64,000 bases of DNA, taken from the NCBI GenBank assembly GCA_905221615.1, contig CAJNDT010002780.1, forward strand, positions 558,001-622,000. Direction: 5' to 3'. A model generated the notes under the pieces. The model made no database searches, was not told where the DNA came from, and was given only the letters and a program-made list of their open reading frames with translations. Positions 1-64,000 of the stretch are shown here, one piece after another (the stretch's first letter is position 1; every line of letters begins with the position of its first letter). Origin of the DNA: Symbiodinium sp. CCMP2592. Taxonomy: Eukaryota; Sar; Dinophyceae; Suessiales; Symbiodiniaceae. A program made the translations under genes and the position numbers.

Positions 1-170
1 TGTACTGTATGTGCTGCAGATACATACATACGTACATCCATAGGTTTGTACGTATGTAGAATAATATGTCTGTGTACGTAGCATGTGGTGGGGGTGCGGA
101 CCCGTCGTGAATTCCCCCTGCCAGTTGTTCAAGTGTGCGTCATGCCGAGGTGTGTCAGCACACGCAGAAG
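1..170. other. No gene recognised; ATAC/GTAT-rich start
   Basis: The first 60 bases are a degenerate ATAC/GTAT simple sequence. The reading frame of the lectin gene is already open here from a GTG at 135, so an upstream exon could lie to the left, but no signal decides this. Confidence 0.3.
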
Positions 171-1258
171 ATGAGAGACTTCACAGATAAGGCGCCAGTC
201 TTCCGGGCAAATATTCGCAGTGCGATGAGTACGTGGCCCTTAACAAGGCTCGGCTGCCTTGACTCTGATAGGAGCTTCTACGCTCTTGGCTTTCTGGAGT
301 GCAAGCAAGCCGCATGGGCCTGGAGTCGGCAGTATCCTCGACGCATCCGAAATGGCTCGCACCCATTCGGGTGCAGTGTGAGGACAACTGGAAAGACGTC
401 ACTGGAATATCTGTATAATCCTCCAGGCCCTGGTGACACTTTGCCGGGAGGGCATCTCGGTGACCACTTAGCCCTTATATGTGATGGTGATATGCATAAT
501 GCACATGGCCGACGCCAGGTGCGTCTCGCTTCCGACAAGAAGTGGTGCATCGATCTACACAACGGACTGTTGAGTGGTCAACTAGAGCTCGCTCCCTGCC
601 AGCAAAGCAATGACGAGGCTCTTCGCAATCAAGTGTGGTTCTTCGAGGACGGCGCATCGTTCTGGGGGTAGTCTCCGAATGATGGTGTTCTGAAGACGTG
701 TTGTCAACGTGCGCGGGTATCTGCTTTTCATGTTCGGGGGGCTGATATTTTGAGTGCTGCGGGCTAGCCCTGTATGACATGTGCATTACATCCATGCCAC
801 CATGCATCTCTCTCTAACTCTAGCTCACCCTGCCTCAAGTATTAAAACTCGTTTACTATGGATGCCATGTGCGGCTTCTGCCCCAACACCTGCGCGAGGA
901 CGGTGGGGTCAAGCCATGGTGTGGAAAAGGCCATCGTGGCGATGACCACTGTTTGACCGCTGTTGAAGCAAAAGTCAGCATCAGAGTATGCTCGAATTCT
1001 AAATCACAGCAGCAGCAGTGGTCGTACATCAGTTCTGGGGAACATCCGGGCATCGGTACCATAGAGCTCATCAGCGACGAGCAGCAAACTACTGGCAAAT
1101 GGTGCTTGACTGTCCTGGGCGATGGCAACTCTTTCGAGCATCACCAACCTGTTGGGGTCAAGAACTGCAGTGACGCTGAGTACAGCAATCAAGGATGGAC
1201 ACTTCAGCGCACCAGCGATCCCCCGGCAGATCCTCTTGGTGACTGCAAAGAATGGTAG
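171..1258 (+). CDS. Putative ricin-B-type beta-trefoil lectin, two exons
   Basis: Carbohydrate-binding beta-trefoil domains of the ricin-B family carry three (QxW) repeats, each with a CL/CI..C core. All three are visible here: WCIDLHNG...C...NQVWFF (about 549-645), HCLTAV...C...QQQWSY (about 947-1026) and WCLTVL...C...NQGWTL (about 1103-1203). The first lies in one frame and the other two in a second frame. The frames join cleanly if about 251 bp is removed between the two copies of CGAGGACGG (644-652 and 895-903), giving FFEDGGVKPW with normal repeat spacing. The stop is TAG at 1256-1258. The ATG at 171 is the first in frame, but the 120 residues before the lectin domain match nothing I recognise, so the true start may lie in an upstream exon. 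It has no link to a toxin A chain; such lectin modules are common in secreted and cell-surface proteins. Function beyond sugar binding is unknown. Confidence 0.5.
648..898 (+). other. Inferred intron of the lectin gene, flanked by a direct repeat
   Basis: CGAGGACGG occurs at 644-652 and 895-903, and the codons GAG GAC occupy the same phase in both flanking frames. Splicing anywhere within the repeat gives the same protein. The donor would not be canonical GT unless shifted. Dinoflagellates are known to use GC and GA donors. The intron body contains no clear repeat element. Confidence 0.45.
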
Positions 1259-1676
1259 TGATGACGAAGGGATGGCAAGACGCCTCCTCTTGTCTTCTTC
1301 TACACGACCTGAGATGATTCCTTCTGTGAGACACACTTGCATGTGCTGCTGTTGCTTGTCGCTGCTACGGTGGAGGCTGAGCCGCATGTTAGATTGCTGT
1401 GAGACCAAGGGTTCAAGCTCGACAGCAGTTGTGTTTCTTGTTGTATTTTGGGTTTGGAGAGGTGCAAGTTGGGCTGAACTGGCAGATCATCCCCTAAATC
1501 CCCTCTCGATAGCTTCGGACCGTCGCAGTTTGCACACTTTTGCATCTGTATCATGCGTGCATGCGTTGCTCATCTGGGCTCCCATTGCAGCCGCAGTCAG
1601 CTGCGCAAAGCGGATTGTGGCGACTGCGCTTTAGAGCCGAGCGGTGCGGATCTCAAGCACGCTGCTTGTTCCTAGA
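1259..1676. other. No gene recognised
   Basis: Open frames here are short and overlap on both strands, with no domain or splice pattern I can support. This may be the 3' flank of the lectin gene. Confidence 0.4.
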
Positions 1677-1777
1677 AGGGCCTGAATCATTACCAATACT
1701 AATTCGGGGGTTCCTTATCATAACTATAGTATAGAGGGCCCCAAAGTAGTCTGTTCTGATTAGTAAGGCCGCTATAC
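1677..1777. repeat. Hairpin element family F2, diverged copy
   Basis: The left end reads GGGCCTGAATCATTACCAAT and the right end TTAGTAAGGCCGCTATA. The centre has GGGGGTTCCTTAT and TATAGTAT. The same plan recurs at more than ten places in this window. Confidence 0.6.
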
Positions 1778-2871
1778 CATTGTTGTGGCTTGGGAATCTT
1801 AATGTCCAGGCAATTCAGGCAATTTCCATGGCTGCAGATGTCATGAACCGGCTCTAAGGCGCAAACATGGTGCGGCCAAGTGATAGATTCGAGGCGCTTC
1901 GTCTTTATGTCTTTGAGACGATGAGTCCTGGCCAACACGATCAGCGGCAACAGACGTCTCTTCTCATTCCTGTAGAAGTGTCGTGCTTGCATTTTTGTTT
2001 GCTGCTTGAAGCAATGCAAAACACTTTTTGAAGGCCTTTCTCCTGTCCATGCACCCATGGAGGCACGCAGCTCAGCAGGACGATCACGGCACGAGAACCC
2101 TGGTCATGCGACAACAGCATCAACTTGATATGCATGAAGCCTCCAAATTGGCCCGCCAATGGTTGGATAAGTTACTGCTCCAGTGAAGAAGGTTTCCGAA
2201 GTGCCGGCGAAAGTCTGTCGAAAAAACGCCACAATCTGTTGGCTTGGCCTTTGTGACAGGCGGGGTCCAGGAGATGCGCTGCAAGCGGTGCCGCTTGATG
2301 TTGAAATGGCCTGTCTGCAACGCAGTATATTGGGGATTTGCTTGTGCTGCTTCCTCTTGATGCCTGAGTATTTTAGAGCTCCACCCGCGGGCTTGCATGC
2401 TTTGTGGGCTTATATGCTTCTTGGAAGTGGGGTTGCTTGCCTTCGTGGAGCCGGGAAATGACAGTCGATTCTGCAACAAGTACGTGTATTCGCGTCCAGA
2501 GTGGACCCTACTTGTCCCATTTTCTTGTCACTTTCGTAGGCTTCTTGTGAAGCAGTGTTCAGTCGGAACTGTGGTGTTGGACACCATTCGTTTCACGACA
2601 GCCTAAGCCAAGGTTTGTTCTGTCATGCTTATCATGTTGGGTAATTCTTCACGCCCAGATTTTAGCACGCAAGTGGGACAGGTTGTTGAAGTTTGTGTCG
2701 ACAGGTCGCAGAAATACTGGTTCGAAGGCTGCAACTACTGAATACAGCATCCATGTATTAATAGGATTACATCTCAAAGTTTGTAACTCCTCTGCTGACC
2801 ATGTGTTTGCTGTTTGCTAATCTAGCTTGGTTTAACTGCCCAGACTGTCCTGGCACACATGCGCACACACC
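1778..2871. other. No gene recognised
   Basis: Non-repetitive DNA of moderate GC. Short overlapping frames only; no supported exon, RNA or mobile element. Confidence 0.35.
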
Positions 2872-3160
2872 GAGACAGATCGAGAGATCGGTAGATTGAT
2901 AGATCAAATGAGAGGTAGATACATAGTAGCGAGCTGACTAGCTAGCCAGCCAAGTCAGTATTTATGTAGACAGATTGATCGGCAGATAGGTAGGTAGTCA
3001 GAAAGACAGACTGACAGATAGATAGGTAGATAGGTTGGTAGATAGACAAGTAGACAGATAGTTCGATAGTTAGATAGTTAGTTAGATATCTAGATAGCTC
3101 GAGACGCATATACACATACATAATCTACATACATACATACATGCATGCATGCATGCATCT
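2872..3160. repeat. Degenerate GATA/TAGA microsatellite, then ATAC/GCAT
   Basis: Runs of GATAGATAG, GTAGATAG and similar tetranucleotides with point changes, ending in CATACATACATACATGCATGCATG at about 3123-3157. Confidence 0.8.
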
Positions 3161-3404
3161 CTGTATACTGCCGCGCTGACGACCAGTTCCCTTCGTCAGT
3201 ATCAGTTTTGAGTTTCAGGCAGTAGATCTTGAACGCTGCTTAGCGTTAAAGACCTTATTCTCGAATCAACACTCTTGCTTACCGGCAGTCTCAAACCCAA
3301 ATTGTAATCCTTCAGATCCTGACAAATCCTTCCCTCGGCCGTTAAGCCGTCTGTCCACTCTGGTAGAATCTGAACAGTCTGCAGACAGCTCTCGCACAGA
3401 GGAG

Positions 3405-3612
3405 TACGTAAACATATACATAGATGTGTGTATATGTAGGCTTATAGACATAAATTCACTATGTATATATATAAAGATACACACTTACAAATGTCACAAA
3501 ATACATATGTATATGTATATGTATATATATATATATATCTGTGTTTCTTTTGTTATATAGATTTCAGGATTAACATGTGTATATACATATCTATATATAT
3601 ATATATATATAT
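3405..3612. repeat. TA/TATG microsatellite
   Basis: Alternating ATAT and GTAT tracts, including uninterrupted (TA)n at about 3520-3537 and 3592-3612. Confidence 0.8.
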
Positions 3613-3660
3613 TATATAGAGTGGTCTTGCACGGGTTGTCGGCCCATGCTTGCTTGCCAG

Positions 3661-3714
3661 CCCAGGGCGGAAACGCTGAAGCTCCCGTCCGCACAGGCTG
3701 CTGCACTTACATGC
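3661..3714 (+). CDS. Exon-like island 1 (partial, unknown gene)
   Basis: A GC-rich island follows TTGCCAG. Read in phase 0 it gives PRAETLKLPSAQAAALT before a stop. It lies between AT microsatellites. The donor is not clear. The composition resembles the next two islands, which suggests exons of one split gene. Confidence 0.22.
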
Positions 3715-3719
3715 TAAAG

Positions 3720-3776
3720 ACTCGATCTTGCTAGAGTAAGGGTCTAGGGTTTAGGGGTTTAGGGTCTAGGGTTTCG
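3720..3776. repeat. Telomere-like TTTAGGG block
   Basis: Several copies of GGGTTTAGGG and GGGTCTAGGG in a row. Confidence 0.75.
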
Positions 3777-3933
3777 GCTTCATTATGGGTGTCAACTCAA
3801 AGATGGTCTTGATGTATCTCGTTGCTTTCAATCTTTGCATTGCATCCCAAGCAGTTTCACATCCTTAAAACCCCAGAGCCAGAGCCCCAAAGGCCGAACT
3901 TCCTTCAGTACTGCTGGGCATGTCTTCCCGCAG

Positions 3934-4008
3934 GTTAGCAAAGTGCAGCCAAAGGAGGGCCTCTGGAAGGAGGTGGATGCCAAGCTGGCGAACGAGGCAG
4001 AGACTGCA
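3934..4008 (+). CDS. Exon-like island 2 (unknown helical protein)
   Basis: The acceptor CTTCCCGCAG ends at 3933. The island encodes [20 protein letters not shown] followed by EAETA, a charged helical peptide, and runs directly into a TATG microsatellite, so the donor is uncertain. Confidence 0.35.
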
Positions 4009-4190
4009 GATGTATATATGTATATACAATTGTGTATGTATAGAGTAGTTAATATATATATATATATATATATGTATGTATATATGTATATATGTATATA
4101 TGTATATACGTATATATATATATATGTATATATGTATATATGTATATATGTATATATGTATATATGTATTCATGCATATAAGTGTATATG

Positions 4191-4224
<34 letters not shown>

Positions 4225-4320
4225 TCTGTATATGTATCTGTATATGCGTATATTTGTATACGTGTATATGTGTATATGCGTAGAGGTGTATGTATGTATG
4301 CATATATATATATATATATG
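4009..4320. repeat. TATG/TATA microsatellite
   Basis: About 310 bp of GTATATAT, TATGTATA and GTATGTAT units. The tyrosine/isoleucine-rich frames on both strands here are products of the repeat, not genes. Confidence 0.9.
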
Positions 4321-4383
4321 CGCCCACGACGAGATCAGAACGATGTGCTCAGCCCTGGCCGAACCGCAACTTGGCCCTGCCAG

Positions 4384-4491
4384 GCTTCCGATGAGGCATA
4401 CGACGTGGCGACAGCTGCCCTGGCAAAGGCTCAGCAGGCAGAATACCGACATCGATTTGAACTGCAGAGCTCACAGCTGCAACCCGACCAG
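4384..4491 (+). CDS. Exon-like island 3 (36 codons, helical)
   Basis: The acceptor CCCTGCCAG ends at 4383 and the donor GTCCCA begins at 4492, giving exactly 36 codons. The peptide begins ASDEAYDVATAALAKAQQAE and ends QLQPDQ. It is alanine-rich, amphipathic and similar in style to islands in 16.8-39.5 kb. No family is recognised. Confidence 0.42.
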
Positions 4492-5110
4492 GTCCCAGCC
4501 GTAAGATCGATCGTGTCTGAGGTTTCTTGGTGTGGGCAAGTTCTGCGAATGTGCAGCGGCTCCCAAGCCCACGCGTCTCAAGCAGGATGCTGCAGCAAGC
4601 TTCCAAGAACACACGTGCGGCTTCACATCGTGTCGGACCATCCATCCATCTCAAGCCGGCAGCTCCGCTAGCACTTCGTGCAGAGAGTCCTCACTTGTCT
4701 TCACTCACAGCCGCAACTGGATCCCAACAGCCTCACACAACCATGCCGCGTTTCTCCACTGCGGCAATGGGGCCTGCGCGACAACGAAGTCCTCGTCCCC
4801 TACGACTGGCCCGGGCCATAGCACAAGCTGGGGCTTAAGAACAGGGTGCTCAAGCAAAAGGTTGGCTCCGAATTTCTCCTAATGCCGACTTAGAGACCCG
4901 GCCACAGGTGCCTGCGAGGCTTCCACTCTTCGTTCTCATCAGGAATTACTTGCATTAGGAACCCAAAGGAACCCAAACCACAAGTGCAACTAAGCACGAG
5001 GTTGCAGCAGTGGCCGGCACTCTCCTGGCTCTTTACCTTGGGCTTCCAGGCTCACGAGAACTGCGGAGGCTTCAAGTCAAGTCGGCGAGCCGTCAAGATG
5101 ACCTACCTTA
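4492..5110. other. No gene recognised
   Basis: GC-rich DNA with overlapping frames. A weak 16-codon island (5050-5097, after TTCCAG) is the only exon-like trace. Confidence 0.3.
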
Positions 5111-5200
5111 ACCTACCAAAACCTACTTTTTGTAGGGTCCCTATAAATCACATATTAGGGTTTATAATAAGAACCTACAAACAAGTAGGGTTTAGTAGGT
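5111..5200. repeat. Imperfect hairpin element
   Basis: The left arm CCTACCAAAACCTACTT (with ..TGTAGG following) pairs with the right arm, which ends ..AAGTAGGGTTTAGTAGG. A short AT-rich loop lies between. Confidence 0.55.
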
Positions 5201-5682
5201 CGAGGTAATTCTAATCCTACACCCTTGACCTGGAACTCTAACCTTAAGCTTTGGGGTATGGTTCAAGCCGCAACTCGGCAAAGCTTTCTATGTCTTGCTT
5301 TCGAAAACATAAGTGCTTTCAAGACTAGGAATAGGTTCTCGGAGTATGTTATGTTAGAACTAGTATTATGTAGAGGTTAAATTGGTATTTAGTAGATTTT
5401 TAGCAGAACCGTTGGTTTCATTCATGTTTATTGCGAGCGCCGGATTCAACACTGTCCGAAAGCTCTTTCGAGCAATTCCTCCTTTCTCGCTTTGCCAATG
5501 ACTTCATTAAGCTCGAGTGGGTGTGGCTGCCTAGCAGCACTAAAGGATCCACCCATGGCCTGCGCATCGAATGCCCTTTCACAGCTTCCTGATCACTGGA
5601 GCAGCTAAATCCGAAACCACTGCCAGCGCCGCCTTCACTAGATTGGATAGAAGAGCTGTCGAAGAACTAAACCCTACCCATA

Positions 5683-5762
5683 GGCCCCAAAGTAGTTCCT
5701 GTTTTGGGATTACCTTATAGGATTCTATATACGAACCCCCAAAAAGGAACTACTTTGGGGCC
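5683..5762. repeat. Hairpin element with 18-bp perfect arms
   Basis: GGCCCCAAAGTAGTTCCT at the left is the exact reverse complement of the right end AGGAACTACTTTGGGGCC. The core of the arm (CCCCAAAGTAGT) is also found in the F2 copy at 1677-1777. Confidence 0.75.
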
Positions 5763-5904
5763 TTAGGGTACACCCTGCAAGCCCCGAGCTCCCCCAAAAG
5801 TTGGAGCAAACTCGCAGGTTCCAAGCATTTGAAGGCAGCCTTCCTCGGCTCACCGGGGGACTCGGCGATGGTGCGCACCAAAGAGGTGCGACTTTCACCG
5901 TGGT

Positions 5905-6010
5905 GGGGGTTTGCCGAAAATTAGGGGTACCTTATTCTGGGGTCCTTATAATAAGGAGCCTACTATTTAGGGTACAATGTTAGGGTCCCCTATTTTCGGA
6001 AACTCTCATG
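5905..6010. repeat. Hairpin element family F1
   Basis: GGGTTTGCCGAAAATTAGGGG at the left pairs with CCCCTATTTTCGGAAACTC at the right. The centre contains GGGGTCCTTATAATAAGGA and ACTATTTAGGGTAC. Relatives lie near 14.1, 31.8, 32.1 and 53.5 kb. Confidence 0.75.
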
Positions 6011-6134
6011 CTGGGAGGGTGCAAGTCTTATGCGGTTCTTGAGGAGAACTTAGAGGTGCATGCTTTATGCTTAGCAGACCCTTGATGCAGGCACTACTGT
6101 AGCGTCATGAGCTGGCCCTGTGCACAAAACCGGA

Positions 6135-6345
6135 GTGTCTACACTGTAGCATCATTTAGTATACTTATACCGTAACATCAAATATTAAAAACTAATAGAC
6201 ACTACTATAAAACAATATCAGGTACTATGCGATAATATCAGAAAATATGTGGTATGATGTTATAATATAGAAGCAAAAAGACACTATGCTATAATATAAC
6301 TTAGTGTAAGATATTATGCTATAATATGAAGATCATATAAGACAG
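6135..6345. repeat. AT-rich degenerate repeat around TATGCTATAATAT
   Basis: Motifs such as CTATGCGATAATATCA, TATGTTATAATATAG and TATGCTATAATATGA recur every 25-40 bp, apparently a decayed tandem repeat. Confidence 0.55.
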
Positions 6346-6373
6346 TCCTCTCTTCCCTGGGCTGCTGCTAAAA

Positions 6374-6539
6374 TCATAGGGATCCTTAGGGGTGTAGGGG
6401 ACTATATTTCTTTAAATAGGCCTTATTAGTCCTTATTATGGGCCTTAAGGCCCCCTACCCCCCCTCCCCCTAAACCCTAAACCCTAAACCCTAAGGATCC
6501 CTATCCCCCCTCCCCCTACACCCCTAAGGATCCCTATGA
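6374..6539. repeat. Hairpin with 27-bp perfect arms enclosing CCCTAAA repeats
   Basis: The left arm (6374-6400, TCATAGGGATCCTTAGGGG..) is the exact reverse complement of the right arm (6513-6539, ..CCCCTAAGGATCCCTATGA). The interior holds a C-rich tract and several CCCTAAA units. Confidence 0.8.
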
Positions 6540-6611
6540 TAAAACCTGAGGGCGTTCTTGCTCCGGGGCCGAGTCGAAGAGTGCCTCGGCTGGAGATCTG
6601 AATAAAAAGCA

Positions 6612-6812
6612 TAAACACGGTTTAGGGTTTAGGGTTTAGGATTTAGGGAATAACACTAACAGTTATAGTAATAGTTATAGTTATAGTACTAATAGTAACA
6701 CTACCAATAGTAATAGTAAGAATAGTATAGTAATAACGGTAATAGTAGTCAGTAGTAATCTTAATGGTAATACGAGCAATAATGGTAATAATAATGATAA
6801 AAGGTTCATAGT
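6612..6812. repeat. TTTAGGG block, then AAT/AGT triplet microsatellite
   Basis: Three or four TTTAGGG-type units (6618-6648) are followed by about 160 bp of AATAGT, AGTAATAGT and similar triplets. Confidence 0.8.
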
Positions 6813-7059
6813 AGGTGAACTTCAGTCTCAGCAGTGATGGTATGACTATTGCTGGGAGTGTTGCTGCAGTAATTTCGCCCTCGAGAGCATCTTCATAGTA
6901 AGGTTTCAGAGCCCAGATCCACAGGTCGGAGGATCTTGAGGTTTTTCTTGCTAGCTTGAGCATCCTCAGTCGTGAGGCATTCTGACTCGAACTTGAGGTG
7001 TCTAAATTTTTGGAGTCTTTCCACTCAGCTTCGCTTAGACAGTCGGTTGAGCCACACAT
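6643..7059 (-). CDS. Hypothetical ORF, minus strand, 138 aa
   Basis: An ATG at 7057-7059 opens a frame whose first 85 residues have ordinary composition (MCGSTDCLSEAEWKDSKN.., ..SSDLWIWALKPYYEDALEG..). The last 50 residues are isoleucine/threonine-rich only because the frame enters an AAT/AGT microsatellite. No family is recognised, and it may be a chance frame. Confidence 0.15.
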   Translation of the reverse strand: MCGSTDCLSEAEWKDSKNLDTSSSSQNASRLRMLKLARKTSRSSDLWIWALKPYYEDALEGEITAATLPAIVIPSLLRLKFTYYEPFIIIITIIARITIKITTDYYYRYYYTILTITIGSVTISTITITITITVSVIP

Positions 7060-7437
7060 AAAGGCCCTGAGACCTATTGCATTGCAAGAGGAGGTCTAAC
7101 TACATGCTTTCCGAGATAGTATACAATCTCTGGAGCAGCAGCCAGGCACAAACAAACCGCCTAAACTAATTCCAGAGTCATGCACCTCGAACATTCAATC
7201 CGGAGTACAAGCTCGGAGCTCCCCAATGCACCCTCATCGCAGCAGCACGACTCGCAACAAAAACTTCAATGAAAGACAAGGGAAGTAGCATTTGCAACGC
7301 TACAGCTGGAGCAGCGTCGGGAGTAGCACGCGCAACAGATTACACACAAGCTGCAAACACAGCCGTTTTGCAGCTACCAAAGCTCGTCCTGAACCTCGCC
7401 AGCGTTCAATATCACTGTGCAAATTATAACTTGGACA

Positions 7438-7570
7438 GCAGATTCTAACAATAGTATAAAAGAATAATAATAGAGTACCGATAATAGTAGTAAAAATAGT
7501 AATAATATTTTTGTAATAATAGAAACAATAGTGATAGTATCAATAATAGTAGTAATGGTAATTAAGAGTA
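7438..7570. repeat. AAT/AGT triplet microsatellite
   Basis: Degenerate AATAATAGTA repeats, a second copy of the type at 6650-6810. Confidence 0.75.
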
Positions 7571-7696
7571 GGGGTGGTCACGAAAGGCTGCGAAAAGCTG
7601 TAAGGAGGGCCTTGCTGGCCTCGCCACCTCCCTGGCACTCCCTTTGGCCGGGGTGCCCGAACCCGTCCGTGCGGAGGATCTCAAAGTGGCGGCTTC

Positions 7697-7722
7697 GAGA
7701 GTTTAGGGTTTAGGGTTTAGGA
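7697..7722. repeat. Telomere-like TTTAGGG block
   Basis: Three consecutive TTTAGGG units. Confidence 0.75.
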
Positions 7723-8269
7723 AGGTTTCGAAACATATGTGACAAGAGCAGACTACGACTACAAATAGTATGTGGTAGTGGCAACAGTCGTGATGGTGGT
7801 GGTGTGTTAGCTGGATGCAACCAGGGTAGAGTCCTGGGCAACAGTCTTCCAAGATCTGCATCTGCGTGAAGATTCCAAAGAACTTTGCTATGACAGACGG
7901 TGGCCTTGAATCCATGACTCGTGCTGTCCATTGAGAAGATGTGGCGAATAATAGAAAGTTCTGCAGATCAGCGACTGAATTCTAAACCCTAAACCCATAG
8001 TCTTTTGCTTGGACCTCTGATCTCAAGAACTGTTGAGACGCCAGGAGGCGCCTCCTCCCCGCGTTTGGCAGATGAAGTTGCCAGAAGCCGGTTACCCAGA
8101 CTGGGAAGATGCTGGGAAGACGGCATGGGTTCTGTCTGGCACTCCCTAGCCCTGTCGCTGCATGCCAGAGTTCGATGTGGCAGTAGTGAACTGACGGCTG
8201 CTCTGCTGCTTTCAGTTGCATTCTGTCTCTGTGTATTAACATTTCATGGAATAGTTGGAGAATAGAATT

Positions 8270-8372
8270 CGAATACTATAATAATACTATAATACAACTA
8301 TAATACAACTATAATACTACTATAATACTATTATAGTACTATTATAATACTACTATAGTACTACTATAATAC
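8270..8372. repeat. ACTATAATA microsatellite
   Basis: Tandem ACTATAATA and ACTATAGTA units with small changes. Confidence 0.85.
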
Positions 8373-8496
8373 TTTTGAAAGTCTGGACTCCGGACCCAGG
8401 GCTGGCAAGTCTTCCAAAAGTTCTCGGTGCCACCAGTCACAGAGACGAGGACGAAGGACCGGGAGTGCTGCTTCTATTTTGAGCTTCGGGCTGTAC

Positions 8497-8596
8497 CCCT
8501 AAACCCTAAACCCAAAACCCTAAACCCTGAACCCTAAACTCTAAACCCTAAACCCTAAATCCTAAACCCAAAACCCTAAACTCTAAACCCTAAATG
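8497..8596. repeat. Telomere-like CCCTAAA block
   Basis: About a dozen CCCTAAA units with variants such as CCCAAAA and CTCTAAA, opposite in orientation to the block at 7697. Confidence 0.85.
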
Positions 8597-8764
8597 TAGG
8601 GAGGCTTTAGGCCCCTGAGCCCCGAATCCGAAGATTTTCGAGCTCGGGTTCCGTGGTTGGGCTCGGTGGACGTCTCTCGACGGGAGCGTTTCTTCGACCT
8701 GCAGAGCTTGAGGCAGAATGAACGAAGCTCAAGGCCATGGTCATCTGATGGTGCTGATGGTGAT

Positions 8765-8856
8765 ACTTACTTTTGGTTAGTAGGGAATGGAAGAATGGTA
8801 GTAATAGTGGTTATAATTCCACCCCATTCCTCCATTCCTTACTATCCAAAGGTAAG
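8765..8856. repeat. Hairpin element family F3, copy 1
   Basis: The left arm ACTTACTTTTGGTTAGTAGG pairs with the right arm, which ends CTATCCAAAGGTAAG. The loop is TGGTAGTAATAGTGGTTATAA. The right arm has changed (ACTATCC in place of ACTAACC), so the arms are imperfect. Confidence 0.8.
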
Positions 8857-8869
8857 GGTAGAAGACATG

Positions 8870-9160
8870 TCGGTCCTGGTCGTAGTCGTCGGCGTCGTCG
8901 TGGTAGTAGTTACTGACGTCGTCATAGTCGTACTAGTAATCGTGGTCGTAGTCGTCGTTGTTGTCGTCGTCATGGTCGTCGTGGTCGTCAGCGGCAGCAG
9001 CGGCAGTGGCAGCGGCAGTGGCAGCGGCACTAGCACCTAGCAGCAGCACTGTCCGGCACAGCAGCCGCAGCAGGAGCATGACAGGAGCAGCAGGGGTTTC
9101 AGCAGCATCGTGCTAGTGGTAGAGGTAATGATAGCAGCAGTGTGTGGCAGTTGCCTGCTT
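8870..9160. repeat. GTC/GCA triplet-rich tract
   Basis: GTCGTCGTCG and GGCAGCAGCGGCAGTGGCAGC triplets on the + strand. The valine-, serine-, threonine- and leucine-rich frames here come from the repeat. Confidence 0.75.
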
Positions 9161-9334
9161 GTCAATACCACTACCGTGCCAGCACCTCAAATCTTGAGCA
9201 CCATCATCATCGCCAGCCATCATCCTGACCCCACTATCACCAGCTGCCTGCAAGCCGCAGATTCCAAAAGGAGCTGTTGCTGGCGGGAGACCCGGCCGTG
9301 GCAGCTGGGACCGAGCATTCAAATAGTCAGAAGC

Positions 9335-9436
9335 TTGGGTTTAGGGTTTAGGGTTTAATGTTTAGGTTTAGGGTTTAATGTTTAGGGTTTAGGGTTGAGG
9401 GTTTAGGGTTTGCGGTTGAGGGTTTAGGGTTTGTTC
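9335..9436. repeat. Telomere-like TTTAGGG block
   Basis: Many GGTTTAGGG units with variants GGTTTAATG and GGTTGAGGG. Confidence 0.85.
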
Positions 9437-9767
9437 TGGAGGGCTGGAGACCCTAAGCCACTTTTGGCACAGATCCGACGCAGCTAGTCTTCCGGTTAAA
9501 CCCGGTTTCATTGCTTGGAAAGGGGCAGCCGGCGATGGTTGGTGGTGTATCTGCCTGCTGCGAAGTTTATGATGTTTTCCATGGCTGTTTTCGACAATAT
9601 GCCCTAAGCCCTAAACCCTAAGCCAACAGTACAGTAGCGCTTTTTTTTACGTGGCTTCGGGATCAGAGACGAGGACTGCCCCCCATGTGATGTACGAATC
9701 TACTGCATTCGAACAAACAGCCATCAGACGCCGGAGCCGAACGAACCGGCGGAGGCGATATCCACTG

Positions 9768-9866
9768 TAGGGGCCTTCATAATCAGAGTAGGGTTTTGGG
9801 GGTTCCTTATCATGATTATAGCATAATATACCCCCAGACCCTATTCCAATGGTTGAGGCCCTTATA
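9768..9866. repeat. Hairpin element family F2
   Basis: GGGGCCTTCATAATC at the left, GGTTTTGGGGGTTCCTTATC in the centre and GGTTGAGGCCCTTATA at the right. Confidence 0.65.
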
Positions 9867-10680
9867 TTAGACAGTGATTTCAAATCCACATGAAGTCTGC
9901 CGCGCTGCCAGGGGGCGGAAGTGAAGGTCTTGCACATCCCGCTGATGACCACCCCGCCGCTGGTGTTGATTCATGGTAATCTTCTTGTAAGCCCAGAGTT
10001 CAGGACTCGCAAAATCCTACGCAGACTCTTGAGCGGGGTCAGGTGTTTCTGGCTTTCTCTCCGGAACCTTCCGCGGCCAATCTGCGTGCATGCCTATATA
10101 GAATGTCAAGATCCAGGCTCAATCCCCCACTTGCACTCTGAGGCAAGATCCGCAGGGCACTGGAGCCCTGACGCTTATCGAGTATTTCCAGATCCCCTTT
10201 CCCAGGTCGGGCTGGGAAGGATGGCAAGCCCCGCAAGCCCTGGAGCCACGTTCTATTGGTGAGTGCAACATGCTGTTGGAAATCTCTGGTAATTTGCATC
10301 TCGGGAGTCTGCTGTCGAAGCAGTCTACACCCTTAACCGGTTGGCCTAATTCAGGACGGTTCCCCTCGAGTTCTTTTGGATCGTGGTGGTGGCACCTTAC
10401 TGTAGCCTCGGTTTCGGCGGGGCTCTTGTGCAAACCCTGCACCCGATCGGCGGCCCCATCCTGAATCCGAAGCTCCTGAATCCCCGAATGCACGCCGAAA
10501 GCAATCTCTGGCAACCACGGTGCAATCTAGCTCTTCCCCAGCTTCCGACTGACCTGCAGGGTGGGCCGAAAATCGGTGATAAACGTCACTGCCTGGGCTC
10601 GGGGGGATTTCTCGAAGCGTTGGGACAGGACTTGAGGTTGTGAAAGCATCGGATGAAAGTCATTGCTCCAACGAAAAAAT
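9867..10680. other. No gene recognised
   Basis: GC-rich DNA with frames open on both strands (up to about 130 codons) but no recognisable motif, repeat or paired splice sites. Confidence 0.35.
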
Positions 10681-10683
10681 ATC

Positions 10684-10698
10684 TATACATATATATAT

Positions 10699-10744
<46 letters not shown>

Positions 10745-11020
10745 TATATAATTATATGTCTTCATTATCTTAGACGTTTTTGGGGCCACGCGAGCAGAGC
10801 TGAGCGCGTTTCGCCGCAGAGGTACTGCTTCCCTTCAGTCTCGGGGGTTTGTTGAAAGCAGCTTGCAATGCCATGGGCTCCTTATTGTATTATACTATAT
10901 AGTATAATTGAGGTTGTTTGTTTAATATACAATATTCAATTTTGTTTAATGTAACAATTTAATGAATATAATATACTCTTAAATATATTAACATAACATA
11001 TAGAATTACAGTATATCGTT
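10684..11020. repeat. (TA)n tract and AT-rich flank
   Basis: Nearly pure TA dinucleotide at 10684-10757. Further AT-rich palindromic stretches lie at about 10885-11015, such as ATTATACTATATAGTATAAT. Confidence 0.8.
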
Positions 11021-12400
11021 GGCTACACCCCGACCCCTGCACATCGCCGGTGCCTGGACGAACCCGCCCGGCCTTCCCCGGGCTGACTTAGCCAGAGTTT
11101 CTTTCTCAGTTGCTTTATGGACTTAGATGAAATCATATAGGTAATTGCTAAGGCCCCTATACCATAGTATCCTTGTAGCTTCCTTATAGTAGCCCTTGTA
11201 GAATGTGTGTTAATATGTAGTATACTGTCAGATGTAATATTGACATAGTATCAAGCAGCAGACCACAACATGTCACAAGAACCCCAAAGCAACAGCAGAC
11301 AGTGGCAGTTTTCGCGACCAGTCTCGTCATACTGATACTCTGCTAGACATAGCAGCCACAGTATTGAATGTCGAAAGTGTTGACAGAAAGTTGGACGTCG
11401 GGCATGCGGTTTCTTTAAGGTGAAGTTTCAACAGCTAGTTTCCAGACTGAGTGGATCCCTTTCGAACGGCCGCTAGCTATTTATTGCGCAGCGGAGCTGT
11501 TTGTCCATGGCGGTAGTAGCGATCAGCCAGCCTAAACCCCTAATGGGCCCTAAACATAAATCAGGCAACCTGCCTGCTGCAAGTTGTAGGGAGGCTGTTG
11601 GAACTAGATTGAGCGCCAGAACCTAATTTATGGGATTGTTGTGTTGAGCTTTGCTGTACCATACCTATAAAGATATAGATATAGGTATAGCATAGGGGCT
11701 ACAGTTTTGCCGCTGAGTCTTTGAGCAAGTCCTTCGCGAAACAGCCGGCGTCCTTCTCCTTGAACCTTATAGGCTGGGAGGGATGGTGAATGCAGCAATC
11801 CGACATTCCGGGATCATCTGTGAACTGAAACCCCAGCAATCTGCCAAGAACAGTTCCAATTTTGTTCTTTTCTGCCCCTGTCAGTGGAGGCGAGGGCGAA
11901 GACAAGGTTGGCGGGGCGGGCAGACAGTTGGAGCTGGTGAAGAGTTCTGAGTCCCTCGGAGTTTGTTCGTGAAGTTATGCGTCACGGGATCGCCACGCTC
12001 CGCATGTTCCTTGCCGGGGCAGTGCCCTACAGGTGAAACTGCAGCAGAAGTACATGAGCTATGAGTTCGACCTGCGGCGATGCGAAGGGAAGCAGGTGTG
12101 TTCAGTGCTGTGTCACGAAGTGTCAATACAAACTTGGGTCTTATCGTTGTAGCAGACCTCTTTCGCAGATGCCGTGGCAGACCCTGTTCGCTGAAGTTGC
12201 TGTGAACCGGAGCAGACGCACGTCCCCTCCGTTGTCACTAAGCTGTTGAATTCCCCCAGCTCCTGTTCTCCATGCCCTAAACCCTAACCCCGAAACCCGA
12301 AAACCCCTAAATCCTAAATGCAATGTGTAGCGGAGAAGCTGCCGCTCGTAGAGGTCGTGGCTCTGGTGATGGTGGGGGTGGTGTTGGGTTGTCCTCGTCC
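11021..12400. other. No gene recognised
   Basis: Mixed-composition DNA. A short CCCTAAA block lies at 12275-12320. No supported exon. Confidence 0.35.
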
Positions 12401-12401
12401 C

Positions 12402-12487
12402 ATAAATCATGGAGAGAAATCATATGGAGGTTATCATATTAAATATACTATATAATAACCTATATACGATTCCTCTCCATTATTTAT
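12402..12487. repeat. AT-rich hairpin element
   Basis: ATAAATCATGGAGAG at the left pairs with CTCTCCATTATTTAT at the right, and an inner GGTTAT pairs with ATAACC. About 86 bp in total. Confidence 0.65.
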
Positions 12488-12604
12488 AGTCGTGGTGGTC
12501 GCGGTTCTGGTCTTGGTCCTTGTCCTCGTCGTGTTTGTCTTCCTCACACCCTCGTGCTGAAGCTGATTTTCTGCTCATGCAGTGTTCGCAGAATAGCCCC
12601 AGGC

Positions 12605-13114
12605 ATGGAGTTTAGCTTCCCCTCCTTGATTTCGCTGTTCTTCATTTCGCTGTGCTTGGTGTCGAAGCTGGTGGTATGCTTACAATGCTACCTGAGCCGA
12701 TTGCAAGAACGAGATGTGATTTCATTGGCAACAGCACCGCAACCGGATCCGTTGGATCTGGAGACAGAGAAGTGCGGCATATCCGAAGCTTGCAGAGTTT
12801 GGGCTTCCGGCAAGATCACTTCACCCGAGCCGCGAATGCTTGAGTTCCACCGCATTCTTGTGAACGGGACCGAGGTGAACTGGTCCAAGGTGGGTCAGCC
12901 AGAGCACAAGCAGGCCGTTCCTCGTACCCAGGCCGACACGCAGCCCTGTGCATGCTGCTTGGACGACTTCCATGCTGACAGTCAGGTCGCCTTTCTTCCC
13001 TGTGGTCACATGTTCCATGAACCATGTATCGCACGGTGGTCTGTCTCTGGGTCAGTGGGTACTGGCAACACGACCTGCCCGGTGTGCCGGACTCCGTTCC
13101 ATGCCGAAGTTTGA
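12605..13114 (+). CDS. RING-H2 finger protein with N-terminal membrane anchor (probable E3 ubiquitin ligase)
   Basis: This 169-aa frame starts at ATG 12605. The frame is open a little upstream, but only from non-ATG codons. Residues 3-26 are strongly hydrophobic (FSFPSLISLFFISLCLV..), a likely signal anchor or transmembrane helix. The C-terminal third is a complete C3H2C3 RING: C115-x2-C118, C133-G-H135, H138-x2-C141, C158-P-V-C161, with the usual W145 four residues after C141. RING-H2 proteins bind an E2 enzyme and move ubiquitin to substrates, and membrane-anchored small ones usually act at the secretory pathway or plasma membrane. The stop TGA follows the RING by eight residues. There is no intron within the frame, unlike the neighbouring gene fragments. 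The CAG at about 12580 could be an acceptor from an upstream exon. Substrate unknown. Confidence 0.75.
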   Translation: MEFSFPSLISLFFISLCLVSKLVVCLQCYLSRLQERDVISLATAPQPDPLDLETEKCGISEACRVWASGKITSPEPRMLEFHRILVNGTEVNWSKVGQPEHKQAVPRTQADTQPCACCLDDFHADSQVAFLPCGHMFHEPCIARWSVSGSVGTGNTTCPVCRTPFHAEV

Positions 13115-13580
13115 CAACTCCATAAAGATCAAGCTGATGACTCGATAGACTTACGGGTACTTGATGCCCAAGGCTAGATATGAATCCATGCTTCTTGTGC
13201 CGTCGTAGAGTTAGGGTCTGCATCCACAGGGTTGCATGCGGAGCATGCTTCCCAACTGGAGCGCGACATTTAAAGACGGTGTTGCAGTGTTTTAATTTGA
13301 GCCTTCCCTGTCAGCTTGGACAGTACAGGCTTTGTGAAGAATGTTGACTGCTATGAACCTCTATGGTGCTTCCGCTCTTTGCGGTCTGCTACAGGAAGAC
13401 GGTAGTAGTGACTGATGATGCTAGGATATCGTATTGTTGTTATGTTGCACCGTAGATTTTTCTCATGTTACATGATGGTTAGTTTGGTCAGCGAGTTGAG
13501 TCACTTTATACTTTCATACTTCCTCATCTTGAATGAGTTTGTCTCGTGCAGTTCATATTCAGTTGTAAATCCTACTTAAG
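13115..13580. other. No gene recognised; 3' flank of the RING gene
   Basis: No open frame of note and no repeat; likely 3' untranslated and intergenic sequence. Confidence 0.35.
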
Positions 13581-13735
13581 GAAGTACCTATATGTATATA
13601 CATATACAATGTCCATATCTAGCTTACCTGTCTGTATAAATTTGTATATAGTCTCGTAGACCGATATGTATATAAGTATATACATATATATATATATACA
13701 TATGTATGTATACTTACCTACTATATGCAAAGATA
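13581..13735. repeat. TATG/TATA microsatellite
   Basis: Degenerate ATATGTATATACATATA units. Confidence 0.75.
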
Positions 13736-14049
13736 CCCATCTGTGTATGTGTATGCTTTCTACGAGCGAGGTCAGCCGAAGGCTGCCTTCCGCTGCAGCA
13801 GCAGAAGACTCGGTTCCTGAGTAGTGCCCTTCTGCCCCTTTTCAGCTCAGGGTACCCTTATGGTTTAGGGTTTAACAGAAAAGTAGGAAAACGGGTATCC
13901 TTGTTATTATTATTGTTATTATTATTTATGATTATTTTTATTATTATGAAGAGGCTACCCAGGAACCTAGAAGACGTCCGGGGGGCGGCTGCGTGGCGAC
14001 CCGGGGTCCTCGAAGAAAACTTCGCAGGTCCGAGCCTCCTTGGAGTCGC

Positions 14050-14335
14050 AGCTGTGTGCCTGCTATATGGTACCCTTAAAGGGATCCTTTTAAGGGTTCC
14101 TTAAAGGGATCTATAGGGGTTCTGTAAAGGGGTTTAGGGTTTAGGAGTTTCCGAAATTAGGGGTACCTTATTTTGGGGTCCTTATTCCCTATTTTCGGAA
14201 ACTCCCATATGAAGGGTGCTATAATGGGGCTAATAGGGTTCCCTCCAAGGGCTCTATAAGGGATCTATAGCGGTTTCATAGCAGGGTTCCCTGTAAGGGT
14301 TGTATAAGGGATCTATGGCGGTTTAATGTGGATAG
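14050..14335. repeat. AAAGGG/TTAAGG hairpin cluster containing a shortened F1 element
   Basis: 14145-14208 is an F1 element with a deleted centre (GAGTTTCCGAAATTAGGGG .. CCCTATTTTCGGAAACTCC). It is flanked by repeated units such as CCTTAAAGGGATC, AAGGGATCTATAGGGG and AAGGGATCTATGGCGG. The same unit type recurs near 34.3, 40.9 and 54.8 kb. Confidence 0.6.
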
Positions 14336-14503
14336 AGGTGCACATGATTTTGACCATGCCTGTGCTTGTATGTGTGTATGCGTGCATGTGTATGTACATA
14401 CATATATCAGATACAGGGATCATAACCATTCATGCATGTACCTGAACTGTGTCTTGTAGAACCTGCCCTACAACCCTGAGTTCACAGTACGATCTTCATA
14501 CTG

Positions 14504-14594
14504 CTGATGATATAAAACCTGCATTACCTTAAGGACATAAACTGTGGGAATCCTGGTATATTCCTTATTATGGGTCATGCAGGATTTATATAAT
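14504..14594. repeat. Hairpin element family F5, copy 1
   Basis: GATGATATAAAACCTGCATT at the left pairs with TGCAGGATTTATATAATC at the right. A related copy in the opposite orientation lies at 38421-38511. Confidence 0.7.
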
Positions 14595-15550
14595 CAAAGG
14601 TAGTAGGGCCTAGTCATTGCCTACCATGCGGAGACACTGGGCTCGGATCAGTTTGGGGCTATTCGGATCCTGAGTCCTGCAGCCCAGGACTTGGAGCCCT
14701 AAACTTAGTAGCTGAGTGGATACACTCTACACTTTTTGGGCTAACATTACACACTTCAAAACTGAAAGTGTACACCATTTGGGGCTTGTGAGCTCAACAA
14801 CTAAGTAAAGCCTGAAGTTCAAAAATTTGAACCCTGACATCCTGAGCACGGAGTCCCGAGCTTCGATGCCCAAAACCTTGTGGCCGTAGTCTTCAATCCC
14901 AAGCGCCGAGCCATTGATCCCTGAACCGTCAACCTGCATCTGGAATCGTACGCCCCAGTTAAGAGACCCGGCTGCTTGCACTTCGCCCCGGCATCCAGAC
15001 CTACGGCACCAACGGCAAGATTTGCACAAGGCCGAAGACCTCTCTGGAAAAGTGCAACAGAAGAGGTTACGGACGTGGCGGTTGGACTTTCCGTTGTACA
15101 ACTTGGTAAGACAAGTATGTGCCTATAGAAGCAGGTTGAGAGCTGATGTCCCCACTTTGCAAGGTCGGACACTGGGGACATCCTGCCGACGCAGACGCTC
15201 GGATGTGTGGTATTCAAGGTTCTGACTCTTGGGGTTTTGCAACTTTCTTTGGTTTGATTGTGCTGTTTTTGGAGGGATAGGATTTCTCATATTTTGTTTG
15301 TCTGCTTCAAATTCGAGGCATGCTAAACCCTAGAGCTGCAGAGAACGTACACGACTGCCACACTCCCAGAACGAAGGAAGTTCCACCACCTGACGATCCA
15401 GACAGTGACACCGGAGCCAATCGCCCAGTGGCTCTATGTCTTTCAGGATGGCAGTTAGCGTCTGATCTTAAAGTACAATAACCCTAAACACGAAGCCCTG
15501 AACCCTTAAGGTACTAAGGATTCTACCTTTCGGGGTTATTCTGCGCCTGA
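14595..15550. other. No gene recognised
   Basis: Overlapping short frames on both strands around 14.8-15.2 kb without a recognisable domain. Confidence 0.3.
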
Positions 15551-15555
15551 GCTGT

Positions 15556-15625
15556 GTGGCTGTGTGTGTGTGTGTGTCTGTCTGTCTGTTTGTCTGTGTG
15601 TCTCTGTGTGTGTGTGTGTGTGTGG
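15556..15625. repeat. GT/TGTC microsatellite
   Basis: (GT)n with interspersed TCTG units. Confidence 0.85.
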
Positions 15626-15639
15626 AGGAAGTAGGGTCC

Positions 15640-16425
15640 CGTCCGCACCCTTCAGACTGCGTATGAAGAGGGAAGAGCAAGGGTTTAGGGTTTAGGGTCT
15701 TCAGGGTTTAGGGCTGGGGCTTGAAGCTTAATGTTGAGGGTTAGGTGGGCCGGGGACGTTACACTGTGTGTACCGGTGGATGCAATTTGCTTAACATTCG
15801 ACGTGCACGTCACGCTTGCAAGACATTCACGTGACCGTGGGCTGCATGCACCTCCCTAGCGTCTGCACTACTCCCACTAGTGCGTTTCCAGCACATGCAC
15901 CGAGCCTGCACACATCGGCAATTCGAAAGCATTCAGGTTGCATACACATTGCACGGTGCTTTTTAATGATCCGCGCGCAGAGCTAGCTACTGTGCGTACT
16001 TTGTTCATCGCATTCTCGTTTCAGTAGCGCATCAGTAGCACTGATTTTGGCGTTGGCACTGGATGGCAGAACAGGGCGGCGCACGAAGTGCTGTGAGAAA
16101 AGCACCTGCGCATCAGCATGTGCAGAGCCCGGGCCGGCTTCGAAGCAACACGTAGCTTGCAACGCCTGTGATGCCAAGGCCAGGCATGACAGACAAAGCT
16201 TCTTTCGCAGAGGCCCTCGGCTGGTTGATGCTTCGGAGTTTCGCGATATGCAGCTTCGAGGGGCAGAGCTCAGGGTCTGAAGGTCTGAAGTTTCAGTTGA
16301 TACGTTGATCGCGTCTTCAGTGACAGGCTTCGCACTGCAGGACTATGGTTTTTGGAATGGTTTTGCAGGCCCTGATGAACGGGCCTGTCGAACAATGATT
16401 AGGATGTTGCTAACGGCCGCGGCGA
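15640..16425. other. No gene recognised
   Basis: A short TTTAGGG block (15680-15710), then GC-rich sequence. A frame at 16047-16280 is open but without a known motif. Confidence 0.3.
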
Positions 16426-16429
16426 TGTT

Positions 16430-16505
16430 GTTGGCGACGATGATGATGCCGATGACGATAACGACGACGAGGATGATGATGATGATGATGATAATTTTGA
16501 TGACA
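16430..16505. repeat. GATGATG triplet microsatellite
   Basis: Tandem GATGATGAT and ACGACGACG triplets. Confidence 0.75.
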
Positions 16506-16807
16506 TTAAAGATGCAGTGTAGGTGTGCGCGAGACGAGAGCCCCTTTTTCGCCGCGGGCGAAGAAGTGAAGAAGATGATGACGATAATAATGATTATGAC
16601 CTTGTTGACGTGCGGATTCGGGTAGATAGTCGACTGCTATGCTCTATCGGTCATTGTGGCGGATGTGTAGGGTTTAGCTTTTGAAGGGTTGTCGTGAAGA
16701 TTAGCCTTCTTGTGTTGTTTTCCGTTTGGAGACAGGCACTGACTTGCTTCGGTTCCGCATGGTTTTCACCCTTTCGGGCTTTGTGTCTCCCCTTACGTCC
16801 TGTCCAG

Positions 16808-16893
16808 ATACTTTGGATCGTGGACATCTCGGCCCCCGCGAAAAGCTGGGAGAACCTCACAGAGCTGCTCGCCTTCTTCTCTGATTCAATTGG
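16808..16893 (+). CDS. Exon-like island (ILWIVDISAPAKSWENL..)
   Basis: The acceptor CCTGTCCAG ends at 16807 and the donor GTCCTT starts at 16894 (phase 0 in, phase 2 out). The peptide ILWIVDISAPAKSWENLTEL continues LAFFSDSIG. Family unknown. Confidence 0.35.
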
Positions 16894-17039
16894 GTCCTTC
16901 GGGTCTCGGTGTTTTTCTGTTGCGGTAGGGTAGTGAATGCTCGCGTTTGGGATCGACCCCTGTGCGGCTTACGACTTGGTCTTGGGGAATTGCTCTGAGG
17001 GCCGTGAAGATCATGACCGATTCCTTCGCGGTGGGGACG

Positions 17040-17094
17040 GCAGCATGGCAGCAAACAATGTGGCAGATATTCAACTCGAGAACACTTCGGGTTG
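17040..17094 (+). CDS. Exon-like island (MAANNVADIQLENTSG)
   Basis: An ATG at 17046 begins MAANNVADIQLENTSG, followed by the donor-like GTTGGC. The 5' end of the island is not defined. It could be a first coding exon, but an overlapping longer frame makes this uncertain. Confidence 0.22.
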
Positions 17095-17540
17095 GCCTGA
17101 TTCCGGCTGTTTTGGGGCTCTCTTGTTGCATCGTTTCTGGATGGCCGTCTCTGCAGCATCAAGACCAAGCGAAGTGTAGACTAGAGGTTGGTCTCAACTT
17201 CCACCAGTGCCATGTCATTGCTGCCATTGGCCACTGCGAGAGGTTGAACTTGTATTCTTGGACTTGCTAGATTTAGCCCGTCACTGGCCGCTGCCTGCAC
17301 TCCCCACGCTTCAAGAGGATTCTAGGGAATTGGATTTGTGCTGGGCATGCTTGCTACTGGTACTGTCTTGTCTCGGGACATCTTTGGCAAAAGTTAGCGC
17401 TCCTCGGCAAGTGCGAGGTAGGCATCCCTGAACTAACGTGAGAACCAGGGAGGGAGGCCCAGAAGTGTGCAGACTTTCAGGTGGACGAGTTGGCAAAGAT
17501 CCGGAACGGCACGGCCGTCTGAGACATCGAATCATGCAAT

Positions 17541-17642
17541 ATAGGGGTCTACATAATTACCACTACTATTTTGAGGGTTCCTAATTATAAATATAGTATC
17601 ATGGGCCCCAAAACCGTATTCTAATTATTAAGGCCCCCATAG
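17541..17642. repeat. Hairpin element family F2
   Basis: ATAGGGGTCTACATAATTACC at the left, TTTTGAGGGTTCCTAATTATA in the centre and CTAATTATTAAGGCCCCCAT at the right. Confidence 0.75.
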
Positions 17643-17726
17643 CATATCGTAGGGTCGTAGACATATACCGCGACTGTGGGACTCCCCAGGTTCCTTTACC
17701 TTCGACGCTACTGTCATGGAGTACTA

Positions 17727-17804
17727 TATGGGTGGTTGTCAAAATTAGGGTCCCTTTTTGGGGTACCCTAAATAATAGGTGCCGTACCCTAGAAACCACC
17801 CATA
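17727..17804. repeat. F1-like hairpin element
   Basis: TATGGGTGGTT and AACCACCCATA form the outer arms. Inside are AAAATTAGGGTCCC and GGGGTACCCTAAATAATAGG, as in F1, but the outer arm differs from the other copies. Confidence 0.6.
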
Positions 17805-18420
17805 TTGCTATCCGATGGCATGATATGATCGGCTTAGCTGTAAACAACTCGCGTAGGATCTGGGCCCCGCAGTCTTCATAAACCCTGAGAGATGCTGGCC
17901 GCGAGAGGGAAAAGGGAGTCTCGCGTCCTGCTCTGCAGCGAGCGTCTCGTCCAAAAGCGTAGGCCATGTGGACCTGTCCAAGATTGATGGCCCAGTCCAC
18001 TTGAGCAATTAGACGTACTATTGTCGCTGAGGAAAGTCCTGCCGAGCGGCAGTGCTAATGCCACCGGTGCGTAGAAATTTCTGAAAGTCCCATTGCCACA
18101 ACTTTGAGCATCATGAGACTATCAAGCGTGTCGGGATTGCTACCCGACACACCTTCAAATGTTGTGAATGTCGACACTCTTCTAGACCCCCGTCATTCGG
18201 CCGTGCACCTGTCACACGATGAGCATCTTTTGCTCTCTTAGTCATTTCCGGATGGTTTACGTTTGTTGCTGTTTACAAGTGTTGGTAACTATCGTGGCTG
18301 TGTTTCCGTGGACAGTGCTCTTGGTACATGCACTGCTGGGAGGAAGTCATTCACTAGATTCACTGGAATTTTGCTCATTCACATTGCAGTTGTTGCTGAT
18401 ATCGCCGATGCCACTGCTGG
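17805..18420. other. No gene recognised
   Basis: No supported exon or repeat. The frame at 18219-18437 is hydrophobic but lacks any recognisable motif. Confidence 0.3.
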
Positions 18421-18424
18421 CCCA

Positions 18425-18455
18425 CCCTAAACCCTAAACCCTAAACCCTAAACCT
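18425..18455. repeat. Telomere-like CCCTAAA block
   Basis: Four perfect CCCTAAA units. Confidence 0.85.
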
Positions 18456-18822
18456 GGCCTGGGTAGGATGCAGGGAGACCAAACTCTGGACTGCAAGCCT
18501 AAACTGTGTCCCAGAAACAATAAACTGTAATACGGTAGTATGCAAAAACATAATATGCTGCACTGTACTATAATAACATCTATGGCTATGGCTTCGGACA
18601 CCTGGGCAAACCTGAACCCTGCACTTCCAGGAATCCCCCAACCAAGCCCTGTATCAGTCCCAGAAATAATACACCAATAAAAGACTCTAACATATTATGA
18701 TACAGCACAAAATACAAAAAACTATATACCATTCCAGACCCTAAACTTAAACCCAAAACCCTAGACCCCCCAGGGCAAACGGAAAAGAGGGTTCAAAAAA
18801 ATCAACAAAGACCCCCAGCCAG

Positions 18823-18920
18823 GCCGGTGACAAGAAGGCCCAGGCGCTGGCAAGCTACCTGGCGGTGCACGTCAAAGTGCTGCAGGAAGACCGAAAGGCT
18901 GCCCAAAGCCTCGACAGAAA
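18823..18920 (+). CDS. Exon-like island (AGDKKAQALASYLAVHV..)
   Basis: The acceptor CCCCAGCCAG ends at 18822. The peptide AGDKKAQALASYLAVHVKVL continues QEDRKAAQSLDRKG and is amphipathic. The AVHV core recurs in islands at 20910 and 29777, which hints at internal repeats. The donor is not clear, and a TTTAGGG block follows at once. Confidence 0.4.
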
Positions 18921-18924
18921 GGGG

Positions 18925-19100
18925 TTTAGGCTTTAGTGTAGGTGTAGGTTTTAGGCTTTAGTGTAGGTTTTAGGGTTAGGGTTTGGGGTTTAGGGTTTAG
19001 GGCTCAGAGTTTAGGGTTTAGGGTTCAGCGTTTAGAGTTTAGAGTTTAGGGTTTAGAGTTTAGGGTTTAGAGTTTAGGGTTTAGGGTTTACGGTTTAGGG
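18925..19100. repeat. Telomere-like TTTAGGG block, long
   Basis: About 175 bp of TTTAGGG with frequent variants (TTTAGAG, TTCAGCG, TTTGGGG). Confidence 0.85.
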
Positions 19101-19830
19101 GGGAGGTGTTTAAAGGGGGGGTCTAGGGGCGTTTTCCGGTGGGTTTTCGGGAGACTTCGGCGGATTTGGGATGAGGGGGTGAGTGGGTGTTATGGGGTCA
19201 GATGTGTGAGGTTTTAGGCTTGGGGTTTCAGGGTTTAGGGGGTATGAGAACAGTTGTAGGCTTTTCGTCAAGGCTAGCACTACAACCTTGGGTTCCATCG
19301 CCGTCTCGTCCGAGCATTGATCGTGGACAAGCTCGCTCGGAGATGAGCATCTCTCGGCTCTAGGCACGGGTCTCGTGAGAAAGCCTTCGAAAATTGGGAT
19401 CCCAAATAGGTATGAGCATAAGCGTTTTATAGGGATATCCCTACCTTATTGGCCTTCAGTATAAGGCGGTTTACATGGGATAGCTTTGCTTATGAATTAT
19501 GTGCTTTTGTGGCGCCCTATAAAACCCTTCTTCAGTAGTTAAGGAGGATGTCGGAATTTGGCCTGGGGGTTTGAGGATTTCGAGCTGCATGGCAACTGCT
19601 CGAATGGCATCGGACGTCTGGATCCTTATCTAGGCTGCTAGCAGCTGCTGAATCCCGAACCGATTTCCGTGACTTTGACTACTGTGGATCGTGCCTCTGT
19701 GAATGGTTGTGTCCTGTCTTCGATAAGCCTGTCCCACGTGCTGAGCCTGTTTATCGTCAGGGGCGAAAGGCAACTGCGTGCCACTTGATGCATCCCCGTC
19801 TAAGAGGAGTTAACCGCTAACCCACTGCAG

Positions 19831-19923
19831 TTGAACCAAGAACACAGAAGCCTAGACACAGCCGGGCAGGCCATTGAGAATCTCCCGAAGTCTTTGAGGG
19901 AGGTCGCCGCGCTGTACGGCGAG
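19831..19923 (+). CDS. Exon-like island, 31 codons, helical
   Basis: The acceptor CCCACTGCAG ends at 19830 and the donor GTGACA starts at 19924; phase 0 at both ends. The peptide begins LNQEHRSLDTAGQAIENLPK and ends SLREVAALYGE, with TPR-like spacing of small and hydrophobic residues. Confidence 0.45.
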
Positions 19924-20477
19924 GTGACACAGGGAAGCTTGCAGGGGAGTTTGTTGCTGTGGTTTATTGGCATTGCACTTGGGCTTCTGGTTGAATTTTG
20001 CGTTTGTGGTAATGCTGTAGCCTGCTCGAATCCAACTTACGCAGTCGACCGAAAGCTTTGAGCTCGAGCATACTAGAGTCTTCGAGCTTGACGCCCAACT
20101 GTGTTCATGCTTGAGATGTGATGGCATTCAGCCCCATCAGAGTCTCCGCAACCGCCAGGTGGGTGACAAAAGGGAGCAGGAGGATGTGATGAAGGACACG
20201 CTGTGCTGGGCACGTGATGTCAAGACCAACTGTACATAGGAATTAGATGGGATTAGACTACCTTTGTCCATTTGTGCTTGTGCGTTGCTTTGTACTTGTG
20301 TTGCGGTTTTCATGGTCTTGAAAGGGCTTCTGTGGGGTTGCCCTGAACCCGGGATTCTGCAGTATGGCTGCTTCAGACAGTCATCCTGCATAAGACCACG
20401 TACCTTACCACGGTTGAGGGAAGCAGGCTACATCTTATTCAGCAAGGAGCTTCGAAAGGGGCAGACTTCTGTGTAAG

Positions 20478-20594
20478 ATTGAGGGTTCGTATATAGATGA
20501 TGTTCTGAAGGACATTTTGGAGTTCCACCTCGCCAACGGCCAGAGGGAAGAGGTCAGGAACCTGCTGCCAATGAACATTGAATTCCTGGATAAG
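20478..20594 (+). CDS. Exon-like island, 39 codons
   Basis: The acceptor-like GTGTAAG ends at 20477 and the donor GTTCGG starts at 20595; phase 0 at both ends. The peptide IEGSYIDDVLKDILEFHLAN continues GQREEVRNLLPMNIEFLDK. This is one of the most protein-like islands in the region. Family unknown. Confidence 0.5.
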
Positions 20595-20909
20595 GTTCGG
20601 TGGTATTGGCCTGAACCCTGAGCCCTTCAGCAGCCCTCTGTCACAGCCTTTTGAGCTAAGGGTGTTGGGCGAAGATCTTGGCACGGTACGGTTCCTCTCG
20701 AGTTTTGCCATCTTCTCGACCTGTCAGAACCTACTTGCAACATGTGCGGCCAAGATCAGATCCTGCTGTTGTAGGACTCGGCGATGTTTCGACCGGCCGA
20801 TGTCAAAGCATCACTGAGTTGCCAGGTGAAAATTCTCAGCTCCACTCCTTGCCCCGGTCCCACCCGCCGAAGAAGGGTCTTGTCTCGGGCTCTGGACCAT
20901 TGCCCGCAG

Positions 20910-20981
20910 GCTGTGAAGGTGGAGCAAGAGATCCGGGATCAGGTGAAGGGCAACAAGAAGGAGGCTGCTACTGCCGTCCAT
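20910..20981 (+). CDS. Exon-like island, 24 codons
   Basis: The acceptor TTGCCCGCAG ends at 20909 and the donor GTTAGA starts at 20982; phase 0 at both ends. The peptide AVKVEQEIRDQVKGNKKEAA ends TAVH. Confidence 0.45.
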
Positions 20982-21118
20982 GTTAGACTGTTGCAGCAGC
21001 AACAGTCGCAGTGGTAGTAATAGCAGGAGTAGGAGTGTAAGAGGGGTAGGGGTAGGAGTGGGAGCAGGCGACGGCAATGACGAGTGCAACACAGTCGCTC
21101 AGCCCAGACGCTCTGCAG

Positions 21119-21214
21119 GAGCCTCCCTGCCTCCTCCGCCTTGCGGCCGTCTTCTACTCCATGAGCGCCATGGAGGGGGCCCGGACCCTCGTTGAGGAGG
21201 CACATGGCAGGAGT
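21119..21214 (+). CDS. Exon-like island (LLRLAAVFYSMSAMEGARTL)
   Basis: The acceptor CTCTGCAG ends at 21118. Phase 0 reading gives EPPCLLRLAAVFYSMSAMEG followed by ARTLVEEAHG. The 3' end is uncertain. It resembles islands at 23540 (ALKKARTFMKEDG) and 26146 (ALLRLVGACLSS). Confidence 0.38.
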
Positions 21215-22456
21215 TTGCCAGGAACTGGGGTTGCTGTCAAGCCACAAGCTCTCCACGTTCTACGGAAAGGTCAACAGTAAGACATCATCCCATATCTCAC
21301 GTGCATCCAACAAGATTATGCAGCTTACCCACCTGTCTGAAATATCGATCTGTGAAGCCCATCACATCTGTGACACACGTATCTTTGATCCAGCATGCTG
21401 AGCGGGGCATTTGATCTTCAATCGTGGTATTGGCAGTCAGAGTACAGTACAGCAGACCCAGTAGAGCACAGCACAACGGAATCTGCGCCTTGGCCAGGCT
21501 GTTGCAGGCTTCGGTGCAAGCGGAGACAAGGCCTTTTGAAGTTTTGGCTGACGGCTGCACTTGTAAAGCTTTCGCATCAGGGGCTGCCCAGTACTGTCGC
21601 CACTGCTACAACTGGAAAACAACAGCACATTTGTCCCAGAGTGGGGTTTCGTGCTGCTAGCGAAGCTTTGTCATTGTCGAAAGGTGAAGTGACAGGCAGG
21701 TCTTTCGGATGGTGCATCGACCCTGAGCTGTAAGGTTTGTGCAACTAGCATGATCGTGATTATGACTAGTGACTAGTGTCTTCTTCGAACCACCACCACA
21801 ACCTCAACGAAACCGACGACAACTACTAAACTACGACGACTACTCCTCCTCTACAACCGGAAGCCAAAGGCTGGCAGCGTGACGGCCCTGCGCTCCATGG
21901 CTATGCTGTATCTCTCGCCCGGGCTCCGGTGAAACCTCAGGGTTGACTGCCTCATAGTATTAATTCTAGTAACTACACGTACTAGTGTAGTATGATCTTG
22001 CAGTTTATGGTTTGGGGTGGCGAGGGTTTTGGGCTGCACCGCTCCAGGGTTTGGCCTTCAGGAATTCGGTGGTCAGGGCTTTGGAAGTGGTTGAGGGTCT
22101 ACCTACCACAGGGCCGACGATTGGGGACAGTATTCGCGTCTGGTATGGAAGGAGCTTTGCCAGTATCTACACAGCCGCCTTGCCTACCGCATGAAGGCCC
22201 AAAAGATTGGCAAAGCTGTCAGTCACGGCTTGGGCTCATCGCTCATGGAACTTCACAGGTTGAAACTCCAACTTCTGAGAGCCTGAGCCCGCAAGCTTGA
22301 ACTAGGCCAGGGTTCAGCTTGCGATTGTGCTGTTTGACCACCCTGGCATGTTCACTGCAAAACGGATAAAAGTCCCGATCAGGGTTTCAGGCTTCTTGTT
22401 CCTCACTGTCCCTAGTGCCATCCCTGTCAAACACCGCTGTGCTGCTGCTAAGGCAG

Positions 22457-22500
22457 CAGAAGTTTGACGAAGCCTTGCAGGCCTTGAGAGCGAGCAGAAG
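22457..22500 (+). CDS. Exon-like island (QKFDEALQALRASRR)
   Basis: Follows GCTAAGGCAG. The peptide QKFDEALQALRASRR has a TPR-helix look. Short, and the donor is unclear. Confidence 0.3.
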
Positions 22501-22781
22501 GGGCTAACATTACAGCAGGGAAGAGAGATTCCAGCCAGCCTCAGCCTTGCGAGCCTTTGCAGTGTTGATCTTCATCCCTAAAGCCAAGTTCCGAAGACTC
22601 CGGGATCCATGAACAGTGGCAGTATCGATGTGGCCTGTACTTCTGGAAGCATCTATGCCGCTCATATCTTAGTGGAGAAGACGAGCATTCTTCGACTCTG
22701 TATACATTCTCTGCCCGATTGCATTCAAGCTCGAGGTATCGGTTTTTGGACCTTTAGTCGTTCCTAGCGGCCTTCCCGCAG

Positions 22782-22845
22782 GCTTTGGAGAAGGCCGTCC
22801 AGGGCACAGGGACGGAGAAGGCGCTGCGGCAAGCTGCTACTTTGG
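22782..22845 (+). CDS. Exon-like island (ALEKAVQGTGTEKALRQAAT)
   Basis: The acceptor CCTTCCCGCAG ends at 22781 and the donor GTAGAG starts at 22846 (phase 0 in, phase 1 out). Its last base G plus the first two bases of the island at 23540 make a glycine codon, so the two phases agree. Confidence 0.45.
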
Positions 22846-23539
22846 GTAGAGCTCAGAGTCCAAGTTGATCAGGTTTTTGGCTTTATGATTGTGGGGAGGT
22901 CAGTAGTGCAGAAGTGGAGTTAATCCACCGAGCGTAGGTCCCCGGAAACAAGAGGCTTGCAAAGTGCAGTGGAGCCTGACTTGGTGGGGAGGGCCCCTTT
23001 AAGGTTAAACATAGCTTAGGATCGGCCTTCAAGCTCGTGAGCTTCGGTTTCTTCATTTCACCTTGCTTCAGTTTTGTTGTCGCTATGCTTCCTGTCCAGC
23101 CTATGCCCCTGAACTCCCTACACCCAAACCCAAAACCCTAAGCCCAGAGAGCCTCTGTGTATTTTTAGGATTATTGGCATTGTCAAAACTAGTAGTATGA
23201 GTAGTAATTATCAAAATATTTTAATGCTCCCAGTTCTTGCAGCCGCAGGCCAGCATCCAGTATGGCATCTCACAGGTCTACGCCGCCATGGGCGGCAAAG
23301 GCCCGGTCACACTCAGGTCTTTGTGAAGGACTATGTTCAACTATACTGCACTGAATCAACGTAAAAATATTGAACTAAAGTGCTAGAACCAGCTACGAGA
23401 ATTACTTTCATCCACTACATTACCAGAATCATCACGTCAGACCTGAGACATAAAATGTCAGTCATGAGCCGGCAAAGAACCCTTCAGTTGCGGCACCTGC
23501 CGTCCTTGCGACCGACCCACACTTGAGAATCTTTGCCAG

Positions 23540-23604
23540 GCGTTAGCAGCGCCGTGGATGCCCTGAAGAAAGCCCGGACCTTCATGAAGGAGGACGGGAA
23601 CAAG
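23540..23604 (+). CDS. Exon-like island (SSAVDALKKARTFMKEDGNK)
   Basis: The acceptor TTTGCCAG ends at 23539 and the donor GTGCGC starts at 23605. Two bases complete the codon left by 22845. The peptide is GVSSAVDALKKARTFMKEDG then NK, a helix similar to the 21119 island. Confidence 0.45.
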
Positions 23605-24496
23605 GTGCGCGCCTGTGCATTCGGATCGGATCTCGAGTGTGACGGCGGTGATGCTTGCGATGTGTGTGGCCACGCTGCTGGCGCCGATGCTGCAGCCACC
23701 GCCGCCGCCGCTGCTGCTACTCTTACTACTGTTATACTGCTGCCACGACCGCTGCTGCTGTGGCTGCCTCCAACCAGCCGAACTTCGGGTTTCGGGAGAC
23801 TCTGCTCGCGAGGCCCTCATTCCCTTAGACTTCTAACACACTACAGCTACAGTCTGTATCAACACATGAACGGCTCTTGCTCCCTGCACTTAATCGCTCC
23901 CTGGCACTGGCCGCGTAGAGCGGCAGTGCGGTTGACCGCTCGCTTTGGTACGCCGCATTACGCGCATGCTGATCAGCCTGTGGGTCCAAACTCTAACAAG
24001 GGCGGTAACAACAACAAGAATCTTCATCAACGTTGCGACGAGGTAGGAAAGGATCTCTTACTTCGGGTAGCTCTCCTTGAAAGCTCATGCCACATTGCGC
24101 TTGAACCCGAACATCTCTCAAAGGTAGTGCACCCCGACTTTGCGCCCCTCAAATGCCAGACTTACACGTACTTGTGAGCAGAAGTCGGTCTGAGCTTCCG
24201 GAGCCGAATCGCTCGAAACTCCATCGTCCGTTCAAGCTCCAGTCTCTTGAGGCTTCATCTTGACGCAGTAGGCCTCAAAACCAAGCAGCGACCGCGCACT
24301 CAAGCCATGGTGGCTCGGAACGCCTTGATAACATACACTGAACACTGCAAAGCTCTTGACTCCCAGTTTTATAAGGAGTTTTGCGCGCAAACTTCAACAC
24401 GGGATTGTAGGTAGGTAGGGCAGGCAAGCAGGTAGGTAGGTATATATCCGCATGCATAGACACTGCCAGATACGCCGTATGGAACTCCATTGACAG

Positions 24497-24636
24497 TCTA
24501 CGAGTTCCTTTCAGACCACCTCCAAGTTGAAACGATCTCCAAGGATGGTGAGCTGGAAGTTCTGCAGATTATGTCTGAGCTCATGCTCAGCAAGCAGCAG
24601 GCCGAGAGTCGAAATTCGCAACGCAGCCCTGGGGAG
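24497..24636 (+). CDS. Exon-like island (VYEFLSDHLQVETISKDGEL..)
   Basis: The acceptor ATTGACAG ends at 24496 and the donor GTTCGA starts at 24637. The peptide YEFLSDHLQVETISKDGELE continues VLQIMSELMLSKQQAESR. Good helical composition; family unknown. Confidence 0.45.
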
Positions 24637-24814
24637 GTTCGAGGTGGTGAAACTCTAACCAGCCGCCGAGAAATTGAGGGGGCAAGTCATCTACATACCA
24701 CAAGATCAGCCGCACTCCATTTTGCCATAAGCCCTTAACCCTAAGTTCTAAAACCTATACCCTATAAACCATAAACTTAAAGAAGCCTGCTACCTCCCTG
24801 TCAATCAGGATCTA

Positions 24815-24872
24815 GGTTTAGGGTTTAGGGTTCAGGGTTTAGGGTTTAAGGTTTAGGGTATAATGTCTCAAA
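24815..24872. repeat. Telomere-like TTTAGGG block
   Basis: Several GGTTTAGGG and GGTTCAGGG units. A second block lies at 24985-25065. Confidence 0.8.
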
Positions 24873-24891
24873 AATGAATTCCGATTGCCAG

Positions 24892-24940
24892 GGCTCCGAT
24901 GCAGTGGCCACCGGCCAGGAGGCCTTGGCGGTGGTGCAGG
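24892..24940 (+). CDS. Exon-like island (GSDAVATGQEALAVVQ)
   Basis: The acceptor CCGATTGCCAG ends at 24891. Phase 0 gives GSDAVATGQEALAVVQ. The donor could be GTGGTG at 24931 or GC at 24940. It lies between two telomere-like blocks. Confidence 0.35.
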
Positions 24941-24984
24941 CGCCTGGGCTTTTAAAGGATTACTAGGCTTGCTTGTGTTTGGGG

Positions 24985-25065
24985 TGCAGGGTTTAATAGG
25001 GTTTAAGGTTTAGGGTTTGGGGTTCAGGGTTTAGGGTTTCGGGTTTGGGGTTTAGGGTTTAAGGT
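24985..25065. repeat. Telomere-like TTTAGGG block
   Basis: Degenerate GGTTTAGGG, GGTTTGGGG and GGTTTCGGG units. Confidence 0.8.
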
Positions 25066-25395
25066 TGGCTCATCCAAGAGCCGAGAGAAGAAGGGCTTTA
25101 CCAGTCCTTTCAGGTTCAAGGCTTGAACCGGCCTACGGTCGCTTGGTACACCAGAGACAGCCACTGACCACTCCACCAGCACCATGTGCACTCGGCTGAG
25201 AGTATGCAGATTTTGCGGAGAGATTCGCATCAAGCATGGCAATGTCGCCTCTGTCTCTTTGCCTCCTAACTGGCTTCAGATAGAATCGCTGCTCCATTTG
25301 CTCGTTGATGCTCTGCTATGTCATGTCAGCTTCAAAAAGCTTCCCTGGCCTTAGAAATTTCACAGCTCGCGTACGCCAGTTTCCCGCTGTACGTA

Positions 25396-25440
25396 GTACA
25401 CACACACACACACACTCCCTCTCTCTCTCTCTCTCTATAC
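25396..25440. repeat. CA then CT dinucleotide microsatellite
   Basis: ACACACACACACACACAC followed by TCTCTCTCTCTCTCTC. Confidence 0.85.
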
Positions 25441-25722
25441 AGTCCGTATCAAGCTCTCCGAAAACAGTATCCGAATCATGCACGACAACCACCATAGGCA
25501 CAATCTAGCTTGGTACCAAGGAAGAATGCACCCCCTCAACACCTTTACTAGTCACGCCATCCCCAACAGTCAGCCTTCTGTACCCAACCCTAAACCCTAA
25601 ACCTTCACAGAACCTCCACACCAGCCCGTTTCAGAAACCCGCGTTGGGAAACAACCTTGCAGGCTACCGGCGATCAGTCCAAGGAGGTGGGGCTAGCGGC
25701 TGCAGTGGGGCCTTTTGTCTAG

Positions 25723-25831
25723 GGCAATATAAGGTTCAATGATTACAGGGTTTTGGGGCGCCCATTATTAAATTATCTTGTATTTATTAAGGAAGCCCAA
25801 AATAGTGTAGGTAAGTATTCATGCCCCTATA
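25723..25831. repeat. Hairpin element family F2, inverted orientation
   Basis: Its reverse complement starts ATAGGGGCATGAATACTTAC and holds CTATTTTGGGCTTCCTTAAT and GGGCGCCCCAAAACCCTG, matching F2. Confidence 0.6.
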
Positions 25832-26145
25832 TTATGAGGTTCAGGGAGATGGGGATGGTGTAAATGTTTGAGGCTATGGGCTTTGGGTTTTCTGACTCAG
25901 GGCCGCAGGGGTTCGTGTTCGGGTTCTTTCGGGTTTTGGGGTGCGGGGGTGTAGAGCTTCTTCGTTTAGGTCATAAGGCTTTGAGTATAATTATCTATGA
26001 AGCGAACCTGAGCCGTGCCGGTCTAGAGTTTAGCAGCTTTGGGTTCAGGGTTTGCCTGCCCATGAGCAGAGAAGTGTTTGGGAATCCTGAGCGGAAACCG
26101 GAAATTCCCTCCTAAGTCCAAAGCCCTGCAAGCCCTAAGTTGCAG

Positions 26146-26202
26146 GCAGCCGCTCTCTTGCGCCTGGTGGGCGCCTGCCTCTCCTCGCAGAACGATGGCG
26201 AG
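26146..26202 (+). CDS. Exon-like island with GC donor, 19 codons
   Basis: The acceptor TAAGTTGCAG ends at 26145. The island ends GAG at 26202, before GCAAGT, a typical GC-type donor. Phase 0 at both ends. The peptide is AAALLRLVGACLSSQNDGE, similar to the 21119 island. Confidence 0.42.
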
Positions 26203-26551
26203 GCAAGTTCCATGTGTTGTGCTTAATAGGCTTCGGGCTGGCATTCCGTGGGACACGTATCGGAATGTAGATGTTCAACATGCTACATCATCAACACAAG
26301 CACTCCGAAGGTGGCAAGTTGAGATCATCAGCAGTCATTACAAGTGTAGTAAGCAGAGGTGCATGTACGAGCAAACGTTTACATGAAAGGCACACGATGT
26401 CACGCGTTTCAATCGACACAGAAGATAACGAACAATGACCGTACAACTTGCTGAGCATGGTCCTGGTAACAGTAAACCTACGCATTGGACTAGCAGTTGT
26501 CCCGTGAAGAACCCGTAGGACAGAAGCGGCACCTGCTCTTCTCTTCTTCAG

Positions 26552-26626
26552 CCCGCCAAAACCTTTGCCCTTCAGGCCCTCAAGTATGCCGAGCAGGCTG
26601 AAGAAAAGGCACCATGGGCCGAGCCT
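26552..26626 (+). CDS. Exon-like island, 25 codons (ALQALKYAEQAEEKAP)
   Basis: The acceptor TCTTCTTCAG ends at 26551 and the donor GTGGGT starts at 26627; phase 0 at both ends. PAKTFALQALKYAEQAEEKA is followed by PWAEP. The ALKYAEQAE stretch is TPR-like. Confidence 0.45.
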
Positions 26627-27135
26627 GTGGGTTGGGTGTGTCGAGCATGTGTAGAGTCAGTGTTGAGGTTGTCCCAAAGATGCGAGTTGATTCTTCCCAG
26701 CTTCAGCCCTGATTTCAGCAGCACCTGGGTGTCGGATGGGACCTGGGGAGCTTGGCGATCGGCCGATCTGTACGGGTGTGGCGAGTTGCTGGGCCAGCTG
26801 CACCAACTGACGCCTGAAGACTGATTGCCAAGAAAGCATACTTTCGTACACATCGCCTTGTAGATTCCCATGAAGTAGCCAACCAGCACTAACGTAAGTA
26901 GAACACGTGGAAAGCGGCCTTGGCAACAACAGATCTGTAGCCAAGCGTATCTGTGCGATGCCTTCTGTATGTAGGCATCGAGTTTTCAACCTCAGCCCTG
27001 CAACCCTGGCTGCTGCACATCTCCCTAGGCTGCCACATATCCCTAGGCCCTAGGCATCATCGGCAGACCATTAGAATATATTAGAATAGCAAACCTCGGC
27101 AAGACTTGGACACTCCGGACCTGTGCATTTGTGAG

Positions 27136-27210
27136 GCCCGCGCGGCTGATGACATCGAGAAAGAGGCCCAGGCCAGCTACAACATCGCGGAGATCATGCT
27201 GCGGAGGCGG
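27136..27210 (+). CDS. Exon-like island (ARAADDIEKEAQASYNIAEI)
   Basis: Follows ATTTGTGAG. The peptide ARAADDIEKEAQASYNIAEI continues MLRRR. The donor is uncertain. Confidence 0.38.
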
Positions 27211-27596
27211 CGATCCTGGATTCGTACTTCTTCCATGAAGCGCGGTCTTCGCACCACCGGAGATCGGTTTAGATACCAGCCGCTGATGATCAAGCTGATA
27301 CTGCAAAGGGGATCACACCCGTCATACTTTAGTAGCCTCAAGGCATTCGTTTTGTACGCTGCTTTTGCTGCTGAGGGGCGACAAAACTGGCTCCATCAAG
27401 CGCTCGAAGGACCGACGCAAGGTCTGTAGGATCAAGAGGCCGTCGGCTGCGTTTCTTTTCGGGGCGGTGTTTACGATTCCGATAACGGCAACAGTGTCAG
27501 GACATCAACTGCGCCCCTGCTTCTGCGACGACGACGACTACTATTGCCACGACGACGACTGCTGCTGCTGCTCCTGCTACTGGTACTACGACGACA

Positions 27597-28465
<869 letters not shown>

Positions 28466-28799
28466 GTTGCGGTTGTTGCTGCCGCCGGTCTTCGTCGTCG
28501 TCGTCGTTGTTGTTGTCAGTGTTGTTGAGGCTGCTGCCGCCCTTGCTGTCGTTTTGTCTGTTAGTGAGCACTGTCACGTTGCAGAATTTTGTAAATCCGC
28601 CAGGTTTGTGGCATGTATTGCAGAGCATTCATGTCAACCGTCTCCCGTCCCAAAAGAATGGTCCGAAGCTTCAACGTCATGCAGGGTTTCGGAGTAGCTT
28701 CCTGACGCGCAGGAACAACTTCAGAGATGTCGCGAGAAGCTTCCCGGCTTGTAATCTCGCTCGCCCTGTCTCCTAGTCTCTGTCCTTTCTGTGCTCCCC

Positions 28800-28835
28800 C
28801 TCCGCCTCTCTCTCTCTCTCTCTCCCGCTCTCTCG
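28800..28835. repeat. CT dinucleotide microsatellite
   Basis: TCTCTCTCTCTCTCTC tract. Confidence 0.8.
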
Positions 28836-29164
28836 CTCCACCTCGCCCGTCTTTCCCAATGCTGTCCTATGCACACTAGCTACAGCAAAACCGGACATTG
28901 TCGAACTAAGGCAAGCTCTGTCACGTGTGCTATTTGGATCCTCTTCCATCATCGTCATCAGCATCATCGTCATATTTCATACACACAACGCGAAACTCCC
29001 TTGGCTATACAGGAAGAAGTCATATTTGGGCAGCAGAGAATGTCAGCAGGAAGCAGTACTAGTGGCAATGTGCACGCTATCTGGACGTTGTAGATTCAGC
29101 ATGCACCCCACCAACAACAATATCGGCATTTTTCAGTAGCAGCATTTCAGAGTAGCGTAGTGGT

Positions 29165-29445
29165 CGCAATCGTCGTCGTCGTAGTAAGTAGTAGTAGTCG
29201 TCGTAGTAGTCGTAGTAGTCGCAGTAGCAGTAGCAGTAGCAGTAGTGTAGAAGTAGCAGTAGCGGTAGAAGTAGAAACAGAGGCAGAAGCAGTATCGTAG
29301 CAGTGGCAGTAACCGTGGCAGTGAGCAGTAAGCAGTAGCAGAAGCATTGTAGTAGCAGTGGCAGTAGCAGTAGCAGTAGAAGTAACAAAAGCAGTGTAGA
29401 GGCAGTGCAGTAGCAGTAGAGCAGTAGCAATGGCAAGTGGAGGTA
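29165..29445. repeat. AGT/AGC triplet microsatellite
   Basis: GTAGTAGTCG and GCAGTAGCAG units, the opposite strand type to the CTA tract at 27.6 kb. Confidence 0.85.
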
Positions 29446-29776
29446 GTAGGACCTAGTAGGACCTGGTAGGAGTGGCAGCAGCTGATGACCCAGGCAGCAC
29501 TCGGCTGGACAAGCCTCTGCCATGGTCGTTGCCTGGATGCATGCTCTGCCCAACATAGGAGTGACGACCAGTAGAACAGCAGACTGTCGTTGTAGTCAAG
29601 AAACATTCTTGTGCAGAAGGTCAACAATGAACTTAGCCTCAAACTCCTATTTAAAGGACCATTGGGCCAGTACTCTCATTGAGATGTATTGGCCGCCGTC
29701 TGCGCAGGTTTCAGAAAGCAAGACTGCTTTGCTGCCTTGCTGTTAAAGTCTTCCGCTTCGAGCTTCTCCCTCGCAG

Positions 29777-29914
29777 TGCGATCTGAAGGTGCAGACTGCC
29801 ATAATGCACGCAGCCTCCATGAAGCCCATCACCCTTGCGGTGCATGTTGAGGTTCTTGGACAAGCACTCCTTGCGGAGAACCCTATGAGCGCCGAGGGCA
29901 TGCGGTACCTGCAG
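29777..29914 (+). CDS. Exon-like island, 46 codons
   Basis: The acceptor CCCTCGCAG ends at 29776 and the donor GTGTGG starts at 29915; phase 0 at both ends. The peptide CDLKVQTAIMHAASMKPITL continues AVHVEVLGQALLAENPMSAE and GMRYLQ. The LAVHVEVL core matches LAVHVKVL at 18823. This is the longest clean island of the series. Confidence 0.5.
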
Positions 29915-30065
29915 GTGTGGAGGGCCATGGCGGACGTCAATGTCAACCCGAATCCCTTGAACCTCTGGGTCCTCAGAACCTATGGAAGGAAAGGCATACA
30001 AACAGCTTGAGTGTCACAACTAGGCTTTAAGCTATCGAGTTTCTAAGCCCAAAGCATCGTTTCAG

Positions 30066-30145
30066 AACATGATTGAGAAGTCTAGTGCGGCTAGTCGCGT
30101 CGTGAGGCGCGACGATGCAGAAAGCACGCACCAGCTACAGATTCC
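30066..30145 (+). CDS. Exon-like island (NMIEKSSAASRVVRRDDAES)
   Basis: Follows CGTTTCAG. The peptide NMIEKSSAASRVVRRDDAES continues THQ. The donor is not defined. Confidence 0.28.
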
Positions 30146-30203
30146 AACTTGCTCCTTTGGGGAGAAGCTTGTGAGCTGCCTTGGCTCCGATATTCGGCTA
30201 GTT

Positions 30204-30312
30204 TTGGGGCCTTTAATAGTTACCCATACTGATTTTGGGGGTTCCTTATTATAATTACAGTAAAATGGGGGTCCCAAAACCCTATTCTAATTCTAATGAT
30301 TAAGGCCCCTAT
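30204..30312. repeat. Hairpin element family F2
   Basis: GGGGCCTTTAATAGTTACCC at the left, TTTTGGGGGTTCCTTATTAT in the centre and AATGATTAAGGCCCCTAT at the right. Confidence 0.75.
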
Positions 30313-30399
30313 GTTGATGACAGGCAGCACTTGGGCTCTACAAGGACTCGGACGACTTTGTTGGACTTCAGCGGGGAGCTTGATCTGTTTGAGTCGCAC

Positions 30400-31270
30400 C
30401 ACCGAGAGACCCTAAACCCTAAACCTCATTATGAACGACTGCGGGCTGATGCAGAGTTTAGGCTTGAGGATTTCAGGCAGAGCCGTCTTCAGGCTTCACG
30501 GCACAGAAGCCAGAAAAGCTCCTTCACAGATTCGCCGAGCCTGGGGATGACACTAATGCTGCTGGCAGGTGGTGGTGCTTGTGCTGGTGATGATGGGGAT
30601 GGTGATGATGCTAATGATTCTAATGTTGTTGCCTAGATGAATGATGGTTGTCACTCTGACGATAGCGCCGGGCGTCTTGATCAGGATAGTCGGGACGACG
30701 ATGATGGTGTTGATGCTGGTGGCGGAGGGCTAAACATGACCATACATACCGAGGACCTTGATCAGTGTTCCTACATCTGCGAAGGTCTGCCTACCTATCT
30801 GTATGCATACGGATCTACATGTTATATGTTTATCAACTCTGTTTCTACGGTTGCCGTCGCCGCATCATCGAAACAAAGCGTTTGCAGCGCAATCCCCAAG
30901 CTGGTTAGGTAAACCGGTATCCTTTCGTCCCAAATCACGCGTGAAGCGAAGACGTATCCGCCAAGGAGGAGCGGTAGACATAATGGGCGATATCAGTCAG
31001 CTCTTGAAATGATATTGTCGACGTTTCTAGCATGCACTCCGCTTGGAGCTGCAGGCACTCTTGAACATCCTTGCAAGAACCAGCCTTTCATAGTAGTACA
31101 GATAGCAGGTATGTTTCACCTAAATGTATTGCTGGAGCCTTGGGCCGTCAGTTGTTCTGCCAATCCCTTCCTGCCGAGTTCCGCGCACTTCGCCCTCGCG
31201 AACGGCTACTTTACCCGTGGTGATCTCGAGGCCTTCACGTCCGTTTGCTTCTACAATGAAGGTAGCCAGC
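30400..31270. other. Unresolved stretch with possible exon fragments
   Basis: 30600-30730 is rich in GAT/GATG. The frame at 31140-31263 (..SSAHFALANGYFTRGDLEAF..) is protein-like and ends at GTAGCC, but its acceptor is not clear. Confidence 0.25.
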
Positions 31271-31272
31271 CC

Positions 31273-31369
31273 TTGCTTACCGTTGGTTAGTAGGGAATGG
31301 AAGAATGGTAGTAATAGTAGCTATAATTGTACCCCATTCTTCCATTCCCTACTAACCAACGGTAAGCAA
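31273..31369. repeat. Hairpin element family F3, copy 2: perfect 36-bp arms
   Basis: 31273-31308 (TTGCTTACCGTTGGTTAGTA ..) is the exact reverse complement of 31334-31369, with a 25-bp loop. Both arms carry CCGTTGG/CCAACGG where the other copies have CCTTTGG/CCAAAGG. Confidence 0.9.
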
Positions 31370-31573
31370 CTTGGAGTCTGGACAGGAGTCCGTAGCTTTG
31401 CTTAAGTGACTGCGAGCTGCTTGGCCCTTCCGAAAGCCTGCGAGCTGCAAGCTCCTCTTGCCCAGAGGCACTGGATGCACGAAAGACTTTTAAGGGACCC
31501 TAAATACCCTAAACCCTTGAAGCGAAAACCCTAAACCTTGAAGCCAAAACCTTCGCTTACCGTGCCTCCGCAG

Positions 31574-31612
31574 GATGGCTTGGCGCATGCGCGCGAGGCG
31601 AGGACGGCAGGG
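31574..31612 (+). CDS. Exon-like island (DGLAHAREARTAG)
   Basis: The acceptor GCCTCCGCAG ends at 31573. DGLAHAREARTAGSAEAP resembles the ARTF and ARTL islands. The donor is unclear. Confidence 0.28.
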
Positions 31613-31805
31613 TCAGCAGAAGCACCTACGCATCGGAGTCCCATAGCTCTGGAAAAAAGGTTCTATAGGAACATCTTTGGGAGCTCTTTTGAGCGATTGA
31701 AACGTCAGCCGAGCGAAGGCGATGTGGGTGTGATTGTGGGTGCAATGAGAGTTACACTTACCTATAAAACGGCTCGCCAGACCCGTGTCAAATATGGGCG
31801 AACAT

Positions 31806-31913
31806 GTATGGGAGTTTCCAAGAATAGGGGACCCTAATAGTACCCTAAATACTAGGATCCTTATTATAAGGACCCCAAAATACGGTACCCCTAATTTTCG
31901 GAAACCCCCGTAT
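31806..31913. repeat. Hairpin element family F1
   Basis: TATGGGAGTTTCCAAGAATAG at the left pairs with CTAATTTTCGGAAACCCCC at the right. The centre is CTAAATACTAGGATCCTTAT. Confidence 0.8.
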
Positions 31914-32059
31914 AGAGGTTTAAAGCTGAGGTGACAAGTAGACAAACAAGGACATACGCAAGTAACCATGTACAACCCGAAAAATCCTGGCCAAAGTATA
32001 GAGGCCACTCGACCCTGATAGCCCCTTATACAACTAGGAACCCTTGAAGGAGCCCGTAA

Positions 32060-32169
32060 ATATGGGAGTTTCCGAAAATAGGGGACCCTAATATAGTACC
32101 CTAAATAGTAGGATCCTTATTACAAGGGATCCAAAAATGAGGTACCTCCAATTTTCGGAAACTCCCATA
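32060..32169. repeat. Hairpin element family F1
   Basis: TATGGGAGTTTCCGAAAATA at the left pairs with ATTTTCGGAAACTCCCATA at the right. It lies 146 bp from the previous copy in the same orientation. Confidence 0.85.
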
Positions 32170-32448
32170 CCTTGTAAGCAATGAAAGCAGGTCTTGAGCT
32201 GCTGCCGGCGCAGTGGAGACAAGGTGAACGAGGAGCCGTCTGAGTGGCAAGACTGAGAAGGTGCAGAGGTTACCTGGACCCTTCTTAATAACCTACCTAC
32301 CTTTCTCAGGACTTATATCAGGAAATGAGATGCGGAGCCCAAAAAAAGGTAGGTCTTGTTTTAGGGTTCAGCTGGGGCTCATCGGCTGATAGGCTCCGGG
32401 GTGTAGGGGAGGAACTTGGTTCTGTCCGAAGATCCTTGATCAAAGGGA

Positions 32449-32564
32449 AAAAGGAGGGACCCTTAATGGGGACCCCTACCCTATAATGGGCTATATAATG
32501 GGGTATATAATGGCTATATGAAGGATATGTCTCTAAGGGTCCTTATTAAGGGTCCCTCCTTTTA
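32449..32564. repeat. Hairpin element with AAGGAGGGACCCTTAAT arms
   Basis: AAGGAGGGACCCTTAAT at the left and ATTAAGGGTCCCTCCTT at the right are exact complements. The interior has TATAATGGG units. Confidence 0.75.
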
Positions 32565-32578
32565 CGCTTGGACTTGAG

Positions 32579-32632
32579 GAGTTGGTGAAAAACAACATCG
32601 AGAGAGCCCGCCAGCTTACGGCCTCGGCCTTG
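32579..32632 (+). CDS. Exon-like island, 18 codons
   Basis: The acceptor-like GGACTTGAG ends at 32578 and the donor GTGGGT starts at 32633; phase 0 at both ends. The peptide is ELVKNNIERARQLTASAL. Confidence 0.4.
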
Positions 32633-32654
32633 GTGGGTGGTTCAGGGCTCAGGG

Positions 32655-32785
32655 CCCTATGCCCTAAACCCTAAAGCCCAAACCTTAATCCTTAAACCCT
32701 AAGCCCAAAGCCTACATCCTAAGCCTTAAATCCTAGACCCAAACCCCAAGGGTTTGGGGTTAGGGGCTGGGGCCAGGCTTTAGGA
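32655..32785. repeat. Telomere-like CCCTAAA block, degenerate
   Basis: CCCTAAACCCTAAAG with variants, followed by a shorter inverse GGGTTTGGGG part. Confidence 0.75.
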
Positions 32786-33065
32786 TTCAGGGCGCAGTAT
32801 TGAAAGACTGCACGACAGCGAGAGATCATTGGAGCTTGGGCCTTGGAAAAGTGTAGTGAGGCAGGACGGAAAGATGTAACCCATGTTTTTTTTTAAACGA
32901 TTCCTTGGTATGGTTACACTCTTATAACATACCACCGTTCTAATTATTACGACATAGAAATCTCAGCGGTTTTTCACCCGGCAACTTCACAATGATCTCT
33001 GTGAGACAGCTTCCTGCTTTGACTTTAGGGATGGAGATGCCCCGAAGCCCCAACCCCGCTTGCAG

Positions 33066-33152
33066 GCGCAGATGCGTATGTCCAGTGCCAAAAGGCGGGA
33101 GCTGGGCGGGCGCGTGCGATTTGCAGAGCATGCCGGTCTATCGGGGAAGACG
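33066..33152 (+). CDS. Exon-like island, 29 codons
   Basis: The acceptor CGCTTGCAG ends at 33065 and the donor GTGTGT starts at 33153; phase 0 at both ends. The peptide AQMRMSSAKRRELGGRVRFA continues EHAGLSGKT, which is basic. Family unknown. Confidence 0.4.
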
Positions 33153-33584
33153 GTGTGTCAGGACCAAACCGAAGGTTTTTGTGGTTTTGTCGTGTGTCCT
33201 GGCTTCAGGCCCAGCGTGGAGAACGCAGGCGAGTGGGAGGGGTCGAGAAGCTCGAGATGTCCGTTTAGCAATAGATCCCAAAGAAGGTGAGACTACCCGG
33301 TCCCGAAGGACCCGGCGGTCTTCAGAAAATCGTTCGTTCAAAGGTAGCTCGAAGAAGACTGCCTTCGGCCGCAACTATCTCAATTTCGCAGGGAACGGGA
33401 TCTGAAGTCTAACGGGTTCTGCAGGCCCTGCATGCCCACACTGGAGTGCAGGCATCCTGCTTTCCCCCGCGGGCCCGCAAGCCTGCCACATGAAGCACAG
33501 CAGGGCTCCGGCCTGAGATGTTTAAACGAGGCCTCGGGTTTTCCTAGCCGCGGTCTCTTGTGCGAGTCGGCTATCAAGTCACAG

Positions 33585-33649
33585 GGCTACAAAGAGAGGT
33601 GGCAGATGCTGGCAGCAGGGATTGCTGCAAGCAGAGAGGACTGCAAACG
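33585..33649 (+). CDS. Exon-like island (GYKERWQMLAAGIAASREDC)
   Basis: Follows AGTCACAG and ends before the donor GTAGTG at 33650. The peptide GYKERWQMLAAGIAASREDC ends K(R). It may begin earlier, since the frame is open upstream. Confidence 0.38.
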
Positions 33650-34026
33650 GTAGTGACGTGTTATGTGGCTATGCAAGCAACCATAGCCAGGTCAGAAAGG
33701 TTTACGTATAAGCGAACGCAAAATCGTGTGGGGATCATGAGACAGGAGATTGCTAGCTTTGGATTGAAAAGCCGCAACACGTGCTGCGAAACCCCAACAC
33801 CCCAAGCCCCCAGCCCCAAAATGCTTCGCCTGACCCCCCAAACCCGAAAAATTCCCTGAAACCACACCGCCCCAAGACCCGACGACCTCCTGAAGCCCTC
33901 AACCGAGGTACCCGGTTCTTTGCTGGATGTGGTGGCATCCGGACGGAACTACTGGGGAACCCCGAGGCAGCTTCCGCACTGTTTTTGTAAAGTCAGAGTT
34001 TCTCAACGGTCGGGGTTCTGGGGTTT

Positions 34027-34142
34027 TACGGTTTAGGGTTTAGGGTTCAGGGTTTAGGGCTTCAGGGTTTCAGGGTTTAGGGTTCAGGCTTTGGGATTTA
34101 GGCTTTAGGGTTCTGGGTTTAGGGCTTCAGGGTCAGGGTTCG
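34027..34142. repeat. Telomere-like TTTAGGG block
   Basis: GGTTTAGGG, GGTTCAGGG and GGCTTCAGGG units. Confidence 0.8.
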
Positions 34143-34209
34143 GAACAAGTCTCAGTGCTGGTCGCCGTGTTAGTCTGGTCGCGGTGTTGCTGCCGCGGGT
34201 GATGTCTGA

Positions 34210-34382
34210 GCCCATTATACTACAATTTTAATAAGGAACAGCCCTTATAGAACCCTCTAAAGTAGCCCTTTTGGTAATTATTAAGGCCCCTACATGCTAG
34301 AACCCTACGATAGATCCCTTTCAGTAACCCTTAAAAGAACCCTTTAAAGGAGCCCTATTCTAATTATTAAGGCCCCTATATT
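34210..34382. repeat. F2-end fragments with AACCCTTTAAAG units
   Basis: Two right ends of F2 (TAATTATTAAGGCCCCTA) at about 34275-34292 and 34365-34380, separated by AACCCTTAAAAGAACCC-type units also seen at 14.1, 40.9 and 54.8 kb. Confidence 0.6.
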
Positions 34383-34462
34383 CGGAGCCTGGAACAGGAC
34401 GGTAGTGGACGCTGCTGCAGCTCTGGCCTGAGCTTCTTCTCGCACTCTTGAGAGCTGCTTTC

Positions 34463-34495
34463 ACTTACCTCTGGTCAGCAGGCGATGGAAGAATG

Positions 34496-34572
<77 letters not shown>

Positions 34573-34618
34573 TATAACTGTACCCCATTCCTCCATTCCC
34601 TACTAACCAAAGGTAAGT
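34463..34618. repeat. Hairpin element family F3, copy 3, loop expanded by AGT repeats
   Basis: The arms (ACTTACCTCTGGTCAGCAGG .. CTACTAACCAAAGGTAAGT) are as in the other copies, but the loop holds about 25 uninterrupted AGT units (about 34497-34571) where other copies have GTAGTAATAGTAG. Confidence 0.9.
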
Positions 34619-35244
34619 TCATCCTTCTGTCAGAGCTTCGCGCCTCCGTCTGTGCTGGGTCCAGGGTTTAGGGTTTTGGTTTGGGGTTCAGGGTTTAGTA
34701 TCCTTCCCGCTTTTGTTGAATATCGACTCCATGAGCTGTGCATGTTCGCATGCGAAAATGCATCAAGGAGGCAGACGAGCGACCGCCGGCCCAGTGCGTC
34801 GTGTTCAGTACCGCACTGCACGGGACTTACTGAGCGATTTCTGGGCAAACACGACAATTTGTGGAGACGCTGCTCTTGCACTTCCGTGAATCGGCACAAG
34901 TGGGAGTTTCAGACAACCTAGGGCCCTATCATGGACACTGTAGAAGAGTTCGTGTTGTGAGAAACCCCCCGCCCGCCAATACAGCACCTCCCTTGCACGA
35001 CACTTCTGAAAGCGCCAGAACCTAAACCCCTGAGCCCCCAACCCTATAAACCCTATAAGCCCTATAGAACCCCTAAAAAAACCCCTTAAACTCTACCCCT
35101 CCCCATACTTCTCCCAGGTCCGACAACAGCCCGACCCAGATGTGCTTAGAGTTCATGGACCTCGTGGGCGCCGGGAGCTCTGAGGGACCTTCGGAGATCT
35201 CGAGCCCGAGCTTTGTGGGGTGAAAGGTCTTTAACTTGGGATAT

Positions 35245-35247
35245 CGA

Positions 35248-35285
<38 letters not shown>

Positions 35286-35460
35286 TGCATATCTTTATGT
35301 ATAGACTAATACAAAAGTATACATATATATCTATATCTATATATCTATCTATATCTACATGTACATCTAGATCTAGATCTAGGTATAGATCTGGATCTAG
35401 ATGTGTATCTGTATCTATGGCTATCTGTATATCTTTGTATATATACATATTTGAAGGAAG
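35245..35460. repeat. (AT)n and ATCTAT/ATCTAG microsatellite
   Basis: ATATATATAT at 35256-35282, then ATCTATATC and ATCTAGATC units. Confidence 0.8.
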
Positions 35461-35740
35461 TAGTGCCGAAAGCATCTACTTGCAGGCTGCTGCAGCAGGA
35501 GTTGCAAGGGATTCCTCATGTGCACTTTCCATGAGCCAGTCAGATTTTGTTGTAAGGGGACTTGCGCTGTAGCTTTCTTTCATGGACGTAGTTGGCTCCG
35601 CGTAGGTGTAGAGTTATAGCATTGCGCAGGTATCTTGCATTGCTTCTATACCGGTAGATACCGGTAGCTTGAGTTAACTTTCATGGCAAGAGTCAGCACT
35701 GAACATCGAGTACTAGCAGCCTGAGTCTCCTGCGTCCCAG

Positions 35741-35815
35741 GCAATGGCCAAGGGCGACGTCCCGAAGATCCCGATCATTGTGCAGACACGTGGCCGTGCC
35801 AACGTTGAAGACTGA
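35741..35815 (+). CDS. Exon-like island ending in a stop (possible terminal exon)
   Basis: The acceptor TGCGTCCCAG ends at 35740. The peptide AMAKGDVPKIPIIVQTRGRA ends NVED and then TGA (35813-35815). It could be a last exon, or a first exon from the ATG at 35744. Confidence 0.35.
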   Translation, partial: AMAKGDVPKIPIIVQTRGRANVED

Positions 35816-36174
35816 AGAGTTGCCACAGTTTGGTTTAGGGCGAAGTTCCAACGCCTCTAGGATACTTTCATCTGTTCGTGGGATGGTTTCTTTTTCCATG
35901 CGCTGACTTCACGTCGTAACCCGTGATTTCAGGGTTATCATTGAGCAGGAGCTGCGTTGCATGAGTCAAGACATTGAAACTCCGACTCCTCGCTGTCAAG
36001 GGTGTTGTTGGTAATGCGGAGCCTGCGGCCGTCTCAGATCTGTCTGTCTGTGCCAGGCGGTGTCTTTGGCCGACTCTGTGGCAACATGGCAACAGGCACC
36101 ATGACCGACGTCGCTGGAGCTCGGGGCTCAGCCACGCTTTGTGGTTTTTCTAGATCGGAGGCTTTCGACTCCTC

Positions 36175-36274
36175 TAGGGGCCTAAATAATTACCAATGCC
36201 ATTTGGGGGGTTCCTTCTCATAATTACAGTATCATGGGCCCCAAAACCCTATTCTAGTTATTAAAGTCCCTATA
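36175..36274. repeat. Hairpin element family F2
   Basis: GGGGCCTAAATAATTACCAA at the left, GGGGGGTTCCTTCTCATAAT in the centre and TTATTAAAGTCCCTATA at the right. Confidence 0.8.
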
Positions 36275-36293
36275 CTAATGCTTCTGACTTCAG

Positions 36294-36398
36294 GGTCAGA
36301 GGAATTTCTTGAGCGCGCCTTTGCAGAGCTCCGAGCTGATTCAGAGAAGGGCCAAGCATCTGCACCCAGAGCGCGAGGCTGAAGCTCGAAGACAGCCT
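36294..36398 (+). CDS. Exon-like island (GQRNFLSAPLQSSELIQRRA)
   Basis: The acceptor CTGACTTCAG ends at 36293. Phase 0 gives GQRNFLSAPLQSSELIQRRA, then KHLHPEREAEARRQ. The 3' end runs into telomere-like repeats. A second frame is open for 28 codons, so this is uncertain. Confidence 0.28.
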
Positions 36399-36405
36399 CA
36401 ACCAA

Positions 36406-36600
36406 CCCTAAACCCTAAACCCTAAAGTGGAGCCTAAGCCCCTAAACCCTAAACCCTAAAGTGGAACCTAAACCCCTAAACCCTAAACCCTAAAGTGGAA
36501 CCTAAACCCCTAAACCTTAAACCCTAAAGTGGAACCTAAACCCCTAAACCCTAAACCCTAAAGTGGAACCTAAACCCCGAATCCTAAACCCTAAAACCCT
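36406..36600. repeat. 34-bp tandem repeat of telomere-like units
   Basis: Five copies of a 34-bp unit made of two or three CCCTAAA motifs plus GTGGAACCTAAACC. Confidence 0.85.
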
Positions 36601-36722
36601 TTAGGCCCTAAACCAAAACCACCGAAACCGCACCTGCTTGGCTTCCGCTTTGCAGGTCACCCTCTGGGGCTTGCTGCGAACGATGCGCGTGGACCGACAC
36701 GGGGGGCGAAGACACTTTGATA

Positions 36723-36903
36723 AAGGGGCCTTCATGATTAGAATATGGTGTTCTGGGGGTTCCTTAATATTATTATAACTATAGCATAGGATATCATCCC
36801 CAAACCCAATTCAAAAATGATTAGAATGGGGGTCTGGGGGTTCGTTATTAGAGTTATAGTATAGGATATCCCCAAACTCAATTCAAATTGTTAATTCCCC
36901 TAT
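36723..36903. repeat. Two partial F2-like elements in tandem
   Basis: GGGGCCTTCATGATTAGAAT then CTGGGGGTTCCTTAATATTA and CCCCAAACCCAATTCAAA. The second half repeats TGGGGGTTCGTTATTA and CCCCAAACTCAATTCAAA. Confidence 0.65.
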
Positions 36904-36938
36904 GGCCGGCAGTTGGGGTTGGGGAGATGGAGGGCGAT

Positions 36939-37042
36939 ACTATAGGGGCCTTCATAATTACCTATACTATTTTGGGGGTTCCTTTTTATATGTATAGTAT
37001 AATGGGCCCCCAAAACCCTATTCTAATTATTAAGGCCCCTAA
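36939..37042. repeat. Hairpin element family F2, well preserved
   Basis: ATAGGGGCCTTCATAATTACC at the left, ACTATTTTGGGGGTTCCTTT in the centre and CTAATTATTAAGGCCCCTA at the right. Confidence 0.85.
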
Positions 37043-38420
37043 ATTGGCTCGCAATCTGCGGTTCAGATGATTGCAGCCATGGCGTAGGTTCCCACGCGGT
37101 ATGGCATGGACCCTGCGAGGACTCGGTCACGAACGAGCAAGCACAACTTTAATCCGGGTGGCAGGAGATTCCCAAAGTGCCCATCTTGGCGCTGGACTTT
37201 GCCCCGGGAATGACCACCGCGCAGATCCCCAGGCACCGCCTAGGTCGTTCGAGTTGCGGTTCCCTCAGGCCCTTACCTAGACCAGCTAACCACGGGTCGA
37301 AATCACTGCGGTGGGCATCAGTTTGACCGTCAATTCGCCTCTGTCTTAGGAGTTCTCTGACAGCATGCAACACTCAACACCCGCAACATGTGGCCCTTAG
37401 CCCGAAACTCACGACTCTAAACCTATTCCGTGAAAGGCAGCTGAAGCCACCAATTGGTGTCGTGCGGTGCCCAGGAGCCAGGAGGGCCCGCTTTGCTCGA
37501 GGTCCAGAAGTGGAGCACTGCTATAGGGTCCAGAACAGGAGTATAGGCTACCGACAGCCGGTTCTGATTGTGGTCTTCTCCCATTCCTAATCACATCCGA
37601 AACCGGAAACTTCAATCTGTGGACGGCAAAGTTTATGAGATCAGGTCTAGGGATGCATAGCGTGCTGTCAGCCCTGGCTCCTGAAAACCGAAGCCAGTCA
37701 CCATTAACTCTCATGCTGATTGCCACCGCTATAACAGATTTGAAATCACTACCAGCGACTACAGTTCTTATTGCGAGCGTGATAGTAAGTGCTTCCAAGC
37801 AAGTCAGGCAACCCTAGAATCAACCTCCAGGCAAAAGCCTGACCCCTCCCAGGCGGAGACGTCCTACTACAACAAGAGCCGATGGGAGCCACAGCTCTCT
37901 GAGGCTGCACTCGGCGTTTGACGTCCTTCTGGAGTTGGGAGGACCAGTTTCAACTTCCTCCCTGGGATAGGGCTCAGCCCCAAGCCCGTTTTGAGGCTGT
38001 AAGGGATGGGAAGACTTGCGTTGAAGTCTTTGAGCCGGGGCAAGGTCGACACGCCGCTTTTTGAGGATCAGGGGTTTGGGACTCCTGCAGGGCCTGGGGG
38101 GGTGTTGGTGTGGCATTCTTCGATCGGAGTGGAGCAAAACCCCAAGCCTCCAGCCTCGAGCATTCGGATCCCTAACGCCGCCCCAAGCCAACACTCCATA
38201 ACACTCCCACATACCCAAATCCTAATCCGAAAGGGAGCCTCAACTCCTGAACGTCGAATGCGGAAGCCGAAATCCAAGAACATGCCCAGTACCGAAGGTT
38301 CCATCTCTGCTTCGGCGGGACTTGAAGAAAGACAGCGTCTCTGCTCTAGGACTGCCCCCCTTGGGTCTTCTTAAATCCTTTTCTTTGGGGGTTGGGTTGA
38401 GGATTGGGGTTGATGCGGTT
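37043..38420. other. No gene recognised
   Basis: GC-rich unique DNA with frames open on both strands (up to about 130 codons). No domain, repeat or paired splice pattern stands out. Confidence 0.3.
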
Positions 38421-38511
38421 GATGATGTAAATCCTGCACTGTCCATAATCAGGAACGACCATAATTCATTCCCGTAGTTTACGGTCCTGAAGGTAATGCA
38501 GGATTTATACT
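38421..38511. repeat. Hairpin element family F5, copy 2 (inverted)
   Basis: Its reverse complement (GATGATACTAGTATAAATCC ..TGCATTACCTTCAGGAC..) aligns with the copy at 14504-14594. Confidence 0.7.
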
Positions 38512-39410
38512 AGTATCATCAACAGTAGGGTTAGGGTAAGACTCCTCTCCTCAGCAAGGACTAATTCTGGGAGTTCTCGGCTTGCGGCTCGTTGGATAAC
38601 TTTAGATGGCAGGTGCCAAGAGACAGCCCAAGGCCAGAAACTGCGTTGCCTCTTGTCTTCGGGTATTTCGGGGCATCCTACAAAGTCAATAAGTCTATTC
38701 GACCTGACCTACAACATGAAGAGTGTTGCGTGCAGAGATGCAAACACTCCTGGTGACCATGGTTCAAGGGTGCGATGGCCGGCATCCCACTCCTGCGGGA
38801 AGGTCACGCACCCTGGGAGTGCGCAATTCGTAGCGAGAAGATTCTAATGAGCGCGACAGCAAGGCAAAGAAGTGGTCTGCGAGATGCAGGGATGCAGGCT
38901 GACAACAGATGGGTGCAACCAGAGAACAGACAGTGACAGACACGCTAGAGGACTGCTGCGCAACTTCTGAGCGGCGTTGCCAGCAATTGATACAAAAGTG
39001 AAGTGAAGAGTGCAACACTTGGACTTCGGGACGTCTCTCCTTGAAAGCGCGGATTGTAAGACATATTCGGATGTAGGAGTTTCCCGGTTGATTGCCCCGG
39101 ATGATGTGACTGCATCACGTCAAGCCTAGTTTTTAAGGTCAACTCTGGAAGGAATGTCTGACTGCACTACAACCTCGTATCACAAACCCTAGATCCAGAC
39201 CCCCTGAATTCTAATCTCAAAAACAGTCAAAAACCCTAAAAGCCCTAAACCCGAAACCACTGCCTGGAATTTATCGCCCGCAGTCTGCCCGAGCCAGTCC
39301 GCCAAAACCCCCGAAACCAAGGACTCATAGTTTTTTGAAATAGTTTGTTTTTGGTTTTTAAATTTTTAAAGCATAATAAGCACTACTTTTTTTTTAAAAT
39401 TTCCTGCCAG

Positions 39411-39465
39411 GAGCAATGGTCACCGACGAGCGCAAGGCCAAAGCCGAGGCAAGACTTCTGGAATA
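39411..39465 (+). CDS. Exon-like island (AMVTDERKAKAEARLLEY)
   Basis: The acceptor TTTCCTGCCAG ends at 39410. The peptide AMVTDERKAKAEARLLEY is strongly helical. The donor is unclear because AT-rich DNA follows. Confidence 0.32.
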
Positions 39466-39469
39466 TGTT

Positions 39470-39580
39470 ACAGTAATATATTATACTCTAATGGAATATA
39501 TAATACAGTAGTGTATTCTAATGCGATGTATTAGAATACTGCAAAAACTGCATTTTATATCATGTTATGTTAGAATGTGA
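39470..39580. repeat. AT-rich stretch around TAATATATTATACTCTAATG
   Basis: Repeated TAATGGAATATA, TAATGCGATGTATTAGAATA motifs with partial dyad symmetry. Confidence 0.45.
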
Positions 39581-39636
39581 GAAAAGTGTTTCTGGTCTTT
39601 GGCTCCCCGGGATTGTAAGTATTAGTAGATGCTCTC

Positions 39637-39728
39637 ACATACCTTTGTGAGTAGGGAGTGGAAGAATGATAGTAATAGTAGTTATAATTGTACCCTATTC
39701 CTCCATTCCCTACTAACCAAAGGTAAGT
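39637..39728. repeat. Hairpin element family F3, copy 4
   Basis: ACATACCTTTGTGAGTAGGG at the left (diverged) and CCCTACTAACCAAAGGTAAG at the right (intact). The loop is GATAGTAATAGTAGTTATAA. Confidence 0.8.
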
Positions 39729-40524
39729 CTTGTGGGAGCTTAAGGTCGTCCTTGAGTCCTCGGAAGAGTGGAAGGGGTCTGATTCCGGGGAGGACTCTTT
39801 GTTCGGAGTTCCCCAGTACTAGTTTAGGGTTTAGCGTTTATAAGTACATTTCTAACACTCATTAGAAGCCAGAAAGTTGGAGCATCATTAGCCTCATGCC
39901 AGTAAGGTAAGGTATAGGGACTTCCAGCATGAATCATCCTGAAGCTATGTTCCAACTTTCTAGGGTCGACTGCAGCAACTGGCAGGCAAACACCAAGTTC
40001 TCTAGGAAGGCTTTCTCCTGGACCGGCAGGGTGCTCGGAAAAATCTATCTTTGAGGCGGCTCGGTGGGGTTTAAACAGTTTAGGGCTTTTGTGGGGCTTG
40101 GGAGCTGCTGTGTCAGGTGGAAGTACACAGAGTTCGTACAGTAGTGGTGGTGGCAGACCTTTTGCGGAGGTTCGCAATGTCAGGATCTTTGCGTGTGGAG
40201 TTGTGCTTGTGACCTGCTCGCGATTCCGACCAGCAATATGTTTTCATACACGGAACAATGATGATAGTCGTGATGTGATGTTCTTGCTTGCGGTTGCCGG
40301 ATCTGCATGATCTTTGTAGGGTGCTTTGGTAAGCTCTGCTTGCTTGATGCGGAGAAAGGCAAGAAGGGGCAGGTTGGTAGGTGATAGAGGACCCACCCGG
40401 GAAATCGAGACATGAGATAGGCCCAGGACAAGACAACAGCGGAAGGCAGCTGGAGACAAGTTCTAGAGCAAAAATCTGTGCATACATGAATATGTATGTA
40501 TTTGTATATATTCACGCATACAGA

Positions 40525-40650
40525 CACAAACTCTCTCTCTCTCTCTCTCGCTCTGTGTCTCTGTCTCCCTTTCTCTCTTGCTCGCTGACTCCCTCCCTCC
40601 CTCCCTCCTTCCCTCCCTCCCTCTCTCTCTGTCTCTCTGTCTGTCTTCAT
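40525..40650. repeat. CT/CCCT microsatellite
   Basis: CTCTCTCTCTCTCTCTC followed by CCCTCCCTCCCTCC and CTCTCTCTGTCTC. Confidence 0.85.
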
Positions 40651-40755
40651 AGATATGCTACACATACATATATAGTTAGACATCATGTAACTATATAGGT
40701 AGATATGCTCACATTCTGAAACCCTTGATCCCGATCCAGAACCCCAACCTTCTCC

Positions 40756-40860
40756 CTGGTGCTTAGTAGGGAATGGGGAAATGGATTCCCATAGTAGTCC
40801 CTGTATAATCCCCACTAATAGTCCCCATAATCCATTCCCCCATTCCCTACTAAGAACCAG
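40756..40860. repeat. F3-related hairpin element
   Basis: CTGGTGCTTAGTAGGGAATGG at the left pairs with CCATTCCCTACTAAGAACCAG at the right, nearly perfect. The loop differs from the main F3 family. Confidence 0.75.
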
Positions 40861-40869
40861 ACAGAGACT

Positions 40870-41165
40870 ATAGATAATTACCCTAAGACCCCTTGTAGAG
40901 CCCTTATCGAACCCTTATAGGACCATTTAAAGCAACCCTCAAAGGAACCCTATTCCCTAAACCCTATTCCCTAAACCCTAAACTCTAAACCCCAAACCCA
41001 AAACCCTAAACCCTATTCCCTACCAAAACCCAGACAACGGTCGAGGTCCCAGCGTGAAAATGGACTACTGCTGGTACAGGCAGGAGTGGCGAGCGGCCGC
41101 TGGCTCAAGAACGTGCTTTGGTTCTTAGTAGGGAATAGGGTTCCTTTAAGGTTCCTTTAAAGGGT
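40870..41165. repeat. Larger inverted repeat around AAAGGAACCCTATTCCCTA
   Basis: AAAGGAACCCTATTCCCTA at about 40947 pairs with TAGGGAATAGGGTTCCTTT at about 41132. Telomere-like and unique sequence lies between. Confidence 0.6.
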
Positions 41166-41172
41166 CCTATAA

Positions 41173-41515
41173 GGGCCTGTAAGTGGATTTAGGTTTTAGG
41201 GTTTGGGGTTTAGGGTGGGGTTTAGGGGTTTAGGGGTTTTGGGGGTTTAGGGGTTTAGGGGTTTAGGGGGTTTCGGGGTTTTGGGGGTTTAGGGGTTTTG
41301 GGGGTTTAGGGGGCTTGGGGTTTGGGGTTTAGGGGTTTTGGGGGTTTAGGGGTTTTGGGGGTTTAGGGGTTTAGGGGTTTTGGGGTTCGGGGTTTCGGGT
41401 TTGGGGTCTAGGGGTTTAGGGGTTTTGGTGTTTTGGGGGTTTGGGGTTTTGCGGTTTTGGGGTTTTAGGGGTTTAGGGGTTTTGGGGTTTAGGGGTTTGG
41501 GGTTTGGGGATCGGG
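41173..41515. repeat. G-rich telomere-like block (TTTAGGGG/TTTTGGGG)
   Basis: About 340 bp of TTTAGGGG and TTTTGGGGG units, G-rich on the + strand. The proline/lysine frame on the other strand is an artefact. Confidence 0.9.
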
Positions 41516-41879
41516 GATATGTACATGGGGTAGGAAGTACTGGCTGCATTTGCGGTTACTGCAGGAGCCGTTGCAAGGGATGGCACGCCGCTTGAGGTGA
41601 AGCATAATATGCATGTATGGCTAAGCACCTGAAGGTAAATATGTACTGTACTGAAATGCAATGCAAAGAGATGTACTGTAACATGCTGTAATGCCATGTA
41701 GTGTTGTGTAACGTGGTGTAGCGTACTGTAGGCCATTCGTGCAATAGTTAATGCAGCCAGAGTAAAGAGCTTTTTCTGTCTCAACCTCAGTCTCTAACAG
41801 TCTGCTTGTCTCTCTTTCTCTGACTTAAACCATGCGTGCACGCATGTATACATCAAGCTGTGCATGCTCGATGCACACA

Positions 41880-41955
41880 CGGATGGATGGATGGATGGAT
41901 GGATGGATGGATGGATGCATGGACGCATGGATGCATGGATACACGGATAGTTGGA
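41880..41955. repeat. GGAT tetranucleotide microsatellite
   Basis: Nine or more GGAT units followed by GCATGGAC variants. Confidence 0.85.
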
Positions 41956-42239
41956 TGATGTCTGTCCGTCTTGTGTCTGTTTGGCTGTATGTCTCTACGT
42001 CTGAATGTCTGTATTGACAGTACGTATGCATGCATGGGTGCATGCCTTTGTACATATGTGGATGTCTCATCTATTTGTCTCTATGTCTCTATGTGTGTGT
42101 GCACATTGGTGTGTGTGTGTGTGTGTGCGCGCGTTTCATCTCGTACAGACATGTAGCAATGTGGCATATGTAGAATTGCAGGAGTATCGTTTTAGCCATG
42201 GCCCTTGCAAGATCACAGGGCTGTTGTGGTGTTCCGTTT

Positions 42240-42275
42240 ATCCCCCCCTCTCTCTCTCTCTCTCTCAGTCTCTTT
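42240..42275. repeat. CT microsatellite
   Basis: CCCCCCTCTCTCTCTCTCTC tract. Confidence 0.8.
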
Positions 42276-42594
42276 GTTTCTCGGGCTCTCGCTTGAGAAG
42301 ATGGAATTAGGAGACATATCTTGGCCAGTGGCGGGAGGCAGGAGCAGTTGCTATCCCTATGGATTAAGTAATATAGATACCACCTGCCAACCCCAAAACT
42401 CTTAACGTCTGAAAGCCAACAGTTTCAAGTCCTCAAGTCAAAGGTGGGCCCAGCGGAGGGCCAGATCATCGCAAGGAGCCCAGATTCTCATCCATCTCGT
42501 AGGGCTCGGATTGGCATGTCGCCTGCATCTACAGTCGTCTATCTGTCTATGTTATCTGTCTATGTATCTATCTAGCCGCCCTGCCGACTTACTT

Positions 42595-42628
42595 ACCTCC
42601 CTCCCTCCCTCCCTCCCTCCCTCGCGCT

Positions 42629-42682
<54 letters not shown>

Positions 42683-42727
42683 CTATCTAGCATCTAGTCA
42701 TGTATGTATGTATGTATGTATGTGTGT
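42595..42727. repeat. CCCT, CT and TATG microsatellite
   Basis: CCTCCCTCCCTCCC, then a long (CT)n (about 42634-42680), then TATGTATG up to the edge of the LINE target-site duplication. Confidence 0.85.
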
Positions 42728-42743
42728 ATGTATGTTTTCATAA
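42728..42743. repeat. Target-site duplication, left copy
   Basis: ATGTATGTTTTCATAA, identical to 53184-53199. Confidence 0.75.
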
Positions 42744-42780
42744 GGCTCAGCAGCGACTAAGACGACTCCACCGGTGAGTC

Positions 42781-45408
42781 GTGTCCCCCTCGTTCGGGGG
42801 CTGGTGTGGTGTGGTGCGGTTTGGTGTTGGGCGGTTTTTGGGCGGCTTGTGCGGGGCTTCTTCTGCTCTTCTGTCGTTGCTGTGGTCTTCAGGGCTACTC
42901 TGGCTGCACGCCATGGTCCTCGCGCCTCCGGGTCGAGTTCGGCGCCTTGCTCTGAATGGTGAGTACTTCATCACCCTGCGGCACAACAAAGTCCATGGAC
43001 TGCACCTCTGCAATGCAGCCGGTAAGGGGCTAAGCTTGGGCCGAGTCTGTTGCCTTCTTTGCAAACTTATGTGTCTGACATGTACAAGTTTCCAGGGCAG
43101 CGGGCCAACGCCAAGCACCTTCGGTCCGCCCGACCAGCCTGAACTGCCGCTTCTTTCTATTGCAAGTGACAGCCTGAGGCTCACCATCCCGACAATTGCC
43201 CAGAGCTCGTTCCTATGGCAAGCCACCCAGAGCCTGTCAATTGCAGCTGCTGCCTCTTCCAAGCCACAGATTGCACTGCCAAACTCGAGTAGCAGTGCTC
43301 ATCTACAGCTTGCAGCGCCTGTTACGACCCCACGACCCATTCTGCTCGACACACTGGATGACTATGCGTTCCTACCACCGCCGTGGCCTCAACCAGACAC
43401 AGCCGCCCCTCTGTGCAGCACATGTGCTGCAACTACCTCAGGTTACCAGGCATTATACATCTGGAGACCATGGACTGATGCATTGTCCGCTGCAGGATCC
43501 CCCCGCAGGTTAGGAGTGGCAGCGTCACCAAGGCTTACGCTTAGTAAAGGGAGCCCACACTGCATGCCACTGAAGATGTGCAGCACTCTGACATGTAGAT
43601 TGAACGTGTCTATCTGCTTGAGCCGGCTCGCTTCTGTGCCTCTTCCTTGTGCTCTGGGGTACTGTGCTTGTCTCAGCTCAGGGTGCCCTCCAGTTATACA
43701 CATCGTATGGCCCCATGCTCACTTCAGGTGCTGTGATATTACGGGTGACTGCCAAGCTCTCAATCGGCTGCCGCCGGAACCGCTACTTGAATGGTTTGTG
43801 AGCCTCCTCGGTCATGACTACAGGTTTGAGGAGGCCTCGCCGACTGCATGCTCCTCGGGACACCTACGTCCACTCCTGTGGCTTTGTCCTGTGGTGCTAC
43901 CAAGGTTCGAGGAGTCCTCGCCTGGTGCCCACTCCTCAGATCCTACCGACTGGCCCAACTCCCTCAGGGATCTGCCTGTCACCTTTCAGGTCTTACTCCC
44001 TCGCTTGGGCTTCGTCTATTGGACTCCAACCGTCCCTTGCTCAGACCTGCACCACATTCACAGTCTAGATCTTTTGCGAGGGAATGCAACACTGCATCAG
44101 ACACTAGCCCACTTTACCATCACCCAGCATTGGGCTCGATCAGATCAGCTACCTCTGGCTCCGTTTGTCCTCCCTCACAGAGGCAATCTCGACATCCGAT
44201 GGTCAAACGCAAGACGGGAGAGGGTGCCTCTACAGCTGGGCGAGGGCGTGGCAGAGGATCAGCCGCCACGGCCAAGGCCAAGACTCGGGCGACGGGCCGA
44301 ACAGGCACCAGTGACGAAACATCATCACCACCATCGCCCCCGTCGCCGTCAAGCCCCGAATCTGCGCCGACCGCATTGCCGAGCTCTCCCGCTGGTCCTC
44401 CGAGACCCACTCCGGCTACGTCGATGGCACCGCGTGGACCACCGCCACCAGTACCGGTCAATCTGCCAAGCCATGCCGCAGTCCCTCCTACGCCACCCAC
44501 GACCGAGACAAGGCCCAACACTTTGCCACCGGGCTTTACCGCTCGACCGGGTGATGCTCTTGCAGCCTCGGCCTCCCTCGGTGTCTCCAATATCACTGCT
44601 CCAGGAAACCCAGGAGTTGGACTGGCGATGGCTAGCCATGGAGGGGGTAGACCCTCGAACCCCAGGCCGTCATCACAGACTGCTGCCGGAGACTCGGGAG
44701 CTGTGGTACGAGTGCCAATACCTCCCATTGGAGTCCGTTTTGTCATCCGCCTCTCTGCCTTCCGTGAGCAACGCCCAGACAGCTGAGTGCCTGGACCAGA
44801 GTCTCTACTACAACACCTACTTCCTTGGGTCTTCGTGGCGGATCTACCCAGATGACACTCAGCCGGAGCATTCTATCATGAACTTGATTCGCCCTCTCTC
44901 TGACTCCTATTGGCGGCGAGTTCCCAAAATCTTGTCACGCGCAGAGACCTGCTGCTGCATGCACCCTGCCAATGACAGCTTTTGTTCCTGCTGCATTGCC
45001 CCGACCACTCAGGCAGTCAACGTGCTCCGACTGGCCCCAGGCGGGGTCTCTGTTGTCACTCTTTGGCAACTTTGGACTCAGCTTCTCGTGCTAGATGTTC
45101 TGCCCTCTCCCGGAACAGAGGCTCAATTCTCAGCCAGGACACCCCGGCACTCGCCACTGCAGGGGCCTAGCCATTGTCTCTTCGGTGAACCATGGCTGAC
45201 TCCGACTCGTCCTTTTCCAACATTGCCGATCAGACCCTCATTGCGCACCTCCAGGTTCCGACAGGTCGATCAGTGGTCACAGGTGCCATCCCCGCACCGA
45301 GGACTCCTGCGACTACCACTGTTGGCTCCTCGCCACCTGGACCAGCCAGGCGAACACGCCGAAGTCAGGACAACAGGGAGCGCTCCAGAAGCCGCAGCCC
45401 ACTGCTGA
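42781..45408 (+). CDS. Long 5' open frame of the LINE, 875 codons (ORF1 candidate)
   Basis: The frame is open from a GTG at 42781 (first ATG 42913) to TGA at 45408. It is cysteine-, leucine- and proline-rich and matches no domain I know. From about 44199 another frame looks more protein-like, so this frame may be translated only in part, may be spliced, or may simply be stop-poor because the DNA is C-rich. An ORF1-type RNA-binding protein would be expected in this place in a LINE. Confidence 0.35.
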   Translation: MSPSFGGWCGVVRFGVGRFLGGLCGASSALLSLLWSSGLLWLHAMVLAPPGRVRRLALNGEYFITLRHNKVHGLHLCNAAGKGLSLGRVCCLLCKLMCLTCTSFQGSGPTPSTFGPPDQPELPLLSIASDSLRLTIPTIAQSSFLWQATQSLSIAAAASSKPQIALPNSSSSAHLQLAAPVTTPRPILLDTLDDYAFLPPPWPQPDTAAPLCSTCAATTSGYQALYIWRPWTDALSAAGSPRRLGVAASPRLTLSKGSPHCMPLKMCSTLTCRLNVSICLSRLASVPLPCALGYCACLSSGCPPVIHIVWPHAHFRCCDITGDCQALNRLPPEPLLEWFVSLLGHDYRFEEASPTACSSGHLRPLLWLCPVVLPRFEESSPGAHSSDPTDWPNSLRDLPVTFQVLLPRLGFVYWTPTVPCSDLHHIHSLDLLRGNATLHQTLAHFTITQHWARSDQLPLAPFVLPHRGNLDIRWSNARRERVPLQLGEGVAEDQPPRPRPRLGRRAEQAPVTKHHHHHRPRRRQAPNLRRPHCRALPLVLRDPLRLRRWHRVDHRHQYRSICQAMPQSLLRHPRPRQGPTLCHRALPLDRVMLLQPRPPSVSPISLLQETQELDWRWLAMEGVDPRTPGRHHRLLPETRELWYECQYLPLESVLSSASLPSVSNAQTAECLDQSLYYNTYFLGSSWRIYPDDTQPEHSIMNLIRPLSDSYWRRVPKILSRAETCCCMHPANDSFCSCCIAPTTQAVNVLRLAPGGVSVVTLWQLWTQLLVLDVLPSPGTEAQFSARTPRHSPLQGPSHCLFGEPWLTPTRPFPTLPIRPSLRTSRFRQVDQWSQVPSPHRGLLRLPLLAPRHLDQPGEHAEVRTTGSAPEAAAHC
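44199..44786 (+). CDS. Basic, Pro/Ser/Ala-rich ORF in the LINE 5' region, 195 aa
   Basis: ATG at 44199, stop TGA at 44784-44786. Starts MVKRKTGEGASTAGRGRGRG, then a proline/serine/threonine-rich low-complexity chain. Basic RGRG and AKAK stretches near the start suggest nucleic-acid binding, as in ORF1 proteins. It overlaps the 875-codon frame in a different phase, and the codons here look more natural in this frame. Confidence 0.4.
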   Translation: MVKRKTGEGASTAGRGRGRGSAATAKAKTRATGRTGTSDETSSPPSPPSPSSPESAPTALPSSPAGPPRPTPATSMAPRGPPPPVPVNLPSHAAVPPTPPTTETRPNTLPPGFTARPGDALAASASLGVSNITAPGNPGVGLAMASHGGGRPSNPRPSSQTAAGDSGAVVRVPIPPIGVRFVIRLSAFREQRPDS

Positions 45409-45503
45409 GCCTGCTGCTGCCGAGCCTCCCACGGCCATGCCTACAGAACGGGTACAACCAGCCGCCTCACCAATGTCTTCGCAACCCGATGCATCGAGCA
45501 TGA
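45192..45503 (+). CDS. Candidate true N-terminus of the LINE polyprotein (MADSDSSFSN..)
   Basis: ATG at 45192 opens MADSDSSFSNIADQTLIAHL followed by a basic RTRRSQDNRERSRSRSP stretch. After about 45390 the natural-looking sequence moves to the main polyprotein frame (QKPQPTAEPAAAEPP). A shift of -1 (or +2), a small intron or a sequencing indel would join them. The annotated ATG at 45437 lies inside the continued chain, so the real start may be here. Confidence 0.35.
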   Translation: MADSDSSFSNIADQTLIAHLQVPTGRSVVTGAIPAPRTPATTTVGSSPPGPARRTRRSQDNRERSRSRSPLLSLLLPSLPRPCLQNGYNQPPHQCLRNPMHRA

Positions 45504-48500
45504 CACAGAAGCCACCTACGACAGCCTCCCCAGACACTGACCCGCCCCGGCCGGGCGCCATGTCAGACTTGCCAAAGGTGGGACCTGCAGAGGGGCCGTC
45601 TTCCACTGTACCGCAGGACCTCCCGTCCCAGACGGTGGCAGATGTCAATGCAGGCGCCAGCAGCTCCAAGAGCAAGCCAGTCCGGGCCAAGACTAAGACG
45701 AAGGCACGAGCTGCTATCAAGAGCACCCGGACTCGCCGAAGTGGAGCCACTCCTGCCGATGCTTATCCCATGGTGCCGGACATCTACGATCCCTTCCACA
45801 AACCAGATCCCGCCAAGCGCCCAAGAGGGCGAAGTAAGTGGCTGGTCACAGAGACCGATGCTGATCCACCTCCTGCCACTGCTACCAACGTGACTTCAGG
45901 AGAAACCTCCACGAGTGTACAGCTGTCGTCCTCCTCACGAGATGCACCAAAGTCAGTGAGCGGATATATGCATTGCTTTGGCCGTTCTGCTTCTAGACTC
46001 TGCTTTGGGCTGCAATTGCGAGTTCGTCGCATCAAGATTCCAGCACCGCCTCCGTTCCTGAGGCACAACCGACGCGCTCGCTTGCGCCGACCCAAGCGTG
46101 ATTCAAGGTGCCCTCTGCAATGTCTCTACTCCTTAGGCCACACTATATCCTCTTATATGACTCAAGGCCTTGCTGACCTTATGGAGAACCTCATGAAAGC
46201 AGACAATGTTTCCATTGGAAGGCCTTGGGCTCAGGCACTGTCTGACCTCAGCCACTGCTACTCTGTAGCCAAGACTTTGTGCTTTTCATGCTGGGACTGC
46301 CTGTCCCTCCTCTTTGTTCCCAGTCGATCTAATCCGACACCACACGAAACCACGCCGACACTGATTGTTATGCCAGTCGCTGAGCCCGGTCCCAAATCCG
46401 GGCATGGAGGAGCAAATGATTCTGATTCGAATATCACAAGCTTATGCAGACACTTTGTCCATAAAGTGACCTTCCGGCACGAATTTTGTGTCTCCTCCAC
46501 TGAGCCGAGGGTTGAGTGCTGGAACCCACCGCACTCTGAACCTACACTGTTCTCGCACAAGCCGATCTCGAGAATGCTAGCTTGTATTGAAAACAGTGGA
46601 GGGAAGCTCGGGATTTCCCATCACGGCGCTGCTTCACGAAGCCGCCACCCATCATGCACTACCTCTATCTCTGATATTTGCATCGCGCCGTGCACGGACA
46701 CTTCAGCCTCCATGACCGATGCTGCAACTGCTACACGAAGCTCAGCTCCGTGTCACAAAACTCCTGCAATTAGACGCACACGCCCAACCCCTCTACCCGC
46801 AGCTTGGGACATCTGTGCAGCTCCGAGACTTGCCGTTATGCTTTTCACCAAAACTTTCGGACGACTCGCCTTAGCCTGTACTCTGTGGACTACTCCCACA
46901 CTCTCTGCGGCCACCGCCTCCACCGGCCCCTCTTCTCCCTTGGTCCCCACCCCACAGGGGAAACGAGCCTACAACCGGGCGGTCCACCGGGCAACTACCA
47001 GTCCATTGCAGGGCACGTTTTACAGGGGCAGATGGTGTTCGTTACACACCCTTCGCGCACAAGCCATCAACAGCACCCGTACAAGCCAAACGGCGCGCCT
47101 CCCTGTCAGTTCCCAAGTCGCGACTCAGACTGACTCCTCTCGCCTCCGGTGTGTGACTTATAACATTGGTGGGCTCAGTCAGGATGCCTATGCAGAGTTG
47201 ATGCTTTTCTTAGCTGCACAAGACCCTGCAATCCGCCCCCATATAATTTTCTTGCAAGAAACGCACTGGCAATCGGTCTCTGACTACTCTACTGACCAGT
47301 GGCACATTGTCTCCACTCCTGCGGTGCCTGCAGCTTCTGGCGGAGTCGCCATTCTGATCTCGACTGATCTATGTTCTGCCGCTTCCATCCTCACGGCCTC
47401 ACCCATCCAAGGCAGACTTCTGCACGCCCGTGTTCAACTCAGCACCGAATGCCAGCTCGACCTGATCAATATGTATCAGAAAATCCTGCTGCCTGGACAA
47501 ACACGAGGCTCGGATCAACCTACTGCCACTTCACGCCAAATCCGGCGAGAGGTCTGGCGCTCTTGGCGCCAGCTCCTTGGTAGCCTTCCGCGCAGAAGCC
47601 TATGGATAATTGCCGGGGATTTTAATACCAACTTACGCCCTAATGCCAGCCTGATCGGTTCCAGAGCAGCTCCCTACATGAAGAGATCACAACCGGACTC
47701 CCATGAAATGATGGATATCATACACGACTTGAGGTTGCTACACCTCAACTCATGGACCAGGCGAGCGAGGGCCACCTATCGGTCAAAGCAGGGCAACACC
47801 TTAATTGACCATGTATTCTTGCGCCAAGATCAGTGCGACACCACAGCTCGAAAGGCAGGTCCCGTTGACTGGCCTCTCACACGCTGGCGAGGGGGCGGCA
47901 GGCATTGGCCTGTTCACTTTAGTGTTTCGGTGCCCACTAAGCCATATACTCCCAGGCGCTCTCTGTCACAGTCCCCACTCGATAAAGCCGAGCTCCTTCG
48001 AGTCTGTCGCTCAGCTGATGACCCCAGGGCACTGGCCTTTCGACAAGATGTGCGCGATTGGCTCGCTGCTAATCCCTGTCGTACCATCGCAGAAGTCAAT
48101 CAACATCTTCATACAACATCTATCCGATTCTTCCCCTCTACTCAGCCGACCCCCAAGACCGGTGCGTGGCAACATCCCACAGTGTCCTTGTCTGTTCGAC
48201 ACATGTGGCAAGCCTACCGAGACTGGAAACAACCCCCACCAGGCCGGCAACGACTCTTTTCTGCCTGGCGGGCGTACAGTCAGTTTAAGCGAGCACATCG
48301 CGAATTCAGGCGAGCCACACGGGCAGCCAAAACTGCCCAGATGCAGGCCCTCACTGTGCGTATGCAGGAAGCCACAGACCAAGGAGATGTCAGGGCACTC
48401 TTTCGTCTTGCTGCCAGTCTCTCCCCGCAGAAAAGACGCCCTCGTCTTCAACTGCGAGGCCCTCAGGGCGAGCTATGGACACCCCAGCAACAGTTAGACT

Positions 48501-51500
48501 GCTTGCGCCGTCACTATGAGGCCCTGTATGCATCCCCGGGCACCACCTGCCCCACAACTTCATCCACAGGCCTGCTCTCCCCCGCCACATCTCCAACAGT
48601 GTCCTTCCCTGACTTCACGGTCACTGATGTTCTCGAAGGCCTGTTGAAATTGCCGCCGCACAAGGCTGCACCTCCAGGTAAGGCGACGAGTAGCTCCTGG
48701 GTCCTATGTGCTCGTGAACTCACACCATGGCTTCATTCTCAAATCTCGCATCTTGAACAGGTGCCATCCGACTGGCGCGATGCTTGGATGAGTTTGTTGC
48801 CGAAAGTGACACAACCGATGAAACCGAAGGATCTACGACCGCTGGGCATCACTGAAATTTCTGGACGGGTTGCCGCTGGCCTCGTGCAACGGGAGTTACG
48901 GCCTTACTTGATTGAGCTCCTAGCGGCGGAGCCGCAATTCGCGTATTCACCGGGTCGATCAACAGACGCAGCTCTGTCACGCGTCTTCGCACATTGTGAT
49001 AAGGTCATTTCAATGTGTACCCCTGCACCGTACAACATTCTCGCATCACGCTTTGCGCCCACTGCCCAGCCCCTGGCATCAGGGGGAGGCCTGCAATTGA
49101 GCTTAGATCTTTCAAACGCGTTTGATGTGCTACCATGGACTTTGATTGATAGAGCACTACGGCTTGCCAAAGTACCGGCATCAATTCGTGAGCTGGTTAT
49201 CAGCTGGCACAAAGGCCTTACCTACCACTTGACGATCCAGGGCGCGACGGCGCGGATCCCAGCAGGACGCGGTCTCCGCCAAGGATGCAGAATCTCTCCA
49301 CTTGTGTGGAGTATGGCAACAGTTGTGCTATTGCAAGACCTCGGTGACAGAGTAGGAGACCATAATTGGGTTAAAGCCATGATCACGGCTTTCGCTGACG
49401 ACATTCATGGAGGTGAGCTGATTACCACCACTGCACAACTGGATAAGCTCCTCCTTAACCTCGGGCACCTCCTTGATGTGCTGATCGATGCTGAGCTCAA
49501 CATCAATACCCTCAAGTCGGCCTTCTTGTTACGCTTTACGAAGGGTTTCGCTACCGCCTGGAAGAGACGTCACATTCAGCAGACCAAGGCCGGACAACTT
49601 CTGAGTTTGCGCACCCCGGCCGGACGCTCATTCACTATTCCAGTGAAAGATGAACACAAATACCTAGGTCTGATGATCTCATATTTGCAGCCCGCTGCTT
49701 GTTCCATCACACACCGCATACAAGCAGCATGGACTGCCTACGGGCACCTCAGGCCGCTCCTCACGTGTGCTAATGCCCCTCGATTGAGTTTACGACTCAA
49801 ACTGTGGGCGGCATGTATTCCTGCTGTTCTTACTTACGGCTTGCACGTGTTGAATCTGACGGACAAACAGATAGCACGCCTCCAAGCAGTTGCTACGAGG
49901 CAGCTTCGTGCTGTAGCCAAAGCCCCCTCTCATCTCACGCATGAAACGACCGCAGCTCTACATGAGCGTCTCAAGGTCAGACCTGTACGAGACATTCTGC
50001 AGAAGTCACAAGAACGCCTACTTGCCAACTTACGGCAGTTACAGTGTGGAGGTGCTATTCAACAAGATACCGTAGACTGGTTGCAACAACACCAGCTCCT
50101 TGTCGATCCGACAATTCCTCCAGAATCCCTGCCTGGACCGCCCCCTATATCCACATTCACTTGTCCAGATTGTCAAGAGGTCTTCGAAAATTATAGGCTT
50201 TTCAGAATGCATCAGTCTACAGCACATGGGCTCAAGGCCCACGCCAGAAGACACCAGGTATGCTTTGATCGCTTGAAGCATTCAACTGCAGGTCTACCCA
50301 TATGTAGACTCTGTCACAAACAGTTCTCCAGGTGGACTGGCCTCCGTGCGCACATCGAACAGGGTTGGTGTCCGCACCTTGACCCGAACCTCACTGCCGT
50401 GTCATCAGGTATAGCCCCAGCCCCTGCCATCACTGTTCCGAGGCCAGAGCTCGTTGCTACTCCTGCCTGTCCAGGTCCAGCTGCTGACTTGTCCATTGCT
50501 CTCAGTGCCGAATGTGAATCCACCCCTGCCGCGCAACCGATCACATCGGCCGTCATTATACAGGAGGCCCCTACATCTCCGACACTGGATGGTCCCGCTG
50601 CTGCACCTGCTACCTCCTCAGAATCAGCTTCCATGCTTGTGCCACAGGATGCAGCAGCAGAAGCCCTCGGCTTACACAAACCTGGCTCGGGTACTCAGGC
50701 TGAATCTCATGATCCACAATGGCAAAAACGAGTCGGCCCTGCTGTCACAACCCCAATGGTACAACGTGTTGAACTCATGCGACAGCTTCGTACCCGGGGC
50801 TGGCAGGCCGTTATGCAAGATCCTGAACTTCGTGATGAGGTCCGTCATCACTGTCCTGAGTGCTCACAGTGGTGCTCCTCTCCAGCCGGCCTCAAAGTCC
50901 ATCTGTCACATGAACACCCACAGTGGCTTGCCTCGCAGGATTTTATTCTCAAGAGAGCGCGCCTGCTCCGAAGAACCCTCACGAAGCCCTGTCATTTCTG
51001 TCTTGCAACACGCTTCGATCTTCAACAACACTGGAAGCGCTGTCCTGTCATTACCATTGCCTGCTACCTTGAGCACAGAAGCCATGACGTTACCTGCCAC
51101 AGCCAATCAGGCAGCCCCGACTCCATCGCAGACGGAAGGTCCGCCCAATGCCAGACAGCAGGAACTGGAGATGTTCGGCCACCTATTCTCCACCTTCAGC
51201 CACACGGCAGCGAGTGGTCAAGCTGCGAACAAGCGTCCGAGACCGGAGCAGAAGGATACCGTGATGACTCCTGTACCCAGCGAGTCCTCGCAGCCACGGC
51301 AGACGACCATGGCATCAACTCCGAAGGGCAAGGGCAAAGCCAAAGGCCAGGGCAAGAACGCGGGCAAGGGCAAGGGCAAAGGAAAATCCAAGAACAAAGG
51401 TCAGCCGCCCTCCTCCGAGATGTCTCCTCACAAGGATCCCTGGAGCCTCGACACCTGGACGGACCCCGATTCTTGGAGCACCAGCAGCTGGTCCACGCCG

Positions 51501-53053
51501 AGCTCCATGTCAACGGAGCACTCCCACAGCCTACTGATGCAGGTGGCCAAGATGGCACTTCGCCACGAGCAGCAGCTCCACACTCTCCAGCAGGACACCA
51601 GACTATACATGTACTTCAAGCCCAATCAGGAGTACTCCGTCCTTCCCTTGATGCTCCAGCTCGCGACGGAGTGGCGCCAGACTATGGAGGCAACTCCAGA
51701 AAAACTGACCATGTCACTCAGGGAGCTCATGATTCGGGGGCTACTCAAAGAGTGGAAGACCCGACTTCAGGCCTTTCAGCAGAGCGAGGAGACCAAGGCC
51801 ACGGCACAGCGACTTCAATGGTTGGACAGCTTGGGCCACTGGAACCACATGCACTGGTGTCCGACCAAGCAGGAATTGGTGCTGACAGAACGGACAGAGT
51901 CTCGGTCCACAGAGGAGATCTTGAACGTGATTCAAGAAATGGAGGAGCTGATCACCGGGGACTCCATCAAGACCTTCAAATCAATGCGACAGCTCCGGGA
52001 GTCTTACCAAACGGATTGGGTGCAGTTCCTGGTGGAAGTTCAGATACGAGGGCCAGGCGACAAATTGTGGACTATTTTCAACGAACTCATCGGCAGTGCA
52101 GCGCTCCACCTGCTCGCCGCCCGGCTTCGACGGGACCGTCACCCGTACTCGGGCCTTGCTCAGAGCATCCAGGCCCAGGTCTGGTGAGGTCCGCCCCTCA
52201 ATGCTCTCTCCTTGGATTCCCTCTGCAATCAGTCAGCTTTGCAAATCCGAGTGCCACCACGTGCTACATGAATAGTGCCTTACACGCCATCCTTCATGTA
52301 CTTGCTACCCTTCAGCCGAGTGATCAGGCCGCTCTTGGGCAACTGTGTCACCTTTGGGGAGCAATCCAGCGCCAGCCTCGGAACTTTGATCCAAGCCATA
52401 ACTTGCATTGGGTGATGCTGATTAGCCCATGGCCGCGGTTATTTATGCAAAATGATGCTGCCGAATTCCTTGCTCATATGCTGTGCAGACTGCGGCTACC
52501 CTCCGTCGAGGGAAGGTGGGAAGCCCGCCGGATGGATGCAGGCCACGGTTTACAGCTACATGACGAGGGCCATCTGCATCATGCACTACCCCTGCCGATT
52601 CAGGGGCAAACCAGCCTAGCCGATTGCGTTCGGGCCTGGCACAAGCAGTCCAAGACTCATGCACTTGCCCCGTATCAGCGCATCAACACCCTTGGCATAC
52701 AACTCCTCAGGTTTCGCACTCGTGCAATGCACACTCAGCGCCGACGACCTGTTGGTAAGGATCTCAGACCCATCACTGGTCTCCTTGATGACATCCATGT
52801 CCCACAATTCTGCAATACACACAATCTTGATGTTCATCCTCGTCGATTTAAGGCTGCAGCTCTGATTTTACACCGGGGAGCGACCGTCGACCAGGGACAC
52901 TATATCTGTGTTTGGAAAAGTGCCGATACTCTGCAGCTTCTTGACGACTCACGTACAGCTCGAGCTTGCACTGCAACAGAGATTGATGCTATTCCTGCAG
53001 AAACTTATTTGATCTGGTATGTCGCATGCCAGGAAGACGGCGAGATGGCTTAG
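45437..53053 (+). CDS. LINE polyprotein: APE endonuclease, reverse transcriptase, C2H2 fingers, USP protease
   Basis: 2,538 codons from ATG 45437, ending TAG. Residues 1-170: Pro/Ser/Thr-rich with basic patches. About 575-830: exonuclease-endonuclease-phosphatase fold, with CVTYNIGGLS, FLQETHW (E608), AGDFNTN (D728, N730), LIDHVF (D791, H792) and RHWPV near 823. This nicks target DNA. About 1090-1400: reverse transcriptase, with LSLDLSNAFD (D1224), GRGLRQGCRISP and AFADD (D1321, D1322). It copies the RNA at the nick. C2H2-like fingers start at C1576, C1623, C1806 and C1852. About 2265-2530: USP (peptidase C19) with NPSATTCYMNSALH (C2276), QNDAAEFL, DQGHYICVW (H2488) and LLDDS (D2503/D2504). 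It would remove ubiquitin from proteins. Residues about 1885-2250 are low-complexity, and in that stretch another frame is the protein-like one (see 51084-52187), so the chain is probably made by frameshift or splicing rather than in one straight frame. Confidence 0.8.
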   Translation: MPTERVQPAASPMSSQPDASSMTQKPPTTASPDTDPPRPGAMSDLPKVGPAEGPSSTVPQDLPSQTVADVNAGASSSKSKPVRAKTKTKARAAIKSTRTRRSGATPADAYPMVPDIYDPFHKPDPAKRPRGRSKWLVTETDADPPPATATNVTSGETSTSVQLSSSSRDAPKSVSGYMHCFGRSASRLCFGLQLRVRRIKIPAPPPFLRHNRRARLRRPKRDSRCPLQCLYSLGHTISSYMTQGLADLMENLMKADNVSIGRPWAQALSDLSHCYSVAKTLCFSCWDCLSLLFVPSRSNPTPHETTPTLIVMPVAEPGPKSGHGGANDSDSNITSLCRHFVHKVTFRHEFCVSSTEPRVECWNPPHSEPTLFSHKPISRMLACIENSGGKLGISHHGAASRSRHPSCTTSISDICIAPCTDTSASMTDAATATRSSAPCHKTPAIRRTRPTPLPAAWDICAAPRLAVMLFTKTFGRLALACTLWTTPTLSAATASTGPSSPLVPTPQGKRAYNRAVHRATTSPLQGTFYRGRWCSLHTLRAQAINSTRTSQTARLPVSSQVATQTDSSRLRCVTYNIGGLSQDAYAELMLFLAAQDPAIRPHIIFLQETHWQSVSDYSTDQWHIVSTPAVPAASGGVAILISTDLCSAASILTASPIQGRLLHARVQLSTECQLDLINMYQKILLPGQTRGSDQPTATSRQIRREVWRSWRQLLGSLPRRSLWIIAGDFNTNLRPNASLIGSRAAPYMKRSQPDSHEMMDIIHDLRLLHLNSWTRRARATYRSKQGNTLIDHVFLRQDQCDTTARKAGPVDWPLTRWRGGGRHWPVHFSVSVPTKPYTPRRSLSQSPLDKAELLRVCRSADDPRALAFRQDVRDWLAANPCRTIAEVNQHLHTTSIRFFPSTQPTPKTGAWQHPTVSLSVRHMWQAYRDWKQPPPGRQRLFSAWRAYSQFKRAHREFRRATRAAKTAQMQALTVRMQEATDQGDVRALFRLAASLSPQKRRPRLQLRGPQGELWTPQQQLDCLRRHYEALYASPGTTCPTTSSTGLLSPATSPTVSFPDFTVTDVLEGLLKLPPHKAAPPGKATSSSWVLCARELTPWLHSQISHLEQVPSDWRDAWMSLLPKVTQPMKPKDLRPLGITEISGRVAAGLVQRELRPYLIELLAAEPQFAYSPGRSTDAALSRVFAHCDKVISMCTPAPYNILASRFAPTAQPLASGGGLQLSLDLSNAFDVLPWTLIDRALRLAKVPASIRELVISWHKGLTYHLTIQGATARIPAGRGLRQGCRISPLVWSMATVVLLQDLGDRVGDHNWVKAMITAFADDIHGGELITTTAQLDKLLLNLGHLLDVLIDAELNINTLKSAFLLRFTKGFATAWKRRHIQQTKAGQLLSLRTPAGRSFTIPVKDEHKYLGLMISYLQPAACSITHRIQAAWTAYGHLRPLLTCANAPRLSLRLKLWAACIPAVLTYGLHVLNLTDKQIARLQAVATRQLRAVAKAPSHLTHETTAALHERLKVRPVRDILQKSQERLLANLRQLQCGGAIQQDTVDWLQQHQLLVDPTIPPESLPGPPPISTFTCPDCQEVFENYRLFRMHQSTAHGLKAHARRHQVCFDRLKHSTAGLPICRLCHKQFSRWTGLRAHIEQGWCPHLDPNLTAVSSGIAPAPAITVPRPELVATPACPGPAADLSIALSAECESTPAAQPITSAVIIQEAPTSPTLDGPAAAPATSSESASMLVPQDAAAEALGLHKPGSGTQAESHDPQWQKRVGPAVTTPMVQRVELMRQLRTRGWQAVMQDPELRDEVRHHCPECSQWCSSPAGLKVHLSHEHPQWLASQDFILKRARLLRRTLTKPCHFCLATRFDLQQHWKRCPVITIACYLEHRSHDVTCHSQSGSPDSIADGRSAQCQTAGTGDVRPPILHLQPHGSEWSSCEQASETGAEGYRDDSCTQRVLAATADDHGINSEGQGQSQRPGQERGQGQGQRKIQEQRSAALLRDVSSQGSLEPRHLDGPRFLEHQQLVHAELHVNGALPQPTDAGGQDGTSPRAAAPHSPAGHQTIHVLQAQSGVLRPSLDAPARDGVAPDYGGNSRKTDHVTQGAHDSGATQRVEDPTSGLSAERGDQGHGTATSMVGQLGPLEPHALVSDQAGIGADRTDRVSVHRGDLERDSRNGGADHRGLHQDLQINATAPGVLPNGLGAVPGGSSDTRARRQIVDYFQRTHRQCSAPPARRPASTGPSPVLGPCSEHPGPGLVRSAPQCSLLGFPLQSVSFANPSATTCYMNSALHAILHVLATLQPSDQAALGQLCHLWGAIQRQPRNFDPSHNLHWVMLISPWPRLFMQNDAAEFLAHMLCRLRLPSVEGRWEARRMDAGHGLQLHDEGHLHHALPLPIQGQTSLADCVRAWHKQSKTHALAPYQRINTLGIQLLRFRTRAMHTQRRRPVGKDLRPITGLLDDIHVPQFCNTHNLDVHPRRFKAAALILHRGATVDQGHYICVWKSADTLQLLDDSRTARACTATEIDAIPAETYLIWYVACQEDGEMA
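51084..52187 (+). CDS. Lys/Gly-rich, helical ORF overlapping the LINE polyprotein, 367 aa
   Basis: ATG at 51084 (MTLPATANQAAPTPSQTEGP..), stop TGA at 52185-52187. After a short lead it has KGKGKAKGQGKNAGKGKGKG, a W/S/D-rich part (DPWSLDTWTDPDSW) and then about 220 residues of ordinary helical protein (..LLMQVAKMALRHEQQLHTLQ.., ..LATEWRQTMEATPEKLTMSL..). It is one base out of phase with the polyprotein, whose own frame here is glycine/glutamine/histidine-rich and looks like a shadow. The basic part could bind RNA or chromatin. It may be a separate protein or the link between the zinc fingers and the USP domain. Confidence 0.6.
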   Translation: MTLPATANQAAPTPSQTEGPPNARQQELEMFGHLFSTFSHTAASGQAANKRPRPEQKDTVMTPVPSESSQPRQTTMASTPKGKGKAKGQGKNAGKGKGKGKSKNKGQPPSSEMSPHKDPWSLDTWTDPDSWSTSSWSTPSSMSTEHSHSLLMQVAKMALRHEQQLHTLQQDTRLYMYFKPNQEYSVLPLMLQLATEWRQTMEATPEKLTMSLRELMIRGLLKEWKTRLQAFQQSEETKATAQRLQWLDSLGHWNHMHWCPTKQELVLTERTESRSTEEILNVIQEMEELITGDSIKTFKSMRQLRESYQTDWVQFLVEVQIRGPGDKLWTIFNELIGSAALHLLAARLRRDRHPYSGLAQSIQAQVW

Positions 53054-53183
53054 AGTAGAGTGTAGTGCATTCGCCATTGACTACCTTGTCATGGCCAAGT
53101 GCCCATAAGAGGCACCGTGTCGCAACATGCGACATGCTCAGACTCGCTTGGCGAAGACCCTCCTTCGTTGCGTCCGCAAGAAA

Positions 53184-53199
53184 ATGTATGTTTTCATAA
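53184..53199. repeat. Target-site duplication, right copy
   Basis: ATGTATGTTTTCATAA, identical to 42728-42743. Confidence 0.75.
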
Positions 53200-53436
53200 A
53201 GTCTTTGCACAGCTGTGAATACAGAAGTGAAAGACGAACAAGCCCACAAGCAAGTAAACCGATACCGATAAATAAGTACACCAACAATCAAACAAACAAT
53301 TAAGTTGATATACATACGCATATGGGCATGTATGCTTATGTACACACACATATGTCAGCGACGTATTCACTATTCCAGCTACATGTCTACCGAATTCTTT
53401 GTTTACTTACTTATGCTTGTTCATTCAAAAAGCTCC

Positions 53437-53532
53437 AAATGGGGGTTTCCGAAAACAGGGGACCCAATATCGTGCCCTAAAAAGTAGGATCCGGACCCCA
53501 AATATGGTATCCCAAAATTTCGGAAGAAACCC
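53437..53532. repeat. Hairpin element family F1, diverged
   Basis: GGGGGTTTCCGAAAACAGGGG at the left and CCAAAATTTCGGAAGAAACCC at the right. The centre is CTAAAAAGTAGGATCC. Confidence 0.7.
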
Positions 53533-53539
53533 CAAGCCT

Positions 53540-53605
53540 TAAATCCCAAAACCCTAAACCCTGAGCCCTAAACCCCAAAACCCTGAACCCCAAACCCTGA
53601 ACTCC
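53540..53605. repeat. Telomere-like CCCTAAA block, degenerate
   Basis: CCCTAAACCCTGAGCCC and CCCCAAACCCTGAA units. Confidence 0.7.
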
Positions 53606-53717
53606 CTTGTCCTGATCCGGCCCTAGGCTCGAGATCCGATGATTCCGGTGCGATCCCTGCGGCAGTACTGAGCCCCGGCATAGGGTTTACGGGTTTAGGA
53701 AGTTCGTGGTTAATATC

Positions 53718-53815
53718 GAGGCCTAAATACTTACCAATATGCTCTTTTAGGGTTCCTTATTATGATCATACTATAAAGGAGACCAAAACCCCATTCACAT
53801 TATTAAGCCCACTAC
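53718..53815. repeat. Hairpin element family F2, diverged
   Basis: GAGGCCTAAATACTTACCAA at the left, TTTAGGGTTCCTTATTATGA in the centre and CACATTATTAAGCCCACTA at the right. Confidence 0.65.
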
Positions 53816-54515
53816 GTTAGCTACTGCCTCGAGTGCAGGATAAGGATTGGGTCTTAGGGAACCCGAAGCCCAAACTCTCAAGAACCATCGGCAGTCGCTG
53901 CCTCAGTGCAGCCAAGGTCTGCCTCAATAGTTCGTCACGAGACGCTCGCCTTAGGAGCTGCTTTCAGCCTTTCGTCTCCTGCACGCTTTTCAGGGTTCAG
54001 GGTTTAAGGTTAAGGGGTCAGGGTTAGAGTTTTCGGGAGGTGCGAAAGCCGCAGGCGTTGAGAGAGCTGAAGCCAGTGGCTCGTCAGGTCTCGTGATTGA
54101 AAGCCAGTGCACCAACTGGTTCGGATCGGCGTAGTCTCGGCACAGGCCTTTGCAACTTGCCGCCCACGGCCCCGGAAACGATGCCCTAAAGCCCTAAACC
54201 CTAAACCCTCCCCCCCCTGTGCAACGCAGCATCCCGTTTCCTGCCTTAAAGCCGGCCTCGGCCTGCGCGATGGGCCTCTTCCCTTTGGAACGTTTGAGCT
54301 GCTTCCGTGCTTGTGTCATCTGTGTCGTATAGAGGAGCGCGTCTGGATGGTTCGAGTAAAAAGGCTCCCAGGGTCGCCAGGACACTCCGTAAATTTGAAA
54401 ACGTTCTGCTCATGGATCTCTGAAGGCAGACTTTGTGTCAGGACGAGGCCAGCTTGCATGAAACTGCTGGACTCTAGACGTGGAGCTTTTCCGGTACCTT
54501 TCGTAACCCTGATGT

Positions 54516-54599
54516 TCGGCTCCAGCACGGCAAAGAAGGAACGGAGAGTAGCTTTGAGGTTTCATTGCTACCCGTACCACCCTGTGCGAGCTTCTTGGC
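54516..54599. repeat. Dispersed repeat, copy 1 (about 80 bp)
   Basis: TTCGGCTCCAGCACGGCAAAG..ACGGAGAGTAGCT is closely matched at 61353-61430. No coding or RNA function is recognised. Confidence 0.6.
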
Positions 54600-54693
54600 A
54601 CTTTCTGTATCAGCGTGTTTGCGTGCACCGCGGAGCACCCCTTAACCCCACATCCAGTCGCTCAACCCTGAACCCTAAACCCCAAAAGCCCTA

Positions 54694-54788
54694 CTATAGG
54701 GGCCTAAATCATTACTATCTTGGGGGTTCCTTATCAGAAATATAGTATAATGGGCCTCAAAACCCTATTCTTATTAAGGCCCCTATAT
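54694..54788. repeat. Hairpin element family F2
   Basis: ATAGGGGCCTAAATCATTAC at the left, TTGGGGGTTCCTTATCAGAA in the centre and TCTTATTAAGGCCCCTATA at the right. Confidence 0.8.
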
Positions 54789-54794
54789 AATTAT

Positions 54795-54990
54795 AGAATA
54801 GAACCCTACTACTGTAGAACCCTACTATAGATCCCTTATAGACCCCTTTAAGGAACACTTTAACGGAACCCTATTCTAATTATTAAGGCCCCTATAATAA
54901 AGCCCTAAGCGAAGTCGCTCCAGCTAAACCCTAAAACCCTAAACCCTAAAACCCTAAACCCTAAAGCCTAAACCCTACACCCATTCCCTA
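54795..54990. repeat. F2 end fragment and telomere-like CCCTAAA block
   Basis: CCCTTTAAGGAACACTTTAA, then CTAATTATTAAGGCCCCTAT (an F2 right end), then several CCCTAAA units (54925-54975). Confidence 0.7.
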
Positions 54991-55007
54991 CTAACCAAAG
55001 GTAAGCA
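54981..55007. repeat. Solo right arm of an F3 element
   Basis: CCATTCCCTACTAACCAAAG followed by GTAAG, without a matching left arm nearby. A telomere-like block sits where the rest should be. Confidence 0.7.
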
Positions 55008-55534
55008 AAGCGCCGGTCCTTGAGGCGATGTGCCGCTTCACCCCAGAGCCTCAGCCGGAGTCGGTGGGCTGCTCGAACCAGGCGCGGGCCCGCAATGGTC
55101 TAACATAGCAGCCTTATAATTAATGACTACCTATACTATTTGTGGCTGTTCCTCATTATTAATTATGGTAGATTTGGGGTTATAAGTAATTATAGGTATG
55201 GTTACATTATTTGTAACGCTAGTTACGACGTCCGGAATGGTCTAGGGCAGGTTTACTGTCAGGGGTCGCTGTAACGTTACTAGGAGGCCGTGAGGCTCAC
55301 GGTTCAGGTCTTTTGGGGCTTAGCGTGAGGTGTTCGGCTTCAGATCACCCTAAACCCTAAACCCTAAAGCCTAAAACCTAAACCCTAAACCCTAAACCAA
55401 TCGAGGAACGAACGGAGCTTCAAGATGCAAGACTCCACAAGTTGATGACGTTCCGCAGCAGACCTTCCTTTCCGCGTTAACCCTAGACCCTAATCCCTAG
55501 ACTCTGAACCCTAAACCCAAGGTAAGCATTGAAG

Positions 55535-55640
55535 GACTTACCACAACTAACAATAATAAATAATAACAACAATAATAACAATAATAGTAATAATAATAAT
55601 AACAGTAATAATAATCATAATACTCCCTAAACCCTAAACC
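55535..55640. repeat. AAT triplet microsatellite
   Basis: AATAATAACAACAATAATAA-type units. Confidence 0.8.
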
Positions 55641-55729
55641 CTTTTTTGGGCAGATTTGTACTGTGTCGGATCTTCTGGCTCTGCCAGGGTTCCTCAGCGC
55701 TCCCTGGCAACGTGGAAGCTGATAATAGT

Positions 55730-55819
55730 AACAACAGCAATAATGTTAACAATAATTACCATGAAAGTAAAATCATAATAATAGTAGTAATGATAACCAA
55801 AATAATAGTAATAATAACC
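55730..55819. repeat. 90-bp inverted duplicate, left copy
   Basis: AACAACAGCAATAATGTTAAC..ATAATAACC is about 95% the reverse complement of 56246-56335. The shared part includes non-simple sequence (ACCATGAAAGTAAAATC). Confidence 0.75.
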
Positions 55820-56052
55820 GTAAATAATAATAATAGTCATAATAATAATAATAAGTCTTAATAAGTAATTACTATCCTGGTAATGCGAGCAAGCTGTGTT
55901 TAGGGTGTAGGGCTTGTCCCTGAAGTCCTCAGAGCTGCTTCTTATCCAACCCCGACAAGATACCGTAGATGTGGACGCGTGGGACTGCACAGATCTTCGA
56001 GGCAATCCCCGGTCTGGTTGACCTTGATAGTCCACATAATGTTTGGGCCTAA

Positions 56053-56157
56053 AATGGCCTAAATAATTACCAATACTACTGTGGGAGGCTCCTTCTTATA
56101 TTCATAGTTTAATGGGCCCCAAATCAAAACCCTATTCTAATTATTAAGGCCCCTATA
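56053..56157. repeat. Hairpin element family F2
   Basis: ATGGCCTAAATAATTACCAA at the left, GGGAGGCTCCTTCTTATATT in the centre and CTAATTATTAAGGCCCCTAT at the right. It lies between the two 90-bp inverted copies. Confidence 0.8.
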
Positions 56158-56245
56158 CAAGATGAAATGGAGCCGGATTCCAGGTGCTTCCGATCTCAGA
56201 GGACAAAAAGGTCCCCATCCGTGTCAAAAGGCCAGCGGATGAGCT

Positions 56246-56335
56246 GGTTATTATTACTATTATTTTGGTTATTATTACTACTATTATTATGATTTTTACC
56301 TTCATGGTAATTATTGTTAACATTATTGTTGTTAT
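56246..56335. repeat. 90-bp inverted duplicate, right copy
   Basis: GGTTATTATTACTATTATTTTG..TTCATGGTAATTATTG..; see 55730-55819. Confidence 0.75.
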
Positions 56336-56535
56336 TTCTTGCCCGATCAGTCAGGTCATAGACAGTCTGGGCGCCCCCTTTTCCCATTCCTACTAGGCTG
56401 AGCTGGCTTCGGCTTTCTTGGGTTCGGTTGCTGTCCGCATTTGTAGTGGCTGGATCCTCGAGCACGAGAAGCATCGCTGCTAGCTGACTAGCTCTTTTGG
56501 CACAGGTTCACGCTCTGCCGCCTCATCCCGCTTCT

Positions 56536-56620
56536 ATAACTATATATATATATATACATATATATATATAAGTGTATGTAACTATAAATACATAACACAC
56601 ACATGTATATATGTATAGAA
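56536..56620. repeat. (TA)n microsatellite
   Basis: ATATATATATATATACATAT and related tracts. Confidence 0.8.
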
Positions 56621-57619
56621 GATCGATGGGCCCCGAAACCCCATCCCGGAGGTCAAACCTGGAGAAGCTCATCGCGGCGGCTGTGGAAGCCACGCAGGAA
56701 GCATCGACTAACAGTTCCTTGAAGAGGCCAGGCATTCCCCAGAGAACCCAATACCCCATGAAGGAATATACCTTACATCATAATGATTTCAGGTATAATC
56801 CTCAATTAAGGGGTATTGGGGTCTCTGGGTCCCCTGATCTTGCAATGGGGCGTAAGATGATCTGAAACCCTGAACCCAAAACCGTCACCATTGCCTTCGA
56901 GACCGGCTAAGCACCTGCTGGGCAGAAAGATGGAGCGAGGTCCTTGAATTCTTCCAGTGTTTAGTGCCAGGGCATTTAGGGTTTAGACCTATCGCTTATC
57001 ACTGTGTTCCGTAATCCACCTCCTCAAAGGGAGGGTTTAGGGGTGATGTTCAGGACTGGAATGCATCGCACCCTCAGCACCCAACCCCAGACCCTAATCA
57101 GGAGAGTTCCGACAAGCCAAGACCCCTGGGACATGAAGCAGAAGTCTGCCTTGCCGAACCCGTGAATGCTAGGGTCCGGTAGAGCGTCCCGGACTTTCGC
57201 AACGCTAAAATCCCACCATCTGATCAGCTGAATAGGCCTCTCCTTCCCTGACACTGGCTGTCTAGAAAAGGACTTTCCGCAGCGGTGAGGACTCTGATTA
57301 CACGCTTCCATGTTCTGTTTGGCTTTGTCAGTCTGAGTCAGAAGCCACGTGAAACGCATCGTGCTTCAAAGCGACAAGACCTCGACACAACGGTACGCTG
57401 ACCCCCCAAAAGAACTTTTGTTCCGAACCTTAGCGTCTTTATCCTTTCCCTACAAAGCTCTTCTACCCTGGGTCGGAGGCGAATTCGCCAGCGCTTGCAC
57501 AAGAAACTGGGCTCCATCCTCTCGAAGAAAGACTTTGCAGCTGCAATGGACAAGCACGGGGGCTCAGGAATTTTAACCCTTCTGCACCGCTCGCAGCAAC
57601 AGCGACCGTACTGCTGCCC

Positions 57620-57747
57620 CTGCTCGAGCGCTCCTGCTGCTGCTTCTGCTGCTGCATCAGCTGCTGCTACTGCTGCTGCTGCTGCTGCTGCTGCTACTAG
57701 TGTTGGTGTGTTGGTGCTGGTGCTGGTGCTGGTGTTGTTGTTGTTGT

Positions 57748-57782
<35 letters not shown>

Positions 57783-57874
57783 TGGCTGTTTCTGCTGCTG
57801 CTACTGCTGCTACTTCTACTAACTACTACTACCACTACTACTCCTCCTCCTCCTCCGACTCACTCCTACTCCAC

Positions 57875-57905
<31 letters not shown>

Positions 57906-58091
57906 GACGACTACTACTACTACTACTACTTCTACTACTACTACGACTACTACTACTACTACGACTACTACGACTACTACGACTACTACGACTACTACGA
58001 CTACTACGACGACTACTACTACTACTACTGCTGCTACTACTACTACTACTACTACTGCTACTACTACTACTACTACTACTACTAGTAGTAG

Positions 58092-58140
<49 letters not shown>

Positions 58141-58453
58141 GCCACTACCACTACCACTACCACTACCACTACCACTACCACTACCACTACCACTACCACT
58201 ACCACTACCACTACCACTACCACCACCACCACTACCACTACTACTGCCTTTACCACCACCACTACTGCTACTGCCACCGCCACCGCCACCACGACCAGTA
58301 CCACTTCCACTACCACTGCCACTAAGATCACCACTACCACCACAACCACCATCACGACGACGACGCCGGCTGCTGCTGCTGCTGCCGACGCTGCTGCTGC
58401 TGCTGCTACTACTACTACTATTGCTGCTGCTACTACTACTGCTGCTGCTACTA

Positions 58454-58543
<90 letters not shown>

Positions 58544-58565
58544 GACTACCACGACTACAACAACA

Positions 58566-58603
<38 letters not shown>

Positions 58604-58614
58604 TAATGCTACTC

Positions 58615-58645
<31 letters not shown>

Positions 58646-58650
58646 GACTG

Positions 58651-58686
<36 letters not shown>

Positions 58687-58920
58687 CCTCTGCTACTGCA
58701 TGAGCTACTGCAGCGGCTACTGTTTCTGTAAGGCTACTGTGACTGCTACTGCTACTGCTGCCGCTGCTCCTGTTGCTACTAGTACTACTGCAACCTGCTG
58801 CGGCTGCTGCTGCTGCTACTGCCCCTTCTCCTGCTTCTGCTACTGCTGCTGCCACTGCTACTGCTACTGCTACTGCTGCTGCTGCTACTACTACTACTAC
58901 TACTACTACTACTCCTACTC

Positions 58921-59006
<86 letters not shown>

Positions 59007-59240
59007 GTTACTGCTACTGCTACCACTACTGCTACTGCTACGCTGCTACTGCTACTGCTACTGCAATCACGACTGCTACTGCTGCTGCTGCTGCTGCTGC
59101 TAGTGCCACTGCCACTGCCAGCTGCTGCTACTTCGACTGCTACAGCTACTGCTATTGCTACAGCTACTGCGCTTGCTACTGCTACTGCGGCTGCTACACG
59201 CTACTGCTACTGCTGCTACCGCTGCTGCTGCTGCTGCTGC
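57620..59240. repeat. Long CTG/CTA/CCA triplet microsatellite
   Basis: About 1.6 kb with hardly a break: CTG/CTGTTG (57640-57800), CTA (57870-58140), CCACTA (58140-58330), CTG/CTA (58370-58450), CTA (58450-58690), CTG/CTA mix (58740-59240). Long Leu, Val, Tyr, Thr or Ser frames on both strands come from the repeat. Confidence 0.95.
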
Positions 59241-59415
59241 TGCCGCAGCTACGACAACGAGGAGGAGGACGACGATGCCGACTGCTACGGTTTCCGTAGT
59301 ACGTGGTATCATTCCGTTGCTTGATGCTCTTCGGTGTTACGTCTAGCCTAGTAGTGCTTGCATTATCCGTCATTATCCTTGGTAGTCGAGAACTTACGGT
59401 CGAACTTGAGGCGCA

Positions 59416-60426
59416 ATGGCATTTGTTCCATGTGGGAGCAAGCTGGGACTGAAGAACGAGGCTGTGTGGCATGATTGTCTGTCTGAGGTTCAAGCAGATG
59501 ACCGACGAGGGGGTGTCACCAACGAGCGCCCTGCAGACCTCTGAGATGAAGCACGAAGAGACCGCGAGTTCGACAGATGCCGGGTCCGCGTTTCCACTCC
59601 CAGTGGCGCGAACCTTCATCCACTTCCAAATCTATCCGACGTGCCAGAGGCGTTCCAGCTCCGTGCCGATTCGTGGCCGAAGCGGGAGCATGTGAAAGTC
59701 ACGCTGCATTCATGATCTCGATTTGGCCAGTATGTGGTTCTTTCCATGTCAGAATTCAGGACTAATGAGAGAGACTGGGTGTGCAGACATGCGAAGCAAT
59801 ACTTGCTTGGACTCGCAAATAGCGGGCTGTTTTGAAGTCCTTGAGAAGAGAGGCTTGCGCTCCAGTGGCTCGAAGCCTGGCTCAGAGACGCAGAAGCTGT
59901 GCGCACTTCCTATGTCTTTCGCACGTTCCGGTTGCAAGGGGTGGTGCGCTTGGAGAGCTCAGAACTACGAGCGATTTGGGCAAATTATCCACGGGACCGC
60001 TATCAAGCCTATGAGTACCTACACAATACATTCAGTTCTGTCCCATGTGTAGAGTCCCAAATGACGATCGGTACCATCTCATTTGCCCAGATCCCTGGCA
60101 CTTCCATGTCTTTGCCAACTCTCGCCAGCACAAGTCCCATGATACTTCTGCTTGGCTTCGTTTTGAGCCTGCAGCAGCGGAGCAATCTCGCAGTTTGTGC
60201 ATTGCAGAGGCACCTAGAGAGTAATTATGAAACGGGCTATAGGAGGAAATCTGAGAACGGGGCCGTGATGGTACCGCGTTTAAGGGAACTTTGAGAGTCT
60301 CGGCTGGTTCAGGCACTATTGGATTTGGATTTGATGACGATCGTGCAATTAAGCTGCTTATTCTGATCTGGTCGGAGTGGCCCCAAGTGCCGCGCTGCTC
60401 GACATGCCCGACCACAGCCGCATAGC
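59416..60426 (+). pseudogene. Decayed gene of unknown family; four early stops, all TGA
   Basis: From ATG 59416 one frame reads as ordinary protein for about 210 codons (MAFVPCGSKLGLKNEAVWHD.., ..NLSDVPEAFQLRADSWPKRE.., ..ANYPRDRYQAYEYLHNTFSS..) with stops only at 59542, 59713, 59833 and 59842. All four are TGA, each in a place where arginine (CGA) fits. At about 60048 the protein-like reading moves by one base deletion or two-base gain to another frame (YHLICPDPWHFHVFANSRQH..), breaks down between 60214 and 60255, and resumes in that same frame (..FKGTLRVSAGSGTIGFGFDD.., ..LLILIWSEWPQVPRC..) to TAG at about 60426. No family recognised. Readthrough of TGA is possible but less likely given the later frameshift and stops. 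Confidence 0.5.
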
Positions 60427-61352
60427 TTTGGCCGGGTCCCCTTGAGGCCTACTGTTGGATCCTAGATTCAGCAGAGTTGTCTGGACTGCCGGAAGTTAGG
60501 GTTACCTTCATAAAACGCATTACGTAGGGACTCCTAGAAGAGAGCTTCGTTTAGGTACGTAACCTTAGTTAGTTACCTTGTTTTTTGTACCATCCCCAAC
60601 TTGCACAGCAGAACCGACTTGCTTTCTGCAAATTCCTCGTGCAACGAAATATCATAGTACCCAGGTTGAAGAGGTTCTGCCCAGGCTATGCAGATCGGAA
60701 GGCAGGTAATTTTTCGCTCTTCGTTTGCCTCCGCTGTTCCTATGCATCAGCGAGCAACAATCGAGCGTTTTTTCTGAGTCGGAGATACCTCAGGAGTTGG
60801 GTGCTGGGGAGAGGTAAGCATACTTCGTAGACAGTGCAATGAATGCAAGATCACCCAGTGAAATCTGGAGAGGTCTTGAGGAAGGACTTGTCTGTCCCTT
60901 TCACCAAGTTCTCCTGGTTGCCTGAATCAGGCGTCTTCTCGAAAGGCCACTGCTCCTCAAACTAGGCGGGTGTCCCACGAGCACCTTGCCTAGTTTCGAG
61001 GGGTAGCAGTACTTAAGTCTTTGCCGAAAGACGCCGCAGATGTGGTACCGGCAGCATCTTATTAAGGCAGAGCCGTGTCGCGCGACAGTGCACTGACCGA
61101 GCCTGCGTTGGGTATCTCCTGTCTTTGCCTTGAAGCGCTTCGGTGGGAGAGCTTCTAAACCCTACCAACTGTCGATGGGGGCGACAGCCTATGATCCTGC
61201 ACGCAGCCCCTGGAAACACTACGCATGAGAGGCGTGGAACGTGCTGCAGGGGAAGATAGGGAAGGAGCTTTCAGCCAGGAATAGGCCAATTCGAAAGCAG
61301 GTGCAGGCATAAAGTGTTCCCGATCAAGTTCGTGCCTTCCAAACCCCTTTTT
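60427..61352. other. No gene recognised
   Basis: Mixed DNA with short overlapping frames only. Confidence 0.3.
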
Positions 61353-61430
61353 TTCGGCTCGAGCACGGCAAAGACAGAACGGAGAGTAGCTCTGAGGTCC
61401 CATAGCTACCACCCTGCGCAAGCTCCTTGG
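61353..61430. repeat. Dispersed repeat, copy 2 (about 80 bp)
   Basis: TTCGGCTCGAGCACGGCAAAG..ACGGAGAGTAGCT; see 54516-54599. Confidence 0.6.
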
Positions 61431-61482
61431 CGGAGCAGTGCTGTGATGCCCGGGCCAACACACTAATGTCACTAATGTAGTG

Positions 61483-61525
61483 GCCTTAATAATTACCTAT
61501 ACCATGTGGGGTGCCCTTTAATACC
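61483..61525. repeat. Left-end fragment of an F2 element
   Basis: GTGGCCTTAATAATTACCTA followed by TACCATGTGGGGTGCC. The right end is missing. Confidence 0.5.
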
Positions 61526-61849
61526 CTCCCCCCCAAAGAGAGCGGGGATCTCGAGCCGTACGGCCTGCTCCCCATTTCGGAGAGTGTTCCTGAAACCCGC
61601 AACTTCAACCCTACGGTTTGGAGTATAGGGGTATAGGGGTTGGGGGGTTTAGGGTTATCTCGAAACTTCAATAAACACTGAAACTCCCAACCTTAGAACC
61701 CGGAACAAGACGAAACTTCAGCCAGAACATAGCTTCGACCCCTCAACCTTGAGCCCCAAACCCTAAACTTTACTCAAGCATGCTCTTACCTGAGCAAGCT
61801 CTTGACTTTACGCTGTGGAGAAAGGGGCTACTGCACTTAAAAAAAAACT

Positions 61850-62268
61850 TTACTAAACCCTGAACCCCTAAAGCCTTAAAAACCCCTAAACGCTTGTCAA
61901 CCCAAAACCCTCAACCCTGATGAAACCCTGAACTTTTAGGAACCCTAAACCCTTGTGAACCCTGAACCCCAACCCCTGAGCCCTAAACCCTTTTCAACCC
62001 TTATGAGCCCTGAGCCCCACACCCCAAACCCCACTGTCACTCCAAATCAAAGGTTAGAAGTATGCGCCCCTACTATGGGCGCCCCTCTAGCCGCTTTAAA
62101 GGACCCCAGGGTATACAGTAGGCATGTAAGGATCTCATGGTGCCTTAGACCCTAAACCCGAAACCCCCAAACCCTAAGCCTAAACCCTAAACCCCCAACC
62201 TTACACCCCGTCCCCGCCGTCACTCCAAATCTAAACCCTTCTGAACCCTAAGCCCTCAACCCTTATAG
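61850..62268. repeat. Telomere-like CCCTAAA/CCCTTATGAGCC region
   Basis: About 400 bp of degenerate AACCCTGAACCC and CCCTAAACCC units, interrupted at about 62035-62140 by unique sequence. Confidence 0.8.
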
Positions 62269-62269
62269 C

Positions 62270-63853
62270 GCACACATGCCGTTGAGCGGATGCACAGCAG
62301 AAGCGGTGCAGTCCGCAGGCGAGCTGATCCAGGTCAAGGGTCGGCTAAAGCGGCCTGGCTAGGAAAGCCTTGGTGTCGGCGTTCCTTCCCTGTACAAATT
62401 GGCCAAGTGCAGTACGAGCTCGAAGATATAAGTCAGAAGAGACACCCACAACAATCCCATCAAGACTGAAACGGATGCCGAAAGAAGAAAGATCAATATT
62501 CTGAACCAAAAGCCCTTCGAGTCCGAGGCTGCGCAAAGTGGGGCGCATCGCCCGGCGAATTAAAGACAAGCGAGCAGCAACTGTGTGTGCTGCTGGGGGA
62601 AAAGCTACCTCCGAGGAGTCGACCCACCTGCCTTCATGATTGCAAACTGGGTAAAAGTACAGACCACTGCAGTGAAGCACAAAGACCAGCTCGAGCCATG
62701 AAAGTCTATAGGCCTCGTCAGACTCAGCGTCCAAGTGGAACAAGAAGCTGCACAGCTCTCGGACAAATGATGAAGGAAGACCCGTGGTCCCAGTTTCCAC
62801 GATGTTGGCCCAGTTCACTGGCAGAATTTCCTCCAGGTCTAAAGGGCGTTCAACCACAGTGCCGGGAGGAAGCAGAGGAGCAGTGTCCTCGTCCTCCGGT
62901 CCGGATGTCAATGCTCCTGCTTGGTTACAGTCGGCAACGCCAAAGAAGATGGCCCGCAGAGCCAACAGCGCCCGCAGCCGATCATCATAATAACCCAAAG
63001 CTTTCTGGTGAATCTCGCGGAAGGCAGAAGAACGGTTGTTGTTTGCCACGCCTGCAAGCACGTCCGCATGGTCATTGTGTACCGCCAGCCAGTCCTCCGT
63101 GGGACTTTCAGTCAGATGGACGTCCAGGTGCGAGGGCGTGTGCCGCACCAGAAATCGCCGCGAATCAACCTGAGACAGAAGGTCTCGCAAAGTGCACCAG
63201 AGGTCGGCATCGGCCCCGCCTGGAGCGCTGCCACATTCCTGAATGTGCGCAACACCGTTGCGGACATTATCCGCGTCAGTCCAGACTATGCAAGGATGAC
63301 CAGTATAAAGCGCCCAGCGAATCGCAGCCGTCATAGCAAGGATCTCTGCTCTGGGAGCCGACTGTGTCAAACCAGGAACCTGACCACAGGCAACTGCATC
63401 ACCAGTGTTGGCCAGGATTAGGCCCCAGCCGGCCAGGGCAAAGTCGCCATGACCAAACTCCGTGCAGGAGCCGTCCGTGAAGAGAAGTTGCCAACCAGAC
63501 CCTGAACCTGAACTGAAAAAGCAACCCGTGGTGTCCGCAATGCACAAAAGCTGCTGTCGAAGTGCTGGCAGAAAAGGGTTCTGAGATGGCAGCAGGTGGT
63601 GAGTCAGGGAGACAGGAAGGCCATCCCATTGATCGAGAACCCACTCATGACCGAGCCGCGCCGCAGCAAAGCGAGGGCAGTGGCGAATGCGGTGTTCGAC
63701 CGAATCTTCCACACCACAATGCGCACAGAGTCCGCTCTGGCACAAATCGAAGCGGGATTGTTGCTGACCACACCAGAATGCACCAGACTGGATGGCTGAA
63801 AGTCGGGCTGAGTCCAAAGCGCCAAGCGATCGCTGACTGGCGCGAAGCAATGC
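62270..63853 (-). mobile_element. 5'-truncated LINE fragment (zinc knuckle + RNase H)
   Basis: The coding part keeps only the end of a LINE polyprotein and stops abruptly against telomere-like repeats at 63853 (its 5' side). On the 3' side about 70 bp of non-coding sequence separates the stop codon from telomere-like repeats. It is a different LINE family from 42.7-53.2 kb, since it has RNase H and no USP. No target-site duplication is obvious. Confidence 0.75.
62345..63850 (-). CDS. C-terminal LINE polyprotein fragment with complete RNase H
   Basis: The 501 codons are open right up to the truncation point; the first codon is TTG, not a real start. Residues 42-58: C-x2-C-x7-H-x4-C knuckle (LCAHCGVEDSVEHRIRHC), usual at the end of LINE reverse transcriptases. 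About 122-268: RNase H1 fold with FTDGS (D126), PRAEI (E169), WTDAD (D192) and HADVLAG (D263), so all four acidic residues are present. RNase H removes the RNA strand after copying. Residues about 290-501 form an extra domain (..WLELVFVLHCSGLYFYPVCN..) that I do not recognise. The frame is intact to TAG, so the insertion is fairly recent or the frame is lucky. Confidence 0.8.
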   Translation of the reverse strand: MLRASQRSLGALDSARLSAIQSGAFWCGQQQSRFDLCQSGLCAHCGVEDSVEHRIRHCPRFAAARLGHEWVLDQWDGLPVSLTHHLLPSQNPFLPALRQQLLCIADTTGCFFSSGSGSGWQLLFTDGSCTEFGHGDFALAGWGLILANTGDAVACGQVPGLTQSAPRAEILAMTAAIRWALYTGHPCIVWTDADNVRNGVAHIQECGSAPGGADADLWCTLRDLLSQVDSRRFLVRHTPSHLDVHLTESPTEDWLAVHNDHADVLAGVANNNRSSAFREIHQKALGYYDDRLRALLALRAIFFGVADCNQAGALTSGPEDEDTAPLLPPGTVVERPLDLEEILPVNWANIVETGTTGLPSSFVRELCSFLFHLDAESDEAYRLSWLELVFVLHCSGLYFYPVCNHEGRWVDSSEVAFPPAAHTVAARLSLIRRAMRPTLRSLGLEGLLVQNIDLSSFGIRFSLDGIVVGVSSDLYLRARTALGQFVQGRNADTKAFLARPL

Positions 63854-63864
63854 CCTAAACCCTG

Positions 63865-64000
63865 ATAAACCCTTATGAGCCCTAAGCCCTCAACCCTTAT
63901 AAACCCTTATGAACCCTAAGCCCTCAACCCTTATAAACCCTTATGAACCCTAAGCCCTAAACCCTGATAAACCCTTATGAGCCCTAAGCCCTCAACCCTT
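63865..64000. repeat. 34-bp tandem array of telomere-like units, runs off the window
   Basis: Four exact-length units of 34 bp (ATAAACCCTTATGARCCCTA + AGCCCTCAACCCTT) at 63865, 63899, 63933 and 63967, differing at a few positions. Confidence 0.9.

Follow-up and report, generated by a model that had tools for sequence, protein, structure and literature searches.

A ubiquitin-specific protease domain at the end of a dinoflagellate LINE protein, behind a linker that overlaps a second conserved reading frame

Why should the reverse transcriptase protein of a LINE end in a ubiquitin-specific protease (USP), and is it really one? The question arises at a locus of Symbiodinium sp. CCMP2592, within a stretch of 64,000 nucleotides (the window, below) in which a sequence-only reading had placed the USP boxes at the end of a LINE polyprotein. 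Work on how ubiquitin controls retrotransposons usually takes the host's point of view. Here, if the reading is true, an old USP whose active site has been preserved would be a counter-defence built into the LINE's own reverse transcriptase (RT) protein.

The limits of the element are set by a 16-bp target-site duplication (TSD), ATGTATGTTTTCATAA, which occurs on the + strand of the window at the two sites given in Table 1 and nowhere else; the USP lies inside it, as the sequence-only reading had it. With an APE-type endonuclease and an RT in one ORF, and the 16-bp TSD, the element fits an APE-type LINE (non-LTR retrotransposon), and no long terminal direct repeat was found among the best 20 of the 24 repeat families in the window. 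For the upstream frame, not one of 2000 order-1 Markov sequences was open by chance. A Pfam scan of the two frames upstream of ORF2 gave no matches, and hence none to a DNA methyltransferase. ORF2 possibly starts downstream of its listed first base, 45437, for several relatives align from about 46961. A chance ORF or motif is ruled out: a frame of this length appeared in 0 of 500 order-1 Markov sequences, and there are the Pfam matches besides. PF03372 and PF00078 match the frame in which the USP is written, so the endonuclease, RT and USP do share one open frame, as had been claimed. That claim needs a qualification, however: residues ~1882–2250, a fast-drifting linker, overlie a conserved +1-frame gene at 51084–52187. 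Neither an RNase H nor a restriction-like endonuclease is among the seven Pfam families listed for ORF2, where a divergent copy could escape, and neither is a ubiquitin-like domain. Dualen/RandI LINEs are marked by RNase H and by a restriction-like endonuclease next to the APE one.

Table 1. Features of the element, by position in the window
Feature	Positions	Strand	Remarks
5' copy of the 16-bp TSD	42728..42743	+	exact repeat ATGTATGTTTTCATAA
LINE element, ~10.4 kb, without long poly-A tail	42744..53183	+	span between TSD copies
Upstream open frame, possible ORF1, 876 codons	42778..45408	+	without Pfam match
ORF2 as listed, 2538 aa	45437..53053	+	
APE-type endonuclease domain	47153..47827	+	PF03372, E 2.7e-10
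Reverse transcriptase domain (AFADD)	48824..49675	+	PF00078, E 4.8e-17
Two C2H2-type zinc fingers	50156..50359	+	Pfam sub-cut-off matches in window; Cys/His kept in P0001
Third zinc-finger-like stretch (CPECSQW...H...H)	50846..50923	+	Cys/His kept in P0001
Linker in USP frame, third finger to USP, open throughout	51054..52235	+	
Overprinted ORF, +1 frame, 367 aa	51084..52187	+	KG-rich stretch and folded domain
Folded domain of overprinted ORF	51501..52184	+	long helix, then alpha/beta
USP (peptidase C19) domain, residues 2256–2538	52202..53050	+	
Catalytic Cys 2276 codon	52262..52264	+	invariant in 11/11 USPs
Catalytic His 2488 codon	52898..52900	+	kept in 10/11 USPs
Asp 2503/2504 codons	52943..52948	+	invariant in 11/11 USPs
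3' untranslated region, 130 bases	53054..53183	+	
3' copy of the 16-bp TSD	53184..53199	+	exact repeat ATGTATGTTTTCATAA

By profile, motif and predicted fold, the C-terminal domain classes as a USP (C19) cysteine protease. Pfam UCH (PF00443), the check that had been proposed for it, matches residues 2274–2513 of ORF2 with an E-value of 4e-7; the score is 30.3 bits for the whole ORF and 38.2 bits for the domain alone, where the curated cut-off is 23.9 bits. The USP boxes sit where they had been read—NPSATTCYMNSALH at 2270–2283, QNDAAEFL at 2338–2345, DQGHYICVW at 2485–2493 and LLDDS at 2501–2505—and C2276, H2488, D2503 and D2504 are the residues that had been named, so that the Cys, His and Asp/Asn of the USP catalytic set follow one another in order. 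The predicted model has the USP fold by Foldseek and VIA comparison, and among solved structures the best matches, in sequence profile and in fold, are USP12 and USP46. The USPs of these elements differ from those cellular enzymes in being shorter, and in lacking the CxxC pair that forms the zinc ribbon of the fingers: there is none in the window domain or in nine of the ten other full domains, P0017 having CFVC. Such ribbons are common in USPs, though not universal.

Is the fusion peculiar to this copy? Queried with the USP portion of the ORF, the protein database returned a single match, P0001 (E 8.1e-10), which joins RT and UCH in one protein and has 65 member sequences. It is 27% identical to the window protein over endonuclease, RT and fingers, and 24% identical from the third finger through the USP. 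A search with words from the RT parts of the window protein and P0001, in which only the 7995 candidates with the most words in common were scored, brought up 38 further proteins, eight of them with a precomputed UCH domain. P0001 is absent from that result, although the query included a piece of it. With an HMM built from 11 full domains, the USP was found in 18 of the 40 proteins (P0001–P0039 plus the window's own), comprising the 11 builders and seven partial domains; in P0035 no more than a degenerate trace was seen, at E 1.9e-4 with filters off. Five of the 21 other proteins, the Symbiodinium gene models P0002, P0003, P0004, P0019 and P0022, end without a USP where the overprinted frame ends, and most of the others, judged by eye, stop before the end of the linker. 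Because they stop so early, the 21 are no tally of elements without a USP.

The relatives whose sources are named come from Symbiodinium CCMP2592, CCMP2456, S. microadriaticum and S. necroappetens; the closest by identity belong to Symbiodinium sp. CCMP2592 (75–92% over parts). The search for further RT-USP copies that had been suggested thus yielded divergent relatives with the same fusion, 24–39% identical to the window in the RT. Neither of the two objections that the sequence-only reading had raised against itself holds, since the UCH profile matches and divergent relatives carry the domain. On sequence evidence, a USP in frame at the C-terminus of an endonuclease–RT–zinc-finger LINE protein is a family trait, Symbiodinium included, and relatives that differ in some 70% of their sequence keep it at the same place, nearly always with its catalytic residues. 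Scans with other queries gave 132 pattern matches in viral contigs with A1 and eight in genome contigs with the ORF, none of them confirmed, and no matches in viral contigs with P0008. When the USP of P0001 was the query, P0001 alone was recovered among 1540 candidates; word-seeded searches with a USP alone are therefore nearly blind here, because this one missed USP relatives that exist.

How strictly has the domain been kept? Pairwise identity among the 11 USPs runs from 18% to 70%, and from 18% to 33% outside one closer group of four, while 16 columns are invariant, N15, C21, Q83, D85, H224, G232, D248 and D249 among them. The catalytic His (column 233) is kept in ten; P0001 has Arg, which suggests that activity is not universal in the family. 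Within the LINE ORF2 protein the USP-type domain nevertheless appears to be conserved, and it is probably catalytic; the element has probably used it for a long time. Distances between elements in the RT track those in the USP (r 0.922, reached in 0 of 20000 permutations), less closely as close pairs are removed: r falls to 0.823 for ten elements (12/20000) and 0.605 for nine (42/20000), and with eight elements, three of the closer group of four having been dropped, it is 0.354 (991/20000). The correlation leans, that is, on close pairs. Both the RT and the USP tree group the window with P0005, P0007, P0008 and P0011, and they conflict over P0020: the RT tree places it with P0014 and P0018 (0.986), the USP tree with P0017 (0.830). 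The USP diverges the faster of the two, the closest pair being 70% identical in USP and 89% in RT. The simplest reading would be a single old capture followed by joint descent of RT and USP, for which the deepest splits fall short of proof.

Between the third finger and the USP the DNA appears to carry a second message. The +1 frame is open from after a stop at 50412 to a stop at 52185, with an ATG at 51084, and encodes a protein with a KGKGK-rich stretch first and a folded domain after it. The sequence-only reading makes no mention of this overprinted gene. In the window the overprinted product has a frame to itself, separate from the one common to endonuclease, RT and USP. Of the 39 database proteins, 14 contain this product (E down to 1.6e-221), all of them Symbiodinium by name. 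For relatives whose protein passes without a break through the linker in the USP frame, we back-translated the linker with usage-weighted codons, took the +1 reading and scored it against a profile of the overprinted protein, with 40 shuffles of each linker as the null; 12 of 13 proteins could be so tested—the window and 11 relatives—P0014 being without an anchor. As positive control the window, scored against a profile built without it, gave a z of 121. Eight of the 11 relatives exceeded 7: P0001 (7.6), P0005 (82.2), P0006 (64.5), P0007 (86.7), P0008 (98.2), P0009 (59.5), P0013 (14.8) and P0020 (7.2). P0018 (2.5), P0028 (2.3, cut) and P0023 (-0.1, short linker) were each matched or beaten by at least one of their shuffles, and the +2 reading gave a z of 2.2 or less in all 12. 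The 14 database proteins and the eight relatives together rule out that the overprinted frame is a quirk of one copy.

Which frame constrains the other? With the overprinted protein held fixed and its codons redrawn, the USP frame stayed open in 0 of 20000 draws, whichever codon usage was applied (18.0 or 10.4 stops on average); its openness is therefore unlikely to be a by-product of the overprinted gene. At the equal offset, the endonuclease–RT part has 13 to 24 stops in 36 control windows. Fixing the linker protein instead left the +1 frame free of stops in 25 or 280 of 20000 draws, and +1-frame openness alone is weaker evidence than +1-frame conservation. In the P0005, P0007 and P0009 pairs, linker identity is 54–75% as against 83–89% for the RT; USP identity, at 62–89%, lies above that of the linker within each pair (over 111 residues only in the P0009 pairs). 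Both frames seem to be kept over the linker. To judge from these alignments, then, the linker ahead of the USP shares its DNA with a second conserved reading frame, and looks like a tether obliged to stay open above a gene that holds its sequence. Searched against PDB and Pfam, the overprinted domain had no significant match, and Foldseek gave none for it at E ≤0.001; structures of LINE-1 ORF1p stand at rows 1, 2 and 4 of its structure list. The plan of LINE-1 ORF1p is a coiled coil, then an RRM and a C-terminal domain.

Proteases of the ubiquitin and SUMO pathways have been met in mobile elements before. Dualen/RandI LINEs, for example, carry OTU proteases. In PMC4640811, Dualen/RandI is named in connection with RNase H, and NeSL/Utopia LINEs are given an Ulp1-like cysteine protease; the latter resemble the window element in joining a LINE protein to a cysteine protease of the ubiquitin/SUMO pathway, but theirs is Ulp1-like, N-terminal and accompanied by a restriction-like endonuclease, whereas ours is a USP (C19), C-terminal and accompanied by one of APE type. 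Helitrons and Helentrons have VTD or OTU deubiquitinase (DUB) domains, of which the VTD domains have been assayed; these too are transposon-borne DUBs, but of other classes and in rolling-circle DNA transposons (PMC9741609). Ginger1 has OTU/Ulp1 domains, and a Trichomonas vaginalis protein combines transposase_11 with a peptidase C19; there, too, C19 is joined to a transposition enzyme, but the enzyme is a DNA transposase and the case a single protein taken up in a discussion, not a LINE (PMC2836005). SymbioLINE-Dnmt is likewise a Symbiodinium LINE with APE-type endonuclease, RT, TSDs, no poly-A and an extra enzyme, which in that element is a DNA methyltransferase in ORF1 rather than a USP in ORF2 (PMC5890265); the word 'ubiquitin' is absent from the main text of that paper. 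Neither an earlier USP in a LINE nor an overprinted gene in such a LINE is among the matches listed in the open-licence PMC literature. DUB and ULP domains in mobile elements are thus already known, and within this limited search a USP in LINE ORF2 adds another to the classes that transposons have recruited.

What might the USP do? Translated as the C-terminal portion of the ORF2 protein, it could free that protein, or its ribonucleoprotein partners, of ubiquitin or of a ubiquitin-like tag, and removal of the tag would keep the proteasome from degrading the retrotransposition complex. LINE proteins tend to work on their own encoding RNA (cis preference), and because they do, a DUB supplied in cis would guard the element copy from which it comes, and that would account for the retention of the USP. 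Protection of the RT complex is, we infer, the role that fits best; it parallels the proposal that Helitron DUBs keep transposition proteins from proteasomal degradation (PMC9741609) and differs from the repair idea put forward for Ginger (PMC2836005). From its own ATG at 51084, the +1 frame would yield a separate RNA-binding, perhaps ORF1p-like, protein. Our best explanation overall, towards which the balance tips slightly, is that the C-terminal USP deubiquitinates and protects the RT complex and that the +1 frame yields a separate RNA-binding protein.

Other accounts of the USP deserve a hearing. That a host USP exon was read in by chance in a single copy is next to impossible, for P0001, P0005, P0007, P0008 and others have the same fusion and we found nothing in its support. 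Rather unlikely, too, but a good deal less so, is the idea that the USP works on host proteins where the element inserts, on ubiquitinated chromatin or proteins of repair, for example, and so lets target-primed reverse transcription finish. A role in repair has been proposed for the Ulp1/OTU domains of Ginger (PMC2836005), and the nearest solved chains include USP1 bound to FANCD2 and Ubp8 of SAGA on a ubiquitinated nucleosome; the same lists, however, hold USP2, USP7, USP14, USP21 and USP30, an identity of about 20% says little about substrate, and the domain comes without a known targeting partner. Might it instead be a passenger, binding ubiquitin or decaying, for which catalysis is not needed? 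P0001, with its 65 members, is missing the catalytic His, P0035 retains no more than its degenerate trace, and the USP diverges faster than the RT in the closest pair (70% versus 89%). We consider such a pseudoenzyme improbable all the same, Cys and Asp being kept in all 11 domains, and His in ten, despite identities of 18–33% outside the closer group of four.

Lower still in our estimation, and distinctly improbable, is a processing protease that would free RT, fingers and itself from the polyprotein in the manner of coronavirus papain-like enzymes. The USP does sit at the C-terminus, past a linker that is long and variable, the list of viral folds has replicase polyprotein proteases from rank 26 onward, and [LIVM]xGG occurs 45–65 residues before the USP in four of the 11 elements (window, P0005, P0008 and P0017). 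Cellular USPs require folded ubiquitin, however, and no ubiquitin-like domain is among the seven Pfam families listed for ORF2. Nor do the cleavage-like motifs agree: LRGG is found in 0 of the 11 elements and strict LxGG in five, without a common position, while [LIVM]xGG is wholly absent from P0001 and P0011 and, in four (P0014, P0017, P0020 and P0023), falls in one and the same motif of the RT, within its fold. The support that [LIVM]xGG lends to processing looks weak but is not nothing. The stretch that holds it ahead of the USP is, as it happens, partly dictated by the overprinted frame.

Protection of the RT complex by a tethered USP, to name our preferred reading again, can be set beside the second gene in one picture, which we offer tentatively and with some doubt: a single stretch of a dinoflagellate LINE would encode two conserved proteins, one frame giving the open tether between RT and C-terminal DUB and the +1 frame an RNA-binding protein of ORF1p-like kind, whose gene would then sit within the 3' portion of ORF2, so yielding a DUB-armed RT and a nucleic-acid chaperone. 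The overprinted frame would then, if real, exemplify conserved dual coding within a retroelement. It may also explain why some Symbiodinium gene models join parts of the element across frames.

The USP domain does not retain all its catalytic residues in every relative of the LINE. In P0001, a related database protein (a cluster of 65 member sequences), the catalytic His is replaced by Arg (SGRY), although the Cys and Asp are retained. Two other relatives, P0014 and P0018, display, by eye, additional finger-like Cys/His segments N-terminal to the USP.

Within the element, a conserved gene in the +1 frame overlaps the linker, and this may be why Symbiodinium protein models fuse parts of such elements across frames. 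The upstream open frame with its inner frame-0 ORF is similarly arranged. The product of this inner ORF resembles the N-terminus of P0016, also a related database protein (36% over 151 columns, E 1.6e-11, with low-complexity masking off); the ORF may be a further overlap, or may reflect composition alone.

Telomere-type repeat clusters flank the LINE on either side.

Features in and around the LINE (window coordinates)
Feature	Position	Remark
Conserved gene, +1 frame	51084-52187	overlaps linker between zinc fingers and USP
Frame-0 ORF	44199-44786	nested in 876-codon frame-1 open frame, 42778-45408
CCCTAAA-like (telomere-type) repeat clusters	39235-41530 and 53530-55640	both orientations
CTN/ACT trinucleotide-like array, long	57618-59252
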